Below, piece by piece: positions 1-64,000 of a stretch of DNA of 64,000 nt. Numbering within the stretch: position 1 is the stretch's first letter; each line of letters starts with the position of its first letter. The notes under the pieces are model-generated. The model did not search any database, had not been told where the DNA came from, and worked only from the letters and a program-made list of their open reading frames with translations. A program made the position numbers and the translations under genes. Source of the DNA: Micromonospora lupini (lineage in GTDB: Bacteria; Actinomycetota; Actinomycetes; Mycobacteriales; Micromonosporaceae); NCBI RefSeq assembly GCF_026342015.1, contig NZ_JAPENL010000003.1, forward strand, positions 310,001-374,000, read 5' to 3'.

Positions 1-986
<986 letters not shown>

Positions 987-990
<4 letters not shown>

Positions 991-1751
991 ACCTGACCCT
1001 GCGCATCTGGCGCCAGAAGGGCCCCGAGGACAAGGGTCGGATGGTGACCTACCCGGTCGACGACGTGTCCCCGGACATGTCGTTCCTGGAGATGCTCGAC
1101 GTGCTCAACGAGCGGTTGATCCTCGCCGGCGAGGACCCGGTGGCGTTCGACCACGACTGCCGCGAGGGCATCTGCGGCATGTGCGGCCTGATGATCAACG
1201 GCGACGCGCACGGGCCGCAGCGCGGCACCACCGCGTGCCAACTGCACATGCGGCAGTTCACCGACGGCGAGACGATCGACATCGAACCGTGGCGGGCCAG
1301 CGCCTTCCCGGTCATCAAGGACCTGGTGGTCAACAGGGGCGCCTTCGACACGATCATCGCCGCCGGTGGCTACATCACCGCCCCGACCGGCAGCGCGCCC
1401 GAGGCGCACTCCACCCCGGTCGCCAAGGCCAACGCGGACGCCGCCTTCGAGTCGGCGGCCTGCATCGGCTGCGGCGCCTGCGTGGCGGCCTGCCCGAACG
1501 GCTCCGGCATGCTCTTCACCGCCGCCAAGCTCACCCAGCTCTCGCTGCTGCCTCAGGGCCAGCCGGAGCGCTACACCCGCGTGATCGGCATGGTCGACGC
1601 GCACGACGAGGCCGGCTTCGGTGGCTGCACGAACGCCGGCGAGTGCACGGTGGCCTGCCCGAAGGGCATCCCGCTGAACACCATCGGCCGCCTCAACCGC
1701 GACTACCTCGCGGCGACCACGAAGGGCGCCGGCAACACCCCCGGCGCCTGA
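987..1751 (+). CDS. sdhB: Succinate dehydrogenase iron-sulfur subunit
   Basis: 254 residues, starting at a GTG that overlaps the sdhA stop. It carries electrons from FAD to quinone through three Fe-S clusters. The N-terminal ferredoxin domain has the 2Fe-2S cysteines in [10 protein letters not shown] and a later TTAC. The C-terminal domain has [12 protein letters not shown] and [12 protein letters not shown] for the 4Fe-4S and 3Fe-4S clusters. Length is normal for the family. No membrane-anchor gene follows; the cytochrome b subunit presumably lies upstream of sdhA, outside the window, as is usual for this type. A strong hairpin follows directly, so sdhB ends the operon. Confidence 0.96.
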
Positions 1752-1765
1752 CACCACCGCCTCAT

Positions 1766-1804
1766 CCGGACCGCCGTAGCCCGCCTCGGGCTACGGCGGT
1801 CCGG
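1766..1804 (+). terminator. Hairpin terminator after sdhB
   Basis: A perfect 18-base inverted repeat (1766-1783 and 1787-1804) with a 3-base loop starts 14 bases after the sdhB stop. There is no T tract, as is common in high-GC actinomycetes. It closes the succinate dehydrogenase operon. Confidence 0.85.
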
Positions 1805-1805
1805 T

Positions 1806-2091
1806 CTGTGCCCACGGTGGCGGGTTGCGGCCGGCTCTTTGCCCGCAGTGACGGGTTGGGGCGACCGTCCCCGGCTGGTCTTTGCCCGCGGTGACGGGTT
1901 GCGGCCGGTCTTTGCCCGCGGTGACGGGTTGCGGCGACCGTCCCCGGCTGGTCATTGCCCGCGGTGACGGGTTGCGGCTGGTCATTGCCCACGGTGACGG
2001 GTTGCGGCGACCGTCCCCGGCTGGTCATTGCCCACGGTGGCGGGTTGCGGCGGCGGTCCCCGGCTGGTCATTGCCCGCGGTGACGGGTTGC
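1806..2091. repeat. Degenerate tandem repeat, about 8 copies
   Basis: A core close to TGCCCGCGGTGACGGGTTGC recurs about eight times (near 1810, 1840, 1882, 1913, 1956, 1986, 2028 and 2070). Copies alternate with a spacer containing GCGACCGTCCCCGGCTGG, which is also the terminal motif of the 60-base element that follows. Open frames on both strands are repeat-encoded and have no ribosome site. No gene is supported here. This is the first part of a gene-free stretch running to 3206. Confidence 0.85.
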
Positions 2092-2151
2092 GGCGACCGT
2101 CCCCGGCTCCGGGCGGTCAGGCTTGATCCCTCCGCCGAGGACGGTCGCCCC
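2092..2151 (+). repeat. 60-base inverted element, left copy
   Basis: This 60-base unit matches the reverse complement of 2877-2936 at 57 of 60 positions. Its own ends are inverted repeats (GGCGACCGTCC at the left, GGACGGTCGCC near the right), and the centre contains CTTGATC. It looks like a small non-autonomous palindromic element. No open frame lies inside it. Confidence 0.75.
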
Positions 2152-2264
2152 AACCCGGACCCTGGTCACCGTGCGTCCCCCCGTTGCGCTCCCGCTGGGG
2201 TACGCCGGTGGTGTCCGACCGCCGATGCGCCGCGCATCCCGGTCCCCCTGCGATCGACTCGCCA

Positions 2265-2397
2265 GCCCAAGCCGGCGCGAGCCCAGCCCAAGCCCGAACC
2301 TCACCCCAAGCCCAGCCCAAGCCCGAACCCCAGCCCAGCCCAGCCCAGCCCAGGCTCGAACCCCAGCCCAGCCCAGCCCAGCCCAGCCCAGCCGGTT
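2265..2397. repeat. CAGCC-type low-complexity tandem repeat
   Basis: A run of CCCAGCC and AAGCCCGAACC units, purine-poor on the plus strand. The frames translate only to proline/glutamine/serine strings. No gene is supported. Confidence 0.75.
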
Positions 2398-2479
2398 GCA
2401 TGATCGACTTCATATCGCCGACATGGCGGGATCCTCTTGTTGGGAAACCGCCATGTCGGCGACACGGAGTCGATCATGC
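2398..2479. repeat. Long intergenic palindrome (GATC-ended type, copy a)
   Basis: The 32-base arms at 2398-2429 and 2448-2479 pair at 29 of 32 positions. The three mismatches are transitions that could still pair as G-U in RNA. The loop is 18 bases, and GATC lies four bases from the outer end. It shares its plan, but not its sequence, with the palindromes at 2566, 11363, 55562 and 61558. Confidence 0.85.
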
Positions 2480-2565
2480 GGTCGTGTGACTGGACGCCGC
2501 ACCGAGAAGCGGTCGTAAGGTGCCAATCGATCCACCGGGCTCTGCACAGGCGGCCGCAAAGGCAT

Positions 2566-2640
2566 GATCCACTCAGGTTCCATGAAGTCGGCCTGTCCCA
2601 ACGCCCCGGATACCGCGACTTCAATGAAGACGAGTCGATC
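2566..2640. repeat. Imperfect intergenic palindrome (GATC-ended type, copy b)
   Basis: The 25-base arms at 2566-2590 and 2616-2640 match at 19 of 25 positions. The outer end is GATC and the inner ends are GAAGTCG/CGACTTC. It is the most decayed of the five palindromes of this plan. Confidence 0.65.
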
Positions 2641-2737
2641 AAGCGGACGCCACCACACGGCACCCGCCAACAGTGCGGCCCAGGCGGTACCGCAGCGAAT
2701 GAGCGCACAGGCAGAGCCAACCACGGACAGATGCCGG

Positions 2738-2876
2738 CCACGGACCGACCAGCCACGGACCGACCAGCCACGGACCGAGACCCAGCCACGGACCGACCAG
2801 CCACGGACCGAGACCCAGCCACGGACCGACCAGCCACGGACCGAGACCCAGCCACGGACCGACCAGCCACGGGCTG
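2738..2876. repeat. 33-base tandem repeat with 15-base subunits
   Basis: The motif CAGCCACGGACCGA recurs without a break. A 15-base and an 18-base version alternate to give a 33-base period, with about four copies. It ends where the right copy of the 60-base inverted element begins. Non-coding. Confidence 0.8.
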
Positions 2877-2936
2877 GGGGCGACCGTGCCCGGCGGAGGA
2901 ATCAAGCCTGACCGCCCGGAGCCGGGGACGGTCGCC
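2877..2936 (-). repeat. 60-base inverted element, right copy
   Basis: Reverse-complement partner of 2092-2151 (57 of 60 identical). The two copies face each other across 725 bases that hold palindromes a and b and two tandem repeat blocks. Confidence 0.75.
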
Positions 2937-2989
2937 CCCAGCCCCAACCGCAACCACCGCCAAACCGAGCCAAGCGACAAAGACCGAGA

Positions 2990-3132
2990 CCACCAGGCCG
3001 AGACCCCCGGGCCTAGACCACCGGGCCTAGACCCCCAGGTCCAGACCAACAGGCCCAGACCCCCAGGCCCAGACCAACAGGCCGAGACCAACAGGCCCAG
3101 ACCAACAGGCCGAGACCACCAGGCCCAGACGC
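2990..3132. repeat. Tandem repeat of 12-15 base units
   Basis: Units of the form CCAGACCAACAGGC, with drift, fill this stretch up to 75 bases before the alcohol dehydrogenase start. From 3133 to 3206 there is ordinary sequence holding the ribosome site GGGAGGG (3191-3197). No promoter is obvious. Confidence 0.75.
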
Positions 3133-3206
3133 CACCGGAGCGGAGTCGGTTCAACTGCTCCTTCCCGGGTAGCAAGTCAGGCAGGACCGAGGGAGGGCAA
3201 CCGGAC

Positions 3207-4391
3207 ATGAAGGCGTTGACCTGGCAGGGGAAGCGGGACGTACGGGTCGAGGAGGTGCCGGATCCCCGGATCGAGGCACCCACCGACGCGATCGTCAAGA
3301 TCACATCCACGGCGATCTGCGGCTCGGATCTGCACCTGTACGAGGTGTTGGGGCCGTACCTGAAGCCCGGCGACGTCCTGGGCCACGAGCCGATGGGCAT
3401 CGTCGAGGAGGTCGGATCGGAGGTGACCGGGCTCAGGCCCGGTGACCGGGTGGTGGTGCCGTTCAACATCTCGTGCGGCAGTTGCTGGATGTGCCGCCAC
3501 CAGCTCTACGCCCAGTGTGAGACGACCCAGGTGACAAGCGAGGGCAAGGGCGCGGCGCTGTTCGGCTACACCTCGCTCTACGGTTCGGTGCCCGGCGGCC
3601 AGGCCGAGTACCTGCGCGTACCGCAGGCCCACTTCGGACCGATCAAGATTCCCGAGACCGGCGCCGACGAGCGGTACCTCTATCTCTCCGACATCCTGCC
3701 CACCGCCTGGCAGGCGGTGAAGTACGCGGACACGCCCCCCGGCGGCACCCTTGCCGTCTTCGGGCTGGGCCCGGTCGGTCAGTTCTGTGCCCGCATCGGT
3801 CGCCACCTCGGCGCGGGGCGGGTGATCGGGCTGGATCTGGTGCCCGAGCGGCTGGAGCTGGCCCGGCGGCACGGCATCGAGGTGCTCGACGTCCGCGAGT
3901 TGTCAGACGTGCCGGGCGCGCTGATCGACCTGGTCGACGGGCGGGGGCCGGACGCCGTCATCGACGCGGTGGGCATGGAGGCGCACGGCTCGCCGGGCGG
4001 CAAACTGGCCCACGCGGCCGTGGGGCTGCTGCCGGACAAGCTTGCCCGGACGATGACCGACAAGGCGGCCATGGACCGGCTCTCGGTCCTGCACGCGGCG
4101 GTCAAGGCGGTCCGTCGCGGCGGCACCGTGTCGATCTCCGGCGTCTACGGCGGCGAGGTGGATCCGATGCCGATGATGGAGATGTTCGACAGGGGCATCC
4201 AGTTGCGCATGGGGCAATGCCACGTGCGCCGGTGGACCGACGAGATCCTGCCGCTGCTCTCCGGCGACGACGACCCCCTGGGCGTGGAGGATCTGCGTAC
4301 CCACAGACTGCCGCTGAGCGAGGCGCCGCGGGCGTACGACATGTTTCAGAAGAAGGAGGACGGCTGCATCAAGGTCGTGCTCGCACCGTGA
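3207..4391 (+). CDS. Zinc-dependent alcohol dehydrogenase, formaldehyde dehydrogenase-like
   Basis: 394 residues. The ATG at 3207 is chosen because GGGAGGG lies 9 bases upstream and the family begins with MKAL; the frame continues upstream only through repeat sequence. It is a medium-chain dehydrogenase oxidising an alcohol or aldehyde with NAD(P). The catalytic zinc ligands are C38 (ICGSDLH) and H60-E61 (GHEPMG). The structural zinc cysteines are C90, C93, C96 and C104, and the nucleotide-binding fold has GLGPVG near residue 190. Overall it resembles the glutathione-independent formaldehyde dehydrogenase branch common in actinomycetes. The stop overlaps the start of a broken short-chain dehydrogenase gene (GTGA), so the two once formed an operon. 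The substrate cannot be read from the sequence. Confidence 0.92.
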   Translation: MKALTWQGKRDVRVEEVPDPRIEAPTDAIVKITSTAICGSDLHLYEVLGPYLKPGDVLGHEPMGIVEEVGSEVTGLRPGDRVVVPFNISCGSCWMCRHQLYAQCETTQVTSEGKGAALFGYTSLYGSVPGGQAEYLRVPQAHFGPIKIPETGADERYLYLSDILPTAWQAVKYADTPPGGTLAVFGLGPVGQFCARIGRHLGAGRVIGLDLVPERLELARRHGIEVLDVRELSDVPGALIDLVDGRGPDAVIDAVGMEAHGSPGGKLAHAAVGLLPDKLARTMTDKAAMDRLSVLHAAVKAVRRGGTVSISGVYGGEVDPMPMMEMFDRGIQLRMGQCHVRRWTDEILPLLSGDDDPLGVEDLRTHRLPLSEAPRAYDMFQKKEDGCIKVVLAP

Positions 4392-4692
4392 GTCGGGTGG
4401 TGGTGATCGCCGGCGCGACCAGCGGGATCGGCGCTCGCGGCCCGCGCGCCGCAGACCCTCGCTGAACGTGCTGCTGCTCACAGTGCTGCCGGGCGTCTAT
4501 GACGTGCTCGTCGGGCCGTTGATGCGACTGGCCGGCCTGAGCGGTCGGCCGGTCGGGGCGCACGACGGCACGGTGTTCGCGCCGAACCCGGCAGGTGAGG
4601 CGGTCCGTGGCGGCCATCTGCCCGACCTGCGGCAGCTCGTGTCCCGACCGGCCGGGGCGGTCGGCGCCGCGCTGCGTCGACGGCTCGGCTGA
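4388..4692 (+). pseudogene. Short-chain dehydrogenase remnant with internal deletion
   Basis: A GTG overlapping the stop of the preceding dehydrogenase opens a frame that reads VSRVVVIAGATSGIGAR, the glycine-rich NAD-binding start of a short-chain dehydrogenase. It hits a stop at 4463-4465 after 25 codons. A different frame then encodes about 75 residues (to 4692) that look like the C-terminal tail of such an enzyme (LLLTVLPGVYDVLVGP, then an arginine-rich end). The catalytic middle (Ser-Tyr-Lys) is missing. The simplest reading is a large deletion that joined the two ends out of frame. Full-length members are about 250-340 residues, so this gene is dead. Confidence 0.75.
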
Positions 4693-4797
4693 CCTGTTCG
4701 GGACTGTTCGGGACAGCAGGGGGCCACTGTGGACCGATCAACTCGCCTAGGGTGGTGGGCCGGCAAGCGCTCCGGCGCCCCACGACGGGAGAGACGA

Positions 4798-5808
4798 TTG
4801 ACCATCCGACTGAACCGCAGGACGGCACTCGGGCTGGGGACGGTGGCCACCGCCGGCACAGTGCTCGGCGCGGCCACCCCGGCCAGCGCCGCGGCGAACA
4901 CCGAGGAGACCCCGACCACCCCGGCCCGGGCCGCCAGTCGGGTCGCCAGCGTCTTCGACAGGTACCGCACCGAGGCCGGTGGTAACTGGCAGGCGTACGT
5001 CAGCGTGGCCGACCCGGCGGGCCCGCCTGTCGTCGCGGTGGCGGCCGACGAGGACCGCCGGATCGAGGCGTACAGCGTCAACAAGATCGCGGTGGCCACC
5101 GCGGTGCTGGACAAGGTCGACCGAGGGCTGCTGACGCTCGACCAGCGGGTCGACGTGACCGCCGCGATCGTCGTGCCGGGCGGCGACGGCATCTTCAGCC
5201 TGGACGGCGCGTACCCGAGCAGCGTGACCCTCGGGCACGTGCTGGCCAACCTGCTGACCGTCTCGGACGACACGGCGGTGCGGCTGTGCGGGCTGGTCGC
5301 GCCGGCCGCCGAGATCAACTCGATCCTGGTCGCGAAGGGCTTCCCGAACACCCAGGTCGAGCCGGTGGCCAACCCGAACCGGTTCTTCCTCGGCACGAGC
5401 ACCCCTCGGGAGACGCATGACCTGCTGCGCGCCCTGGTCGCCGGCACGCTGCTCTCGCCGGCCTCGACGACGCACCTGCTCGGGCTGCTGCGTTCCCCGG
5501 TGGCCTTCACCGACGGCATCCGGCGCACCATGTCCTCGGACGAGCGGGCCCGCATCGCCACCAAGGCCGGCTGGTTCGCCGACGCCCGGCACGAGGCCGG
5601 AGTGATCTTCGACCGGTCCGGTGCGGCGGTGCTCACCTACGCGCTGTTCGCCGACGGACAGGCCGACCCGGACAACTTCGGCGCGACCCACCCGGCGGTG
5701 CAGGCCCGGGCCGCCATGGGTCCGAAGTTCCTGGCGGCGGTGGACCGGATCGCGGGCACGGGCAAGACGTTCCGGATCACCGCCCGACGCCCCAGCAACG
5801 GCGGCTGA
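4798..5808 (+). CDS. Exported serine beta-lactamase-fold hydrolase (class A-like)
   Basis: 336 residues from a TTG at 4798, which has GGGAGAG just upstream and places a Tat signal at the N-terminus (NRRTALGLG, then a hydrophobic run and ASA at about 29-31). It is therefore probably folded before export. Penicillin-recognising motifs are present in order: SVNK (S93, K96) as the nucleophile motif, SDD at 156-158 in place of SDN, and KAG at 256-258 in place of KTG. The motif changes and the omega-loop region make true antibiotic hydrolysis uncertain; it could instead act on cell-wall peptides. It stands alone and is followed by a hairpin. Confidence 0.85.
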   Translation: MTIRLNRRTALGLGTVATAGTVLGAATPASAAANTEETPTTPARAASRVASVFDRYRTEAGGNWQAYVSVADPAGPPVVAVAADEDRRIEAYSVNKIAVATAVLDKVDRGLLTLDQRVDVTAAIVVPGGDGIFSLDGAYPSSVTLGHVLANLLTVSDDTAVRLCGLVAPAAEINSILVAKGFPNTQVEPVANPNRFFLGTSTPRETHDLLRALVAGTLLSPASTTHLLGLLRSPVAFTDGIRRTMSSDERARIATKAGWFADARHEAGVIFDRSGAAVLTYALFADGQADPDNFGATHPAVQARAAMGPKFLAAVDRIAGTGKTFRITARRPSNGG

Positions 5809-5816
5809 CCCCGCTC

Positions 5817-5848
5817 CCGGGCCGGTCGTCGGAGGACGGCCGGCCCGG
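5817..5848 (+). terminator. Hairpin after the beta-lactamase-like gene
   Basis: The 14-base arms 5817-5830 and 5835-5848 pair at 13 positions (the odd one can form G-U) with a 4-base loop, 8 bases after the stop. There is no T tract. Confidence 0.75.
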
Positions 5849-5921
5849 CGCGGGCCACCGCCGGAGCGGGAACCGCGACGGGGAACTACCGTGTAGTGCG
5901 GGACACGGCGGAGGGACGGCG

Positions 5922-7064
5922 ATGGCGCCAGCGAAACGCACGGACGGGCAACTGACGCTCGGGCGACGGATGCGAGGAACGGCAGGGCTGGCCGCGCTGG
6001 CCGGCCTGGCGTGGGTGGCCCGGGACGTGCCGGCGGCGCTCGGCGGTCGGCTCGCCGGCGCCCGCGCCGAGCGGGCGGCCCGCTCGCCGCAGTTCCGCGA
6101 CGGCACCTTCCACAATCAGGCCGACACCCGCACGATGACCGCCGAGCCGGGTCGCAACCTGGTCCGCGAGCTGATCTTCGGCAAGCAGAAGCGTCGGCCG
6201 ACCGCGCCCGTGCCGCTGCTGCGCCCCAGCACGCCGGCCGCCGCCGACACCGCAGGCGAGCTGAACATCATCTGGTACGGCCACGCCTCGGCGCTCATCG
6301 AGATCGAGGGTCGGCGGGTGCTGCTCGACCCGGTGTGGAGTGACCGCTGTTCCCCGTCCGGCCTGGTCGGCCCCCGCCGACTGCACGAGCCTCCGGTACG
6401 CCTGGACGAGCTCCCCCCGCTGGACGCCATCCTGATCTCGCACGACCACTACGACCACCTGGACATGCCCACCGTGCGGGCGCTTGTGGCCGGGCAGTCG
6501 GCACCGTTCGTGGTGCCGCTCGGCGTGGGTGCCCACCTGGACCGCTGGGGTGTGCCCGCCGAGCGGATCATCGAGCTGGACTGGTCCGAGTGCCACCGGG
6601 TCGACGGGCTGGAGATCACCGCCACCGCCGCCCAGCACTTCTCCGGCCGGGGGCTGCGCCGCGACGGCACGCTCTGGAGTTCCTGGGTGGTCGCCGGAGC
6701 CCGGCGCAAGGTCTTCTACACAGGCGACTCCGGCTACTTCGCCGGGTACGCGGCGATCGGCGCCGAGCACGGCCCGTTCGACGTGACGTTGATGCAGATC
6801 GGCGCGTACGACCGGGCGTGGCCGACAATCCACATGTTCCCGGAGGAGGCGGTCGACGCCCACCTGGACCTGCGCGGCGGGCTGTTCATCCCGGTGCACT
6901 GGGCGACGTTCAACCTGGCGCTGCACGACTGGTCCGAGCCGGTCGACCGGCTCTGGGCGGAGGCCAAGGCCCGTGACGTCCGGCTGGCCGTGCCCCGCCC
7001 CGGCGAGCGGGTGGTGGTCGACGATCCGCCCGCCGTCGACGGCTGGTGGCAGTCAGTCGCCTGA
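5922..7064 (+). CDS. Metallo-beta-lactamase-fold hydrolase, NAPE-PLD/UlaG-like
   Basis: 380 residues; ATG at 5922 with GGAGGGA upstream. A short hydrophobic stretch at residues 20-32 may anchor the protein. The metal-binding motif HDHYDH is at 174-179. Further metal ligands lie in YTGDSGYF near residue 270 and PVHWATF near 325. The family (N-acyl phosphatidylethanolamine phospholipase D-like, COG2220) hydrolyses phosphodiesters or lactones; the bacterial substrate is not known. Transcribed alone and convergent with the dNTPase gene. Confidence 0.88.
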   Translation: MAPAKRTDGQLTLGRRMRGTAGLAALAGLAWVARDVPAALGGRLAGARAERAARSPQFRDGTFHNQADTRTMTAEPGRNLVRELIFGKQKRRPTAPVPLLRPSTPAAADTAGELNIIWYGHASALIEIEGRRVLLDPVWSDRCSPSGLVGPRRLHEPPVRLDELPPLDAILISHDHYDHLDMPTVRALVAGQSAPFVVPLGVGAHLDRWGVPAERIIELDWSECHRVDGLEITATAAQHFSGRGLRRDGTLWSSWVVAGARRKVFYTGDSGYFAGYAAIGAEHGPFDVTLMQIGAYDRAWPTIHMFPEEAVDAHLDLRGGLFIPVHWATFNLALHDWSEPVDRLWAEAKARDVRLAVPRPGERVVVDDPPAVDGWWQSVA

Positions 7065-7101
7065 CGTCCTCGGGCCGGCGCGGGCACGCCTGACGGTCGG
7101 G

Positions 7102-8613
7102 TCAGAGCACGAAGGCGTCGGTCCACAGCGCGCCGGAGCGGCCGGAGAGCGCGTCCAGCATGGCCACCGCCTGCCCGTCGGTGAGCTGCGCCACGAAGTC
7201 CACGATGGCGCGGCCCCGCGCGCGGCCGATCCGGTGCGGCGTGCGCGGGTGCAGCTCCGCCTCGGCCAGCTCGACGAGGTCGTGCAGCCGGCGGGGCAGC
7301 CGGGATTCCTCCTCCGGGTCGAGCAGCCACTCCCACAGGGCCTCCACCAGGGTGCCCAGCAGCCGGGCCTGACCACGCTGGTGCAGGGCCAGGTCGGGGC
7401 GGGCCAGCACGAACCGGTGGTGGACGAACTTGAGCACCTGCACCTCGTGCCACTGGGCGCAGCCGAGCAGCACGTACCCGGAGCGCACCGACGGCTTGTC
7501 GGTCATCGTGATCGCCTCGACGAAGCGGGTGGACCAGCGGGCGGAGAACCGCGACACGTACTGCTCCGCCTCGATCGAGCCGTCGAACGGCATCGCCAGC
7601 AGACCGTCCACCAGCTCCTCGCGGACGTGCTCGACGGCGGCGGCGAACGCGTCGTCGTCGGCGATCCAGGCGTCCTTGTGGTGCAGCTGGCGGCGTAGCC
7701 GTTCGATCGCCGCGCCGGGCCGTCGGGAGGCGGTGGCCAACGCCGCGTCGGTGATCGCCCGGAAGTGCCCGCTCTCGCGCTGCCAGGCCATCAGCTCGGC
7801 CGACACCGCCCCCTGCTGGAGCACCCCGACCCGGTAGAAGTCCTCGACGTCGTGGATGGCGTACGCGATGTCGTCGGCGGTGTCCATGACGGACGCCTCC
7901 ACGGTCTGCTGCCAGTCCGGGATGCGGCCGGCGAACGGCTCCCGGGCTTGGCGCAGGTCGTCCAGCTCGGTCCGGTACGCCCCGAACTTCGACGAGCCGC
8001 TCTCCGGGTCGTCCGGCGGCGGGGTGGCGCCGCGGGGCGGCGGGTCGAGCAGGCGCGGGTGCGGGTCGGGGTAGTCCAGCCGCGTCCACGGGTACTTCAG
8101 CATCGCCGCGCGGACCGCGGCGGTCAGGTCCAGCCCGGTGGTGGCCGCGCCCCTGATCTCGGTGCTCGTGACGATCCGGTACGACTGCGCGTTGCCCTCG
8201 AAACCGTCGGCGAGGCCGAGACGCTGGCGGGCGAGCCGGTCGAGGACCCGCTCGCCCAGATGCCCGAACGGCGGGTGACCGAGGTCGTGGGCGAGCGCCG
8301 CGGCCTCCACCACGTCGGGGTCGCAGCCGCCGAGCTTGTCCAGCAGGCCGCGCCACCGGTCGTCGGCAGTCAGGCGCTCGGCGATGGCCCGGGCCACCTG
8401 GGCGACCTTCAGGCTGTGGGTGAGCCGGTTGTGCACCAGCAGCCCGGAGCCGACCGGGCTGATCACCTGGGTGACGCCGCCGAGGCGGGCGAAGAACGGC
8501 GAGCCGACGATCCGGTCCCGGTCGGCGCGGAACGGGTTGGCCGTGAGGTCGCCGAGGGCGCGGGCGCTGCCGCCGAAGAGCCGCCGGGCGCGCGGCTCCG
8601 CAGGTGATTCCAT
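7102..8613 (-). CDS. dgt: Deoxyguanosinetriphosphate triphosphohydrolase-like HD protein
   Basis: 503 residues from the ATG at 8613; a GTG nine bases further upstream (8622) is an alternative and neither has a clear ribosome site. It hydrolyses dNTPs to deoxynucleosides and triphosphate, controlling the dNTP pool. The HD-domain metal residues are visible: H66 (NRLTHSLKV), then H109-D110 ([12 protein letters not shown]), and a later D in [14 protein letters not shown]. Length matches the actinobacterial dGTPase-like group. The gene is divergent from tex across a 234-base GC-rich gap that contains two direct copies of a 16-base GCCGGCCGGGCGCGGC motif. Confidence 0.9.
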
Positions 8614-8847
8614 GATCGCCACGCTAGCGCAGGCCCACCGGGGGCCGTCGGCGGATCAACCGGCCGCGCGCGGGCTCCGGCCCCTCCCGGGGGAACGGAG
8701 GCGGGCCGGCCGGGCGCGGCAGTGCCGTCCCCGCCGGGCGCGACGGGCGCGCCGGCCGGGCGCGGCGACAGCGCCCGGGGGCGCCCGGCACAATGCAGGC
8801 GGTACCCGCTCTGTGAAGGCGGATCGAGTCGAAGGCGGATCGAGATC

Positions 8848-11334
8848 GTGACCCAGTCTGTTCATCAGCGGATCGCCGACGAGCTCGGCGTGGCCGAGCG
8901 TCAGGTGCGGGCGGCCGTGGAGCTGCTCGACGGCGGCGCCACAGTGCCGTTCATCGCCCGTTACCGCAAGGAGGCCACCGGCCTGCTCGACGACACCCAG
9001 CTGCGCACTCTGGAGGAGCGACTGCGCTACCTGCGCGAGCTGGACGAGCGGCGGGCCGCCGTGCTGGAGTCGATCCGCGGCCAGGGCAAGCTGGACGACG
9101 CACTGGAAGCGCAGATCATGGCCGCCGACTCGAAGTCGCGGCTGGAGGACATCTACCTGCCGTACAAGCCGAAGCGACGGACCCGCGCGCAGATCGCCCG
9201 CGAGGCCGGGTTGGCTCCGCTGGCCGAGACTCTGCTCGCCGACCCCGGCCAGGACCCGAAGGTCACGGCAGCCGGGTTCGTCGACGCGGAGAAGGGCGTC
9301 GCCGACGTGGCCGCCGCGCTGGAGAGCGCGCGGGCGATCCTCATCGAGACCTTCGCCGAGGACGCCGACCTGATCGGCACGCTGCGCGAGCAGATGTGGT
9401 CGCGGGGCCGGCTGGCTTCCCGGGTACGTGAGGGTCAGGAGACGGCCGGCGCCAAGTTCTCCGACTACTTCGACTTCTCCGAGCCGTACCCGAAGCTGCC
9501 CTCGCACCGCATCCTGGCCATGTTCCGGGGCGAGAAGGAGGGCGTGCTCGACCTGACCATGGCGCCGGAGGAGGCCGGCGAGGCGGACGCCGCGCCGACC
9601 GGTCCGAGCCGGTACGAGGCGGTCATCGCCGGCCGGTTCGGGGTGTCCGACGCGGGCCGCCCCGCCGACCGCTGGCTGGTCGACACGGTGCGCTGGGCGT
9701 GGCGTACCCGGATCCTCATCCACCTCGGCGCGGATCTGCGCATGCGGCTGTGGCAGGCGGCCGAGGAGGAGGCGGTGCGGGTCTTCGCCACCAACCTGCG
9801 TGACCTGCTGCTCGCCGCGCCGGCCGGTACCCGGCCGACGATGGGCCTGGACCCGGGCCTGCGGACCGGCGTCAAGGTGGCGGTGGTGGACGCGACAGGA
9901 AAGGTGCTCGCCACCGACACGATCTATCCGCACGAGCCACGCCGGCAGTGGGACGCCTCGGTCGAGACCCTCGCCCGGCTCGCCGGGGCACATGGCGTGG
10001 AGTTGATCGCGATCGGCAACGGCACGGCCTCCCGGGAGACCGACAAGCTGGCCGGCGACCTGATCAAGCGGCACCCGCAGCTCAACCTGACCAAGGTCAT
10101 GGTCTCCGAGGCCGGCGCGTCGGTCTACTCGGCGTCCGCGTACGCCTCGCAGGAGCTGCCCGGGATGGACGTGTCGCTGCGCGGCGCGGTCTCCATCGCC
10201 CGCCGCCTCCAGGATCCCCTCGCGGAGCTGGTCAAGATCGACCCACGGTCGATCGGGGTCGGCCAGTACCAGCACGACCTCTCCGAGGTGAAGCTCTCCC
10301 GGTCGCTGGACGCGGTCGTTGAGGACTGCGTCAACGCGGTCGGGGTGGACGTCAACACCGCTTCCGCGCCGCTGCTGACCCGGGTCTCCGGGATCGGGGC
10401 CGGGCTGGCGGAGAACATCGTGCTGCACCGGGACGCCAACGGGCCGTTCCGCTCGCGTACGCAGCTGAAGAAGGTGGCCCGGCTCGGGCCGAAGGCGTTC
10501 GAGCAGTGCGCCGGCTTCCTGCGCATCCCCGACGGCGACGACCCGCTGGATTCGTCAAGCGTGCACCCCGAGGCGTACCCGGTGGTGCGTCGCATCCTCG
10601 GCAGCACCGGTCAGGACCTGCGCTCGGTGATCGGCAGGAGCGCGATCCTGCGCGGGCTGCGGGCCACCGACTTCGTCGACGACCGGTTCGGCCTGCCCAC
10701 GGTCACCGACATCCTCGCCGAGCTGGAGAAGCCGGGCCGGGACCCGCGGCCGGAGTTCCGCACCGCCACCTTCGTCGAGGGGGTGGAGAAGATCGGCGAC
10801 CTGACGCCCGGGATGGTGCTGGAGGGCGTGGTCACCAACGTGGCCGCGTTCGGCGCGTTCGTCGACGTCGGGGTGCACCAGGACGGTCTGGTGCACGTGT
10901 CGGCGATGTCCCGGACGTTCGTGAAGGACCCCCGCGAGGTGGTGAAGTCCGGTGACGTGGTCAAGGTCCGGGTGCTCGACGTGGACGTACCCCGTAAACG
11001 CATCTCGCTGACCCTGCGTTTGGAGGACGAGCCGGCCGCCGGCGGCGGTGGTCGGACGAGCCAGGAGGGTCGAGGCGGCCCGGCCCAGCGCGGACCACAG
11101 GGCGGCCGCGGCGAATCCGGCGGTCGCACCAGCCAGAGCGGGTCCGGCGGTCGCGGCGGGCAGGGTGGTCGCGGCGGCCAGAGCGGATCCGGCGGGCAGG
11201 GCGGATCCGGCGGGCAGGGCGGCGCCGGTGGGCGAGGCGGGCAGGGCGGACGAGGCGGGCAGCAGCGCCAGGGCGGGCCGGCGCCGGCCAACGACGCGAT
11301 GGCCGAGGCCCTGCGCCGCGCCGGACTGGCCTGA
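8848..11334 (+). CDS. tex: Tex-family RNA-binding transcription accessory protein
   Basis: 828 residues. The GTG at 8848 is chosen because family members start with (M)[13 protein letters not shown]; the open frame reaches upstream to 8722, but that part is low-complexity. In order it has the N-terminal Tex helix-turn-helix region, a YqgF/RNase H-like domain around residues 330-460 ([16 protein letters not shown]), helix-hairpin-helix motifs around 500-600, and an S1 RNA-binding domain at about 650-725. The last 95 residues are an unusual Gly/Gln/Arg/Ser tail ([12 protein letters not shown] repeats), which probably adds non-specific RNA binding. The start is preceded by a duplicated 12-base AAGGCGGATCGA. 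It acts on nucleic acid in the cytoplasm. Confidence 0.95.
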
Positions 11335-11362
11335 TCCGCCGACCGGCGCGCGGTATCGGTGT

Positions 11363-11425
11363 AGATCTTGGACAGTTTCCGTTCGGCGTGAACTATTCAG
11401 CGTGAACGGAAACTGCCCGAGATCT
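11363..11425. repeat. Intergenic palindrome after tex (GATC-ended type, copy c)
   Basis: The 22-base arms 11363-11384 and 11404-11425 match at 20 of 22; both mismatches could form G-U. The 19-base loop repeats GCGTGAAC. The outer end contains AGATCT. It lies 28 bases after the tex stop and may serve as its terminator, but it belongs to the same structural set as the other GATC-ended palindromes. Confidence 0.8.
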
Positions 11426-11494
11426 GGAGTTGCTGCGGCACCGCGCGGCACGGCGGCCGGAAAATCGGGTCGCGCGGGGGTGGACGCCGGAGCG

Positions 11495-12394
11495 ATGATC
11501 TCGCGGGTGAAGATGCATGCCGACCAGGTGGACGTGCCCGTGGACGTGGTAGCCGCGCTGGTGGCCGAGCAGTTTCCCCGCTGGCGGGGCCTGACCATCC
11601 GTCCGATCTCCTCGGCCGGGACGGTGCACGCCCTGTTCCGGCTCGGCGCGGAGGTCGTGCTGCGGTTTCCCCTGCGTCCCGGGGCCGATCCCGACCTGCG
11701 CGCGGCGTTGGCGCGGGAGCAGGAGTACGCCGCGCTGCTCGCCGCGCACCTGCCGGTCGCGGTGCCCGAGCCGCTCGGCCTGGGCGAGCCGGGCCCCGGG
11801 TACCCGGGGCCGTGGGCGGCGTACCGCTGGATCCCCGGTGCCACGGCGCAGCTCGACCGGATCGACGACGCGGACGTCTTCGCCCGTGACCTGGCCGCTG
11901 TCGTGGTGGCCCTGCGCGGCATCGACACCGGCGGGCGGTCCTGGCCGGGAACCGGTCGGGGCGGGCCGCTCGCCGACCAGGACGCGGACGTGCGGGCAGC
12001 CCTCGCCGTCAGCGGCGAACTGACCGACACCGTCGCGTTGGCCGAGGTGTGGGACAGGTGCCGGGACGTGGGTCGCGACGACCCCGACGTGTGGATCCAC
12101 GCCGACCTGATGCCGGGCAACCTGCTGGTCCGCGACTGTCGACTGGTGGCGGTCATCGACCTCGGCACGGTCGGGGTGGGCGACCCCGCGGTGGACCTGA
12201 TACCGGCGTGGAACCTGCTCGACGCGGGGTCGCGGGAGACGTACCGGCGGGCGTTGGGTGTGGACGACGCGACCTGGGAGCGGGGGCGCGGGTGGGCCCT
12301 GGAACAGGCGATCAACGCGCTGCCGTACTACGTCGAGACCAACCCGGTGATGGCGGGCATCGCGCGGCACACCCTGCGGGCCGTCCTGAGCTGA
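11495..12394 (+). CDS. Aminoglycoside phosphotransferase-family kinase
   Basis: 299 residues from ATG 11495 (a second in-frame ATG at 11513 is possible). It has the APH/choline-kinase fold. SAGTVHALFRLG near residue 40 is the nucleotide loop, and VLRFPL follows with the phosphate-binding position. HADLMPGNLLV near 202 is the catalytic loop with its Asp and Asn, and VIDLGTVGVGDPAVDL near 220 holds the metal-binding Asp. The family phosphorylates small hydroxylated molecules and includes resistance enzymes, but this broad actinobacterial group has no proven substrate. It is followed 24 bases later by a small gene on the same strand. Confidence 0.85.
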   Translation: MISRVKMHADQVDVPVDVVAALVAEQFPRWRGLTIRPISSAGTVHALFRLGAEVVLRFPLRPGADPDLRAALAREQEYAALLAAHLPVAVPEPLGLGEPGPGYPGPWAAYRWIPGATAQLDRIDDADVFARDLAAVVVALRGIDTGGRSWPGTGRGGPLADQDADVRAALAVSGELTDTVALAEVWDRCRDVGRDDPDVWIHADLMPGNLLVRDCRLVAVIDLGTVGVGDPAVDLIPAWNLLDAGSRETYRRALGVDDATWERGRGWALEQAINALPYYVETNPVMAGIARHTLRAVLS

Positions 12395-12418
12395 GTCGGG
12401 GTCGCGTACCGTCGGCTC

Positions 12419-12886
12419 GTGGACGAGGGCGACGGCCGTGAGTGGCGGGAGCGGCAGCAGCGGGCGGTGCGGGCGCACGCCGACGCGGAGGCGCGGCGGC
12501 GGGCCGGCGAGCAGGCGCAGGCGGCGGAGCTGGTGGCCTGGTTCGTTGCCGAGGCGACCCGACGGGGCCTGCCCACCACGCGGCTGGTCGCCCGGGGCTA
12601 CGACGGGCGCGGTCGCTACCGGACCCGGTTGACCGGCTGGTACGTCGACCGGGCCGGAACCCGGGCAGTGGACACGACCGGTCGGTTCCATCTGCTGACC
12701 GTGCCGGGCGGCCTGCGGGCCCGGTTGTTCGGCGTCGACCCCGAGCCCAGCCCGGCGCCGCTCGTCGTCGGGGCGGGTGGGCGCGACGGCGAGTCGATTC
12801 CGCTGCGGACGCTGCTCACGCGGTTGCTGGACGGCGGGACCGACGAGCCAGGTTCCACCACCAGAGCTGCTGCACCACGAGCGTGA
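12419..12886 (+). CDS. Conserved-looking small protein of unknown function
   Basis: 155 residues from a GTG at 12419. The N-terminal 45 residues are strongly charged and helical (REWRERQQRAVRAHADAEAR), likely a coiled coil. A folded part follows with RGYDGRGRYRTRLTGWYVDR. The protein is soluble and has no signal peptide. Its last 71 bases overlap the 3' end of the convergent DUF389 gene, so its C-terminal tail is constrained by two genes. I do not recognise a family and assign no function. The charge pattern and codon use look like real coding sequence. Confidence 0.6.
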   Translation: MDEGDGREWRERQQRAVRAHADAEARRRAGEQAQAAELVAWFVAEATRRGLPTTRLVARGYDGRGRYRTRLTGWYVDRAGTRAVDTTGRFHLLTVPGGLRARLFGVDPEPSPAPLVVGAGGRDGESIPLRTLLTRLLDGGTDEPGSTTRAAAPRA

Positions 12887-13763
12887 GCAGCCCGGCCAGG
12901 ACTATCGCGCACAGGTTGATCACCAACTGGAGGGCCGAACCGCCGGCCTCGTCCCACACGCCGTAGGCGGCGGCGACAGAGACGTTCGCCGCGGCGGGCA
13001 CTGTGGTCACCGAGATCAGCACCCCGACCAGGCTGCCCGACTTCTTCGAGGTCAACGAGAGCATGCCCGCGACCCCGGCGAGCAGGCCGACGACCCAGGA
13101 CAGCGCGTCCGGTCGCCAGATGAAGTCGGTGAGCGGCCGCTCGGCGAGCAGCATCTCCCTGCTCACCAGACCGACGGCGGTCAGCGCCCAGGTGCTCAGC
13201 ACGGTCGCCACCATGGCCGCCAGGAAGCCCACCGTCAGGGCCTGCACCGATCGGCCGATCACCGAGAGTCGGCGGCGCAGCAGCGCCACGCAGAGCGCGG
13301 CGAGGGGGCCGAACTCCGGCCCGACCACCATCGCCCCGACGATGAGGATCGGCTGGTCCAGCAGCACACCGATGCCCGCGATCATGGTGGCCACCACGAT
13401 CAGCACCAGGTAGGTGCCGGACAGCTCGGTCTGCTCACCGGTCTTCGCGGCGATCTCGTCCCACACGATCGCGTCCGCGCCGCTGCCCGGCGCCAGCTCC
13501 GCCGCCCGGTCGGCCGCCGCGGAGATGGTCAACTCGACGTCGTCCGCAGCGATGCCGCCGCTGGTGTCCACTCCGATGCGCTGGAGGCCGTGCAGCACCC
13601 CGTCGGCGCTCTCCCGCACCACGTCGCAGAGGACGAGATCACCCTTCGGCTGCCGCGCGACACCGGGCAGCACGGCCAGGTGGGTCACCCCCGCGTCCGC
13701 GGACAGCAGGTCGACGACCTCATCGGTCCGATCCGCCGGGACGATCACCCTCAGGTGCAGCAC
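12816..13763 (-). CDS. DUF389 family membrane protein
   Basis: 315 residues from a GTG at 13763 with AGGGAGA upstream; longer frames upstream are non-family. Residues 1-95 form a soluble ferredoxin-like N-domain (LHLRVIVPADRTDEVVDLL). The DUF389 core follows with about six membrane segments, starting with GTYLVLIVVATMIAGIG near residue 125 and including ILIVGAMVVGPEFGPLAAL, the signature of the family. The function of DUF389 proteins is unknown; transport has been proposed. It is divergent from the first gene of the polysaccharide locus. Confidence 0.88.
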   Translation of the reverse strand: MLHLRVIVPADRTDEVVDLLSADAGVTHLAVLPGVARQPKGDLVLCDVVRESADGVLHGLQRIGVDTSGGIAADDVELTISAAADRAAELAPGSGADAIVWDEIAAKTGEQTELSGTYLVLIVVATMIAGIGVLLDQPILIVGAMVVGPEFGPLAALCVALLRRRLSVIGRSVQALTVGFLAAMVATVLSTWALTAVGLVSREMLLAERPLTDFIWRPDALSWVVGLLAGVAGMLSLTSKKSGSLVGVLISVTTVPAAANVSVAAAYGVWDEAGGSALQLVINLCAIVLAGLLTLVVQQLWWWNLARRSRRPATA

Positions 13764-13946
13764 TCGTTCTCCCTGGTGTGGACGTACCGCGGCCGGCAGC
13801 ACTCTACCGGCCGTGCCGTGGCTCGTCGGAACGCGAAGGCCGATCGGGTGGAATCGGCGCAGGATCGGCGAAACCGCCCATCCACCGCCATAGCGACTGC
13901 TACAACCATTGTGATCTCTCAGCACATGTGATCGGAGGCGCCGTCC
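13764..13946. promoter_or_regulatory. Divergent region at the start of the polysaccharide locus
   Basis: 183 bases between DUF389 and the first aminotransferase. The right half is locally AT-richer and holds ACAACCATTGTGATCTCTCA. The heptamer TGTGATC occurs twice, 16 bases apart, the second copy overlapping the palindrome CACATGTG near 13924. The aminotransferase ribosome site is GGAGG at 13934-13938. A promoter for the operon must lie here; the repeated TGTGATC could be a regulator site, but that is a guess. Confidence 0.45.
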
Positions 13947-15131
13947 GTGGAGCTCATCCACCACCGTCCGCCCGAGGCGCGCGGCGGCGGCCCGGCCGTC
14001 ACCGACCCGGTCTTCCTCTCTCCCCCGGATGTCGGCGAGGTGGAGGAGTCGTATCTGCTGCGCGCCTTCCGCGCCGGCCGCTTCGACCCCGAGGGCCCGG
14101 AGCTGGGCGCGTTCGAGCGGGAGGTCGCCGCGCGGGTCGGCGTCGGGCACGCGCTGGGGCTCTCCTCCGGCACCGCCGCGCTGCACCTGGCGCTGCTCAC
14201 CGTCGGCGCCGGACCCGGTTCCGTGGTGGTCGTTCCCACCCTGACGTTCGCCGCCACCGCCAACGCGGTCACCTACACGGGCGCCGAACCGGTCTTCGTC
14301 GACTGTGACGCGGCCACCGGCAACCTCGACGTCGATCTGCTCTCCGACCTGCTCGGACGACTCGCCGAGGCCGGCCGGCGGGTCGCCGCCGTGCTGAGCG
14401 TGGACATCAACGGTCGGTGCGCCGACTACGACAGGCTGCTGCCGCTCTGCGCCTCGACAGGCGTCCCCGTCGTCGAGGACGCGGCGCAGGCCCTCGGCTC
14501 CACCTACCGGGGCCGCCACGCCGGCACCCTCGGCCGGGTGGGGATCTACTCGTTCAGCCACAACAAGGTGATGACCACCTCGGCCGGGGGGATGCTCGTC
14601 TCCGACGACCCCGACCTGGTGGCGCGGGCCCGCCACCTCGCCACCCAGGCGCGCGAGCCGGTGCCGCACTACGAGCACCGCGACATCGGCTACAACTACC
14701 GGCTCAGCACGCTGCTGGCCGCCCTCGGTCGGGCGCAGCTCAGCCGGCTGGACGCGATGATCGCCCGACGGCGGGCGCTGCGGGACCGGTACGCCCATCT
14801 CTTCGCCGCCGTCCCCGGCACCCGGATCCTCGGCGCCGGCGATCCCGGCTCGAACTGCTGGCTGACCTCCGTGGTGGTCGAGCCCGAGCGCGCCGGCTGG
14901 CAGGCCGGCCACCTGGCCGAGCACCTGGTCACCCGCGGCGTGGAGAGCCGCCCCATGTGGAAACCGATGCACCGCCAACCGGTGTACGCCGACCAGCCGG
15001 CCGCCCTGACCGGGGTCGCCGACCAGCTCTTCGCCTCCAGCCTCTCCCTGCCCAGCGGCTCCGCGCTCACCGGCGACCAGGTGGACCGGGTGTTGACGAC
15101 GATCAACGAGTTTCTCCAGGAGCGCCGATGA
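13947..15131 (+). CDS. DegT/DnrJ/EryC1 sugar aminotransferase, PglE-like
   Basis: 394 residues; GTG at 13947 with GGAGG eight bases upstream. It is a PLP-dependent aminotransferase that adds an amino group to a 4-keto nucleotide sugar. The PLP lysine is K207 in FSHNKVMTTSAGGML, and the cofactor-phosphate region is SSGTAALHLAL near residue 75. It is the first gene of a tight four-gene run (ATGA, GTGA overlaps) with a sugar transferase, an acetyltransferase and a glycosyltransferase. That order resembles pglE-pglC-pglD, so it probably aminates UDP-4-keto-6-deoxy-GlcNAc on the way to bacillosamine. A close paralogue lies at 34001-35203. Here the usual SFNGNK is SFSHNK. Confidence 0.9.
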   Translation: MELIHHRPPEARGGGPAVTDPVFLSPPDVGEVEESYLLRAFRAGRFDPEGPELGAFEREVAARVGVGHALGLSSGTAALHLALLTVGAGPGSVVVVPTLTFAATANAVTYTGAEPVFVDCDAATGNLDVDLLSDLLGRLAEAGRRVAAVLSVDINGRCADYDRLLPLCASTGVPVVEDAAQALGSTYRGRHAGTLGRVGIYSFSHNKVMTTSAGGMLVSDDPDLVARARHLATQAREPVPHYEHRDIGYNYRLSTLLAALGRAQLSRLDAMIARRRALRDRYAHLFAAVPGTRILGAGDPGSNCWLTSVVVEPERAGWQAGHLAEHLVTRGVESRPMWKPMHRQPVYADQPAALTGVADQLFASSLSLPSGSALTGDQVDRVLTTINEFLQERR

Positions 15132-15793
15132 CGAGCAGACCCCGCCCCTACGACGCCGTCAAGCGCGCGCTGGACGTCGTCCTGGCCGCCACCGGTCTGC
15201 TGCTGGCAGCCCCGGTGCTCACCGCCGTGGCGCTGGCCGTGCTTGTCACAATGGGCCGGCCGGTGCTGTTCCGGCAGGCTCGGCCGGGCCGGCACGGCCG
15301 GTTGTTCCACCTGGTCAAGTTCCGTTCGATGACAGTCGGCGGCGAGGACAGCGCGCCGGCCAACGACGGGGCGCGGCTCACCCCGTTCGGTCGCTGGCTG
15401 CGGACCACAAGCCTGGACGAGCTGCCCCAGCTGTGGAACGTGCTGCGCGGCGAGATGAGCCTGGTCGGGCCGCGTCCGCTGCTGCCGGCGTACCTGGCCC
15501 GGTACACGCCCGAGCAGCTCCGCCGCCACGACGTCCGGCCCGGCATCACCGGCCTCCAGCAGGCGTACGGGCGCAACGCGTTGAGCTGGGAGGACCGGTT
15601 CGCGCTCGACGTGCGCTACGTGCGGCACCGCTCACTCGCGCTGGACCTGCGCATCCTGCTCCGCACGGTACGGATCGTGCTGCGCCGCGAGGGCATCACG
15701 GCGCCGGGCGTGGCCACGGCCCGCGAGTACCTCGGCCCGTCCGAACTGGCCCCCGCCGGCACCGGTCACCTTCCGGCGGCGGGCCGCCGGTGA
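15128..15793 (+). CDS. Initiating sugar phosphate transferase, PglC-like
   Basis: 221 residues, start overlapping the previous stop (ATGA). It transfers a sugar-1-phosphate from a UDP-sugar to undecaprenyl phosphate, the first membrane step of repeat-unit assembly. There is one N-terminal membrane segment (residues about 13-40), followed by the conserved catalytic region FRQARPGRHGRLFHLVKFRSM, TSLDELPQLWNVLRGEMSLVGPRP and PGITGLQQ. It is the short monotopic form without the extra five-helix domain of WbaP proteins. Its position between a PglE-like and a PglD-like gene suggests that it uses UDP-diacetylbacillosamine or a related sugar. Confidence 0.93.
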   Translation: MTSRPRPYDAVKRALDVVLAATGLLLAAPVLTAVALAVLVTMGRPVLFRQARPGRHGRLFHLVKFRSMTVGGEDSAPANDGARLTPFGRWLRTTSLDELPQLWNVLRGEMSLVGPRPLLPAYLARYTPEQLRRHDVRPGITGLQQAYGRNALSWEDRFALDVRYVRHRSLALDLRILLRTVRIVLRREGITAPGVATAREYLGPSELAPAGTGHLPAAGRR

Positions 15794-16437
15794 GCCTGGA
15801 CATCGTCATCGTCGGCTGCGGCGGCCACGGCCGGGAGGTGCTGGGCATCGTCCGCGCCGTCAACGCCGCCGCCGACGGGGACCCGGTCTGGCGGGTCCGC
15901 GGCTTCGTCGACGACACGCCCAGCGAGGTCAACCTGAAGCGGGTGCAGCGGCTGGAGGTGCCCTACCTGGGCAGCACGGCTCGTCTCGGCGACCAGCCCG
16001 CCGGCACGCACCTGGCACTGGGCATCGGGGACCCCGCCGCCCGGCGGGCGGTGGACCAACGGGTGGCCGCCCACGGACTGGCCGCGGCGGTGCTGATCCA
16101 CCCGGACGCGACGGTCGGCCCGGACGCCGTCTACGGCGAGGGGCTCGTCGCGTTCGCCGGCGCCCGGGTCACCACGAACGTCACCCTCGGGCGGCACGTG
16201 CACCTCAACCAGAACAGCGCCGTGGCACACGACTGCGAGGTGGGGGACCACGTGTCGGTGAACCCGCTCGGCGCGGTCTCCGGCGACTGCCGGCTGGGCG
16301 ACGGCGTACTCATCGGAGCGGGTGCGGTGGTGTTGCAGGGGCTGCGGGTCGGCGCCGACGCCACGGTCGGTGCGGGCGCCTGCGTGGTCCGAAACGTGCC
16401 GGCCGGCATCGTCGTCAAGGGAGTCCCGGCCCGGTGA
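15790..16437 (+). CDS. NeuD/PglD-type sugar O/N-acetyltransferase
   Basis: 215 residues from a GTG overlapping the previous stop. The N-terminal Rossmann-like part (IVIVGCGGHGREVLGI) binds the nucleotide sugar. The C-terminal part is a left-handed beta helix of hexapeptide repeats. H147 in AVAHDCEVGDHVSVNPLG is in the position of the catalytic base. PglD acetylates the 4-amino group of UDP-4-amino sugars; the neighbours support that role here. Cytoplasmic, probably a trimer. Confidence 0.9.
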   Translation: MSLDIVIVGCGGHGREVLGIVRAVNAAADGDPVWRVRGFVDDTPSEVNLKRVQRLEVPYLGSTARLGDQPAGTHLALGIGDPAARRAVDQRVAAHGLAAAVLIHPDATVGPDAVYGEGLVAFAGARVTTNVTLGRHVHLNQNSAVAHDCEVGDHVSVNPLGAVSGDCRLGDGVLIGAGAVVLQGLRVGADATVGAGACVVRNVPAGIVVKGVPAR

Positions 16438-17654
16438 GCGCGAGCGGCGCCTCCGGCGGCCCACGCGTGGGCCACCCGCACGGTGTGCGCCGGCTACGGA
16501 TCGCGGTGCTTGTCAAGACCAACGCGGGCGGGACCTGGCTGCTGCCCCAGGTCGACGAGTTGCGCCACCGCGGCCACGAGGTGACCGTCGTGCTGCCCGC
16601 GGGCGCCGGCCGGTTGACCGACGAGTTGGAGCGTCGGGGCGTCGAGGTGCTGCCCTCCCCGTACGACTTCACCCTGGGCTGGTCCACGCCGGTCGGGCTG
16701 CTGCGGCTGCGGTCGCTGCTGCGCCGGCTGCGCTCCGACGTGGTCCAGTACCACCTGATCGCCTCGGCGTACGCGGTGCGGCTGGCCACGCTGGGTCTGC
16801 CGGTGTGCCGGGTGCACATGGTGGCCGGCCCGGCGTACCTGGAGTCCGGGTTGGTCCGCTCGGTGGAGCGGCTGCTGTGGCGGCTCGACGACGTGGTGGT
16901 CTGTGGCTGCCGGTACGCCTCCGCCAGGTACGGGGAGCTGGGCTGCCCGCCGCAGCGGCGACCTGTCGCCGTGTACGGGGTGGACACCGACGCGTTCAGC
17001 CCGGACGCCACCGGCCCGGACCAGCGGGCGAAGCTCCGCGCCGAGCTGGGCATCGACCAGTCCGTGTTCCTGGCGGTACTGGTCTCCTACGTCTATCCGC
17101 CCAAGCGCCTGGTCCACTCAGGTCGCGGGGTGAAGGGGCACGACGTGCTCCTGACCGCCTGGCGGACGTTTCGCCGCCGGCACCCGGACGCGCACCTGCT
17201 TCTCGTCGGGGGTGGCTGGACGGCGGCCGGGGAGAGCTACCGGCGGCAGCTCGCCGAACGCTTCGGTGTCACCGACGATCCCGGGGTGACCTGGGTGGAG
17301 TCCGTCCCGGACGTCCGGCCCTGCTACGCCGCCGCCGACATCAGCGTCTCCCCGTCGCTCTGCGACGGGCCGGGGGCCGCGGTGGAGGCCGGCTCGATGG
17401 GCGTGCCGAGCATCGTCAGCGCGGTCGGTGGTCTGCCCGAGGCGGTCACCGAACGCTCCGGTTGGGTGGTTCCACAGGCCGATCCGGCGGCTCTGGTGAG
17501 CGCGCTCGACGCGGCGTACCGCGCCTGGGTCGGCGGCACGCTGCCCCTGCGCGGCCGGTTGGCACGTCGGCACGTGCTGGCGTCCTTCGACGACCTGCGG
17601 GCGGCGGCCGAGGTGGCGGACATCGTCGAGGACGTGGCGGCACGACGGCGCTGA
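16434..17654 (+). CDS. Glycosyltransferase, GT4-type
   Basis: 406 residues from a GTG overlapping the previous stop. It has two Rossmann domains. The N-terminal acceptor domain begins IAVLVKTNAGGTWLLPQVDEL. The C-terminal donor domain includes LLVGGGWTAAG and a nucleotide-sugar binding site with SPSLCDGPGAAVEAGSMGVPSIVSAVGGLPE, in which E is the GT4 catalytic-region glutamate. It probably adds the second sugar to the lipid-linked bacillosamine-type residue. Last gene of this four-gene operon. Confidence 0.88.
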   Translation: MSASGASGGPRVGHPHGVRRLRIAVLVKTNAGGTWLLPQVDELRHRGHEVTVVLPAGAGRLTDELERRGVEVLPSPYDFTLGWSTPVGLLRLRSLLRRLRSDVVQYHLIASAYAVRLATLGLPVCRVHMVAGPAYLESGLVRSVERLLWRLDDVVVCGCRYASARYGELGCPPQRRPVAVYGVDTDAFSPDATGPDQRAKLRAELGIDQSVFLAVLVSYVYPPKRLVHSGRGVKGHDVLLTAWRTFRRRHPDAHLLLVGGGWTAAGESYRRQLAERFGVTDDPGVTWVESVPDVRPCYAAADISVSPSLCDGPGAAVEAGSMGVPSIVSAVGGLPEAVTERSGWVVPQADPAALVSALDAAYRAWVGGTLPLRGRLARRHVLASFDDLRAAAEVADIVEDVAARRR

Positions 17655-17689
17655 GCGCCGAACACGACGGCGGCGCCGAACACGGCTGC

Positions 17690-17729
17690 GGGCGGCCGGT
17701 GGCCGGTCCCGCCGGACCACCGACCGCCC
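17690..17729. terminator. Bidirectional hairpin between convergent genes
   Basis: The arms GGGCGGCCGGTGG and CCACCGACCGCCC (with inner GGCCGG/CCGGAC) form an almost complete stem with G-U pairs and a short loop. It sits between the glycosyltransferase and the convergent capG. Confidence 0.65.
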
Positions 17730-17736
17730 CCGCGCG

Positions 17737-18861
17737 TCAGTGTCGGATGCCTGCCCAGTCGTGGTGCCGGCGCACTGTGGAGAGGATGAAATCGACCACC
17801 CGACGGGAGGTGTCGGGCACCTGGTAGTCGACCGGGCACGGCACGCCCTGGGCGGCGACCTGCGCCACGGTCACCTCGACCGCCTCGACGACCCCCTGCG
17901 GGTCCAGGCCCGTCATGATGATGCCGCCGGCGTCGAGCGCTTCCGGTCGTTCGATCGACTCCCGCAGGGTCACCGCGGGGAAGCCGAGGATGGCCGCCTC
18001 CTCGCTTATCGTCCCGCTGTCCGACAACGTGCAATACGCCCCGGTCTGCAGGTGTACGTAGTCGAGCAGGCCGAACGGGTCGTGGAAGGCGATGCCGTCC
18101 AGGGCAGTGGCGTCCGGGGCGAGCGCCTCCAGGCGCTTGCGGGTACGGGGGTGGGTGGAGACCAGCACTGGGAACCCCCACCTGTCGCGGACGGCGACGA
18201 GGCAGTCGAGCAGCCGCTGGAGCCGGTCGGGCCGGTCCACGTTCTCCTCGCGGTGCGCGCTGACCAGGAAGTACCGACCCCTGTCGAGTTCCAGCTGACG
18301 CAGGATCGTCGAGCCGGCGATGGGCGCCCGGTAGTGCTCCAGCACCTCCCGCATCGGCGAGCCGGTGTGCAGGATCCGGCGCGGGTGCAGGCCCTCGGCG
18401 AGCAGGTTGCGCCGGGCGTGTTCGGTGTAGACGAGATTGAAGTCGGCCACGTGGTCGACCAGTCGGCGGTTGGTCTCCTCCGGCACGTTCAGGTCGAAGC
18501 AGCGGTTGCCGGCCTCCATGTGGTAGACCGGCACCCGCATCCGGCGGGCCATCAGGGCGGCGATGCAGCTGTTGGTGTCGCCGAGCACCAGCAGGGCGTC
18601 CGGCCGCACCTCGGCGATCGCCGCCTCCATGCCGACCAGCACCCCACCGAGCACCCGGCCCAGCGAGGACGTGTCGACACGGAGGAACCGGTCCGGTTCG
18701 CGCAGGCGCAGCTCGGAGAAGAACACGTCGGAGAGGCTGCTGTCCCAGTTCTGCCCGGTGTGCACCAGCACGTGCTCGACTGTCTCGTCGAGCCGGGCGA
18801 GCACCCGGGACAGTCGGATGATCTCCGGGCGGGTGCCGACGACTGTCATCACACGGGTCAT
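17737..18861 (-). CDS. capG: UDP-N-acetylglucosamine/talosamine 2-epimerase, CapG/FnlC type
   Basis: 374 residues; ATG at 18861 with GGGAGACC upstream. The protein begins MTVVGTRPEIIRLSRVLARL after four residues and has HTGQNWDSSLSDVFF, LVLGDTNSCIAA, HMEAGNRCFDLNVPEETNRR and SDSGTISEEAAILGFPAV. These are the signatures of non-hydrolysing UDP-HexNAc 2-epimerases and specifically of the Cap5G/FnlC branch. That enzyme performs the last step to UDP-N-acetyl-L-fucosamine. The order capE-capF-capG in one operon supports this over a ManNAc role. The gene is 22 bases downstream of capF. Confidence 0.9.
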   Translation of the reverse strand: MTRVMTVVGTRPEIIRLSRVLARLDETVEHVLVHTGQNWDSSLSDVFFSELRLREPDRFLRVDTSSLGRVLGGVLVGMEAAIAEVRPDALLVLGDTNSCIAALMARRMRVPVYHMEAGNRCFDLNVPEETNRRLVDHVADFNLVYTEHARRNLLAEGLHPRRILHTGSPMREVLEHYRAPIAGSTILRQLELDRGRYFLVSAHREENVDRPDRLQRLLDCLVAVRDRWGFPVLVSTHPRTRKRLEALAPDATALDGIAFHDPFGLLDYVHLQTGAYCTLSDSGTISEEAAILGFPAVTLRESIERPEALDAGGIIMTGLDPQGVVEAVEVTVAQVAAQGVPCPVDYQVPDTSRRVVDFILSTVRRHHDWAGIRH

Positions 18862-18883
18862 GGGGTCTCCCTTCGCCTGTCGC

Positions 18884-20008
18884 TCACCGGACGCCTGCTG
18901 GCACGCGGTGCGCGCCGCCGACCGGTTCCGGCCAGGTGTCCGGTCGCTGCGTGTCGAACAGCTCGTTGGTCCAGAAGAGGGTGAGCAGCTCGTCCGGGCC
19001 GGTGTTGGTGATGTTGTGCGCCCACATGGTCGGCATGTCGACGACGACGGGTTCGTCGCCGCTGACCGGGAACCGGACGACGTCGGTGTCGCCGACCCGG
19101 CGCAGGCTGATCTCGGCGGTGCCGCGCAGCACCACGAACCGTTCCACCTTGGCCAGGTGGAAGTGCTCGCCACGGGTGACGCCGGGGAGGGTCGTCGAGC
19201 AGAACGTCTGTCCCGCTCCCCCGTGGGTCTTGACCGTCTCGACGAGCGCGCCCCGGGCGTCGGCCCGGCTGGGCAGGGCGAGGGGATAGTGCGCCGGGAA
19301 GCAGTGCGACCGGTACGTGTTGAACAGCCGCACGTCGTGCCTGTCGCGCAGCGGCGGGATCTCGCCGGTGCGGTAGATGCCGGCGTACGAGGTGAGCTGG
19401 TCGGCGAGGTCACGGACCCCGATGCGCAGCGGCGGCAGCGCCGGGTCCCAGGAGCCGCCCGCCGTCACGCCGGCAAGCCGGGCCGCCGCGTCGGTGACGT
19501 GTACCAGGTCCAACTCCCGGTCGGCGTGCACCTCGGGCCGGCCACCCTCGGCGAGCACGCGGCAGAAGGTGGCGACCGCCGAGTTGTACCAGGGCCGGCC
19601 GTGTTCGCCGTACAGGTTGGGCAGCAGCACGTCGTCCAGGACCACACCGGTCTCGGCGAGGATGCCGGCGGCGGTGGCCTTGGCGTCGCCGTACGGGGTG
19701 CCGTTGCCGGCCTGGACCGAGTTGGCGAAGACCACCCCGGCCGGCGGTTCCGGGCAGGCCCGCAGGCCATTGGCGAGCTGCGCGGCGAGCTGCACGTTGC
19801 CGGCCGCCACGTCGGCGGGCTCGCCACGGTTGACCCCGGCCAGGTGCAGCACCCGGTCCACCCCGGCGATCCGGCGGGCGACCACCGCCGGGTCGGCCAG
19901 GTCGGTGCGGGTGAGCACTGTCGGCTCGGGCCAGCCGAGCGCGTGCAGCAGGACGCGCACGTGCCAGCCGAGGAAACCGCCGGCACCGGTGACGGCGAGC
20001 CTCAGCAC
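18884..20008 (-). CDS. capF: Bifunctional epimerase-reductase with cupin domain, CapF/FnlB type
   Basis: 374 residues from a GTG that overlaps the capE stop by seven bases. The N-terminal 250 residues form an NAD(P)-binding domain of extended short-chain type (VTGAGGFLGWHV). The C-terminal 110 residues form a cupin with a metal site (GEHFHLAKVERFVVLRG, then MWAHNITNTG). In Staphylococcus and E. coli the cupin epimerises C3 and the N-domain reduces C4, giving UDP-6-deoxy-L-talNAc. Both domains look complete. Together with capE and capG this gives UDP-N-acetyl-L-fucosamine. Confidence 0.92.
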   Translation of the reverse strand: MLRLAVTGAGGFLGWHVRVLLHALGWPEPTVLTRTDLADPAVVARRIAGVDRVLHLAGVNRGEPADVAAGNVQLAAQLANGLRACPEPPAGVVFANSVQAGNGTPYGDAKATAAGILAETGVVLDDVLLPNLYGEHGRPWYNSAVATFCRVLAEGGRPEVHADRELDLVHVTDAAARLAGVTAGGSWDPALPPLRIGVRDLADQLTSYAGIYRTGEIPPLRDRHDVRLFNTYRSHCFPAHYPLALPSRADARGALVETVKTHGGAGQTFCSTTLPGVTRGEHFHLAKVERFVVLRGTAEISLRRVGDTDVVRFPVSGDEPVVVDMPTMWAHNITNTGPDELLTLFWTNELFDTQRPDTWPEPVGGAHRVPAGVR

Positions 20009-21042
20009 GCCAGCACCGGATCGCGCAGCGCCAGCTCCGCCCGGACCTCCGGCAGCGTCCTGAGCAGCTCCACGATCTCGGGTACGCCGAGCCGTGTGGC
20101 GTTGGCCGAGTTGAAGTCCTCGCGGGGAGTCTCGCCCAGCTCACCCTCGGAGACGTAGAGCGCGTAGTTGAGGTCCCGGGCGTCCAGCGGCACCCGGAAG
20201 AAGTCGCCGAAGTCGTCCGCCTGGGCCAACTCCTCGTGACTCGCCAGGGTCTCGTGCCACTTCTCGCTGTGCCGCACGCCGATCACGTCCAGTTTGAACG
20301 GCACGTCGAAGAGCTGGCAGACCGCTTCGGCGAGATCGCCGATGGTGCAGGCGGCGGCCTTGCGGATGAACACGTCGCCGGGGCGGGCGTGGTGGAACGC
20401 GTGCTCGACCAGGTCGACCGAGTCGGCAAGCGACATGAGGAAGCGGGTCATGGCGGGTTCGGTGACGGTGGGCGCGCGGCCGGCCTTGATCTGCTCGATG
20501 AACAGCGGGATCACCGAGCCGCGGGAGTACATCACGTTGCCGTACCGGACGCAGGAGACGGTGGTGGAGCTGTTCGGGTTGTTCCGGGCGTACGCCTGGG
20601 CGACCTTCTCCATCAGCGCCTTGCTCATGCCCATGGCGTTCACCGGGTAGACGGCCTTGTCGGTGCTGAGGACGACCACCGAGCTGACGCCGTTGTGCGC
20701 GGCGGCCTCGACCACGTTGCCGCTGCCGAGGATGTTGGTGCGTACCGCTTCGAGGGGGAAGAACTCGCAGGACGGCACCTGCTTGAGCGCCGCCGCGTGG
20801 AAGACGAAGTCGACGCCACGGGTGGCGCGCAGCACGGTGTCGACGTCGCGTACGTCACCGATGTGGTAGCGCACCCGCTCGTCGCCTGTCGACCGGCGCA
20901 TGGCGTCCTGCTTGGCCTCGTCCCGACTGAGGATCCGCACCTCCGCGACATCACGGTCGAGCAACCGCCGGGCCATGGTCTGTCCAAAGGATCCGGTCCC
21001 GCCGGTGATCAACACCCGGCGACCCGCGGTCAGCACGCTCAT
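20002..21042 (-). CDS. capE: UDP-GlcNAc 4,6-dehydratase/5-epimerase, CapE/FnlA type
   Basis: 346 residues; ATG at 21042 with GGGAG upstream. It is the first enzyme of UDP-N-acetyl-L-fucosamine synthesis: it dehydrates UDP-GlcNAc at C4/C6 and inverts C5. The NAD(P) loop is TGGTGSFGQ (13-21). STDKA is at 126-130, and the usual YxxxK is replaced by MxxxK (M137, K141), as described for CapE enzymes. RYGNVMYSRGSVIP follows. First gene of the capE-capF-capG operon. It is divergent from the O-antigen-ligase gene across about 350 bases. Confidence 0.93.
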   Translation of the reverse strand: MSVLTAGRRVLITGGTGSFGQTMARRLLDRDVAEVRILSRDEAKQDAMRRSTGDERVRYHIGDVRDVDTVLRATRGVDFVFHAAALKQVPSCEFFPLEAVRTNILGSGNVVEAAAHNGVSSVVVLSTDKAVYPVNAMGMSKALMEKVAQAYARNNPNSSTTVSCVRYGNVMYSRGSVIPLFIEQIKAGRAPTVTEPAMTRFLMSLADSVDLVEHAFHHARPGDVFIRKAAACTIGDLAEAVCQLFDVPFKLDVIGVRHSEKWHETLASHEELAQADDFGDFFRVPLDARDLNYALYVSEGELGETPREDFNSANATRLGVPEIVELLRTLPEVRAELALRDPVLAC

Positions 21043-21391
21043 TCGTTCTCCCGTTCGTCATCCGACGGGCGGCTTCCACCCGCCATCCCCGGGCGGAGCA
21101 CGACGCGCCACGTTCCGGGGAACCGGCCGCCGGCGGTCAGGTTCGACCCGGCGCCGGGTACGGCACCCGGGTCAACGAATGCTCTGAGCAGCAGATACGC
21201 GTTCGGTGGCAAAGGGGTGCAATTACCTACCAGAGCCAATAAAGACCGTGCGCTTGTGCGATGAATTGCCCTCTTCACGGCCCGTTACCTGATACAAACG
21301 GTTCGGTGTCGCCCCAGCCGTGACCGGGGTTCACACCATTCCTGGGCCCACCGCCACGTGGAGCCGCATCCGGTACCTCCGAAGGAGCCCC
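21043..21391. promoter_or_regulatory. Divergent control region with AT-rich core
   Basis: This is 349 bases between capE (minus) and the leader ORF (plus). Most is GC-rich, but about 21205-21300 is clearly AT-richer (TGCAATTACCTACCAGAGCC, AATAAAGACC, TGATACAAACGG) and should hold both promoters. GCAATT at 21219 and AATTGC near 21265 can pair across about 40 bases. About 90 bases of untranslated leader would follow before the small ORF at 21392. I do not recognise a known riboswitch. Confidence 0.5.
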
Positions 21392-21451
21392 ATGCCGCGC
21401 GGTCACCTGTCCGGCCCGGTGTCCGAACCCGAGCCGGGGCGCGGCCGATGA
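21392..21451 (+). CDS. 19-residue leader ORF coupled to the ligase gene
   Basis: ATG at 21392 has the best ribosome site of the region, GAAGGAG ending four bases upstream. It opens a 19-codon frame (MPRGHLSGPVSEPEPGRGR) whose TGA overlaps the ATG of the following membrane protein (ATGA at 21448-21451). The large gene has no good ribosome site of its own, so ribosomes probably reach it by finishing this leader. The peptide shows no run of one codon that would suggest classical attenuation. It is too short for standard gene finders. Confidence 0.55.
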   Translation: MPRGHLSGPVSEPEPGRGR

Positions 21452-22797
21452 CCGCCGCGCCGCCGGGGACGGGGCCCACGACCACTCCCCGTTACCGCGC
21501 CACCGCCACCGAACGGCTGGTGCCGGCTGCCGGTCGACGCCGCCGCGCAGTGGATGCCCACCCCGCGCCCCCGCCGTCCCCACCCGCCGGCAGCCTGCCC
21601 GCCGTGCTGACCCTGTGCGTGGTCGCCTTCCTGGCGGCACGCCCGCCGTGGTGGTCGTTCAACTACGGCGCGATCCTCGCGGTGATCGCGATCGTGCTCA
21701 CCGGTCGACTGCCCAGGCTGCACAGGCTCGACGTCGTCGCGCTGCTCACCGGCGGCTGGGCCGCCGCAAGCCTGCTCTGGAGCAGCCGGACCGACCTCAC
21801 CGGACCCGCCGCCTACCGCTACATCTCCGTCTGCGTGCTCTTCGTGGCCTGCCGGCACGTCGTCCGCGGGCGGCGGGACCTGCTGCTTGTCGGCTGGACG
21901 TACCTGGGCGGATGTGCGGTGGTAGCCGTCGAGGTGGCCACCGGCGCCCGGTCCCAGGGGCAGGTGCTGCTCTTCGCCGAGCGGTACGGCGTCGACGGCA
22001 AGGAGGTGAACGTCACCGCGTACACCCTGGCCGTCGGGGTGGCGTTGGCCCTGGTGCTCGCCGCGGCCGGCGCGCACCGGCGGCTGCTGCGCCTCACCCC
22101 GCTGGCGTTGATCGTCCTGCTCGGGTACGCCGTGCTGCTCACCGGATCGCGGGGGGCCGCCATCGGCGTCCTGCTCGGTCTCGTCGCCGCGCTCGCCACC
22201 CGGATCGCGCCCCGACTGACAGCGGTCACCGTCGCCGGCTTCGCCGCCGCGTTGATCGCGCTGGTGCCGTTCGGGCTGGCGCCGAAGGCCGAGCTGCTCT
22301 GGCTCGACGGCCTGTACGGGCGGCCCACAGGCGACATCTCCGGCCGCCTGTCGATCTGGCCCTACGCGCTGTCCACCTGGTCCGAGTCCCCGCTGGCCGG
22401 CTCCGGGGCGGGCGTGTTCATCGGCACCAACCCCTTCGAGATCGGCCCGCACAACCTGCTGCTCACCGTCGGCAACGATCTGGGCCTGGTCGGCGTCGCG
22501 CTCTACTTCGCGACGATGGCCGGGGCGCTCGTCGTCACCGCCCGCACCGGCCGGGCCGGGCTCCTGACCGCCTGCGCGTTCGTCGGGGCCATGCTGCCGA
22601 TCTGGCTGACCGGCCAGTGGGAGACGTCGCTCGCCTTCTGGCTGGCGCTGGCGCTTGTCACCGTCCTGCCCGGCATCTGGGGACCCCGGCGGCCCCCGGG
22701 CATCGCTGCGCGACACGCCCGCGCCCGTCGCCGACTCCCGACCACAGTCGCGCCGACGATCACGGTCGCCGGTCGGACGGTGGCGACCGGCCGGTAG
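21448..22797 (+). CDS. O-antigen ligase/polymerase-like membrane protein
   Basis: 449 residues from the ATG at 21448, which overlaps the leader stop; the frame is open further upstream but without a ribosome site. A basic, proline-rich 50-residue N-terminus precedes 10-12 membrane helices. The family features are the loop with EVNVTAYTLAVG, LLTGSRGAAIGVLLG, and the large external loop WSESPLAGSGAGVFIG...GPHNLLLTVGNDLGLVG, where the conserved Arg and His of Wzy/WaaL proteins lie. It joins or transfers polysaccharide repeat units outside the membrane. A paralogue is encoded at 43066-44367. Confidence 0.85.
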   Translation: MTAAPPGTGPTTTPRYRATATERLVPAAGRRRRAVDAHPAPPPSPPAGSLPAVLTLCVVAFLAARPPWWSFNYGAILAVIAIVLTGRLPRLHRLDVVALLTGGWAAASLLWSSRTDLTGPAAYRYISVCVLFVACRHVVRGRRDLLLVGWTYLGGCAVVAVEVATGARSQGQVLLFAERYGVDGKEVNVTAYTLAVGVALALVLAAAGAHRRLLRLTPLALIVLLGYAVLLTGSRGAAIGVLLGLVAALATRIAPRLTAVTVAGFAAALIALVPFGLAPKAELLWLDGLYGRPTGDISGRLSIWPYALSTWSESPLAGSGAGVFIGTNPFEIGPHNLLLTVGNDLGLVGVALYFATMAGALVVTARTGRAGLLTACAFVGAMLPIWLTGQWETSLAFWLALALVTVLPGIWGPRRPPGIAARHARARRRLPTTVAPTITVAGRTVATGR

Positions 22798-22818
22798 CGC
22801 CGTCGGCGGGACCGACTC

Positions 22819-24258
22819 TCAACCGACGTCCGACCCCTCCAACGCGACGACCCGCCCGGGTCGGGGCACCAGCGCCGCGCCGGCCGGTAGACGTGCCGCC
22901 TCCCGCAGCACCTGGGCGAAGCGGGCCGCCACCCGGTCGGTGCGGTGGTGGCGCACCGCGTACGCCAGCCCTCGCCGGCCCAGGCGGGCCCGCAGCTCCG
23001 CGTCGGCGCAGAGCGGGCCGAGCGCGGCGGCGAGGGCAGCCGGATCGTCGCGTCCGACCACCGCACCGGCGTCGGCCGCCGCCAGGTGCGCCATCGAGGC
23101 CAACTCGGCCGGGCCGAACCCGAGGACGGGACGACCGGCCGCCAGGTACTGCGGGATCTTGGTGGAGAGCGAGTAGCGGGTGTACCTGCGGTGCTCGGCG
23201 GCGAACGACTCGACGTGCACAAGCACATCGGCCCGGCGCAGCACCCCGGCGACCTCGCCGCTGGCCAACGACCGACCCAGGTGGACGGCTTGCATCCCGG
23301 CGAACGCCCCGGCGTAGCGGCCGACGTCGACCGCCGGGGCGTGCACGGTCAGCCGCGCCGGCGTGCCCCTGGCGGCCAGCCGGTCGACGGCGGCGCCGAC
23401 CCGACGCAGCGACCGCCACCGGTCCAGGTGCAGCCCACCCACGTAGACCAGCTCGACAGGGGTTCCGGCCGGCCGGTCCGGCGTCCGACCTCGGGGATCG
23501 GCGAAGTCGGCGGCGTCGACACAGTTACCGAAGGCGGCGAACGGCAGCCGGTAGCGGCGTTCGAACTCCCGCGCCATGGCCTCGCTGATCCCCATCCCGT
23601 ACGAGGAGTGCCGCAGAACGTCGCGGAACCCGGCGCGGACGGCGAGCCGGGGCAGACCCAGCACCTGGCCACCGGTGTAGAGCGTCGTGGGCCAGTCGTC
23701 CATGAAGTGCGGGACCAGCGGCACCCGGCACTCCTGTGCCGCGGCGACCGCGAGGCGCATCATCCGGATGCTGCCCAGCGTCGTGTAGACCACGTCCGGC
23801 CGCTGGTCGCGCACCCAGCGACGGACGTCCGCGGGGACACGGACCGGACTGAGGTCGACGAAGGCCCGCAACTGGGTGCGCAGGTGGGCGCGCACCGCAC
23901 TGGGCGCCGGATTCCGGGCCACGGCGACCGGGCCGACCGGGCCCGTCGAGCGGACGTTGCTGGCCGAGCCGACCGGGCCCGTCGGGCCGGGCGAGCCCTT
24001 CACGACCGCCCGGAGTGGCCGGCGGACGCGTTCCCACTGCCGGAACAGGTGGTACTCCACCGGGGCGTTGCGCGGCGCGAACCGCGCGAACGTGCCGACC
24101 GCGTCCGGACCCGGAGCGCGGTCCTCGGCGTAGAGCTGCGCGAGCCGGTCCGCCGGCCAGCCGGTGAACAGGTTCGACAGGGTGATGCCGGTGCCGGTGG
24201 AGCGGTCGAACACGGCAGCGCTCACCACGAGCACGCGGGGATACTCGTCAACGCGCAC
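22819..24258 (-). CDS. Glycosyltransferase with a Gly-Pro-rich insertion
   Basis: 479 residues from a GTG at 24258, which overlaps the flippase gene by 11 bases and has GAGGAGGGA upstream. The N-terminus reads PRVLVVSAAVFDRSTGTGITLSNLF, and the C-terminal donor domain holds YVGGLHLDRW, RYTRYSLSTKIPQYLAAGRPVLGFGP. The protein at 38857-40251 is a clear paralogue with the same start and the same RYTRYS-STKIPQYLA block. Residues about 87-113 (GSPGPTGPVGSASNVRSTGP) are extra Gly-Pro sequence next to a 17-base direct repeat (23932-23948 and 23968-23984), so this is probably a repeat-driven insertion. Downstream partner of the flippase. Confidence 0.85.
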   Translation of the reverse strand: MRVDEYPRVLVVSAAVFDRSTGTGITLSNLFTGWPADRLAQLYAEDRAPGPDAVGTFARFAPRNAPVEYHLFRQWERVRRPLRAVVKGSPGPTGPVGSASNVRSTGPVGPVAVARNPAPSAVRAHLRTQLRAFVDLSPVRVPADVRRWVRDQRPDVVYTTLGSIRMMRLAVAAAQECRVPLVPHFMDDWPTTLYTGGQVLGLPRLAVRAGFRDVLRHSSYGMGISEAMAREFERRYRLPFAAFGNCVDAADFADPRGRTPDRPAGTPVELVYVGGLHLDRWRSLRRVGAAVDRLAARGTPARLTVHAPAVDVGRYAGAFAGMQAVHLGRSLASGEVAGVLRRADVLVHVESFAAEHRRYTRYSLSTKIPQYLAAGRPVLGFGPAELASMAHLAAADAGAVVGRDDPAALAAALGPLCADAELRARLGRRGLAYAVRHHRTDRVAARFAQVLREAARLPAGAALVPRPGRVVALEGSDVG

Positions 24259-25651
24259 TTTCCACAAGTCCCTCCTCGACGGCCGGGCCGCGGTGACGCC
24301 GCAGCGTCCGGCGATATCCGTACAGCGCCGCAGGCGCGACGGTAAGCGCGTAGCCGACGGCGCCCACCCAGGGCACGGCGGCGACGCCGAGCCGGTCGGC
24401 GGCGAACCACTTGCCGAGCACCGACAGCGCCAGAAACGCCAGCCAACCGCACAACTGCGGGACGAGGACGCCTCCGGCGTTCTGCACCATGAACCGTGGT
24501 GAGAGCGCCGACTGCAACAGCCACCAGACGCCCAGCCCGGCGAGCAGCCACCGGTCACCGCCCATCGGCACCGGCAGCCAGGCGGCGAACAGCCGGTCGC
24601 CGACGGCCACCAGGGCCACCGCGGGCAGACCGGCGGCGAGCACGGACAGCACTGTCATTCGCCGCGTGGTCCGCCGCACCCAGTCCACCTGCCCCTGTGC
24701 CAGGGCCTCGCCGTTGGCCGGCCAGAGCGGAACGTTTACCAGGACGACGAGCTGGCCGAGCTGGGACAGCAACTTGGCCGGCACCACGTACCCGGCCACC
24801 GCGGACAGGCCGAGCGCGTGCGCGATGATCAGCGTGTCCGCGTTTGTGGCGAACGAGATGACCACTGTGAGCACGAAGAACAGCCCGCTGAGCCGGGTCA
24901 GCTCCACTGCGGTGTCGACACGCACGGCGCTGGGCGCGGGCCGGATCCGCGGCTCCTGCCGGCCGAAGAACCACAGCGTGTTGAGCAGGTTGACAAGCAG
25001 CGGCGCGGTGACCGAGACGGCCACCACCAGAATCGGCGACCAGCCGGCCCGGACCACACCCAGCACCGCGCCGAGCGCGGCCAGGCTGCCGGTGGTCTGC
25101 CAGACGTTGCTCCGGCCGACCTGCTGGTAGGCGTACTGGACCCGGGCGATCAGGCTGAGCGGGACGTTGAGCGCGAACGCGGTGAGGCAGATCAGCGAGA
25201 TCATCCGGGTCTGCTCCGGGGTGACCTGACCTGTCACGTTGAACAGCGCCGACCACGGCACCGCGCCGGAGCAGGCCCAGAGCACACCTGTGAGAGCGAG
25301 CGCGAGGACCGACAGGGTCAGGTACGCGCTGGAGATGTAGCGACGGGCCCGGACGGTGTCGCCGCGGGCGTAGCAGGGGGCCAGCTTGGTCATCAGCCCG
25401 CTGCCCAGACCCAGGTCGGCGAAGGCCGCCATGCCGGCCAGCGCGGCGACCGCCATCCACAGGCCGTACAGGTCGTTGCCGAAGTAGGGAAGCGTCACCG
25501 GCACCAGCACGATCGGCACGACGAGCCCGGCCACCCGGCTGAGCAGCGCGGTGGCGACGCCGGAGAGCAGTCGGCGGCCACGGTCGGGGCGACGACGGTG
25601 TGCGCCAGGTGTGCGGGCGCGCCGGGTCCGCTCGGCGACCCCGGACGACAT
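24248..25651 (-). CDS. Polysaccharide flippase, Wzx/MATE-like
   Basis: 467 residues from ATG 25651. About 12-14 membrane helices begin after a basic 30-residue N-terminus; the first reads LLSRVAGLVVPIVLVPVTL. Family blocks are NDLYGLWMAVAALAGMAAFADLGLGSGL near residue 60 and RVQYAYQQVGRSNVWQ near 170. It moves the lipid-linked repeat unit across the membrane. It is followed by an overlapping glycosyltransferase gene. The same flippase-glycosyltransferase pair occurs at 37373-40251 on the other strand. Confidence 0.9.
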   Translation of the reverse strand: MSSGVAERTRRARTPGAHRRRPDRGRRLLSGVATALLSRVAGLVVPIVLVPVTLPYFGNDLYGLWMAVAALAGMAAFADLGLGSGLMTKLAPCYARGDTVRARRYISSAYLTLSVLALALTGVLWACSGAVPWSALFNVTGQVTPEQTRMISLICLTAFALNVPLSLIARVQYAYQQVGRSNVWQTTGSLAALGAVLGVVRAGWSPILVVAVSVTAPLLVNLLNTLWFFGRQEPRIRPAPSAVRVDTAVELTRLSGLFFVLTVVISFATNADTLIIAHALGLSAVAGYVVPAKLLSQLGQLVVLVNVPLWPANGEALAQGQVDWVRRTTRRMTVLSVLAAGLPAVALVAVGDRLFAAWLPVPMGGDRWLLAGLGVWWLLQSALSPRFMVQNAGGVLVPQLCGWLAFLALSVLGKWFAADRLGVAAVPWVGAVGYALTVAPAALYGYRRTLRRHRGPAVEEGLVESAR

Positions 25652-25659
25652 CGGCGACC

Positions 25660-26604
25660 CTACTGGCCCGCGAGCACGTGACCGGACATCCAGGCCACCG
25701 TGCGCTCGAGACCGGTGCGCAGCGGCACCTGTCGCACGGCGGGAAACAGCTCCCGCAGGCGGGCGCAGTCGGCCTGGGAGTCCCGCACGTCGCCCGGGCG
25801 CGGCGGCTCGTGCGCCACGGACAACGGCCGGCCCAGAATGTCCTCCAGTTCGGCGACCAGGTCGAGCAGGGAGACCCGCGCGCCGAAGGCCAGATTGACC
25901 ACGTCCGTGGTGGACACCCGGCGCACGATCGCGTCGACGATCACCGCGGTGACGCTGCCGACGAATGTGAAGTCGCGGGTCTGCCGGCCGTCGCCGTGCA
26001 CCCGCAACGGCTCGCCGGCGAGCGCGGCGGTGACGAAGCGGGGCAGCACCGCGGCGTACGCGTGGTGCGCGGCCTGCCGGGGGCCGAAGACGTTGAAGAA
26101 GCGGAACGGCAGCACCGTCAGGTCGTAGCAGGCCGCGTAGGCGAGCGCGTACGCCTCGGCGGCCAGCTTGGACACCGCGTACGGCGAGACCGGGATGGGC
26201 CGCAGCCCCTCCTGGCGGGGCAGCACCGGGTTCGCGCCGTAGACCGACGAGGACGACGAGAGGATCAGTTGGCGTACGTCGTGACGGCGGGCCGCCTCCA
26301 GCACCATGAGCGTCCCGGTGGCGTTGGCGTGGTGACTGGGCAGCGGTCGGTCGATGGAGCGCGGCACGGACCCGAGGGCGGCCAGGTGCACGACGCTGGT
26401 AGCGCCAGTGAACGCCTCGTCGAGCAGATCCGGGTCGAGCACGGTTCCCCGGTGCAGCCGGACCGGCTGGCCGTCAAGGTTGTCGAGCAGGCCTGTGGAG
26501 AGGTCGTCCACGACCACGATCTCGGTCACCTGCGGGGTGTCGGCGAGCGCCCGCACCAGGTTGGCGCCTATGAAGCCGGCGCCCCCGGTCACCACTACTC
26601 TCAA
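25660..26604 (-). CDS. NAD-dependent sugar-nucleotide 4-epimerase
   Basis: 314 residues from a TTG at 26604, preceded by GGGGAGA; the frame extends further upstream, but the family begins with (M)RVVVTGGAGFIG. It is an extended short-chain dehydrogenase. The NAD loop GGAGFIG is near residues 7-13, SSSSSVYG near 115-122 has the catalytic Ser, and YAVSK near 140 has Tyr and Lys. FRFFNVFGPRQ and HGDGRQTRDF match UDP-Glc/GlcNAc 4-epimerases (GalE/WbpP group). It would supply UDP-Gal or UDP-GalNAc. It ends 8 bases before the flippase start and is the first gene of a three-gene operon. Confidence 0.85.
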   Translation of the reverse strand: MRVVVTGGAGFIGANLVRALADTPQVTEIVVVDDLSTGLLDNLDGQPVRLHRGTVLDPDLLDEAFTGATSVVHLAALGSVPRSIDRPLPSHHANATGTLMVLEAARRHDVRQLILSSSSSVYGANPVLPRQEGLRPIPVSPYAVSKLAAEAYALAYAACYDLTVLPFRFFNVFGPRQAAHHAYAAVLPRFVTAALAGEPLRVHGDGRQTRDFTFVGSVTAVIVDAIVRRVSTTDVVNLAFGARVSLLDLVAELEDILGRPLSVAHEPPRPGDVRDSQADCARLRELFPAVRQVPLRTGLERTVAWMSGHVLAGQ

Positions 26605-26815
26605 CGATCTCCCCGTTTCGGCTCGGCCGGCGAGCCGCCCCGGCGGCGCGATGCCCGCCCGGCGGCGCGGTGGCGGTGACCGCGCGACGGCCCACCAGTG
26701 TGACAACGAGCGCTGTTCCCGCACGTCACGCAAAACGGACCCGGTGCCGCGTGTCCTTCGTCGCCGTCCGTCAGTTGTGTGCCCCGGGTGGGCGAGTCGA
26801 CGGGAGGGCCCGGAC

Positions 26816-28051
26816 ATGCGGATCGGACTGATCAGTCAGTGGTACCCGCCGGAGAGCACGTTCGTGCCCGGTCAACTGGCCACCGAGCTGGCCCGACGCG
26901 GGCACGACATCCGGGTGCTGACCACCTTCCCGAGCCTGCCGCTGGGGCGTACCTATCCCGGCTGGCGGCAGCGGTGGAACCATCGGGCGACCGACCGGGG
27001 GGTGACCGTGCGCCGGGTTCCGGCGTACCCGAGTCACGACCGTTCCGGCCTGCGTCGGGCGGCGAGCTACCTGTCGTTCGCGGCCACCAGCACCCTGGCC
27101 GCCCCGCGACACCTGCACGGCGTCGACGCGCTGTACGTCTACCACCCGCCGCCCACCTCGTACGCCGCCGCCGGCCTGCTGCGCCTGCTGCGGGGCGTAC
27201 CGACAGTGCTGCACGTGCAGGACCTGTGGCCGGAGTCGGTGACGACGTCCGGGATGGCGCCGAGCGGGGTGGCCGGCCGGGCGCTGGACCGCCTGCTCAC
27301 CGCCAGCATGCGCCGGATCTACCGCTCCTGCGCGGGCATCGCGGTGATCGCGCCGGCGATGGCGGAACAGGTGGTCGAGCGGGGCGTGGACCCGGGTGCG
27401 GTGCGTACCGTTTTCAACTGGACCGACGAGGCGCTGTTCCGGCCGGTGCCCGGCACCGACGCCGCCCGCCGGGCGATCGGCCACCGCGGCCGTACCACTG
27501 TGATGTTCGCCGGCAACCTGGGCCTGCTGCAGGGCGTCGACGTGGCGATCCGCGCGGCGGCGGCCGTGCCGGACGCGGTGGACCTGGTCTTCGTCGGCAC
27601 CGGGCTGGGCGCGGAACAGGCCCGGCAGCTCGCCGACGAGCTGTGCGCGGACAACGTCCGGTTCCTCGGCCGCCGTCCGCCCGCCGAGATGGCGGAGCTG
27701 TACGCCGCCGCCGACTACCAGTTGGTCATGCTGCGTGATCTGCCGTGGTTGCGCGGGACGGTTCCCTCGAAGTTGCAGGCCGCGCTGGCCTGCGGTGTGC
27801 CGGTGCTGATGTCGGCCGACGGCGACGCCGCACGCCTGGTCAGCGCCGGTGGGGCGGGTCTGGTCTGCCCGCCGGACGACTGGCGGGCGCTTGCCGACCA
27901 GTTCGTCGCCGCGGCCGAGGTGCCGCGCGAGCAGCGGGTGGTGATGGGCCAGCGGGGTCGTCAGCTCTACCTGGACCGGATGTCGTTGCGGGTCGGCGTC
28001 GACCAGATCGAGGATCTGCTCGGCAAGGCCGCCGCAAGCGGGCGTGGCTGA
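26816..28051 (+). CDS. Glycosyltransferase, GT4 WbuB-like
   Basis: 411 residues; ATG at 26816 with GGGAGGG upstream. N-terminal MRIGLISQWYPPESTFVPGQ and HDIRVLTTFPSLP are typical of WbuB/WcaI-type GT4 enzymes, which transfer fucosamine or related residues. The C-terminal donor domain has VMFAGNLGLLQGVD, LVFVGTGLGAEQ and VPSKLQAALACGVPVL. Given the capE-capF-capG operon nearby, an L-FucNAc transferase is a reasonable guess. Divergent from the epimerase and convergent with the next glycosyltransferase. Confidence 0.88.
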   Translation: MRIGLISQWYPPESTFVPGQLATELARRGHDIRVLTTFPSLPLGRTYPGWRQRWNHRATDRGVTVRRVPAYPSHDRSGLRRAASYLSFAATSTLAAPRHLHGVDALYVYHPPPTSYAAAGLLRLLRGVPTVLHVQDLWPESVTTSGMAPSGVAGRALDRLLTASMRRIYRSCAGIAVIAPAMAEQVVERGVDPGAVRTVFNWTDEALFRPVPGTDAARRAIGHRGRTTVMFAGNLGLLQGVDVAIRAAAAVPDAVDLVFVGTGLGAEQARQLADELCADNVRFLGRRPPAEMAELYAAADYQLVMLRDLPWLRGTVPSKLQAALACGVPVLMSADGDAARLVSAGGAGLVCPPDDWRALADQFVAAAEVPREQRVVMGQRGRQLYLDRMSLRVGVDQIEDLLGKAAASGRG

Positions 28052-28075
28052 CCCGGCCCAGCGCACCGGCGCACC

Positions 28076-28103
28076 GGCGCGATCCCGGACGGGATCAGCG
28101 CGC
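28076..28103. terminator. Hairpin between convergent glycosyltransferase genes
   Basis: GGCGC-GATCCC and GGGATC-A-GCGCGCC form a 10-11 base stem with one bulge and a 4-base loop. It overlaps the stop codon of the minus-strand gene (28095-28097) and can serve both directions. Confidence 0.55.
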
Positions 28104-29366
28104 CTGCTCCCCGACTGTCGCCCCGACGTCGTCGAGGGCGTCCCGCTGGCCGTGACGCCCGGTCACGCCGACGAGGAAGTCGCGCATCCGGCGACCCTGC
28201 GCGGCCGGGTTGCGGGTCTCCCGCACGAAACGGGCCCCGCCCGCGCCCAGCGCCCGCGCCTCCCCCGCCGGCAGGTCCAGCACCCGGCCGATCGCCGCGC
28301 GCAGGCCGTCGGGGGTGTCCGGCTCGGCGTACGACAGCCAGGGCGCGTACGCGGGCGGGATGCCGGGCAGCCGGGTGCTCACCACAGGCACGCCTGCGGC
28401 GAGATACTCGATGATCTTCGACGGGAACGACAAGCGGACGAAGTCCTGGTCCACGGGGCGTGGATTCACCAACACTGCGGCACGGCTCAGGCGGGGCAGC
28501 AGCTCCGCCCGGGGCAGCAGCTCGGGCGGCACGATCCGCTGGTCCACGGCCGCCTGCTCGCGCAGCCATTCGGTCAACTCGCCCCGCCCGTACAGGCACA
28601 GCCGCAGCTCGTCCCCGGGCAGGCCGCGGAACGCCTCGACGAGCCGATCGACGCCGTACGCGCGGCTGAGTCCGCCGGCGTAGACGATGTCGCGTGTCGA
28701 CCCGGCGCTCGCGGCCCTGTCGTCGGCTGCTGTCGGCTCGGCCCAGATGCCCTCCATCACCAGCCGGGGACGGCCGGGGGCGAAGTCGTCGGCGAGCGCG
28801 GGGGTCAGGGCGATCACCCCGGCACAGCGGGCGAGGGCGGCCCGGACCAGCGCGACATCGAGCCCGCGCAGCAGCCGGACCAGACGACCGTCGGTGGGGA
28901 GCACGACACCTGGCGGGTCGGTGAGCACCGGCACGACCCGGACCCCGCGCCGCCGGGCCCGCAGCACACCGAACCACAGGAAGGGCGAGTGCACCCCGTG
29001 CACCAGCAGCACCTCGGTGTGCCGCTCGTGAAGCGCCCGGCCTCCGGTGCGCCAGGCGGCCACGAAGCGGGTCAGGTGCTTGAGACCGAGCAGGTTGACG
29101 AACGCCAGCAGTTGACCGTCCACCTCGTCCTGACGGAAGTGGCCGGCCCGGAAGCGGAGCTGGCGGTTGCCGGGCCAGCCCGACACCGGCGCCGCGGAGA
29201 GCAGGTGTACCGGACACCCGGCGGCCCGCAGAGCGCGGACCAGACCCCAGGCGAAGGTGTGGGTCTGCGTGGGCATGATGGTGTCGCGGGCGATGATCTC
29301 GGCGAGCACGTCGTCGGGCACGGTGAAGCCCAGGAACGTGACGCGCGGGCCGCCTGGCGGCGTCAC
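28095..29366 (-). CDS. Glycosyltransferase
   Basis: 423 residues from a GTG at 29366, which overlaps the stop of the upstream gene (GTGA). It has the two-domain GT-B plan: an N-terminal part with LGFTVPDDVLAEIIARDTIMPTQTHTFAW, and a C-terminal donor domain with DIVYAGGLSRAYGVDRLVEA and SFPSKIIEYLAAGVPVVSTRLPG. The unusual opening (a PDDVLAEI helix and PTQTHTF) is shared with a subset of polysaccharide-locus glycosyltransferases. Second gene of a two-gene minus-strand operon. Donor and acceptor cannot be read. Confidence 0.85.
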   Translation of the reverse strand: MTPPGGPRVTFLGFTVPDDVLAEIIARDTIMPTQTHTFAWGLVRALRAAGCPVHLLSAAPVSGWPGNRQLRFRAGHFRQDEVDGQLLAFVNLLGLKHLTRFVAAWRTGGRALHERHTEVLLVHGVHSPFLWFGVLRARRRGVRVVPVLTDPPGVVLPTDGRLVRLLRGLDVALVRAALARCAGVIALTPALADDFAPGRPRLVMEGIWAEPTAADDRAASAGSTRDIVYAGGLSRAYGVDRLVEAFRGLPGDELRLCLYGRGELTEWLREQAAVDQRIVPPELLPRAELLPRLSRAAVLVNPRPVDQDFVRLSFPSKIIEYLAAGVPVVSTRLPGIPPAYAPWLSYAEPDTPDGLRAAIGRVLDLPAGEARALGAGGARFVRETRNPAAQGRRMRDFLVGVTGRHGQRDALDDVGATVGEQAR

Positions 29367-30535
29367 GCCCGCTCCCCGAGCACCCGCTGGTAGACGCGGT
29401 CCAGGGCACCAAGCATGACGTCGAGGCTGTAACCCTCGGCGACCACCTTGCGGCCCAACTCCCCCAGGTGCCCGCGCTCGGCGGGGTCGTCGAGCAGTGG
29501 GGCCAGCGCGGCGGCGAGGGCGTCCGGGTCGCCCGGTGGCACCAGTCGGCCACCGCCGGAGCGCAGCACCTCCACGTTGCCGCCCACCGCCGACGCGACC
29601 ACCGGGAGCCCGTGCGCCATCGCCTCCAACAACGCGTTGGAGAGGTTCTCGTGCAGGGTCGGGAAGACGAAGAGGTCCGCCGCGGCGAGCAGGTCGGGCA
29701 CGTCGAGCCGGTTGCCGAGCAGGCGTACCTCGACGTCGCCGACGTGGGCCAGCGCGGCCGACACCCCGTCGCGGTCGGGCCCGTCGCCCGCGACAAGCAG
29801 CACCCGGCGCGCGGCCGTCGGCCCCCTGCCGGCGGTGGACGGCGGCAGGCGTCGCAGCGCGTCGGCGAGAACGCCGAAGCCCTTCTCCCAGGTCAGCCGG
29901 GACACCGCGATCAGGGCCACGTCGTCGGGCCGCAGCCCCAGGTCGGCGCGTACGCGGTCGCGGGCGGCGCGCGGGTGCGCCGGCAGCGGAACCCCGTTGG
30001 GGATCACTCCGACGAACTTCGGACCCAGGCGGCGCAGGAAGTCCCGACCGGCGGCGTACTCGCAGACCGCGCCGACGTGGCTGGCCAGCCGCAGCGTCGC
30101 GGGCTCTGCGCCGTGCACGAGCGCCCGGCGCTTCCAGGCCGGCCCGGGCTGACGCAGGTCGCGTACGGTCCCGTGCACGGTGACCAGGACACGGGGACAG
30201 CCGGCGAGCCGGGCGGCGAGGACACCGTGGAAGCCCTCGTTCTGCAGCCCTCGCACGTGCACCACCGCGGGTCGCACCCGACGCAGCAGGCGCACCCACT
30301 CCCGCAGCAGCGACACGTTGAGGCTGCCGTTGCCCGCGTGCTGGTGCATCCGGACGAACTCGTACCGCTCGGCCAACGGCGACGCGAGGACCCGCTGCAC
30401 GGCGGTCAACGGACCGTTGGCGCCCGGGGTTCCGGCCGAGTGCTGCACGACCACCGGCCGCGTCACGGCTCGACTCCGCGCGACGACTGACGGCACCGGG
30501 GGTCGGGCGCGGCGCGACGCTGCATGGCCTCTCAT
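29363..30535 (-). CDS. Glycosyltransferase, GT4-type
   Basis: 390 residues from ATG 30535; the open frame reaches 30631 and no start has a strong ribosome site, so the N-terminus is uncertain by up to 32 residues. Core motifs are VVVQHSAGTPGANGPLTAVQ at the N-domain, VHVRGLQNEGFHG, VIPNGVPLP, VSRLTWEKGFGVLADAL, VFPTLHENLSNALLEAMAHGLPVVAS and a final GGNVEV. The EAMAHG glutamate is the GT4 catalytic-region residue. First gene of the operon with the glycosyltransferase that follows at 29366. Confidence 0.87.
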   Translation of the reverse strand: MRGHAASRRARPPVPSVVARSRAVTRPVVVQHSAGTPGANGPLTAVQRVLASPLAERYEFVRMHQHAGNGSLNVSLLREWVRLLRRVRPAVVHVRGLQNEGFHGVLAARLAGCPRVLVTVHGTVRDLRQPGPAWKRRALVHGAEPATLRLASHVGAVCEYAAGRDFLRRLGPKFVGVIPNGVPLPAHPRAARDRVRADLGLRPDDVALIAVSRLTWEKGFGVLADALRRLPPSTAGRGPTAARRVLLVAGDGPDRDGVSAALAHVGDVEVRLLGNRLDVPDLLAAADLFVFPTLHENLSNALLEAMAHGLPVVASAVGGNVEVLRSGGGRLVPPGDPDALAAALAPLLDDPAERGHLGELGRKVVAEGYSLDVMLGALDRVYQRVLGERA

Positions 30536-30697
30536 TCCGACGGCGGCTCGGCGTCGGGCCGAATCCGGCCCGCTGACAGCACATGTACGGCAACTGCGGC
30601 GCGGCGCGCGAGGTGACGGCACGCGGAGCACGGAGCACTGCCTAGACTAAACGGCCATAAAGGCCAATTGACCCGAGTTCTCCCAAGGGGGATGACA
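30536..30697. promoter_or_regulatory. Divergent promoter region between glycosyltransferase genes
   Basis: About 160 bases. An AT-richer stretch near 30645-30672 (CTAGACTAAACGGCCATAAA, then GGCCAATTGA) contains the inverted repeat GGCC-ATAAA-GGCC and is the likely promoter core for one or both genes. The ribosome site AAGGGGG at 30685-30691 serves the plus-strand gene. Confidence 0.45.
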
Positions 30698-32005
30698 GTG
30701 GGCGAGCCCACCACCGTCGCGGGACCCGTCCGCGCTTCGCGGCCGGCCGCGACGCCGCACGTGCTGGCGCTGGCCGCCTACCGGTTCCCGCACGGCGACG
30801 CCATGTCCAACCGTCTGCTGCACCTGGCCCGGTCCGCCACTCCCGTCGGCGGCGTGACAGTCGTGGTCAACGACTGGCCGCAGGACGGATCACGCCCGCC
30901 GGTCGCGCCCCACCTGCCGGCCGGCGTACGGCTGATCGAGCTGCACCGTCGCGGAGTCGGCGGCGGGGTGCCGGGCCGCTGGCTGCACAGGCGTCTGTGG
31001 CCCCTGCGGGTGTTGGCCGCGCTGCGCTGCGCGGGCATCCGCCCGGACGAGCTGGCCGGCGTGTTCCTCCCTGCCGGCCTGTTCACCCTGACCACCTGGG
31101 TGGCGCTCCGGGCCACGGTGCGCTGCCCGGTGACCGTGGACGTCCTGGAGCGGCACGACCGGGCACAGTTTCCCCGGGGGTGGCTGACGCCGTACTTCGT
31201 CCGGCACCGGTGGGCGTCCTTTCTGGCCGGACGACTGGCGGACCGGATCATCGCCATCTCCGAGACGCTGGGGCGGCGTTTCGTCGCGCGTGGCCGCCCG
31301 ACGCTTGTCGTGCCGCCGCAGGTGGACTGCGCCGACTACGCCGAGCACGCGCCGCTCCCGCTCGCTGGCGGGCTCCGGCTCCTCTACGCCGGATCGGCCG
31401 GGCCCAAGGACCAGTTGGCAGTGGTGCTGGAGGGCCTCCGCCGCCTCGCCCCCGACGACCGGCGCCGGGTGCGCCTGGTGATCGCGGGGATCAGCCGGGA
31501 ACAGGCGGGGCACCTCTCCGACCTGGACGAGGCCGGACCGCGGGACCTCGACGACCAGGTGAGCTTCCTCGGCTGGATCCCGCGCCACGAGGTCCTCGCC
31601 GAACTGCGTCGGGCGCACTTCTCGGTCCTGGTCCGCCCTCCGGCCGGGTACGCGCAGGCGGGTTTCCCGTCCAAGGTGCCGGAGAGTCTGGCCGCCGGGT
31701 GCCCGGTGCTGCTCAACCACACAAGTGACCTCCGGCGCTACGTGGTGGACGGCCGGGAGGGGATCGTGCTGGCCGGCTGCGGGGCGGAGGACGTCCGGCA
31801 CGGAATCGAGCGGGCGCTGCGGCTCGACGACCCGGCCTGGGCGGCGATGAGCCGCGCGGCCCGCGAGCGGGCCCACTGCTTCGACTACCGGGCCTGGACG
31901 CCTGTGGTCAGCGACTTCGTCACCGGCGCCGGGGTCGGTCCGGGCGTCGGCAGGTCGGCCAGAACGGCCAGCTCGGTGGCGGACAGTCGGCGGTGCGCCG
32001 GATAG
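30698..32005 (+). CDS. Glycosyltransferase
   Basis: 435 residues from GTG 30698, six bases after AAGGGGG; an ATG at 30692 is too close to that site. The N-domain has LALAAYRFPHGDAMSNRLLHLA and VDVLERHDRAQFPRG. The donor domain has LLYAGSAGPKDQLAVVLEGL and GFPSKVPESLAAGCPVLLNHTSDLRRY. The same SK-x-x-ESLA-x-G-x-PV-x-x-N-x-TSD pattern recurs in the protein at 40248-41444, so they are one subfamily. The last 121 bases overlap the convergent acyltransferase gene. The conserved domain ends near FDYRAWTPVVSDF, so the final 30 residues are probably a frame extension. Confidence 0.85.
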   Translation: MGEPTTVAGPVRASRPAATPHVLALAAYRFPHGDAMSNRLLHLARSATPVGGVTVVVNDWPQDGSRPPVAPHLPAGVRLIELHRRGVGGGVPGRWLHRRLWPLRVLAALRCAGIRPDELAGVFLPAGLFTLTTWVALRATVRCPVTVDVLERHDRAQFPRGWLTPYFVRHRWASFLAGRLADRIIAISETLGRRFVARGRPTLVVPPQVDCADYAEHAPLPLAGGLRLLYAGSAGPKDQLAVVLEGLRRLAPDDRRRVRLVIAGISREQAGHLSDLDEAGPRDLDDQVSFLGWIPRHEVLAELRRAHFSVLVRPPAGYAQAGFPSKVPESLAAGCPVLLNHTSDLRRYVVDGREGIVLAGCGAEDVRHGIERALRLDDPAWAAMSRAARERAHCFDYRAWTPVVSDFVTGAGVGPGVGRSARTASSVADSRRCAG

Positions 32006-32583
32006 AGCTGCCGCTCGTGGTCCTGGATGGTCTCCACCGGCCAGCGCAGGCGGATCACCCGGGCCGGGTTGCCGGCGGCCACCGTGTACGGCGGCACCGA
32101 GCGCGTGACGACAGCGCCCGCGCCGATCACCGCCCCCCGGCCGATTGTCACGCCGTGCAGGATCACCGCCCGGGTGCCCACCCAGACGTCGTCGCCGATC
32201 GTCACACCCCGGTCCTGGGTGTCGTCGCCGGGCGCCTTGTCGACCGCGATCATCGGCACGCCGACCTGGTCGATGCGGTGGTTGCCGCCCCGGATGGTCA
32301 CCTCGGGGCCGAACATGACGTTGTCGCCGATCCGGATCCTGGATCGGGCCGCCATCAGGACCGGCCGCCAACCGAGATCCACGTTGTTCCCGACCTCGAT
32401 CGTCTCGCAGGTGTAGACCCCGTCGGGGTCGAATGTGAAGTTGTCCCCTCGGGCCGCGAACCGACCGGCCAGGGCGAGGCCCCGGACCGCCCGACGGGCC
32501 CGGGTCGCCGTACACAGGAGACGGTCGAGGGCCCCGGCCAAGGGACCGAGCAGCGTTCCGGGTCGCTCGACGCCGACGCGCAT
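31885..32583 (-). CDS. Hexapeptide-repeat acyltransferase (maltose O-acetyltransferase-like)
   Basis: 232 residues; ATG at 32583 with AAGGAGGG just upstream. It has a left-handed beta-helix: GDNVMFGPEVTIRGGNHRID, then GDDVWVGTRAVILHGVTIG, ending GAVIGAGAVVTRSVPPYTVAAGNPARVI, the classic LacA/MaeA-like signature. H in GGNHR is at the catalytic position. It probably O-acetylates a sugar of the repeat unit in the cytoplasm. The C-terminal 40 codons overlap the convergent glycosyltransferase gene. Confidence 0.88.
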   Translation of the reverse strand: MRVGVERPGTLLGPLAGALDRLLCTATRARRAVRGLALAGRFAARGDNFTFDPDGVYTCETIEVGNNVDLGWRPVLMAARSRIRIGDNVMFGPEVTIRGGNHRIDQVGVPMIAVDKAPGDDTQDRGVTIGDDVWVGTRAVILHGVTIGRGAVIGAGAVVTRSVPPYTVAAGNPARVIRLRWPVETIQDHERQLYPAHRRLSATELAVLADLPTPGPTPAPVTKSLTTGVQAR

Positions 32584-32700
32584 TTCACCCTCCTTGTCCC
32601 GGTTTGGACCGGCCGGGCCAGGGGCCGATGGTAGTTTCGACCCCCTCCACAATAGGTGTATACCGCTCGAAGTCCGTCGTAGCCCGGCAGAGAGGACGAG

Positions 32701-33798
32701 ATGACAAGAATCCTGGTCCTGACCGACTACCGGGGGACGTTCTACTCCACCGCGCGCACGCAGCACGGTCTGTGCACGATGGACGTCGGCAAGATCGCCG
32801 CGCAGCTCACCCGCGCCGGCCTCGACCCCGAGGTCATCCGGTTCGCCGACCTGGACCTCACCGGCGACGTGCGCGGGGTGCCGGTGCTCTACACCTCGTC
32901 GGAGGACCGCGGGCTGCACTACAAGAGCTGGATCGAGGACCTGGTGCTGGCCCTGGAGACCGCCGGAGCGCGGGTCATCCCGGGCTACCGTTACCTGCGC
33001 GCCCACCACAACAAGGTGATGATGGAGGCGCTGCGCGCGCGGCTCTTCCCGCCGGACGCCCGCCTCCTTGACACCCGCACCTTCGGCACCTACGAGGAAC
33101 TCGCGGCGACGGAGCTGGACGGTCCGTGGCCCAAGGTGCTCAAGTCGGCGTACGGCGCCGGCTCGCAGTTCGTGGCCCGTGCCGCCGACCGACGCGAGCT
33201 GCTGCGCACCGCCCGCACCCTCAGCGACACCTCCGACCGGGGCGAAGCCGTTCGCGAGCACTGCCGACGACTGCTGCGCCGCGACCACCATCCCCGCTCC
33301 CTGCACCGGCAGAAGTTCCTGGTGCAGGCGCTGGTCCCCGGGCTGACCGGAGACTTCAAGGTGCTCCGGATGGGTGCGCGCTACTACACGCTCTACCGCC
33401 GCAACCGGCCCGGCGACTTCCGCGCCAGCGGCAGTGGCGACGTCGACTTCCAGGACCTGGCGGGCGTCGACCGCGACGCGCTGCTCGACTACGCGGAACG
33501 GGTCTCCGACACTCTCGGTACCCCGCTCACCTCGCTGGACATCGGTCACGACGGCGAGCGCTTCCACCTGCTCGAGTTCCAGTGCCTGCACTTCGGGACG
33601 GTCACCGCCGAGAAGTCGACCGGCTACCACATGCGGGTGGGAGACACGTGGCAGCACGTCGAGGAGGAGTGCGACATCGAGGCGGTGTTCTGCGAGGCGA
33701 TCGTGGGGCACCTGCGGCAGTTCGCGCCTGCACCTCCCCGACTGTCGCCCGAGGCGATCACCGCGGCATCAGGCACCCGGCGCCCGTCCGGCCGGTGA
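32701..33798 (+). CDS. ATP-grasp ligase of unknown substrate
   Basis: 365 residues; ATG at 32701 with GAGAGG upstream. The sequence reads as a RimK/ATP-grasp-like fold. After an N-terminal alpha/beta domain (ILVLTDYRGTFYSTART) comes K148 in KVLKSAYGAGSQFVARA as nucleotide lysine and glycine loop. QKFLVQALVPGLTGDFKVLR follows (205-223), then YRRNRPGDFRASGSG (232-246), and D280 with E292-x-Q294 (SLDIG..FHLLEFQ) as metal ligands. ATP-grasp enzymes join a carboxylate to an amine or similar via an acyl phosphate. In this locus it could attach an amino acid to an amino sugar or uronic acid. No close characterised relative is known to me. Confidence 0.75.
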   Translation: MTRILVLTDYRGTFYSTARTQHGLCTMDVGKIAAQLTRAGLDPEVIRFADLDLTGDVRGVPVLYTSSEDRGLHYKSWIEDLVLALETAGARVIPGYRYLRAHHNKVMMEALRARLFPPDARLLDTRTFGTYEELAATELDGPWPKVLKSAYGAGSQFVARAADRRELLRTARTLSDTSDRGEAVREHCRRLLRRDHHPRSLHRQKFLVQALVPGLTGDFKVLRMGARYYTLYRRNRPGDFRASGSGDVDFQDLAGVDRDALLDYAERVSDTLGTPLTSLDIGHDGERFHLLEFQCLHFGTVTAEKSTGYHMRVGDTWQHVEEECDIEAVFCEAIVGHLRQFAPAPPRLSPEAITAASGTRRPSGR

Positions 33799-34000
33799 CG
33801 CCGCGACGACACTTATCCGTCGACGGCATCCGAGTCCGGTCTCGCCGGTGCGACCCAGGATCCGTCTGGCCGTGTCCAACGCGAGGGTTTGGGGGTTTAT
33901 CAGGCGGATGTCGACCGACTGCGAAGATTTGGGGTTTCTGTTCTCCTCCACGTCCCGCCCGACGTCGACACGCACTGCCCACCGTCGCGGAGGTCGGAAC
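33799..34000. promoter_or_regulatory. Spacer with G/T-rich patches before the aminotransferase
   Basis: 202 bases. Two similar patches, AGGGTTTGGGGGTTTATC (near 33882) and AGATTTGGGGTTTCTGTTC (near 33926), stand out in otherwise GC-rich sequence. They may mark a promoter or regulator site. GGAGG at 33989-33993 is the ribosome site for the next gene. Confidence 0.35.
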
Positions 34001-35203
34001 ATGCCGGTGCCTGGTCGTCTCGCGGACGTGGCCGATGCCCCGCCGCGCCCGCACACGGGCGACACCGTGTACCTGTCGCCGCCCGACATCGGGCCGCTGG
34101 AGGAGTCGTACCTGATCGCGGCCCTGCGCTCGGGCTGGGTGGCACCTGTCGGTCCGGATCTGCAGGCGTTCGAACACGACGTCGCGACGAGGGTCGGCAC
34201 CGGCGGGGCCGTCGCCGTGAACTCCGGAACAGCGGCTCTGCACCTGGCCCTGCTCGGTGTGGGAGTCGGCCCCACCGACGTGGTCATCGTGCCCACCCTC
34301 ACCTTCGTCGCCACCGCGAACGCCGCCCGGTACATCGGCGCACGACCGGTCTTCGTCGACTGCGATCCGCAGACCGGCAATGTGGACGTCGACCTCGCCG
34401 CCGACCTGATCCGACGGCTGCGGGCGCGCGGCGAGCGGGTCGGCGCGATCGTCGGAGTGGACATGTTCGGCAGCTGCGCCGACTACAGCGCCCTGCTCCC
34501 CCTGTGCGCGGAGACCGACGTGCCCCTCGTGGAGGATGCCGCGGAAGCACTCGGCGCCTGCCACGCCGGGCGGGCCGCCGGCTCCTTCGGGCGCGTCGGC
34601 GTGCTGTCGTTCAACGGCAACAAGATCATGACCACCTCCGGTGGTGGAATGCTGGTGTCCGACGACGCCGCGCTCCTGGCCCGCGCCCGCCACCTCGCCA
34701 CCCAGGCCCGCGAACCGGCACGGCACTACGAGCACCACGAGACGGGCTACAACTACCGACTCAGCAATCTGCTCGCGGCGCTCGGACGGGCCCAGCTCAT
34801 CCGGCTGGACGAGATGATCGCCCGACGCCGCCACCTGCGCGACACGTACGCCAAGCTCTTCGCCCCGGTGCCCGGCGTGCGGCTGGTCGGGGCCCAGGAC
34901 GCCGAGTCCAACTGTTGGCTGACAGTCATCGCCGTCGAGCCCCAGCGGTGCGGTTGGCGGGCCGACGACCTCGCGACGCACCTCGCGGAACGGAACATCG
35001 AGACCCGGCCGGTGTGGAAGCCGATGCACCTGCAACCGATGCACGCGGGTGCGGAGAGCCTGCTCACCGGTGCCGCCGAGCGACTCTTCACCGACGGGCT
35101 CACCCTGCCCAGCGGGAGCGCCCTCACCGAACCGCAGATCGCCCGGGTCTTCGCGGCGATCGACGAGTTCCTGAGCGCCCGGGCATGCCTGTCCCCGTCG
35201 TGA
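34001..35203 (+). CDS. DegT/DnrJ/EryC1 sugar aminotransferase, PglE-like
   Basis: 400 residues; ATG at 34001 with GGAGG upstream. The PLP lysine is K208 in SFNGNKIMTTSGGGML, NSGTAALHLALLGVG is near residue 75, and HYEHHETGYNYRLSNLLAAL is near 245. It is highly similar throughout to the protein at 13947-15131 (for example ATQAREP-HYEH-GYNYRLS-LLAALGRAQL and WKPMH-QP). It stands directly before the CapD/PglF-type dehydratase gene, so it is the more natural PglE partner for that enzyme. The two aminotransferases may act on different 4-keto sugars or be redundant. Confidence 0.9.
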   Translation: MPVPGRLADVADAPPRPHTGDTVYLSPPDIGPLEESYLIAALRSGWVAPVGPDLQAFEHDVATRVGTGGAVAVNSGTAALHLALLGVGVGPTDVVIVPTLTFVATANAARYIGARPVFVDCDPQTGNVDVDLAADLIRRLRARGERVGAIVGVDMFGSCADYSALLPLCAETDVPLVEDAAEALGACHAGRAAGSFGRVGVLSFNGNKIMTTSGGGMLVSDDAALLARARHLATQAREPARHYEHHETGYNYRLSNLLAALGRAQLIRLDEMIARRRHLRDTYAKLFAPVPGVRLVGAQDAESNCWLTVIAVEPQRCGWRADDLATHLAERNIETRPVWKPMHLQPMHAGAESLLTGAAERLFTDGLTLPSGSALTEPQIARVFAAIDEFLSARACLSPS

Positions 35204-35438
35204 ACGACCGGCCCGGCCTGGTCCGCCACGGCTGGGGGGTTCGGCCCCCGAAGGGTGGCCGATCAGGTGACGGTGACAGGCGTACCGGCTCGTGGAGCCC
35301 GGCAGTAGCAGGATATTCCATTATCTAGCAGCAAATACCCCAGAAATCTAGAAAATGAATGTTACGGGGACATAGGCCGCATATCTCCCCCGGCCGCGCG
35401 GTGGAAGCCGGCCGGGCGACGGGACAGGAAGCGAGCAC
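35204..35438. promoter_or_regulatory. Promoter region with a strong AT-rich patch before the capD-like gene
   Basis: 235 bases. 35312-35372 is the most AT-rich stretch of the locus (GATATTCCATTATCTAGCAG, then AATACCCCAGAAATCTAG and AAAATGAATGTTACG). GATATT and TTATCT could act as a -10 region. A weak GGGGG/CCCCC stem at 35234-35249 may end the upstream gene. The AT patch suggests a separately regulated operon starting at 35439. Confidence 0.5.
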
Positions 35439-37313
35439 ATGCCGCAGGAGACAGAGCACACGGAACGCGTGGACCGGCGGACACGACGGGCCAGGGCACG
35501 CCGCGCCACAGCGGCCCTCCTCGCCACCGACACCACCGCCTGGGTCTGCGGTTTCGTCGCGGCGGTGTGGACCCGGTTCGAATTCCACCTCCCGCCCGGC
35601 CAACCGGCCCGGGCGGCGGCGATCGGCGTGCTCGCGGCCGCCGTACACCTGGGAGTCGCGGCGGTGCGACGCCTCCACTCCGGGCGGCACCCGCTGGGCA
35701 GCCTGCACGATGCGCAGGGCGTCGCCGGCGGCGCCGTCCTGGCTGCCGCCATCGTGCTGCTCGGCCTGCTGCCCTCCGACGAGCGGCCGGTGCCGGCGAG
35801 CACCCCGCTGGTCGGTGGCGCACTCGCCCTGCTCCTGATGCTCGGCGTTCGGTTCGCGTACCGCCACCGTCGGGACCTCTCGATGCGACCGGACGTCCGG
35901 TCGTCGACACCTGTGCTGCTGTTCGGGATGGGCGACGCCGGGCAGGAGCTGCTGCGGGCCATGCTCAGCGATCCGCGGGGCCGGTACCTGCCGGTGGGCG
36001 CTCTCGACGACGACGCCGACAAGCGCGACCTGCGCATTCGAGGAGTCCGGGTGCTCGGCGGGCGGCACGACGTGCGCTCGGCGCTCAGGCGTACCGGGGC
36101 GGGGGCCGTCATCTTCTCGGTGGCGAATGCCGACGCCGCGCTGATCCGCGAGATCCGCGAGGCCGCCCTCGCCGCCGGCGCGGTGTTCAAGGTGCTGCCG
36201 CCCGTGCGGGACCTGGTCGACCACCGGATCACCGTCACCGATGTCCGGGACGTGCAGATCGGCGACCTGCTCGGCCGCCGCCAGGTGGTCGGTGACCTGC
36301 CGCTGCGAACGAACAGCCTGACCGGACGGCGGATCCTGGTCACCGGAGCAGGCGGATCGATCGGGTCGGAACTCTGCCGCCAGGTGATGAAGGCCGACCC
36401 GGGTGAGCTGATGATGCTGGACCGGGACGAGTCGGCCCTGCACGGCCTGCAGATGTCGCTCAACGGGCGGGCGCTGCTGGACGGTCCCGAGTTGATCCTC
36501 GCCGACCTGCGCGACGACGAGGGCATCCGACGGATCATCCGCGAGCGCCGCCCGGAGATCATCCTGCACGCGGCGGCACTCAAGCACCTGACCCTGTTGC
36601 AGCGGCACCCGGGCGAGGCGGTGAAGACGAACATCTGGGGCACCCTCTCGGTGCTGGACGCCTGCCAGGACGTCGCCAAGTTCGTCAACATCTCGACCGA
36701 CAAGGCCGCCAACCCGATAAGCGTGCTCGGGTACTCGAAGCGGATCACCGAGCAACTGACCGCGCACGCGGCGTCCCGGTTCCCGGGCACCTTCCTCAGC
36801 GTCCGGTTCGGCAACGTGTTGAGCAGTCGCGGCTCGGTGGTGACGGCCTTCCAGCGGCAGATCGAGGACTCCCGACCGTTGACAGTCACCCACCCCGAGG
36901 TCACCCGCTACCTGATGACCGTCCAGGAGGCCGTCCACCTCGTGCTCCAGGCCGCCGAGATCGGCCGGGACGGGGAGGCGCTGGTGCTGGACATGGGCGA
37001 GCCGGTCCGCATCGCCGACCTGGCCCGCCAGATGGCCGAGCAGGCATCCAGCCAGGCGCCCATCGTCTACACCGGCCTGCGCCCCGGAGAGAAGCTGCAC
37101 GAGGACCTCTTCGGCGCCGGTGAGACAGACACCCGGCCGTTGCACCCACTGGTGTCGCACGTGGCGGTGCCCGCGCTCGACCCGAGCGAGGTGAGCGGGC
37201 TCGACCCGTACGACGACACGGCGAAGCTCATCGAGCACCTCGCGTTGCTCTGCGCCCCGCCGATCGGCCCGAGGGTGGACGGTCCGGTGGGCGTACCCCT
37301 GCAGTCGCGGTGA
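35439..37313 (+). CDS. Membrane UDP-GlcNAc 4,6-dehydratase, CapD/PglF/WbpM type
   Basis: 624 residues; ATG at 35439. Three or four membrane helices lie in the first 145 residues. A first Rossmann domain (VLLFGMGDAGQELLRAML) follows near residue 165, then the catalytic extended short-chain domain from about 290. There ILVTGAGGSIGSELCRQV binds NAD, HAAALKHLTLLQRHP follows, and ISTDKAANPISVLGYSKR near 419-434 holds the catalytic residues. It makes UDP-2-acetamido-2,6-dideoxy-4-keto-glucose, the substrate for the PglE-like aminotransferases. First gene of a five-gene stretch in the same direction that runs to 41444. Confidence 0.93.
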   Translation: MPQETEHTERVDRRTRRARARRATAALLATDTTAWVCGFVAAVWTRFEFHLPPGQPARAAAIGVLAAAVHLGVAAVRRLHSGRHPLGSLHDAQGVAGGAVLAAAIVLLGLLPSDERPVPASTPLVGGALALLLMLGVRFAYRHRRDLSMRPDVRSSTPVLLFGMGDAGQELLRAMLSDPRGRYLPVGALDDDADKRDLRIRGVRVLGGRHDVRSALRRTGAGAVIFSVANADAALIREIREAALAAGAVFKVLPPVRDLVDHRITVTDVRDVQIGDLLGRRQVVGDLPLRTNSLTGRRILVTGAGGSIGSELCRQVMKADPGELMMLDRDESALHGLQMSLNGRALLDGPELILADLRDDEGIRRIIRERRPEIILHAAALKHLTLLQRHPGEAVKTNIWGTLSVLDACQDVAKFVNISTDKAANPISVLGYSKRITEQLTAHAASRFPGTFLSVRFGNVLSSRGSVVTAFQRQIEDSRPLTVTHPEVTRYLMTVQEAVHLVLQAAEIGRDGEALVLDMGEPVRIADLARQMAEQASSQAPIVYTGLRPGEKLHEDLFGAGETDTRPLHPLVSHVAVPALDPSEVSGLDPYDDTAKLIEHLALLCAPPIGPRVDGPVGVPLQSR

Positions 37314-37372
37314 CCGATCCCGCACCCAAAAGCCCTCGCCCGCAGTTATGCCGGTGAGGAAGCAGCCCCAGC

Positions 37373-38860
37373 GTGAGGCCGCGCAGCGGCATCCGCATCG
37401 CCAGGCGCGTCCCTCCGCCGCGGATCGATAGGACCGAAGGATTGCGGGCCCCCGACAGTAGGTTCGAGCGGCAGGAACAGCCGGACGCCGCGGCGGCGGG
37501 GGCCGGTCGGGCCGTCCAGACGGTGGAGCCGCCCGCGCCGGGCGCCCCCGCTCCCCCGACCCCGCGTCGCGGTCGCCGGCTGCTGTCCTGGATCGCCACC
37601 GCGGCGCTGAGTCGAGCGGTGAGCGCCGTCGTGCCGCTCTTCCTCCTCCCCGTGACGCTGTCGTATCTCGGTACCGATCTGTACGGACTCTGGGCGGCGG
37701 TCCTGGCCGTCACCGGGATGGTCGCCTTCGCCGACCTGGGCGTCGGCCTCGGGCTCATGACCAGGCTCGCGCCCTGCCGGGTGGACGGTGACTGGGCGAC
37801 GGCCCGGCGCTACGTCTCCAGCGCCTACGCGGCGGTCTGCGGCGTGGCGCTTCCGACGTGTGGCCTGCTCTGGCTGGTCGGCGGGTTCGTCAGGTGGCCG
37901 GCGCTGTTCAACGCCACCGGGGCGGCGGCCGACGACGCGCACCTCGTCGCCCTGGTCTGCCTGACGGCCTTCCTGCTGAACATTCCGCTGTCGCTTGTCG
38001 CCCGGGTGCAGTACGCGTATCAGCAGGTGGCCGTCAGCAACATCTGGCAGGCGGCCGCGAGCGCGCTCTCGTTGCCGCTCGCGCTCGGCGCGGTGTTCGC
38101 GAAGCTGCCCCCCATCGCGGTGATCGCCAGCATCGCGATCTCCCCGTTGCTGGTCAACATCGTCAACACGGTGTGGACGTTCGGGTGGCGGCTGCCCCGC
38201 CTGGCGCCTCGCCCCCGGTTCGTCGACGGTCGGGGCATTCGTGACCTGTTCGGCCTGGGTGGACTGTTCTTCCTGGTGACGCTGGTGATGGTCCTGGCGG
38301 ACAACGCCGACCCCCTGCTCATCGCGCACGTGCTGGGGCTGGCCAGCGTCACCGCGTACGCGGTGCCGGCCCGGCTGTTCACCCAGCTCGGCGCGCTCGT
38401 GACGCTCGTCAACCAGCCGCTGTGGCCGATGCACGGCGAAGCCCTGGCGCGCGGCGACCTCGACTGGGTACGCCGGACCGTCCGGCGCATGACAGTCGTG
38501 TCCACGCTCGTCGCCGTGGTGCCGTCGACCCTGCTGGTGGCGTTCGGTGAGCAGTTCTTCGCCGCCTGGCTGCCGATCCCGATCGGGAACCGGGCCCTCC
38601 TGCTGGGCCTCGCCTGCTGGTGGATCGTGCTGGCGGCGATCTCTCCGCGCTTCATGGTGCAGAACGCGGCAGGGGTCGTACGCCCCCAACTGTGGGGCTA
38701 CCTGCTGTACCTGCCGCTCTCCGTCCTCGGGAAGCTCGTCGGCCTGCACTGGCTGGGCGTGTGGGCCGCGCCGTACATCGCCGTCGTCATCTACAGCCTG
38801 ACCGTCGTCCCGGCCGCCATCTACGGCTACCGGCGCGCACTGACCCTGCGGACCACATGA
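37373..38860 (+). CDS. Polysaccharide flippase, Wzx/MATE-like
   Basis: 495 residues from a GTG at 37373 with no strong ribosome site; the true start may be further in, because the first 60 residues are proline/alanine-rich and not conserved. There are 12-14 membrane helices, with TDLYGLWAAVLAVTGMVAFADLG and RVQYAYQQVAVSNIWQAA matching the flippase at 24248-25651 closely. The stop overlaps the next glycosyltransferase start (ATGA), the same pairing as the other copy. It exports lipid-linked repeat units. Confidence 0.9.
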   Translation: MRPRSGIRIARRVPPPRIDRTEGLRAPDSRFERQEQPDAAAAGAGRAVQTVEPPAPGAPAPPTPRRGRRLLSWIATAALSRAVSAVVPLFLLPVTLSYLGTDLYGLWAAVLAVTGMVAFADLGVGLGLMTRLAPCRVDGDWATARRYVSSAYAAVCGVALPTCGLLWLVGGFVRWPALFNATGAAADDAHLVALVCLTAFLLNIPLSLVARVQYAYQQVAVSNIWQAAASALSLPLALGAVFAKLPPIAVIASIAISPLLVNIVNTVWTFGWRLPRLAPRPRFVDGRGIRDLFGLGGLFFLVTLVMVLADNADPLLIAHVLGLASVTAYAVPARLFTQLGALVTLVNQPLWPMHGEALARGDLDWVRRTVRRMTVVSTLVAVVPSTLLVAFGEQFFAAWLPIPIGNRALLLGLACWWIVLAAISPRFMVQNAAGVVRPQLWGYLLYLPLSVLGKLVGLHWLGVWAAPYIAVVIYSLTVVPAAIYGYRRALTLRTT

Positions 38861-40251
38861 GAGAGGTGGACGTACCGATGCTTGCGGACGAGGAATTTCC
38901 CCGGGTGCTGGTGGTGAGCCACACGCCCTTCAGCCGCGTCAGCGGTACCGCCATGACCCTGTCGAATCTCTTCTCCGGCTGGCCCAGGGACCGCCTCGGG
39001 CAGGTGTACACGGGGAACATCACGCCGTCGACGGAGGTGTGCGAGAACTACTTCCACTTCCCACCACGGGACCACTACCTGCCCATCCAGTACTACTCGA
39101 TGCGGATGCTTGGGTGGAACGGGCACACGCCGCTGCAACAGAGCAGGCCGATCGCCGCGGTCCACGCGGCGGCGGAGAGCCGTCCCACGGTGGCCAGGGT
39201 CTACGCGCAACTGCGCGCGAGCGCCGACCTCAGCCCGATCCGTGTCCCCCCGGCGCTGATCCGGTGGATGCGTGACTTCCGTCCCGACGTCGTCTACTCC
39301 ATGCTGGGCAGCGTCCGGCTCACGAGGATCACCGCCCTCGCGGCGCGGACCTGCGGCGTCCCGGTGGTGCCGCACTTCACCGACGACTGGCCGGCGACGC
39401 TGCACGCCAACGGCGAGCTGTTCGGCCGGGCCACCCGCAGCGTCCAGGAGACGACGGCACGGCTCGTCCGCCTGGCGCCGCTCGGCATGGTCATCAGTCA
39501 GCCGATGGCCGACGAGTACGCCCGACGGTACGGGATCCCGTTCAGTCCCTTCGTGAACTGCGTCGACGAGAGTTTCTTCGCCGCGCCCCGCAGCGACTCC
39601 GACCGGCAGCGCGGCGTCGAGCTGGTCTACGTCGGCGCCCTGCACCTCAACCGCTGGGAGTCGCTGCGCGACATCGGCGCCGCGCTTGACGACGTCGCGC
39701 AGACCGGTCCGGCCGTCCGACTGACCATCCACGCCCCGGAGAGGGACCTCGCCCAGTACGGACGGCACTTCGCCGACCTGCGGCGGGTGCGGCTGGGGCC
39801 CTCGCTGACAAGCGAGGAGGTGCCCGCGGCGCTACGGTCGGCGGACGTCCTCGTGCACATCGAGTCCTTCGACGAGGAGATCCGCCGCTACACCCGCTAC
39901 TCGGTCTCGACGAAGATCCCCCAGTACCTCGCCTCGGGCCGTCCCATCCTCGGCTACGGTCCCGCCGAGGTGGCGTCGATGGACCACATCCGGCAGGCAG
40001 GCGCCGGCGTGATCGTCGGGACGAACGACCGAGCCAGCCTGGTGCACGACATCGCGGCCCTCTGCGGCGACGCGGCGCTGCGGGAGAGGCTCGCCCGCAA
40101 CGGGGTCGAGTTCGCCCGTCAGGAACATGCCGGGGAGAGCGTGGCGGCGCGGTTCGCCGCCACGTTGCGCGCGGCGGCGCGAGCCGGGTCCGTCACCCCC
40201 GACACGGCAGGTGTACACCTGGCACCGAGGCGCGGCGGGGTGCGGCGATGA
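38857..40251 (+). CDS. Glycosyltransferase, paralogue of the 22.8 kb enzyme
   Basis: 464 residues from the ATG that overlaps the flippase stop; an in-frame ATG at 38878 with GAGAGG upstream is a possible start. PRVLVVSHTPFSRVSGTAMT, PHFTDDWPATL, LVYVGALHLNRWESLRDIG and RYTRYSVSTKIPQYLASGRP align block by block with the glycosyltransferase at 22819-24258. It lacks the Gly-Pro insertion of that copy. It presumably adds one sugar to the repeat unit; the conserved pairing with a flippase hints that it adds the last sugar before export. Confidence 0.87.
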   Translation: MREVDVPMLADEEFPRVLVVSHTPFSRVSGTAMTLSNLFSGWPRDRLGQVYTGNITPSTEVCENYFHFPPRDHYLPIQYYSMRMLGWNGHTPLQQSRPIAAVHAAAESRPTVARVYAQLRASADLSPIRVPPALIRWMRDFRPDVVYSMLGSVRLTRITALAARTCGVPVVPHFTDDWPATLHANGELFGRATRSVQETTARLVRLAPLGMVISQPMADEYARRYGIPFSPFVNCVDESFFAAPRSDSDRQRGVELVYVGALHLNRWESLRDIGAALDDVAQTGPAVRLTIHAPERDLAQYGRHFADLRRVRLGPSLTSEEVPAALRSADVLVHIESFDEEIRRYTRYSVSTKIPQYLASGRPILGYGPAEVASMDHIRQAGAGVIVGTNDRASLVHDIAALCGDAALRERLARNGVEFARQEHAGESVAARFAATLRAAARAGSVTPDTAGVHLAPRRGGVRR

Positions 40252-41444
40252 GACGTACACGATGGGTCGCCTGTGTGGGCCCGTTCCTGTTCCCGTGGGG
40301 TGAGGCGGGGTCGCGGCGGGTGCACGGCCTGGTGGCGTCGTTGGCCGCCGCCGGCTACGACGTCGTGGTGGCAAGCGGCGGGCCGGAGCCGAGCGTCCGC
40401 ACGCCGCTGCCGGGCGTCGACGGCCCGGGGTCGGTCTCGCACATCGGCCTGGCGGAGCGACCGCCGGCGACGGCCGGGCCGGTGGGCAGCTCGATTCAGA
40501 CGCTTGTGCGCTGGGGTCAGCGGACGGTCCGCTGGCTCGACGCCCAGCCGACCAGACCGTCGCACGTCCTGGTGCACGGCGGTCAGGCCCAGTACATGTT
40601 CCACCTCCAGCGGTGGTGCCGACGGCACCGCGTGCCGCTGATCGTCGACGTCGTGGACTGGTTCAACGGCCGGCACGTGCGCGGCGGCTACCTCGGACCG
40701 CTGCACGTCAGCATGAAGCTGGCCCTGCACCACTACTACCCGCGCTGCGACGGCGTCATCGTGATCAGCTCCTACCTGGAGGATCACTACCGCCGTACCG
40801 GTCGCCCGCTGCTTCGGATGCCGCCCACCCTCGACGTGAAGGGCCTGACGCTCGACGCCCGGCAGACGGCGGCGGACGGCTCGTCCCCCCTCACGCTCGC
40901 CTACGCGGGCAACCCGCACGGGAACAAGAAGGATCTCCTGGGCACCGTCATCGAGGCGGTGGGTCGTGTCCAGCGCGACGGTGCGCGCGTCGAGCTGCGG
41001 ATCTACGGCCCGAGCGTCGACGAGGTACGCGGTCTGGTCGAGGGTCGGGCGGTGCCCGAGGGCGTACGGTGCCTGGGTCGCCTGCCGCAGGCGGAGGTGG
41101 CGAGCGCCCTGCAGGCGGCGGACTTCACAGTCCTCGTCCGCAGGCCGGACCGGGCCACGAACGCGGGCTTCTCGACGAAGTTCTGCGAGAGTCTGGCCAG
41201 CGGCACCCCGGTGATCGCCAACCTCACCAGCGACATGGGGAGGTACCTGCGCCCCGACCTGGAGGGCCTGGTGTGCCGGGACCACACGCTGGCCGGGGTC
41301 ACCGAGGCGTTCCGCGCCGCCGCGCGCCTGAGCGACGCGCAGCGCAGCGTGATGCGCCAGGCCGCGCGCAGCCAGGCGCTCGAATCGTTCGACTACCGGG
41401 CCTACGCCGAGCCCCTGGGTCGGTTCTTCCGACGCTGGGACTGA
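40248..41444 (+). CDS. Glycosyltransferase
   Basis: 398 residues from an ATG overlapping the previous stop. The N-domain has WVACVGPFLFPWGEAGSRRV and VDVVDWFNGRHVRGG. The donor domain has LAYAGNPHGNKKDLLGTVIE and GFSTKFCESLASGTPVIANL followed by TSD. It is the same subfamily as the protein at 30698-32005. The final 43 bases overlap the convergent polymerase-like gene. Last gene of the plus-strand run starting at 35439. Confidence 0.86.
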   Translation: MRRTRWVACVGPFLFPWGEAGSRRVHGLVASLAAAGYDVVVASGGPEPSVRTPLPGVDGPGSVSHIGLAERPPATAGPVGSSIQTLVRWGQRTVRWLDAQPTRPSHVLVHGGQAQYMFHLQRWCRRHRVPLIVDVVDWFNGRHVRGGYLGPLHVSMKLALHHYYPRCDGVIVISSYLEDHYRRTGRPLLRMPPTLDVKGLTLDARQTAADGSSPLTLAYAGNPHGNKKDLLGTVIEAVGRVQRDGARVELRIYGPSVDEVRGLVEGRAVPEGVRCLGRLPQAEVASALQAADFTVLVRRPDRATNAGFSTKFCESLASGTPVIANLTSDMGRYLRPDLEGLVCRDHTLAGVTEAFRAAARLSDAQRSVMRQAARSQALESFDYRAYAEPLGRFFRRWD

Positions 41445-42859
41445 CGCCCGTCGGCGGGCGACTGGAGCGCGTAGAGCACCAGGAGCGTGGCCATCCCGAC
41501 GATGGATTCCGGCGCCATGCCGAGCTGGTTGTTGGCCGGCACGTAGACGATGAGAATGCAGAGCTGCGCGAAGATCAACGTCGGGACCACCCGGCGGGAG
41601 GACACCGCCGCGCGCCACGACCCGGCGAAGAGCCACCCGACCAGGCCCATGAACAACGCCGCGCCCGGGAAGGTGAGATCGGAGGCGAGCCAGGGATAGA
41701 TGGTGGCCCAGTACATGCGCGCCGGCCACCCCTTCTCGTGCTGGGTGCGGTCGGGGTACGTCGGGTGTTCGGTCAGGTCCACCCCGAAGGACTGCTCGGC
41801 GAAGAGGGCGGCGGACGGCGCGCTACCGAGACCGTGGGACCACTCGAAGGGCACCTGAAGGTTGTACGACAACCCGAGGTAGCCGTGCGTTGGGTAGCCG
41901 ATGATGGCGGCGAGGCCCACAGCCGCCGGTTCACCCATGGCGCGTTCGACCTCGGGATTCACCCGCACCACCTCACCCGTGGTGCCGAACTCCGTCGCCC
42001 GCGTCGCGTGACTGAAGGCCATGTAGATCGCCAGGAGCGCGAACGCCCCGCCGAGCAGTGCGAGCGCCCGGCGACGCCGCGAGCGGGCCCGCCGCCGGTG
42101 CCGGGTAGACGCCCGCGCGATAAGCATTCCCGCCGCCAGCATGATGACGACGTCGCCGAGGCCCTTCATGGTGCCGATGTAGAGGTAGAAGGACAGGTGC
42201 ATCGCCGTGCCGACCACGCCGGCGAGTCGCAACCAGCCGGGCAGGCTCTGCCAGTGCACCACCAGCAGCGGTACGAGGGCCGCGCTGAGGACGCCGAGCG
42301 GAAGCAGGAGGGTCATCCACGGGCCGGTGCTCGTGACTCCCTGCTGGTAGACGTCGAACTTGTTCACGTAACCGGTAGCGGGCGCCTCGATGCTCGCCCA
42401 CACGCTCTGCGGGCCGGTGGCACCGAACTGGGCCAGCCGGGTCAGGCTGACGATCACGTAGTAGACGGCGCTCGCCAGGACCAGTCGACGCACCTGCCGG
42501 ATGCGGTCGGTCGAGTGGGTCGTGGCGGCCACCACCGGGACGCGACGCGCCATCTGCGCCACGTATCCACAGGCGAAGAGCGCGGTCGCCGCGAGCACGA
42601 AGACGCAGAGCCGGTCGGGGTTCTCGACCTGGCGGGCCAGCTTCGTCAACCAGAACGCGCCGAACGTGCCGAGCATCCACGTCAGGGCCAGCGCCAACGG
42701 CAGCCACGTCACCGTGCGGGGTCGCGACTCCGCGCGGTCCACCACCGACGGCCGGCGCGGACCGTCCTCGGCCGGCGGTGACGGCCAGGGATCCCGGTCG
42801 CGGACACTCCCGATCGGCGATCGGTGTCGGCCACTGCTGATGCCGTCGAGGGCGGTCAC
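41402..42859 (-). CDS. Polysaccharide polymerase-like membrane protein
   Basis: 485 residues from a GTG at 42859 with a GGGGGTG run upstream. A charged, proline-rich 50-residue N-terminus is followed by about 10-12 membrane helices (LPLALALTWMLGTFGAFWL; LASAVYYVIVSLTRLAQFG). A large loop near residues 315-400 is followed by helices ending LIFAQLCILIVYVPANNQLG. The pattern is that of Wzy/oligosaccharide repeat unit polymerases, which show little sequence conservation. It has no close match in the window. The Wzy role is inferred from topology and context. Confidence 0.65.
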   Translation of the reverse strand: MTALDGISSGRHRSPIGSVRDRDPWPSPPAEDGPRRPSVVDRAESRPRTVTWLPLALALTWMLGTFGAFWLTKLARQVENPDRLCVFVLAATALFACGYVAQMARRVPVVAATTHSTDRIRQVRRLVLASAVYYVIVSLTRLAQFGATGPQSVWASIEAPATGYVNKFDVYQQGVTSTGPWMTLLLPLGVLSAALVPLLVVHWQSLPGWLRLAGVVGTAMHLSFYLYIGTMKGLGDVVIMLAAGMLIARASTRHRRRARSRRRRALALLGGAFALLAIYMAFSHATRATEFGTTGEVVRVNPEVERAMGEPAAVGLAAIIGYPTHGYLGLSYNLQVPFEWSHGLGSAPSAALFAEQSFGVDLTEHPTYPDRTQHEKGWPARMYWATIYPWLASDLTFPGAALFMGLVGWLFAGSWRAAVSSRRVVPTLIFAQLCILIVYVPANNQLGMAPESIVGMATLLVLYALQSPADGRQSQRRKNRPRGSA

Positions 42860-43065
42860 CGAGGTTCACCCCCGACCGGCCACCTGGCCCTGGGTGGTGG
42901 CGAGTCTGCCCGGACAGGATTCCGAGATGGCACTCGCCGACCCTCCACATGGTTGAGCGCCCCGGCTGCGCACCGGGCTGTCAGTAGTCACTGAACGAGC
43001 CAACGACCGTGCACTCACCGGAGTGATGGCCCGACGCGGACCGAGACCGCGCCGTCGGCGAGCGA
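42860..43065. promoter_or_regulatory. Intergenic spacer upstream of the polymerase-like gene
   Basis: 206 bases between two minus-strand genes. It contains a short inverted repeat CACTC-ACCG-GAGTG near 43014 and no long hairpin. The promoter of the polymerase-like gene is presumably here, but no clear -35/-10 pair is visible. Confidence 0.3.
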
Positions 43066-44367
43066 TCAGATGCCCGGGCTCCAATTCGGCCCCGCAGGCA
43101 GGTGACCCGCTCGGCCGAACCGCCTCATCCGGCGCTCGGCGACCTGTACCGGAAGCACCGACAGCAGGGCGAGCGCCAGCCACGGTCCCCGCTCGAACTC
43201 CCACACTCCGGTCAGCCAGATCGGAAACCCGCCCACCAGGAAGAGCCCGGCGACCCGGAGCCCGACCGGACACTGCGCCGCCCGCGTGGCGAGCACCGAT
43301 CCGAACAGGGCGACAACGCCCAGCAACCCCACCAGGCCCAGGTCCACGGCCACGGCGAGAACCGCGTTGTGCGGGCGGATTCCCAGCGGGTTCCCGATCT
43401 CGAAGATTCCCGCGCCGCCGCCGAACCACAGGTCGTCCCACCAGTAGGACGTCGCGTACCGCCACATCTCGATGCGACTCAGCACGTCGCCGGTCGCCGC
43501 CGACCCGATCACGCCGTCCGCCCACCCCAGGGCGCTCTGGCCCAGGCCGAGCGGCACCGTCACCAGCAGCGTGGGCACCACCGCCGCTGCGGCGACCCAC
43601 ATCGCGCGCGGATTGAGTTCGCTGAGCAGCGCGTACACCACCACGAGCAGCAGAGCGACAAGGGCGCCCTTGGTTCTGTTCAGAAAGACCCCGCACGCCA
43701 GCACCGGCAGCGCCGCGGTCAGAGCGACGGTGACGAGCCGCGACTGACCACGGATCTTCAACAGGCCCAGTGCCAGGACGAACGCGGTGACGCTCGAGTA
43801 TGCCGTGAAGTTGATGTTGGTGCCCTCGATGCCGAAGCGTACGGCCATGTCCATCGCGCTGGCCTGTCCGCCGGCGCCGCGCGCCTCGATGATCAGGCGC
43901 CACGCGGCGATCGCGCACCCGACGATGTACGAGCCCCCGACCGCGAGCAGATGCCTCGGAGTCGCGGCGACGTGGCGTACCGCGACGAAGAGGAGACAGG
44001 CCGAGGTGTACGCGAGGGCCACGCTCCGCGTCTGCCCGACATCACTTGACCAGACGACAGTCAGCTGCGCCCAGGCCGCGATCGCGACCGCAAGCACATC
44101 GGGCAGCCGGGGACGGGGTACGCGGCAGCGGAGGAGGATCGCGGCGGCCGAAGCCTGCGCGACGATCAGCCAGGCGTTCGCCGACGACGCCTGGAAGGCC
44201 GCGACGCACAGCAGCCCGACGGCGACTGTCGTCGCCTTCGTCCGCCAGCCCGCCGGACCGCTCCCGGTCACTGTCGCCGCAGCTCGACCTGCGGGCGCGA
44301 CGCGGGCACCGGCTGGGGGCGAGGCCGGCGAGTGGGAGCCGAGCCTCGACCGGGTTTGCGATGTCAC
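43066..44367 (-). CDS. O-antigen ligase/polymerase-like membrane protein
   Basis: 433 residues from the GTG at 44367, which has GAGGAG five bases upstream; a GTG at 44373 is too close to that site. A basic N-terminus of about 40 residues precedes 10-12 helices. EGTNINFTAYSSVTAFVLALG, LNRTKGALVALLLVVV, WWDDLWFGGGAGIFEIG and GIRPHNAVLAVAVDLGLVG correspond position by position to the ligase at 21448-22797. It polymerises or ligates repeat units outside the membrane. Confidence 0.85.
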   Translation of the reverse strand: MTSQTRSRLGSHSPASPPAGARVAPAGRAAATVTGSGPAGWRTKATTVAVGLLCVAAFQASSANAWLIVAQASAAAILLRCRVPRPRLPDVLAVAIAAWAQLTVVWSSDVGQTRSVALAYTSACLLFVAVRHVAATPRHLLAVGGSYIVGCAIAAWRLIIEARGAGGQASAMDMAVRFGIEGTNINFTAYSSVTAFVLALGLLKIRGQSRLVTVALTAALPVLACGVFLNRTKGALVALLLVVVYALLSELNPRAMWVAAAAVVPTLLVTVPLGLGQSALGWADGVIGSAATGDVLSRIEMWRYATSYWWDDLWFGGGAGIFEIGNPLGIRPHNAVLAVAVDLGLVGLLGVVALFGSVLATRAAQCPVGLRVAGLFLVGGFPIWLTGVWEFERGPWLALALLSVLPVQVAERRMRRFGRAGHLPAGPNWSPGI

Positions 44368-44373
44368 GACCAC

Positions 44374-44663
44374 TCCTCTTCGTCACTGAAGCCGCACCGG
44401 CGACGTTGGACACGACAGACCGACGAGGCCCGCGCGGCACACCACGCCGCACCGGCCTCCGAGACCGTGCCTAATGTCCGATTAATGCCGAAATGCAGCT
44501 TCCCGGACCGCCGGCGAGCCCGGGAGGAAATGGGCTAAATGCCGCCGATAAGCTGATAGCGTCGCCCTCCCCGTTGCGTCGAGCTGCCCACGCTCGGCAC
44601 CGCGAGTGGCCTGCGTTCCCGCAGGCCGTGATCGCCTCCGTCGTCCTGCCCAGGGGGAACCTG
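44374..44663. promoter_or_regulatory. Divergent region before the heparinase-like gene
   Basis: 290 bases. AT-richer segments around 44470-44500 (TAATGTCCGATTAATGCCGA) and 44530-44570 (GGCTAAATGCCGCCGATAAG) are promoter candidates. The hairpin GGCCTGC-GTTCCC-GCAGGCC (44608-44627) would lie in the mRNA leader of the plus-strand gene. The open frame continues through part of this region but lacks a ribosome site. Confidence 0.4.
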
Positions 44664-46664
44664 ATGGCCAGACCCGATCTCCGTGCGATGGCCGTGGACA
44701 TGCGCGCCCTCGGCCTGTCGGCGCCGCTCCGCGCGGCGTACGAGGCGTCCAAGCGCAGCGGATTCCACGCCGTCCTGTTCCGCGGCGAGACGCACAGGCA
44801 TCACCCGGCCAGCCTGGTGCCACTGGGCAGTACGGCGCCGCTCGGCGACGAGGCACGGCAGCGCTGCCTCGACGACGCCGGCCGCGTCCTGCACGAAGGG
44901 CTGCGGGTCTTCGGTACCCGGGTGGCGACCGGCGTGTCGACGCCGTGGAGCACCGACCCGCTGACCGGGCGGCAGTGGCCGGCCGACGCGCCGTGGTGGC
45001 GCGTCGACATCCGTTCCGGGGCACGGCTGTCGGACGTGAAGCACACCTGGGAGGCGGCCCGCCACCGCGACCTGGTCGTGCTGGCCCGCGCGGCACGCCT
45101 CGACCCGGCCGGCCCCTGGCGGGACGGCCTCGGCGACCTGCTGCGGGCCTGGTGCGACCAGTCGCCACCCGAACGGGGGGTGAACTGGTACTCCAGCCTC
45201 GAACTGGCGCTGCGCGCGATCGCCTGGAACCAGATCCTGGCGCTGGCCGGCGAGCGGCTCCCCCGCGACGTGGTGACCGCCATGGAACGGCACCTGCTGG
45301 CCAGCGCACGGCACCTGCTTGTCGAGCTGCCGTACACGGTGAGCAGCATGCGCAACAACCACATGCTCGGTGACGCGCTCGGGCTGATCCTGCTGTCGCG
45401 CATGTTCCCCACCGCCGCACGAGCCCGCTGGTGGGCGCGTACCGGCGAGCGGATGTTCGCCACGCAGCAGCGCCGGCACTTCGGGCCGGACGGCCGCATG
45501 ATCGAGGATTCGCTGTCGTACCACCGCTTCGTGCTGGAAATGCTCGTCGTGCGGTCGCTGCTCGGCGGCGCGCCGGCCGGCGTGCGCCGCGATCTGCGCG
45601 CGGCCAGCCTGCACCTCGCCCGGCTCGGCGTGTTCGACGGGGACGTCCCGCAGTACGGCGACTGGGACGAGGGCCGGATGCTCGCGTCCTCAGGCGACCC
45701 GCTCGACGTGGCCGGCTCCGCCGCGCTCGGGCTGGCGCTGTGCGGCGAACGGCTGCCGGCGCGGTGGTACGCCGACTTCGACGAGCTCGCCTGGTACGCG
45801 CCCGCGAGCGCCCGGGAGCGGGCCACCGCGGCGTCGTATCCGCCGGCCCGGCGCGGCGTCACGACCTCGGGAGGCACCGCGCTTGTCGAGCGGGGGCCGT
45901 GGCGGGTGTGGTTCAAGGTGGACGGCGGTCCCTCGCACGGCCACGCTGACCTGACCTCGGTCTGGGTCACGCACAACGGCCGCTGGCTGATCGCCGACCC
46001 GGGCACGGGCACCTACAACGGCCCGTTGGCGGTACGCAACGGGCTACGCACCTCCGCCGCCCACCCCGTGCGCCGCCCGGACGGGCAGGACCAGCTGATC
46101 CCGCACCGCGCGTTCCGCTGGCTCGCCACCGGTCGCGGTCACCTCGGACCGCCGCTCGTCCTGCCGGACCGCACCATCCTCTTCGGGTGGCACGACGCGT
46201 ACGCGCGCGGCGAGCGCCAGGTGCGCGTCGGCCGCGCCGTCGTGGTGGCCGACGCGTACGTGGCGGTCGTCGAGTTCGCCGACCCGTCGGGGGCCGCCGG
46301 CTCCTGGTCGCTCACGATCCCCCTGCACCCCGACGTCGAGGTGGCGAACGACGTGCTCGTCACCGGCGACACCAAACTCCACCTCTTCGGCCTGGACGGG
46401 TACGAGGCGGTACGCGGACGGTCCACGCCGTTCGCCGGTTGGCACAGCCGGACGTACGGGCGCTGGGAGCCGGCGACGTGGATCACGACCGAGAGCCGGG
46501 CCGACACCATCGCCTGGGGGCTCGGGGCCGTACCCGGGCCACGGCCCGACGCGACAACCCTCGACGGCCTCCGCTACGAGGTGGCCTGGACCGACGTGGG
46601 CGCCACCCTGACCGTCACCCACCTCGCCTCCGGGGAAGTCCAGCACGTGGGAGCACCGCGATGA
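44664..46664 (+). CDS. Heparinase II/III-like polysaccharide lyase family protein
   Basis: 666 residues; ATG at 44664 with AGGGGGA seven bases upstream, chosen over upstream starts without a site. The N-terminal half is an alpha/alpha toroid with NWYSSLELALRAIAWNQIL and MRNNHMLGDALGL near residue 230, and EDSLSYHRFVLEML near 285, which carries the usual catalytic Tyr/His. The C-terminal beta-sandwich begins near 420 with HGHADLTSVWVTHNGRWLI and DPGTGTYNG. No signal peptide is visible, so it appears cytoplasmic, unlike degradative heparinases. Such proteins are frequent in polysaccharide loci beside the fused oxidoreductase found at 47879. It overlaps the next gene (ATGA). Confidence 0.88.
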   Translation: MARPDLRAMAVDMRALGLSAPLRAAYEASKRSGFHAVLFRGETHRHHPASLVPLGSTAPLGDEARQRCLDDAGRVLHEGLRVFGTRVATGVSTPWSTDPLTGRQWPADAPWWRVDIRSGARLSDVKHTWEAARHRDLVVLARAARLDPAGPWRDGLGDLLRAWCDQSPPERGVNWYSSLELALRAIAWNQILALAGERLPRDVVTAMERHLLASARHLLVELPYTVSSMRNNHMLGDALGLILLSRMFPTAARARWWARTGERMFATQQRRHFGPDGRMIEDSLSYHRFVLEMLVVRSLLGGAPAGVRRDLRAASLHLARLGVFDGDVPQYGDWDEGRMLASSGDPLDVAGSAALGLALCGERLPARWYADFDELAWYAPASARERATAASYPPARRGVTTSGGTALVERGPWRVWFKVDGGPSHGHADLTSVWVTHNGRWLIADPGTGTYNGPLAVRNGLRTSAAHPVRRPDGQDQLIPHRAFRWLATGRGHLGPPLVLPDRTILFGWHDAYARGERQVRVGRAVVVADAYVAVVEFADPSGAAGSWSLTIPLHPDVEVANDVLVTGDTKLHLFGLDGYEAVRGRSTPFAGWHSRTYGRWEPATWITTESRADTIAWGLGAVPGPRPDATTLDGLRYEVAWTDVGATLTVTHLASGEVQHVGAPR

Positions 46665-47848
46665 CACGACGAAGCGTCCTCGTCCTCAACCACTTCGCCG
46701 TGCCCCCGGGCCATCCGGGCGGCACCCGGCACGTCGAGCTGTTCAGCCGCCTGCCCGGCTGGACGCACGTGATCATCGCGAGCCGCCGCAACATGATCAC
46801 CGGCCGGCCGCAGCTCCCGGAGCCGGGATTCCACCCGGTCGCCGTGACGCCGTACCGGGGCAACGGCCTGGGCCGGGTGCTCAACTGGGCCAGCTACGGG
46901 CTCACGGCCACAGTGGCCGGCCTGCGGCAGCCCCGACCCGACGTGGTCTACGCGTCGTCGCCGCACCTGCTGGCCGGCCTGTCGGGCTGCGTCGTCGCGG
47001 CGCTGCGGCGTACGCCGTTCGTCCTGGAGGTCAGGGATCTGTGGCCACGGGTGCTCGTCGAGATGGGAACGCTGTCCGAGACGTCGACGGCGTACCTGGC
47101 GCTGGAGCGCCTGGAGCGCTTCCTGTACCGACGCGCCGACCGGGTGGTGATCCTGGCGGCGGGCGTGCGGGAGGCGATCGAGAGCAAGGGCGTGTCACCC
47201 GAGCGGATCGTGTTCATCCCCAACGCGGCCGACCCGGACGACTTCGTCCCCAGGGGTGACCGCGACGAGCTGCGGCGACGGTACGGGTTCACCCGCCGGA
47301 CGGCTGTCTACGCGGGCGCGCACGGCCCGGCCAACGGGCTGGACCTGCTCCTGACGGCGGCGCGGGCGGTGCCGGAGATCGATGTCGTGCTCGTGGGGTC
47401 GGGCGTCGAGAAGGCACGTCTGCGGGCGGCGGCGCGCGACATCCCCACCGTGCGGTTCCTCGATCCGGTGCCGAAGACCGAGATCCCCGATCTCCTGCAC
47501 GCGGCAGACGTCGGCGTACACGTCCTCGCCGACGTCGAGCTGTTCCGGGCCGGGGTCAGCCCCAACAAGGTGTTCGACTACATGGCCGCCGGTCTGCCGA
47601 TCGTCACCAACAGCCCGGGAATCGTCGGCGACCTCGTGCTGGGCGCGGACGCCGGGTCGGTGACCCCGCCGGGGCACCTCGCCCACGGCCTCGCCCAGAT
47701 GGTGCAGGCGAGCCCGGACGAGTTGGCGAAGATGGGCGCGGCCGGCCGGCGGTGGATACGGGACAACCAGTCGCGGACGGCGATGTCGGGCGCCCTCGGA
47801 CGCCTGCTCGCCACGCTCGTCGACGACCCCGACGACGCGGGGCGCTGA
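46661..47848 (+). CDS. Glycosyltransferase, GT4 WbuB-like
   Basis: 395 residues from an ATG overlapping the heparinase-like stop. VLVLNHFAVPPGHPGGTRHVELF, VVYASSPHLLAGLSG, EVRDLWPRVLVEMG, VFIPNAADPDDF and GVSPNKVFDYMAAGLPIVTN are typical of the WbuB/colanic-acid group of GT4 enzymes. Its coupling to the heparinase-like gene suggests that both act on the same uronate- or amino-sugar-containing unit. It ends in a bidirectional hairpin. Confidence 0.9.
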   Translation: MTRRSVLVLNHFAVPPGHPGGTRHVELFSRLPGWTHVIIASRRNMITGRPQLPEPGFHPVAVTPYRGNGLGRVLNWASYGLTATVAGLRQPRPDVVYASSPHLLAGLSGCVVAALRRTPFVLEVRDLWPRVLVEMGTLSETSTAYLALERLERFLYRRADRVVILAAGVREAIESKGVSPERIVFIPNAADPDDFVPRGDRDELRRRYGFTRRTAVYAGAHGPANGLDLLLTAARAVPEIDVVLVGSGVEKARLRAAARDIPTVRFLDPVPKTEIPDLLHAADVGVHVLADVELFRAGVSPNKVFDYMAAGLPIVTNSPGIVGDLVLGADAGSVTPPGHLAHGLAQMVQASPDELAKMGAAGRRWIRDNQSRTAMSGALGRLLATLVDDPDDAGR

Positions 47849-47866
47849 CCCTCCCGGGTCAGCGCC
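47841..47866. terminator. Bidirectional hairpin between convergent genes
   Basis: Perfect 11-base arms (47841-47851 and 47856-47866) with a 4-base loop. The left arm includes the stop codon of the glycosyltransferase. It serves the convergent fused oxidoreductase too. Confidence 0.75.
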
Positions 47867-47878
47867 GGCCGCGCCGCG

Positions 47879-50047
47879 TCACGAGGTGATCCCGGCGTTC
47901 ACGCCGCTGTCCACATCGACCTGTGTGGGCAGTCGCGCCGGGAGCTGCGAGATGCCGGCCAGGGCGGCTATCGCGGACAGCGCCGCCTCGGTCGTACCGA
48001 TCGACGCCTCGAATCCCCGCTGGTGGGGCGCGTTCCCGGCGATCACCGCCCGCACGTGGGCGAGCTGCTCCTGGTGTCCCTTGCCGTCGGGCGCCCGCTT
48101 GACCTCCCGGCCGTCGATCTCCAGGCGTCGGAAGTCGTCGATGAGCACTGTGTGGCCACGGCCGAGGATCTCCAGCCGTTCCTTCGGCGTGCGCCGGTGC
48201 CCCCTGGTGGAGTAGGTGATCGTCGCCGTGGAGCCGTCCGGGTATCCGAGCAGGACACTCACGTCCTCCTCCAGGCCCGGTTCGCCGCGGCCGCTGCCGT
48301 ACGCGTGCACGACCCGGGGCTGCTCGCCGACCAGCCACGACGCGAGGTCAATGAAGTGGCACACCTCGCCCCGGACGCGGCCGCCCTGGCGGCGGTCGTG
48401 GTACCAGTGCGCGGCGGGCAACTGCCCGGCGTTGACCCGGTAGGCGATGGTGATCGGCCCGGACCCGGCGGACAGGACCTTCCGGGTGTACGCCACCATC
48501 GGCGCGTGCCGCCTGTTGAACCCGACGAACAGGTGGCCCGGGTTGCGGTCGTACGCGGCCAGCACGTCGTCGAGCTCGTCCCGCGTCAGCGCGAGTGGCT
48601 TCTCCACGAAGACGTGCTTGCCGGCGTCGAGCGCCCGCACCGCCAGCTCGGCGTGGGAGTCGTGGCGGCTGAGGATGAACGCCACGTCGACGTCGTCGCG
48701 GGCGAGCAGGTCCTCGACCGTCGGCGCCACGACGGCGATGTCGTTGCGCTCCGCGGCGTGGCGTGCCGACAGCCCCTTGGCCGACGTGATGGCGGCGATA
48801 TCGTCGCCCCAGCCGGCCGCCTTGAGGGCGGGCAGGAAGGTCGCCTTGGCGTACGTGCCGGCCCCGATCAGCCCCGCCCGGGGTGACGTCGACCGGTGGC
48901 GCGGCCGGATCGTGGCCGTGCGGGAGGCCGGCTGCGCGGGCGCCGAGTAGGTGAGATGCACCGCGAGCGAGCGCGGGTCCGACGCCAGCACTTCGTACGC
49001 CGACGTCGCGCGCTCCACGTCGAAGACGTGGGTCACCATGTCGTCGACCTCGACCCGACCACTTGCCACCAGGTCGAGGTAGGTCTCCACGTTGCGCCGC
49101 GCCGTCCAGCGCACGTGGCCGATCGGATAGTCGACGCCCCACTCCTCGTACGCGCGGTCGTAGCGGCCGGGACCGTAGCTGCGGGCGAAGCGGAGATCCA
49201 GCTCGCGCTCGTAGAAGCGTCGCCGGTCGAGGTCCAGGCCGACGTCACCGACCACGACCAGCCGGGCGCGGTCGCGGGCGATCTCCGCGCTGCGGGCGAC
49301 AGGCTCCGACGAGGTGGTCGCCGCCGTGATCAGGACCGCGTCGACGCCTCGACCACGGGTGGCCTCCATGACCTGTTCCGTGGTCGCCGCACCTGCCTCG
49401 ACAAGCCCGAGCGCGCCCGCGCCGCCGGCCAGCTCGGCGGTCCACGGGCGCAGGTCGATGCCGACGACTGTGAGCCCGGAGGCGAGTGCCAGGCGTACCG
49501 TCAGTTGCCCGACCAGGCCGAGGCCGACGACAGCGATCGAGCCGCCCACGCCCACCTCGGCCTGCCGCAGCCCCTGCAGGGCGATCGCCGCCACCGCGCC
49601 GAAGGCGGCCGCCTGGTCCGACACGGCGTCCGGGACGGGCACCGCGAGCAGGCCCGGCACCGCCTGGTACTCGGCGTGCCCCGCCGACGCCGTGGCCACC
49701 CGCATCCCTGGGCGCAACCCGTCGGTCGCCGCGCCCGCGGTGACGACGACGCCGGCCGCGCTGTAGCCCAGGGGCATGTCCTCGTCGAGCCGGCTGCGCA
49801 CCGCGGCGAGTGTCGAGCGGACTCCCCCGGTACGCGCCCGGTTGACGACCTGGCGGACGAGATCCGGCCGGGCCCGGGCCTTGCGCAGCAGGCTCGCCGA
49901 GGCCAGCTCCCGCACGGCGCGCTCGGTGCCCGCGGAGAGCAGGGACCTGCGCGTGGCGACGAGCACCTCGGTCGCGCCGGGCTCCGGTTGCGGAACCTCC
50001 ACGACTCGCAACTCGCCGCCGGACACGGATTGGACGATCTGCTTCAC
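47879..50047 (-). CDS. Fused zinc-type dehydrogenase and Gfo/Idh/MocA oxidoreductase
   Basis: 722 residues from a GTG at 50047. Residues 1-365 form a medium-chain dehydrogenase domain (GELRVVEVPQPEPGATEVLV; GYSAAGVVVTAG; NAD loop VVGLGLVGQL). The usual catalytic cysteine region reads SLLSAGTERAV, so zinc catalysis there is doubtful. After a short linker, residues about 375-722 form a Gfo/Idh/MocA domain (AGLIGAGTYAKATFLPALKA; HVFVEKPLALT; GQLPAAHWYHD). Such bi-domain proteins sit next to heparinase-like genes in many polysaccharide loci. Together they may oxidise and rearrange a sugar of the nascent chain; the reaction is not known. Confidence 0.85.
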   Translation of the reverse strand: MKQIVQSVSGGELRVVEVPQPEPGATEVLVATRRSLLSAGTERAVRELASASLLRKARARPDLVRQVVNRARTGGVRSTLAAVRSRLDEDMPLGYSAAGVVVTAGAATDGLRPGMRVATASAGHAEYQAVPGLLAVPVPDAVSDQAAAFGAVAAIALQGLRQAEVGVGGSIAVVGLGLVGQLTVRLALASGLTVVGIDLRPWTAELAGGAGALGLVEAGAATTEQVMEATRGRGVDAVLITAATTSSEPVARSAEIARDRARLVVVGDVGLDLDRRRFYERELDLRFARSYGPGRYDRAYEEWGVDYPIGHVRWTARRNVETYLDLVASGRVEVDDMVTHVFDVERATSAYEVLASDPRSLAVHLTYSAPAQPASRTATIRPRHRSTSPRAGLIGAGTYAKATFLPALKAAGWGDDIAAITSAKGLSARHAAERNDIAVVAPTVEDLLARDDVDVAFILSRHDSHAELAVRALDAGKHVFVEKPLALTRDELDDVLAAYDRNPGHLFVGFNRRHAPMVAYTRKVLSAGSGPITIAYRVNAGQLPAAHWYHDRRQGGRVRGEVCHFIDLASWLVGEQPRVVHAYGSGRGEPGLEEDVSVLLGYPDGSTATITYSTRGHRRTPKERLEILGRGHTVLIDDFRRLEIDGREVKRAPDGKGHQEQLAHVRAVIAGNAPHQRGFEASIGTTEAALSAIAALAGISQLPARLPTQVDVDSGVNAGITS

Positions 50048-50171
50048 GCGGTCTGCCTGCCTTCGGAGATAAGAGCCAGTCGACACTGCACAGAGAGCAA
50101 AGGTATCAAATTGGATAACTTGTACCATTGGTACGACGCCGCTGATTCACGCCGAATTTACGAGGAGACCC
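50048..50171. promoter_or_regulatory. Divergent promoter with operator-like palindrome
   Basis: 124 bases. The segment 50095-50135 is AT-rich (AAAGGTATCAAATTGGATAA) and contains a perfect 6-1-6 palindrome GTACCA-T-TGGTAC at 50122-50134. On the minus strand TTGATACCT is a plausible -10. GAGGAG before 50172 is the ribosome site of the epimerase gene. A dimeric repressor could control both directions here. Confidence 0.5.
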
Positions 50172-51254
50172 ATGCCAGCCGACGCCGTTCTGCACGTCGC
50201 GGGCGCACGCCCCAACTTCCCCAAGGCGGCGCCCGTGATCCGCGCGCTGGACCGACACGGCGTCCGGCAACGCCTGGTCCACACCGGACAGCACTACGAC
50301 GACCGGATGTCCGAGGTCTTCTTCCGCCAACTGCGCCTCCCCGAGCCCGACCTCAACCTCGGGGTGGGCTCGGGCAGCCACGCGAGCCAGACCGCCGCCG
50401 TCATGACCGGCCTGGAAGAGCTGATGGTCGCCGACCGCCCGGCGCTCACAGTCGTGTACGGCGACGTCAACTCCGCGCTCGCCGCGGCCCTCGTCGCGGC
50501 GAAGCTGCGCATCCCCGTCGCCCACGTGGAGGCGGGCCTGCGCAGCTTCGACAGGTCCATGCCCGAAGAGATCAACCGGGTCGTCGTCGACCACGTGTCC
50601 GACCTGCTGTTCGCCACCAGCCCCGACGCCCTGGCACACCTGGAGACCGAGGGCATCGCGGCGGAGAAGGTCCACCTGGTCGGCAATCCGATGATCGACA
50701 CGCTGCTCGCCAACCTCGACCGCTTCGACGTCGCCGGCATCCGTGCCGCGCTCGCCCTCCCCGAGCGCTACGTCGTCGCCACGCTGCATCGGCCGGGCAA
50801 CGTCGACGACGCGGCGGACGCCGTCGGCCTGGTCAAGGCCATGCACAGCGTCGCCGACCACCTGCCCGTCGTCCTGCCGCTGCACCCGCGCGGCAGGCGT
50901 CACCTCGAGAACGCCGGTCTGCTCTCCCACCGCGCGATGCGGGTCATCGAGCCGCTGGGCTACCTCGAGTTCGTCAGCCTGGTCCGGGGCGCGGCTGTCG
51001 TCGTCACCGACTCCGGGGGCGTGCAGGAGGAGACGACGATGCTCGGCGTGCCCTGCCTGACGTTGCGGCCCAACACCGAACGCCCGATCACTATCACGCA
51101 CGGCACCAACCGCCTCGTCACCCGCTCGACGCTCGCCGAGGCGGTGGCGAGCACGCTCGCGACGGGTCGGCTCGCCGTACGGGCCACGCCGCCGCTGTGG
51201 GACGGCGCGGCCGGCGAACGGATCGCGCGGATCATCGCGGCGACGCTGCGGTAG
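50172..51254 (+). CDS. wecB: UDP-N-acetylglucosamine 2-epimerase (non-hydrolysing)
   Basis: 360 residues; ATG at 50172 with GAGGAG upstream. It interconverts UDP-GlcNAc and UDP-ManNAc. VAGARPNFPKAAPVIRAL at the N-terminus, HTGQHYDDRMSEVFFRQL, VYGDVNSALAAALVA, HVEAGLRSFDRSMPEEINR, HPRGRRHL and VTDSGGVQEETTMLGVPC are the family signatures in order. It differs from the CapG-type enzyme at 17737 and fits the ordinary ManNAc branch. It is the last gene of the polysaccharide locus before the secreted carboxypeptidase. Confidence 0.93.
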   Translation: MPADAVLHVAGARPNFPKAAPVIRALDRHGVRQRLVHTGQHYDDRMSEVFFRQLRLPEPDLNLGVGSGSHASQTAAVMTGLEELMVADRPALTVVYGDVNSALAAALVAAKLRIPVAHVEAGLRSFDRSMPEEINRVVVDHVSDLLFATSPDALAHLETEGIAAEKVHLVGNPMIDTLLANLDRFDVAGIRAALALPERYVVATLHRPGNVDDAADAVGLVKAMHSVADHLPVVLPLHPRGRRHLENAGLLSHRAMRVIEPLGYLEFVSLVRGAAVVVTDSGGVQEETTMLGVPCLTLRPNTERPITITHGTNRLVTRSTLAEAVASTLATGRLAVRATPPLWDGAAGERIARIIAATLR

Positions 51255-51387
51255 CCGACCTCGCCGAGTGGTCACGTGCGGCACCGGAACCGACACGGTC
51301 GGCTACCTATCGACCCATCTACCTATTGACATCAATCGAGCCAGACCGAAGGCTCGCGCCTACAGGTCCTTCACCCAAGGAGGCGCG
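51255..51387 (+). promoter_or_regulatory. Promoter region of the carboxypeptidase gene
   Basis: 133 bases. It contains a TTGACA box near 51328 and a direct repeat CTACCTAT at about 51304 and 51321. A convincing -10 is not visible. The ribosome site AAGGAGG is at 51377-51383, four bases from the start. Confidence 0.4.
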
Positions 51388-54300
51388 ATGAGACCGAGAC
51401 GACTGGCGATCGCCGGCGTGGTCACCCTGCTCGGCGCCCTGGCGCTCGCCCCACCGGCGAGCGCGCGGCCACCGTCGGATCCGGGTGCCCGCGAGGGCCT
51501 GGAGGTGTACGTCGGCACTGTCGACGCGAAGCAGCGTGACCTGCTGCGCGAGGCCGGGGTGGACCTCGGTCACGATGCCACTGCGGATTCCACAGGTCGC
51601 ACCACCGTCGAGACGGTCCTCACTCCCCGGCAGGCGAAGCGGCTGACCGACAGGGGCGTTCCTCTGAGCGTGAAAAAGGTCCGCGGCAAGGACGCGTCGC
51701 AGGCGCTGCGGGAGCAGGCCGCGGCGGGCTGGTCGGCGTTTCGTCCGTACAGCGAGCCGGGTGGCCTGCGCGACGAGATCAGCGCCACGGCGGCGCGGTT
51801 TCCCAAGCTGACCAAGCTGGAGACGATCGGCAGGACCCAGCAGGGCAAGCCGATCCTCGCGATCAAGGTGACCAGGGACGCGCGCAAGGTCCGCGACGGC
51901 CAACGACCCGCTGTGCTCTACGCCGGTGCCCAGCACGCCCGCGAGTGGATCACGCCGGAGATGACCCGCCGGCTGATGCACCACGTGCTCGACAGCTACG
52001 GCACGGACCGGGAGATCACCCGGCTGCTCGACACGACCGAGCTGTGGTTCCTGCCGGTGGCCAACCCGGACGGCTACGACCACACCTTCACCCCCGGCAA
52101 CCGGTTGTGGCGCAAGAACCTGCGCGACAACGACGGCGACGGCCAGATCGGCTCCGGCGACGGTGTCGACCTCAACCGCAACTTCGCCTACAAGTGGGGG
52201 TACGACAACGAGGGCTCCTCGCCCGATGAGAACAGCGAGACCTACCGGGGCCCCGGCCCGGCCTCGGAGCCGGAGACGAAGGCGCTGGACGGGCTGCTGC
52301 GCCGGGTCGGCTTCGAGTTCTTCGTCAACTACCACTCCGCGGCCCAACTGCTGCTCTACGGCGTGGGCTGGCAGGTGAGCACACCGACACCTGACGACGT
52401 GATCTACCAGGCGATGGTCGGTGACGACGCCCACCCGGCCGTGCCCGGCTACGACCCGGACATCTCCGCCGAGCTCTACACCACCAACGGCGACACCGAC
52501 AGCCACGCCACCGTCCGCTACGGCACGTTGGGCTTCACGCCGGAGATGTCGACCTGCCAGTCCGCCGCGGCCGTCGACCCGGACGACAGGTGGCGTCCGG
52601 AGGACTGCGTCAGCGAGTTCATCTTCCCCGACGACGAGACGCTCATCGCCGGCGAGGTGGGCAAGAACCTGCCGTTCGCGCTGGCCGTCGCCAGGTCCGC
52701 GGCCGACCCGGACGACCCGGTGTCGGTGGTGGGCCGCAGCACCCCGGACTTCGTGGTGGACGCCTTCGACACCTCGTACGGGCGCACCCAGCAGGTCGCC
52801 TCGATCACCCGCCGGGCCCTCAAGAACGTGCGGATGCACTACGTCGTCAACGGCGGCCGGCCGAAGACCGTCGGGGTCCGTGAGTGGCGCGGCGGCGAGC
52901 GGTACGGCGACACCAACGACGACTACTACGCCGAACTACGCGGCACGGTCACCGGCACGAAGCCCGGCGACCGGGTGGAGGTCTGGTTCACAGGCGTCAA
53001 GCAGCGCGCCAAGGTGGTGGCCAGCGAACACTTCACCTACCGGGTGCACACCGACATCGGCGGCGACGTGCTGGTCCTCGCCATGGAGGACGTCACCGGA
53101 CTGAGCCCGACGCAGACCGGCACCACCGCGAAGTACGCCGACGAGGTCGCCGCGTCACTGACCGCCGCCGGACGCAGCAGCGACGTGTACGACTTCGACG
53201 CCATGCGACGCACGGCGCCGCACCCGCTCGGCGTGCTGTCGCACTACAAGACGGTGGTCTGGGAGACCGGCGACGACGTCATCCTGCGCTCTCCCGGCCA
53301 GGTGGCCGGCACCGCGGCCAGGGCGGCGCTGGACACCGAGCTGGCCGTGCGGGACTACCTCAACGAGGGCGGCAAGCTGCTCGTCAGCGGCCAGTACGCC
53401 CTCTACGCCCAGGGTGCCAACGGGTCGTACGTGTACCACCCGGACGCGCCGCCGGAGTGCGCAGACGGCGAGGATCCCAGCTGCCTACCGCTGCTCAACG
53501 ACTTCCAGCAGTACTGGCTCGGCGCACACACCTACGTCAGCGACGGCGGCACCGACGCGGACGGCCCGTTCCCGGTCCTGGGCTCCGATGGGGTGTTCGT
53601 TGGCTTCGACGGCGCCCTGAACGCCCCCGGGTCGGCGGGCAACCAGGGCCACACCGCCTCGTTCCTGACCACGTCGAGCTTCCTGCCGGTCGACCAGTTC
53701 CCCCAGTTCGCCAGCTCCGCGCCTGTGGACTGGGTACGCCCGGGGGCGGCGCCGTTCGACCCGCGCACGGGTGACTGGTACCTGTGGAGCGGGCAGGCCG
53801 ACGAGGCGTTCAAGCGCCTCACCCGCACCGTGGACCTCTCCGGCGCCACGAGCGGTGAACTGCGGTTCGCCGCCTCGTACGACGTCGAGGCGGACTGGGA
53901 CTTCCTGATCGTCGAGGCACACGAGGTGGGCAGCGACGACTGGACGACCCTGCCCGACGCCAACGGACACACCGGCCGGGAGACCGGGGAGAGCTGCGAG
54001 TCGGGTTGGCAGACCCTGCACCCGTTCGTCGCGCACTACCAGGGCGCGGGCTGCTCGGCCACCGGCAGCACCGGCGAGTGGCACGCCGTCACCGGAGCGT
54101 CCGGAGGCTGGCAGGACTTCTCGATCGACCTGTCGGCGTACGCCGGCAAGCAGGTCGAGGTGTCGATCTCGTACGTCTCCGACTGGAGCACCCAGGGCCT
54201 GGGCGTCTTCCTGGACGACGCCCGGGTGCTCGTCGACGGGTCCACGGTCACCGAGACCTCGTTCGAGACCGAGGACCTCGGTGGTTGGACGGTGGCCGGT

Positions 54301-54489
54301 CCGCCCGCGGGTTCCGCTGGTAACGCCACCGACTGGTCGCGCAGCCAGCAGGCGTTCGAGGAGGGGTCGGTGGTGGTCACCGCCGACACCGTGTACCTGG
54401 GCTTCGGGCTTGAGGGCCTGCCGCCGGCGGCCCGCAACGACCTGGTCGCCCGCTCGCTGACCCACCTGAGCGGCCGGCCGCGCCGCTGA
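51388..54489 (+). CDS. Secreted M14 zinc carboxypeptidase with C-terminal accessory domains
   Basis: 1033 residues; ATG at 51388 with AAGGAGG upstream. A Sec signal peptide covers residues 1-27 (LAIAGVVTLLGALALAPPASA). After a propeptide-like region, the M14 catalytic domain spans about 125-450. The zinc ligands lie in QHAREWITPE near 181-190 (H and E) and VNYHS near 315, and the catalytic Glu is in GFTPEMSTC near 386. The remaining 550 residues are far beyond a normal M14 domain. They include a region around 590-760 with a DNEGGKLLVSGQ-like fold (read here as LNEGGKLLVSGQYALYAQG) and a segment of the type seen after immune-inhibitor-A metalloproteases (SFLPVDQFPQFASSAP..DWDFLIVEAHE). It digests extracellular peptides. 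Confidence 0.9.
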   Translation: MRPRRLAIAGVVTLLGALALAPPASARPPSDPGAREGLEVYVGTVDAKQRDLLREAGVDLGHDATADSTGRTTVETVLTPRQAKRLTDRGVPLSVKKVRGKDASQALREQAAAGWSAFRPYSEPGGLRDEISATAARFPKLTKLETIGRTQQGKPILAIKVTRDARKVRDGQRPAVLYAGAQHAREWITPEMTRRLMHHVLDSYGTDREITRLLDTTELWFLPVANPDGYDHTFTPGNRLWRKNLRDNDGDGQIGSGDGVDLNRNFAYKWGYDNEGSSPDENSETYRGPGPASEPETKALDGLLRRVGFEFFVNYHSAAQLLLYGVGWQVSTPTPDDVIYQAMVGDDAHPAVPGYDPDISAELYTTNGDTDSHATVRYGTLGFTPEMSTCQSAAAVDPDDRWRPEDCVSEFIFPDDETLIAGEVGKNLPFALAVARSAADPDDPVSVVGRSTPDFVVDAFDTSYGRTQQVASITRRALKNVRMHYVVNGGRPKTVGVREWRGGERYGDTNDDYYAELRGTVTGTKPGDRVEVWFTGVKQRAKVVASEHFTYRVHTDIGGDVLVLAMEDVTGLSPTQTGTTAKYADEVAASLTAAGRSSDVYDFDAMRRTAPHPLGVLSHYKTVVWETGDDVILRSPGQVAGTAARAALDTELAVRDYLNEGGKLLVSGQYALYAQGANGSYVYHPDAPPECADGEDPSCLPLLNDFQQYWLGAHTYVSDGGTDADGPFPVLGSDGVFVGFDGALNAPGSAGNQGHTASFLTTSSFLPVDQFPQFASSAPVDWVRPGAAPFDPRTGDWYLWSGQADEAFKRLTRTVDLSGATSGELRFAASYDVEADWDFLIVEAHEVGSDDWTTLPDANGHTGRETGESCESGWQTLHPFVAHYQGAGCSATGSTGEWHAVTGASGGWQDFSIDLSAYAGKQVEVSISYVSDWSTQGLGVFLDDARVLVDGSTVTETSFETEDLGGWTVAGPPAGSAGNATDWSRSQQAFEEGSVVVTADTVYLGFGLEGLPPAARNDLVARSLTHLSGRPRR

Positions 54490-54495
54490 CGGGGC

Positions 54496-54537
54496 GGAAG
54501 GTACGCCGGCGGTCCGTGGACGGCCGGCGTACCTTCC
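54496..54537 (+). terminator. Hairpin after the carboxypeptidase gene
   Basis: Perfect 15-base arms (54496-54510 and 54523-54537) with a 12-base loop, six bases past the stop. Confidence 0.85.
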
Positions 54538-54582
54538 CCGGTACGCCGGACGCGTCCGACGCCTGTGTGGTGAGCTGTACGG

Positions 54583-55503
54583 GTGTCGGGGCTGGGACTG
54601 GTACTGCACCCCACCCGGGATGTCACCGAGGTGGTCGGGATCATCGAACGGTGGGCGACGCGCCACCACAAGTCGCTCATGGTGCGCGCGGAGGACAAGC
54701 ACCGCGTGCCGGCCAGCGTCGAGCCCGTGCCGGAGAAGGAGGTGGCCGTCCGCGCCGACGCCTTGATCAGCATCGGCGGTGACGGCACCATGCTGGGGGC
54801 GCTGCGCTCCGCCATCCTCGATCCGAAGCCGGTGCTCGGCGTGCACCTGGGCCGACTCGGTTTCCTCGTCGAGATCGAGCCGCCGGCGCTGCCCGAGGCG
54901 CTGAGCCGGCTGCTGTCGAAGGACTTCACCATCGAGTCACACGCCTGTCTGGCCTGCGACGTGTGCGGCGACGACGTGGTGGCGTTCAACGACATCGCCC
55001 TGGTCCGGCGACCCGGTTCGGGCTTCGTCACCGCCACCCTGGCCGTCGACGGCCAGCAGTACGGCTACTACCGCGCCGACGCCGTGGTGGTGAGCACGCC
55101 TATCGGTTCCACCGCGTACAGCTATGCGGCCGGCGGCCCGCTGATCTCCCCGGCGGCGGACGCGGTGGTCATCACGCCGTCGGCGCCGATGGCCGGTATC
55201 TCCCGGTCGGTGGTGCTCTCCGGGGACGAGAAGATCCGGCTGGAGTTGGAGCCCCAATCGTCGGCTGTCGTGGTGGAGATGGACGGGCTGGTGTTCCGGG
55301 ACGCGGCGGACGAGGGCGCGGTGGACATCAGCTACCGGCGCAACGCCGGGCTGGTGGTCCGCTTCGACCCGCTGCGCTACCAGGAACGCAACCAGCTCAA
55401 GATGAGCCTGCTCGACCTGCCCTTCCTCCCCGAACAGCTCAAGGCGCTACTCCCGAAGGAACTCCAGAGCCACAACGAACGAGAAATCCCCCCACGCTGC
55501 TAG
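54583..55503 (+). CDS. nadK: NAD kinase
   Basis: 306 residues from a GTG at 54583. It phosphorylates NAD to NADP with ATP or polyphosphate. The diagnostic GGDGT motif is at 64-68 (SIGGDGTMLGALR). NDIALVRRPGSGFVT and the conserved substrate loop STPIGSTAYSYAAGGPLISP follow. Length is normal. Transcribed alone between two hairpins. Confidence 0.96.
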   Translation: MSGLGLVLHPTRDVTEVVGIIERWATRHHKSLMVRAEDKHRVPASVEPVPEKEVAVRADALISIGGDGTMLGALRSAILDPKPVLGVHLGRLGFLVEIEPPALPEALSRLLSKDFTIESHACLACDVCGDDVVAFNDIALVRRPGSGFVTATLAVDGQQYGYYRADAVVVSTPIGSTAYSYAAGGPLISPAADAVVITPSAPMAGISRSVVLSGDEKIRLELEPQSSAVVVEMDGLVFRDAADEGAVDISYRRNAGLVVRFDPLRYQERNQLKMSLLDLPFLPEQLKALLPKELQSHNEREIPPRC

Positions 55504-55514
55504 CCGCCACCCAC

Positions 55515-55553
<39 letters not shown>

Positions 55554-55561
55554 CCCCGGCT

Positions 55562-55624
55562 CGGTGATCAAGAGGTTTGCGTCACGACACGCCGGGCGGG
55601 CTGACGCAAACCTCTTGATCACCG
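55562..55624. repeat. Perfect intergenic palindrome (GATC-ended type, copy d)
   Basis: Perfect 23-base arms 55562-55584 and 55602-55624, with a 17-base loop and GATC four bases from the outer end. It lies between the convergent nadK and pgm genes, two bases from the pgm stop, and can act as a bidirectional terminator. Confidence 0.9.
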
Positions 55625-55626
55625 CG

Positions 55627-57270
55627 TCATGCCTGGGTCAGGGCCTGGTCCACCAGGGACTTGGCTTCTTCCTGGATCTTCTTGAGGTGGTCGGGGCCCT
55701 GGAAGGACTCGGCGTAGATCTTGTAGACGTCTTCCGTGCCCGAGGGCCTTGCGGCGAACCAGCCGGACTCGGTGCTCACCTTGAGGCCGCCGATCGGGGC
55801 GTTGTTGCCGGGGGCGGTGGTCAGGGTCGCGGTGATCGCCTCGCCGGCCAGCTCGGTGGCGGTGACCTGGTCCGGGGAGAGCTTGGCGAGCACCGCCTTC
55901 TGCTCCCGGGTGGCCGGGGCGTCGATCCGGGCGTACGAGGGCGCACCGAACCGCTCGGCCAGCTCCGCCCAGTGCTCGCTCGGGCTGCGCCCGGTGGTGG
56001 CCAGGATCTCGGAGGCGAGCAGGCAGAGCAGGATGCCGTCCTTGTCGGTGGTCCAGGTGGAGCCGTCGCGGCGCAGGAACGACGCCCCGGCGCTCTCCTC
56101 GCCGCCGAAGCCGACCGCCCCGTCGAGCAGGCCGGGGACGAACCACTTGAAGCCGACCGGCACCTCCAGCAGCGGCCGGCCCAGGTCGGCGGCGACCCGG
56201 TCGATCATCGAGGAGGAGACCAGGGTCTTGCCCACCGCGGCGGCCGGACCCCAGTTGGCGCGGGTGCGGAACAGGTGCCCGATCGCCACCGCCAGGTAGT
56301 GGTTGGGGTTCATGAGACCGGCGTCCGGGGTGACGATGCCGTGCCGGTCGGCGTCGGCGTCGTTGCCTGTGGAGATCTGGTAGTCGGCGCGGGCGGCGAT
56401 CAGGGACGCCATCGCGTTTGGCGACGAGCAGTCCATCCGGATCTTGCCGTCGCCGTCGAGCGTCATGAACCGCCAGGTCGGGTCGACAGTCGGGTTGACA
56501 ACTGTCAGGTCCAGCCGGTGCCGCTCGGCGATCTCCCCCCAGTACGCCACGCTGGCCCCGCCGAGCGGGTCGGCGCCGATCCGGATGCCGGCGTCGCGGA
56601 TGGCGTCGATGTCGATCGCCGCCGGCAGGTCGTCGACATAGTGCGCGAGGAAGTCGTACTCCCCGGTGGTGTCGGCGGCGCGAGCACGCGCGTAGGTGAT
56701 CCGGCGGACCTCCTTGAGCCCGGCGGCGAGGATCGTGTTGGCCCGGTCCTGGATCCACCGGGTGACGTCGGTGTCGGCGGGCCCGCCGTTCGTGGGGTTG
56801 TACTTGAAGCCGCCGTCGTCGGGCGGGTTGTGCGACGGGGTGATGACGATGCCGTCGGCGAGCCCGCTGGTGCGGCCCCGGTTGTGGGTGAGGATGGCGT
56901 GCGACAGCGCCGGGGTGGGGGTGTAGCCGTCGCGGCTGTCGACGAGCACGGTGACCCCGTTGGCGGCGAGCACCTCCAACGCGTCCACGGCGGCCGGCGC
57001 GGAGAGCGCGTGCGTGTCCCGGGCCAGGAACAGCGGGCCGTCGAGGCCCTGCTCCCGCCGGTAGTCGCAGAGCGCCTGGGTGACCGCGAGGATGTGGTCG
57101 GAGTTGAACGCGTTGCGCAGGCTGGAACCCCGGTGGCCGGAGGTGCCGAAGGACACCTGCTGCGCCGGGTCCGCGGGGTCCGGATGCTCGGCGTAGTAGG
57201 CGGTCACCAGGCGCGGCACGTCGACCAGGTCGGCGGGCTCGGCGGACTGGCCGGCACGGGGATGGGTCAC
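55627..57270 (-). CDS. pgm: Phosphoglucomutase, alpha-D-glucose specific
   Basis: 547 residues from a GTG at 57270 with GAGGAGG upstream. It interconverts glucose-6-phosphate and glucose-1-phosphate. The phosphoserine is S146 in [14 protein letters not shown], the metal loop is [11 protein letters not shown] near 305, the sugar-binding loop is [15 protein letters not shown] near 370, and the phosphate-binding loop is [13 protein letters not shown] near 515. It is 29 bases downstream of glgC, so the two form an operon that leads glucose-6-phosphate to ADP-glucose. Its product also feeds UDP-sugars for the nearby polysaccharide locus. Confidence 0.96.
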
Positions 57271-57299
57271 GGGGTTCTACCTCCTCGATAGTGCGACGG

Positions 57300-58532
57300 T
57301 CACGGCTCGACCCGCTGGCCCTTGCCGATCACCACGATGCCGTTGTCGGAGACGGTGTAGCGCTGCCGGTCCTTCTCCAGGTCGACCCCGATCTCGGCGC
57401 CCTCGGGGACGAACACGTTCTTGTCCAGGATGGCCCGGCGGACCACCGCGTGCCTGCCGATCTCGACACCCTCCATCAGCACCGAGCCCTCGACGTGCGC
57501 CCACGAGTGCACCCGCACCTTCGGCGACACGATCGAGTTCTCCACCAGCGAGCCGGAGATCACCACACCCGGGGAGACCATCGAGCCGACCGCGCGGCCG
57601 ACCCGCTCACCCCACTGGTGGACGAACTTCGCCGGCGGCCACGGCGGCTGCTCGGTGTAGATCGGCCACTCGAAGTTGTAGAGGTTGAAGACGGGGTGCA
57701 CGTTGATCAGATCCATGTGCGCGTCGTAGAACGAGTCGAGCGTCCCCACGTCGCGCCAGTAGCCGCGGTCGCGGTCGTTGCTGCCCGGCACCTCGTTGTC
57801 GCGGAAGTCGTAGACGTTCGCCTCGCCCCGCTCGACGAGCATCGGGATGATGCTGCCGCCCATGTCGTGCTTGCTGGACTTGTCCGCCGCGTCACGCTCG
57901 ACCGCCTCGCAGAGAGCGCGGGTGGTGAAGACGTAGTTGCCCATCGAGGCGTAGATCTCGTCCGGCGCGTCCGGCAGGCCGACCGCGTCGGTGGGCTTCT
58001 CGCGGAACGCACGGATCTTCCGGCCGTCCTCGCCGACCTCGATGACACCGAACTGGTCGGCCATCGAGAGCGGTTGACGGATGCCGGCGACTGTCACCGC
58101 CGCGCCGGAGGCGATGTGGTCCTCCACCATCTGCCGCGGGTCCATCCGGTAGATGTGGTCGGCGCCGAAGACGATCACGTAGTCGGGCTGCTCGTCGTTG
58201 ATGAGGTTGAAGCTCTGGTAGATGGCGTCGGCCGAGCCGGCGAACCACCACGGGCCGCGACGCTGCTGCGCGGGCACCGGGGTGACGTAGTTGCCGAGCA
58301 GCGTGGACATCCGCCAGGTCTTGGTGATGTGCCGGTCGAGGGAGTGGGACTTGTACTGGGTCAACACGACGATCTTGAGATAGCCGGCGTTGGCCAGGTT
58401 GGAGAGGACGAAGTCGACCATGCGGTACATCCCGCCGAACGGGACGGCCGGCTTGGCCCGGTCCGTGGTGAGTGGCATCAGGCGCTTGCCCTCCCCACCC
58501 GCCAGGACGATCGCGAGCACCTTGGCAGCCAT
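57300..58532 (-). CDS. glgC: Glucose-1-phosphate adenylyltransferase
   Basis: 410 residues; ATG at 58532. It makes ADP-glucose from glucose-1-phosphate and ATP. The nucleotide loop is [20 protein letters not shown] (11-30). [29 protein letters not shown] and VFREKP-like [12 protein letters not shown] follow in order. The C-terminal left-handed beta-helix has [19 protein letters not shown]. Divergent from glgM across 72 bases, as in mycobacteria. Confidence 0.97.
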
Positions 58533-58604
58533 GCCCCGACGCTATCCACCCGCGTCGGACTTCACCACTCGTACGGGGAGTCTTCTGCACTAGGGTGCGG
58601 GGTC
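58533..58604. promoter_or_regulatory. Short divergent promoter between glgC and glgM
   Basis: 72 bases must hold both promoters. For the plus strand TAGGGT at 58591 is a possible -10 only about 9 bases from the start, which would give a very short leader. No clear ribosome site precedes the glgM ATG, which fits leaderless or near-leaderless translation. Confidence 0.4.
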
Positions 58605-59810
58605 ATGACGGAACCCACCCCGCTGCGCGTCGATCTGCTCACCCGCGAGTACCCACCGGAGGTCTACGGCGGCGCGGGCGTGCACGTCGAGTACCTGGCC
58701 CGGGAGTTGCGCCACCTCACCGACGTCCGCGTGCACTGCTTCGGCCTGCCGCGCACCGAGCCGGGCGTCACGGCGTACGCCGATCCGCCCGGCCTGACCG
58801 GCGCGAACGCCGCGCTGCGGACGATGGGTGTGGACCTGGAGATGGCCGCCGGCACCGCCGGCGCCGACGTGGTGCACAGCCACACGTGGTACGCGAACCT
58901 GGCCGGGCACACAGCGAAGCTGCTGCACGGCGTGCCGCACGTGCTGACCGCGCACAGCCTGGAGCCGCTGCGGCCGTGGAAGGCCGAGCAGCTCGGCGGC
59001 GGTTACACGCTCTCCTCGTGGATCGAGCGCACCGCCATGGAGGCGGCCGACGCGGTGATCGCGGTCAGTGGGGGAATGCGCAGCGACGTGCTCACCGCCT
59101 ACCCGCAGATCGACCCGGACCGGGTCCACGTGGTCTACAACGGCATCGACACCGCGCAGTACGCGCCGGATCAGGGCACCGACGTGCTCGACCGGCTCGG
59201 CATCGACCCCGTGCTGCCAAGCGTGGTGTACGTGGGAAGGATCACTCGGCAGAAGGGCCTGCCGTACCTGTTGCGGGCCGCCCGCGAGCTGCCGGCGGAC
59301 ACCCAGCTCGTGCTGCTCGCCGGGGCGCCGGACACCCCGGAGATCGCCGCCGAGGTTCAGGGGCTGGTCGCCGAGCTGCGGGCCAACCGCTCCGGCGTGG
59401 TCTGGGTGGCCGAGATGCTGCCCAAGCCCGAGGTGATCCAGGTGCTCACCCACGCGACAGTCTTCGTCTGCCCCTCCGTGTACGAGCCGATGGGCATCGT
59501 CAACCTGGAGGCGATGGCCTGCGAGACGGCTGTGGTGGCCACCGCCACCGGTGGCATCCCCGAGGTGGTGGCGGACGGCGAGACCGGCCTGCTGGTCCCC
59601 ATCGAGCAGGCCACCAACGGCTCCGGCACCCCGCTGGCCCCGGAACGCTTCGTGGCCGACCTGGCGGCGGCGGTAAACACGCTGCTCGCCGACCCGGCGC
59701 GCACCGAGCGGTTCGGACTGGCCGGCCGTCGGCGCGCGGTCGAGCACTTCTCCTGGGACGCGGTCGCCCGCCAGACCCTGGAGGTCTACCGCTCGGTCGC
59801 CGCGGGCTGA
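58605..59810 (+). CDS. glgM: GT4-type GlgA: maltose-1-phosphate synthase (GlgM-like)
   Basis: 401 residues; ATG at 58605. It is a GT-B enzyme using ADP-glucose. The acceptor domain reads LLTREYPPEVYGGAGVHVEYLARELRH, then HSHTWYANLAGHTAKLLHGV. The donor domain has VYVGRITRQKGLPYLLRAA and SVYEPMGIVNLEAMACETAVV, with E in EPMGIVNLEAM as the GT4 pair. This actinobacterial type is annotated as glycogen synthase, but mycobacterial members make alpha-maltose-1-phosphate from ADP-glucose and glucose-1-phosphate. The divergent glgC arrangement and the length match Rv1212c/Rv1213. The exact product is inferred. Confidence 0.92.
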   Translation: MTEPTPLRVDLLTREYPPEVYGGAGVHVEYLARELRHLTDVRVHCFGLPRTEPGVTAYADPPGLTGANAALRTMGVDLEMAAGTAGADVVHSHTWYANLAGHTAKLLHGVPHVLTAHSLEPLRPWKAEQLGGGYTLSSWIERTAMEAADAVIAVSGGMRSDVLTAYPQIDPDRVHVVYNGIDTAQYAPDQGTDVLDRLGIDPVLPSVVYVGRITRQKGLPYLLRAARELPADTQLVLLAGAPDTPEIAAEVQGLVAELRANRSGVVWVAEMLPKPEVIQVLTHATVFVCPSVYEPMGIVNLEAMACETAVVATATGGIPEVVADGETGLLVPIEQATNGSGTPLAPERFVADLAAAVNTLLADPARTERFGLAGRRRAVEHFSWDAVARQTLEVYRSVAAG

Positions 59811-59824
59811 GGGGAGACGGGCTC

Positions 59825-60289
59825 ATGCGGTACGACGAACTCGAAGCGGCAATCCTTGCGCTCATCGTCGCGGCCGGTGAGGACGAGCTGCGCGCCTTCG
59901 GCCGCGAGACCGTTACCCGGCTGGTCCGCGCGGACCTGCTCGACACGGCCGGGGACGACGAGCTGACCGAGGACGGCTGGGCGGCGCTGACAAGCGCGCG
60001 GGAGAACGTCCGGACGGCCGACGGGGCCAAGCTGCGCGCCCTGCTGACGCGTGTCGACGAGGGCATCCGCGCGGACGACGACCTGGACCAGGGGCTCCTG
60101 ACCGTCATCACCGCGCTGGAGCACTGGACCACCTACCTGGAGGAGGACCAGCGCGGGGAACTCTACGAACTCGCCATCCGCTCCGTCGAGGAGGTCGACT
60201 TCCAGGTCTCGGCCGACCTCGACGACGTCCTCGCCACCGCGGAGATGGCCGGCGAGTACGCGCGAATCAGAGGCCTGCTCACCGCTTAG
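59825..60289 (+). CDS. Small acidic protein of unknown function
   Basis: 154 residues; ATG at 59825 with GGGGAGA upstream, 14 bases after the glgM stop, so probably co-transcribed. It is rich in Glu, Asp, Leu and Ala, entirely helical in appearance (ELEAAILALIVAAGEDELRAF; LEHWTTYLEEDQRGELYELA), with no signal or membrane segment. I do not recognise the family. The link to glycogen/trehalose metabolism is only positional. Confidence 0.65.
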   Translation: MRYDELEAAILALIVAAGEDELRAFGRETVTRLVRADLLDTAGDDELTEDGWAALTSARENVRTADGAKLRALLTRVDEGIRADDDLDQGLLTVITALEHWTTYLEEDQRGELYELAIRSVEEVDFQVSADLDDVLATAEMAGEYARIRGLLTA

Positions 60290-60299
60290 CTCTCGCCTT

Positions 60300-60492
60300 T
60301 CCCGTCAGCCCTCAGACCGCCGTACCCGTCAGCCCTCAGGTCGCCGTACCCGTCCGCCCTCGGACCGCCGTTCCCGTCCGCCCTCAGACCGCCGTTCCCG
60401 TCAGCCCTCAGACCGCCGTACCCGTCAGCCCTCAGACCGCCGTACCCGTCAGCCCTCAGACCGCCGCTCCCGTCAGCCTCAGACCGCTGTTC
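60300..60492. repeat. 24-base tandem repeat, 8 copies
   Basis: The unit is CCCGTCAGCCCTCAGACCGCCGTA with single-base drift (AGACCG/AGGTCG/GGACCG, CCGTA/CCGTT). The last copy has lost one base and contains the stop codon and last codons of the minus-strand ino1 gene (60479-60490). Between the helical protein gene and ino1, which converge. Confidence 0.9.
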
Positions 60493-61522
60493 CCGGAGGG
60501 GACTTGAACAGCGACGTCGCCTCGGCGGAGTAACCGCCATCCCCGTTGCGGAGCGCGCTGGCCGCGATGCGGATGAGGTCGATGTTGACCCCGGCAGCAC
60601 CGCTGGGGTCGTGCACCGTCAGCTTCAGGTCGAGGCTCACCGCCGTCTCGCCCCAACCCTGCGCCTCGATGTTGAGGTGGGCCACCTTCTGCGAGCGCAG
60701 GTGCGGCAGGTAACCGAGCGGAGCCATCTCGACCCTCCCGGCGGCGGGCCGGTCGGCGGCGGGCCGGTCGCTGGCGGGCCGGTCGGCGGCGGGCCGGTCG
60801 GCGGCGGGCCGGTCGGCGGCGGGCCGGTCGGCGGGGTGGCCGTCCGTCAGGGCGTTGAGCTTGGACTGCTTCTTGGTGTTGGGGTTGTCGACCAGGTTGC
60901 GGAAGTCCTCGGTGCCGCCCAGATTGACCTGGTAGGAGCTGACCAGCGTGAGGCCCCGCTCGGCAAGCAGGCGCAGCAACGCGTTGTGCACGACCGAGGT
61001 GCCGAACTGGCTGGCCAGGTCATCACCGAGCAGCGGCAGACCGGCCGCCTCGAATCCGCTCAACACGTGTGGATCGCGCGCGACCGGGTCGGCGGTGGTG
61101 TTGATGAAGGCGACACCCGCGGCGCGCGCGGCCTGGGCGTACGCCCGGGCGGTCTCCGGCCGGCCACTCGGCGCCGAGTAGAGCAACACCTCGGCCCCGG
61201 CCAGCGCCGCCACCACCCGCTCCACCTCGGTCGCGTCGACGAGGCCCTTGGTGACAGGCACACCTGCCCTGGCTAGGTCGCAGTCCAGCCGCGGAAAATT
61301 GTTGGGCGGCAGAAAGATGGCCTCGGTCAGGTCCCGGCCGATCTTCTCCTCGGACGTGGCGAAAGCGGCCACGATGTCGATGTCGCCGACCCCGAGCCCG
61401 CCGATCATCGGCCTGCGGATGCCGACCAGACTGCCGCTCTGGCGGTAGAGCGCAAGACCCTGCACCAGTGCCGACGTGTTGTTGCCGACTCCGACAACGG
61501 CGACTCTCACCCGTTCGATCAT
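60479..61522 (-). CDS. Inositol-1-phosphate synthase-like protein with in-frame repeat
   Basis: 347 residues; ATG at 61522. It is an inositol-3-phosphate synthase family member: VAVVGVGNNTSALVQGLALY (NAD loop), NTTADPVA, LGDDLASQFGTSVVHNALLR near 165-184, and NLGGTEDFRNLVDN near 200. It is a divergent paralogue type, not the standard housekeeping form. Residues 230-263 are an insertion of six ADRPA units encoded by a 15-base tandem repeat (60736-60830). It falls between the NTKKQSK segment and the conserved YLPHLRSQKVAHLNIEAQG block. The stop codon lies inside the neighbouring 24-base repeat, so the last residues (GTAV) are also repeat-derived. Confidence 0.85.
   Translation of the reverse strand: MIERVRVAVVGVGNNTSALVQGLALYRQSGSLVGIRRPMIGGLGVGDIDIVAAFATSEEKIGRDLTEAIFLPPNNFPRLDCDLARAGVPVTKGLVDATEVERVVAALAGAEVLLYSAPSGRPETARAYAQAARAAGVAFINTTADPVARDPHVLSGFEAAGLPLLGDDLASQFGTSVVHNALLRLLAERGLTLVSSYQVNLGGTEDFRNLVDNPNTKKQSKLNALTDGHPADRPAADRPAADRPAADRPASDRPAADRPAAGRVEMAPLGYLPHLRSQKVAHLNIEAQGWGETAVSLDLKLTVHDPSGAAGVNIDLIRIAASALRNGDGGYSAEATSLFKSPPGTAV
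60736..60830. repeat. 15-base tandem repeat inside the inositol-phosphate synthase gene
   Basis: Six copies of GGCGGCGGGCCGGTC, one with a single change (GCTGGC). The period is a multiple of three, so the frame is kept and the protein gains ADRPA units (residues 230-263). Confidence 0.9.
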
Positions 61523-61557
61523 GGCGGGAGGCTACGCCACCCCGCGCCCTCGACCTA

Positions 61558-61632
61558 GATCAACACGGGTTCCAGGAAACCGCGGTATCCGAGCCGCGTC
61601 GATACAGCGGTTTCCTGGAACCCGTGTTGATC
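61558..61632. repeat. Perfect intergenic palindrome (GATC-ended type, copy e)
   Basis: Perfect 26-base arms 61558-61583 and 61607-61632, extendable to 32 with one mismatch; the outer ends are exactly GATC. It lies between two divergent genes, 36 bases upstream of the inositol-phosphate synthase start, so a terminator role is unlikely. Confidence 0.9.
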
Positions 61633-61730
61633 ACGCCGAAAGGCGTGGCCACTCACGCGCACCCGGTGGTCCGCGTGAGCCGCTCCAGCCGCACCAGTGA
61701 CGGCGCCGGTGCCGGTGCTGCTCACACTGC

Positions 61731-61831
61731 GAGGCGCGAGGCGCGAGGCGCGAGGCGCGAGGCGCGAGGCGCGAGGCGCGAGGCGCGAGGCGCGAGGCGC
61801 GAGGCGCGAGGCGCGAGGCGCGAGGCGCGAG
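61731..61831. repeat. 7-base tandem repeat GCGAGGC, about 14 copies
   Basis: Uninterrupted copies of GCGAGGC lie upstream of the HNH-protein gene. A period of seven is not a codon multiple. The stretch 61523-61857 otherwise holds only the palindrome and the start region of the next gene (CGTACACCTGTTCTAGTCTT). Confidence 0.9.
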
Positions 61832-61857
61832 AAAGTGTCGTACACCTGTTCTAGTCT

Positions 61858-63114
61858 TTGGTGGTGATCGATGCGTTGGAGCAGGCGGAGGCCGCAGTGG
61901 CGGCCTGCTTCGACGCGGCCTCCTGGGCCGCCAGCGAGCACGATCTCGTCACGGCGCTGGATGCCACGCACCGCCTGGAGCAGCGGCTGGCGGCGGTCAA
62001 ACTGACCCTCGTGCGCGAGCTGGACGGTCGCGGCACCGCGACGGCGCAGGGCGCGTCCTCGACGGCGGTGTGGCTGCGGGACCGGTTGCGGCTCGGGGTC
62101 GGCGCCGCTCGCCGTCTGGTCGAGCTGGCCGCGGCGCTCGACAGCGCGCCGGGTGGCGTGCGGGACGCGTTGGCCGGTGGGGCGGTCGACGTGGAGCAGG
62201 TCCGCGTCATCGCCGACACCGTCCAGACCGTGCACTCGGCCGCCGGGGCAGGGGCCGCCGACAAGGCCGTCGGCGTCCTCGTCGAGTGGGCGGCGCGGTT
62301 CGACGCCTCGCTGTTGCGCCGGCTCGGCACCCGCATCCTGGACCACGTCGCCCCGGAGGTCGCCGACGCGGCCGCCGAGGCGGCGCTGCGGGCGCAGGAG
62401 TCGCGGGCCGCCCGCGACCGGCACGTCACCGTCAGCGAGCAGCCTGATGGTCGGCTGCGCCTCGCCGGCATCCTCGACGCCGAGGCCGCCGCCCTGCTGC
62501 GCGCCGCCATCGACCCGCTGACGGCGCCCACCGGTCCCGACGACACTCGCACCCCGGGTCAGCGTCGCCACGACGCCGTCGCGGATGTGTGCCGGCTCGC
62601 CCTGCGCACCGGTGACCTGCCCGCGAACGGCGGCGAGGTCGCCCAGGTCGTCGTCACCACCAGCTACGACGGGTTGGCGCGGCAGTTGGGCGCCGGCGCT
62701 CTCGACATCGGCCCACACCTCACCTCCGATGTCGTACGTCGCCTCGCCTGCGACGCAGGCATCCTGCCGGCCGTGCTCAGCGGCGCCGGTCAGGTTCTCG
62801 ACGTCGGCCGGCAACGCCGCCTCGTCACCGGGTCGCTCCGACGCGCCCTGGTCCTGCGCGACCGTGGCTGCGCGTTCCCCGGCTGCGACCGCCCACCGCG
62901 CTGGTGCGACGCCCACCACATCCGGCACTGGGCCGACGGCGGCCCGACCTGCCTGGCCAACTCGGTGCTGCTCTGCGGCCACCACCACCGCCACGTCCAC
63001 CAGGGCGACTGGGCGGTCCGGCTCGGCGGCGACGGCCATCCCGAGTTCGTCCCACCTGCCTGGCTCGACCCCGAGCAGGTCCCCCGCCGCAACGAGTACC
63101 ACAGACGTAGATAG
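61858..63114 (+). CDS. DUF222 and HNH endonuclease domain protein
   Basis: 418 residues from a TTG at 61858; GTGs at 61861 and 61864 are alternatives and no ribosome site precedes them, so it may be leaderless. Residues 1-280 are the helical DUF222 domain (TRLEQRLAAVKLTLVRELDG-like, read as HRLEQRLAAVKLTLVRELDG). The C-terminal HNH domain has CAFPGCDRPPRWCDAHHIRHW at about 337-357, with H-H and zinc cysteines, and CGHHHRHVHQGDW. These proteins occur in many copies in actinomycete genomes and are often near repeats; a role in mobile elements or self-splicing has been suggested but is unproven. Confidence 0.92.
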   Translation: MVVIDALEQAEAAVAACFDAASWAASEHDLVTALDATHRLEQRLAAVKLTLVRELDGRGTATAQGASSTAVWLRDRLRLGVGAARRLVELAAALDSAPGGVRDALAGGAVDVEQVRVIADTVQTVHSAAGAGAADKAVGVLVEWAARFDASLLRRLGTRILDHVAPEVADAAAEAALRAQESRAARDRHVTVSEQPDGRLRLAGILDAEAAALLRAAIDPLTAPTGPDDTRTPGQRRHDAVADVCRLALRTGDLPANGGEVAQVVVTTSYDGLARQLGAGALDIGPHLTSDVVRRLACDAGILPAVLSGAGQVLDVGRQRRLVTGSLRRALVLRDRGCAFPGCDRPPRWCDAHHIRHWADGGPTCLANSVLLCGHHHRHVHQGDWAVRLGGDGHPEFVPPAWLDPEQVPRRNEYHRRR

Positions 63115-63830
63115 GCAACGGCCCAACCAGCCGACCACCACGCGCCCGTGCTGACACCGCCGCCGCGGGGCGAGCGCTAGCGCGCCCAAGGCCAGGCAAT
63201 ACCGACCGGGCCAACGCCCATCCAGGCCACTGCCCTCAGCCGCTGCCCTCAGATCGACGCCCTCAAACCGACGCCCTCAGGCCAACGCGGACCAGGAGAG
63301 GCGCGTCAGGCCAACGCGGACCGGTCAGGCGCGTCAGGCCAACGCGGGCCAGGAGAGGCGCGTCAGGCCAACGCGGGCCAGGCCAACGCAGGCCAAGTGA
63401 CACGGGCCGCGCCGACACACACCAGGTCAGGCGCGTCAGGCCAACGCGGGCCAGGCCAACGCAGGCCAAGTGACACGGGCCGCGCCGACACACACCAGGT
63501 CAGGCGCGTCAGGCCAACGCAGGCCAGGCCAACGCAGGCCAAGTGACACGGGCCGCGCCGACACACACCAGGTCAGGCGCGTCAGGCCAACGCGGGCCAG
63601 GCCAACGCAGGCCAGGCGACACGGGCCGCGCCGACACACACCAGGTCAGGCGCGTCAGGCCAACGCAGGCCAGGCCAACGCAGGCCAGGCCAACGCAGGC
63701 CAGGCCAACGCGGGGCCAAGTGGCACGGGCCGAGCCGACACCGGCCGCGCCGACACCGGCCGAGCCGACGCGGGTCCGCTATGGCGTTCGAGCCGACACC
63801 CGTCCGGTGAGGCGTTCGGACGGACGCGGG
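63115..63830. repeat. Higher-order tandem repeat with 73-base period
   Basis: 716 gene-free bases. From 63361 to 63652 four full 73-base units follow each other (the motif CGTCAGGCCAACGC starts at 63361, 63434, 63507, 63580 and 63653). Each unit contains two CAGGCCAACGC sub-units, an ACACGGGCCGCGCC block and ACACACACCAGGT. Simpler CAGGCCAACGC and GCCGACACCGGCC runs flank it (63230-63360 and 63653-63770). 73 is not a multiple of three, so the open frames here shift from copy to copy and are not genes. Confidence 0.9.
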
Positions 63831-64000
63831 TCAGGTGAGGCGGAGGGTTGCGGCGAGTTGGGTTAGTTCGGGGGGCGCGTCGGTGGACCGCCACACGACG
63901 GCGACCAGCCTTCGCATCGCGGGCCGGTCGTGCACCTCGCTGTGGGCGGTGCGTTCCGCGACGAGCAGCGTCCGGCCGGCCCGGAGCATGTCGCCGGCCA
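63831..64000 (-). CDS. 3' end of an unidentified gene, possibly hotdog-fold
   Basis: On the minus strand a frame is open from the window end to a TGA at 63831-63833. It gives about 56 residues ending DRPAMRRLVAVVWRSTDAP and a short tail. The start GDMLRAGRTLLVAERTA, followed by LVAVVWRST, resembles the last strands of thioesterase (hotdog) proteins, where a Gly-Arg-x-Leu-x-Val strand precedes a final V-A-x-x-x-x-T strand. Codon use fits real coding sequence. The N-terminal part is outside the window, so the family is only a suggestion. Confidence 0.5.
   Translation of the reverse strand, partial: AGDMLRAGRTLLVAERTAHSEVHDRPAMRRLVAVVWRSTDAPPELTQLAATLRLT

Follow-up and report, generated by a model that had tools for sequence, protein, structure and literature searches.

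An unnamed RimK-like ATP-grasp ligase in a Micromonospora lupini exopolysaccharide locus: a predicted sugar-decorating amide ligase

The 64,000-nucleotide stretch of Micromonospora lupini DNA analysed here (the window) carries an ATP-grasp ligase gene within an exopolysaccharide locus. This raises the question of what such an enzyme joins, and whether its product is part of the polysaccharide.

The locus and the ligase gene

The exopolysaccharide locus around the ligase extends over about 13.9–51.3 kb and is made up of two glycan blocks. The first contains a DegT aminotransferase, a PglC-like transferase, an acyltransferase, glycosyltransferases, a CapE/CapF/2-epimerase set and a flippase-like protein, with the ligase as its last gene. 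The second opens with another DegT, together with a WbpM-like dehydratase. We note at the end of the second block (44493–51254) a heparinase II/III-like protein, a fusion of a zinc ADH with Gfo/Idh/MocA and a second WecB-like epimerase. The names TviB-like, CapE/F/G-like and WbbJ class are taken from family matches and identity, and loci outside the window are referred to by number. The features discussed below are as follows.

13947–15131, + strand: DegT aminotransferase of the ligase's own block; an about 60% identical homologue lies in the L006 cluster
15119–15793, + strand: PglC-like initiating sugar-phosphate transferase
17737–18888, − strand: UDP-GlcNAc 2-epimerase family protein, CapG/FnlC-like
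18884–20008, − strand: CapF/FnlB-like reductase with a cupin C-terminal domain
20002–21042, − strand: CapE/FnlA-like UDP-GlcNAc 4,6-dehydratase/5-epimerase
24248–25651, − strand: polysaccharide flippase-like protein
28095–29400, − strand: glycosyltransferase-like gene (start approximate), 44% identical to its L007 counterpart
29363–30631, − strand: GT4 glycosyltransferase, 44% identical to its L007 counterpart
30668–32005, + strand: GT4 glycosyltransferase
31885–32583, − strand: hexapeptide acyltransferase AcT1 (WbbJ/NeuD class), divergent from the ligase
32584–32685, no strand: 102 bp in place of a 783 bp segment of L004 (AcT2 and upstream DNA), from blastn alignment blocks
32701–33798, + strand: RimK-like ATP-grasp ligase of an unnamed family, 365 aa, from the ORF call, motifs, Ka/Ks and predicted fold
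34001–35203, + strand: second DegT aminotransferase, downstream of the ligase, a neighbour that is not conserved
35439–37313, + strand: WbpM-like dehydratase of the second glycan block

The presence of CapE, CapF and the 2-epimerase predicts UDP-L-FucNAc as a product of the first block. The setting given in the original prediction, an exopolysaccharide locus with the ligase between an acetyltransferase and an aminotransferase, agrees with the positions of AcT1 and the second DegT.

The ligase ORF has its ATG at 32701 and a stop ending at 33798 (365 codons). The GC content at its three codon positions (0.71/0.48/0.92) and Ka/Ks ratios of 0.22–0.31 against five other Micromonospora copies (Ka 0.03–0.21, Ks 0.12–0.96) indicate a real gene under purifying selection. 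The protein has no match at E ≤ 1 in Pfam or NCBIfam, which bears out the earlier statement that it belongs to no nameable ligase family. The RimK family models PF08443/TIGR00768 are among those without a match at this level, and their curated cut-off is thus not reached. PF08443 is touched by 3 of 10 ligase-family members (best E 0.00037), and generic ATP-grasp models give marginal E-values for members other than the window protein. A literature search, which did not take in the 2009 amidoligase survey (10.1039/b917682a), found no paper naming the family. The family is real, rare and unnamed.

Predicted fold and conserved residues

The AlphaFold2 model of the ligase, calculated from a 16-sequence input, has an ATP-grasp fold (pLDDT 83.7, pTM 0.82; an earlier model had a pLDDT of 78.5). 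Foldseek and VIA comparisons place this fold across the whole chain, residues 2–342. The top structural match is ArgX (PDB entry 3vpb; VIA Z 21.3, r.m.s.d. 3.6 Å, 271 aligned residues; Foldseek E 4e-14), followed closely by RimK (5zct; Z 21.0, r.m.s.d. 4.0 Å, 274 aligned residues, span 2–342). Overall, ArgX, LysX/ArgX and RimK lie nearest among the solved structures, with Z values of 20–21 and r.m.s. differences of 3.3–4.3 Å; synapsin, the D-Ala ligases and inositol kinases come next, at Z values of about 17–19. In profile searches the best match among solved structures is the L-amino acid ligase 3vot (E 7e-5). These comparisons uphold the RimK-like ATP-grasp class first proposed for this protein.

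RimK, LysX and ArgX convert a carboxylate to an acyl phosphate, which is then joined to an amine. The window ligase shares with RimK (ribosomal protein S6–L-glutamate ligase) the fold over residues 2–342, and the profile alignment of the two runs through the D-x-K/R-x-L...DFR(A/S) segment, which reads D-x-K-x-L...DFR in the ligase comparison. It differs from RimK in having only 16% identity, in lacking a match to the RimK models, in a Gln for Asn substitution and in its location in a glycan locus. LysX/ArgX (LysW–2-aminoadipate/glutamate ligases) include the best structural match, but are only 14% identical to the ligase, and in the loci read, where ORFs down to about 90 aa were considered, no LysW-like carrier was recognised near the homologues.

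The motifs of the ligase are NK (Lys105), KSAxGAGS (Lys148, Gly152, Ala153), Gln209, Asp218/Lys220, Arg233, DFRASGSG (239–246), Asp280 and Glu292-Phe-Gln294. In an alignment of 16 intact family sequences, Lys105, Lys148, Gly152, Ala153, Gln209, Asp218, Lys220, Arg233, Ala242–Gly244, Gly246, Asp280, Glu292, Phe293 and Gln294 are invariant. By position these correspond to the ATP lysines, glycine loop, hinge and metal ligands of ATP-grasp enzymes, roles which we assign from the motifs and the RimK alignment rather than from coordinates. The two ATP lysines, the glycine-rich loop and the acidic Mg ligands typical of the superfamily are thus all in place, with one substitution: every member has Gln294 where a metal-binding Asn is usual. 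The glycine loop, acidic metal ligands and FRASGSG region noted at the outset are accordingly present in all 16 sequences, and the loss of metal or nucleotide ligands that would have spoken against the assignment is not seen in any of them. The ligase is apparently an active enzyme.

Distribution and neighbours of the family

Nine homologues of the window ligase came from a scan of GTDB-species genomes: three belong to other Micromonospora (79–95% identical), and the remaining six, which are distant (34–44% identical), to Hyphomicrobiales, Clostridia, Lachnospiraceae and Bacteroidetes. Searches within genomes brought in two more Micromonospora copies (G1010 and G1079), a decayed one in Micromonospora G990 and three from Bacteroidia. 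Carriers are few: 7 of 160 Micromonospora genomes, including the decayed copy, 2 of 391 genomes in the class of L012, 1 of 289 in that of L007 and 5 of 295 in that of L009 (at E ≤ 1e-15, one of them a distant RimK-like relative), where each class count takes in the centre genome itself as a match. A scan of viral contigs added one homologue, in L021 (IMGVR_UViG_3300045146_000214), where a GT4, a DUF362 protein and the ligase homologue stand in a row (2581–6011), as though a piece of a host's glycan locus had been picked up. Plasmids searched with the window ligase and phage records searched with the L021 homologue gave no match. The G990 remnant (L049, 9801–10073) corresponds to C-terminal residues 255–348 and lies beside AcT1, in a glycan cluster that is otherwise similar.

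Glycan genes are found beside 15 of the 16 intact ligase genes, so that homologues lying mostly outside polysaccharide loci, which would have counted against the original prediction, are not what we observe. The association is of the kind seen for the glycan-decorating amide ligase Cj1438C. The one exception is G1079 (L048), in which a 71%-identical ligase lies beside an LPG_synthase_C (MprF-type) protein and a DAO-type oxidoreductase (5947–11035); a separate biosynthetic use is possible in this strain.

The argument drawn from the PglE-like DegT neighbour does not hold. In M. arborensis (L006), ALFpr18c (L005) and G1010 (L047) the cluster ends with the ligase, and what comes next is a peptidase-like gene, not DegT. 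In L006 and L047 the gene directly after the ligase is the peptidase-like gene that sits at 51268 in the window, which places the second glycan block outside the conserved unit of the ligase. The proposed check of how often homologues adjoin DegT likewise shows no regular association across phyla, and we do not regard DegT as a general functional partner.

The remark that the ligase stands alone describes a derived state. The window and M. lupini L004 are 94–95% identical on both flanks of a 783 bp segment (L004 9203–9985; blastn) which contains a second hexapeptide acyltransferase, AcT2, missing from the window. In four other Micromonospora (L004, L005, L006 and L047) AcT2 is the gene immediately before the ligase. 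It is 67% identical to the acyltransferase in the same position in Hyphomicrobiales L007, where the ligase itself is only about 44% identical to that of Micromonospora. Because AcT2 is present in the four relatives and in L007, we infer from these sequence comparisons that the window strain lost it, rather than that the relatives gained it. In G990 the same position holds AcT1 and then only the C-terminal part of the ligase. From this pattern of presence and absence, together with the G990 remnant, the ligase and AcT2 look like a removable decorating module. The acyltransferase of L045 is 46–48% identical to AcT2 and 43% identical to AcT1, and is not claimed as an AcT2 orthologue.

Other neighbours vary, and no one partner gene is common to all ligase loci. 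In L009, L044 and L045 (Bacteroidia) the ligase has a CapA/PGA_cap gene next to it, and in L007 one is found two genes off, giving three lineages in which it is within two genes; none of these four genomes has a second CapA above the family cut-off. CapA was found neither in the window locus (tblastn) nor in the genomes of L008, L010 and L011, and the two CapA genes of the window's genome are both away from the ligase locus. It is therefore not a universal partner. We also note a distinct RimK-like ATP-grasp protein in a Bacteroidia glycan locus (L050, 4511–6645; the ATP-grasp gene is 5632–6645) which adjoins CapA and has an identical DFRASGSG motif. It is close to the ligase family in hhalign (probability 98.9%, E 3.5e-17), but forms a separate branch and passes the RimK Pfam cut-off (29.4 versus 21 bits), for which the window ligase has no match. 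We know of no characterised member of this type. The pairing of CapA with ATP-grasp proteins may thus be wider than the window ligase's own family. Elsewhere, DUF362 adjoins the ligase in L012 as well as in the viral contig, WbuX, HisH and AglZ/HisF2 (an acetamidino/amidation set) are near it in L046, WbuX is near it in L044, and the L012 locus includes an asparagine synthase-like gene and a nearby TupA-like ATP-grasp.

Predicted function

In our view the best explanation, which we consider somewhat probable, is that the protein acts as an amide ligase of the RimK type, adding a decoration to one of the sugars in the exopolysaccharide repeat unit. We infer the amide bond, the sugar acceptor and the identity of the carboxylate partner from several lines of evidence. 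Decoration of a sugar is suggested by the location of nearly all distant relatives in surface-sugar gene clusters, and amide formation by the known chemistry of RimK, LysX and ArgX, which lead the fold ranking, and by the precedent of Cj1438C. The nitrogen-chemistry neighbours in L046, L044 and L012 point in the same direction, as do the invariant catalytic lysines, Asp280 and Glu292, the profile match to 3vot, the sole above-cut-off CapA close to the ligase in three lineages and the LPG_synthase_C domain beside the copy outside a glycan locus. Against this reading, the ATP-grasp superfamily also includes enzymes that make esters, thioesters or phosphates, the fold is found in inositol kinases too, the usual metal-binding Asn is replaced throughout the family, L048 is not a glycan locus and the loci lack a shared partner.

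The ligase would be a cytoplasmic enzyme of the RimK/LysX structural type which uses ATP and Mg to turn a carboxylate into an acyl phosphate; attack by an amine would then give the amide. The decoration would be made on a nucleotide-sugar or lipid-linked oligosaccharide, before flipping. The amide or ester bond to a sugar that was first proposed would fit both the fold and the setting; an amino acid on an amino sugar is one of two orientations it could take. Since the Micromonospora block has a DegT and no recognised uronic-acid dehydrogenase, in this genus we incline to the attachment of an amino acid, or of another acyl group, to the amino nitrogen of a 4-amino-4,6-dideoxy sugar. Across the family the opposite orientation, an amine joined to a uronic acid carboxylate, is nearly as likely. 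We do not adopt the uronic-acid route as the sole reading: a TviB-like nucleotide-sugar dehydrogenase is found in L007 and in the upstream part of the L012 locus, but both UDPG_MGDP_dh_N genes of the window's genome are away from the ligase locus.

Glycan decoration by an ATP-grasp enzyme is already published for a different branch of the superfamily, the TupA-like proteins (PF14305), which also occur in glycan loci. Cj1438C from the Campylobacter jejuni capsule is reported to join serinol-P or ethanolamine-P to GlcA as an amide at the C6 carboxylate (PMC11800379), and so works on a uronic acid carboxylate, the reverse of placing an amino acid on an amino sugar. The window ligase has no match to PF14305 at E ≤ 1, which is touched by 2 of 10 family members (best E 0.017), and hhalign of the family against one TupA-like protein, from L012, gives a probability of 0.4%. 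We therefore reject TupA membership. The sugar-transfer associated ATP-grasp proteins (PF14397) are likewise proteins of glycan loci, one lying about 1.3 kb from the ligase in L010, but that model is touched by 0 of 10 family members at E ≤ 1. A 2014 paper records an ATP-grasp aminoacyl ligase in the glycan locus of a Clostridium (PMC4000134).

Three other functions were weighed. The ligase could make a free small molecule (a dipeptide, amidated acid or acyl donor) which a hexapeptide acyltransferase or glycosyltransferase attaches to the glycan. The match to 3vot, a free L-amino acid ligase, would fit such a role, as would AcT2 directly before the ligase in the other Micromonospora and L007, and the G1079 copy with its oxidoreductases and MprF-type domain, away from glycan genes. 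However, the fold is nearer to the ligases with large acceptors (RimK, LysX/ArgX) than to the free dipeptide ligases, and the window strain keeps the ligase though AcT2 is missing; we regard this alternative as unlikely.

The same large-acceptor structures are what would recommend modification of a peptide or protein, perhaps one that processes glycans, much as RimK modifies ribosomal protein S6, since RimK and LysX/ArgX take protein acceptors. Linkage of the ligase to glycan genes in several phyla, with no conserved small carrier protein recognised beside it in the loci read, makes this very unlikely. We give equally little weight to a kinase role, in which the ATP-grasp enzyme would phosphorylate a sugar or a precursor of the glycan. 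Inositol 5/6-kinase (1z2n; Z 17.5, r.m.s.d. 3.6 Å, 257 aligned) and ITPK1 both occur in the structure and profile lists, but the kinases score below RimK, LysX and ArgX, and the family conserves the RimK-type DFR(A/S) loop.

A broader proposal, which we put forward tentatively and with considerable doubt, is that the members of this family are amide ligases that decorate polysaccharides and are related to TupA only as part of the same superfamily. Their partner would be a CapA/PGA_cap metallophosphoesterase-like protein in certain lineages and, in others, an acyltransferase, and the sugar-linked amino acid or peptide they would make is one not yet described. If true, this would give CapA-like proteins a biochemical role outside polyglutamate capsules. 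Some natural strains are missing the acyltransferase, or all but a part of the ligase, which makes a comparison of polysaccharides practical, and this rare, patchy family without a Pfam or NCBIfam model brings specific candidate partners with it. Amide-linked groups alter the charge and recognition of bacterial surface polysaccharides, and only a small number of the enzymes responsible for adding them have been identified.
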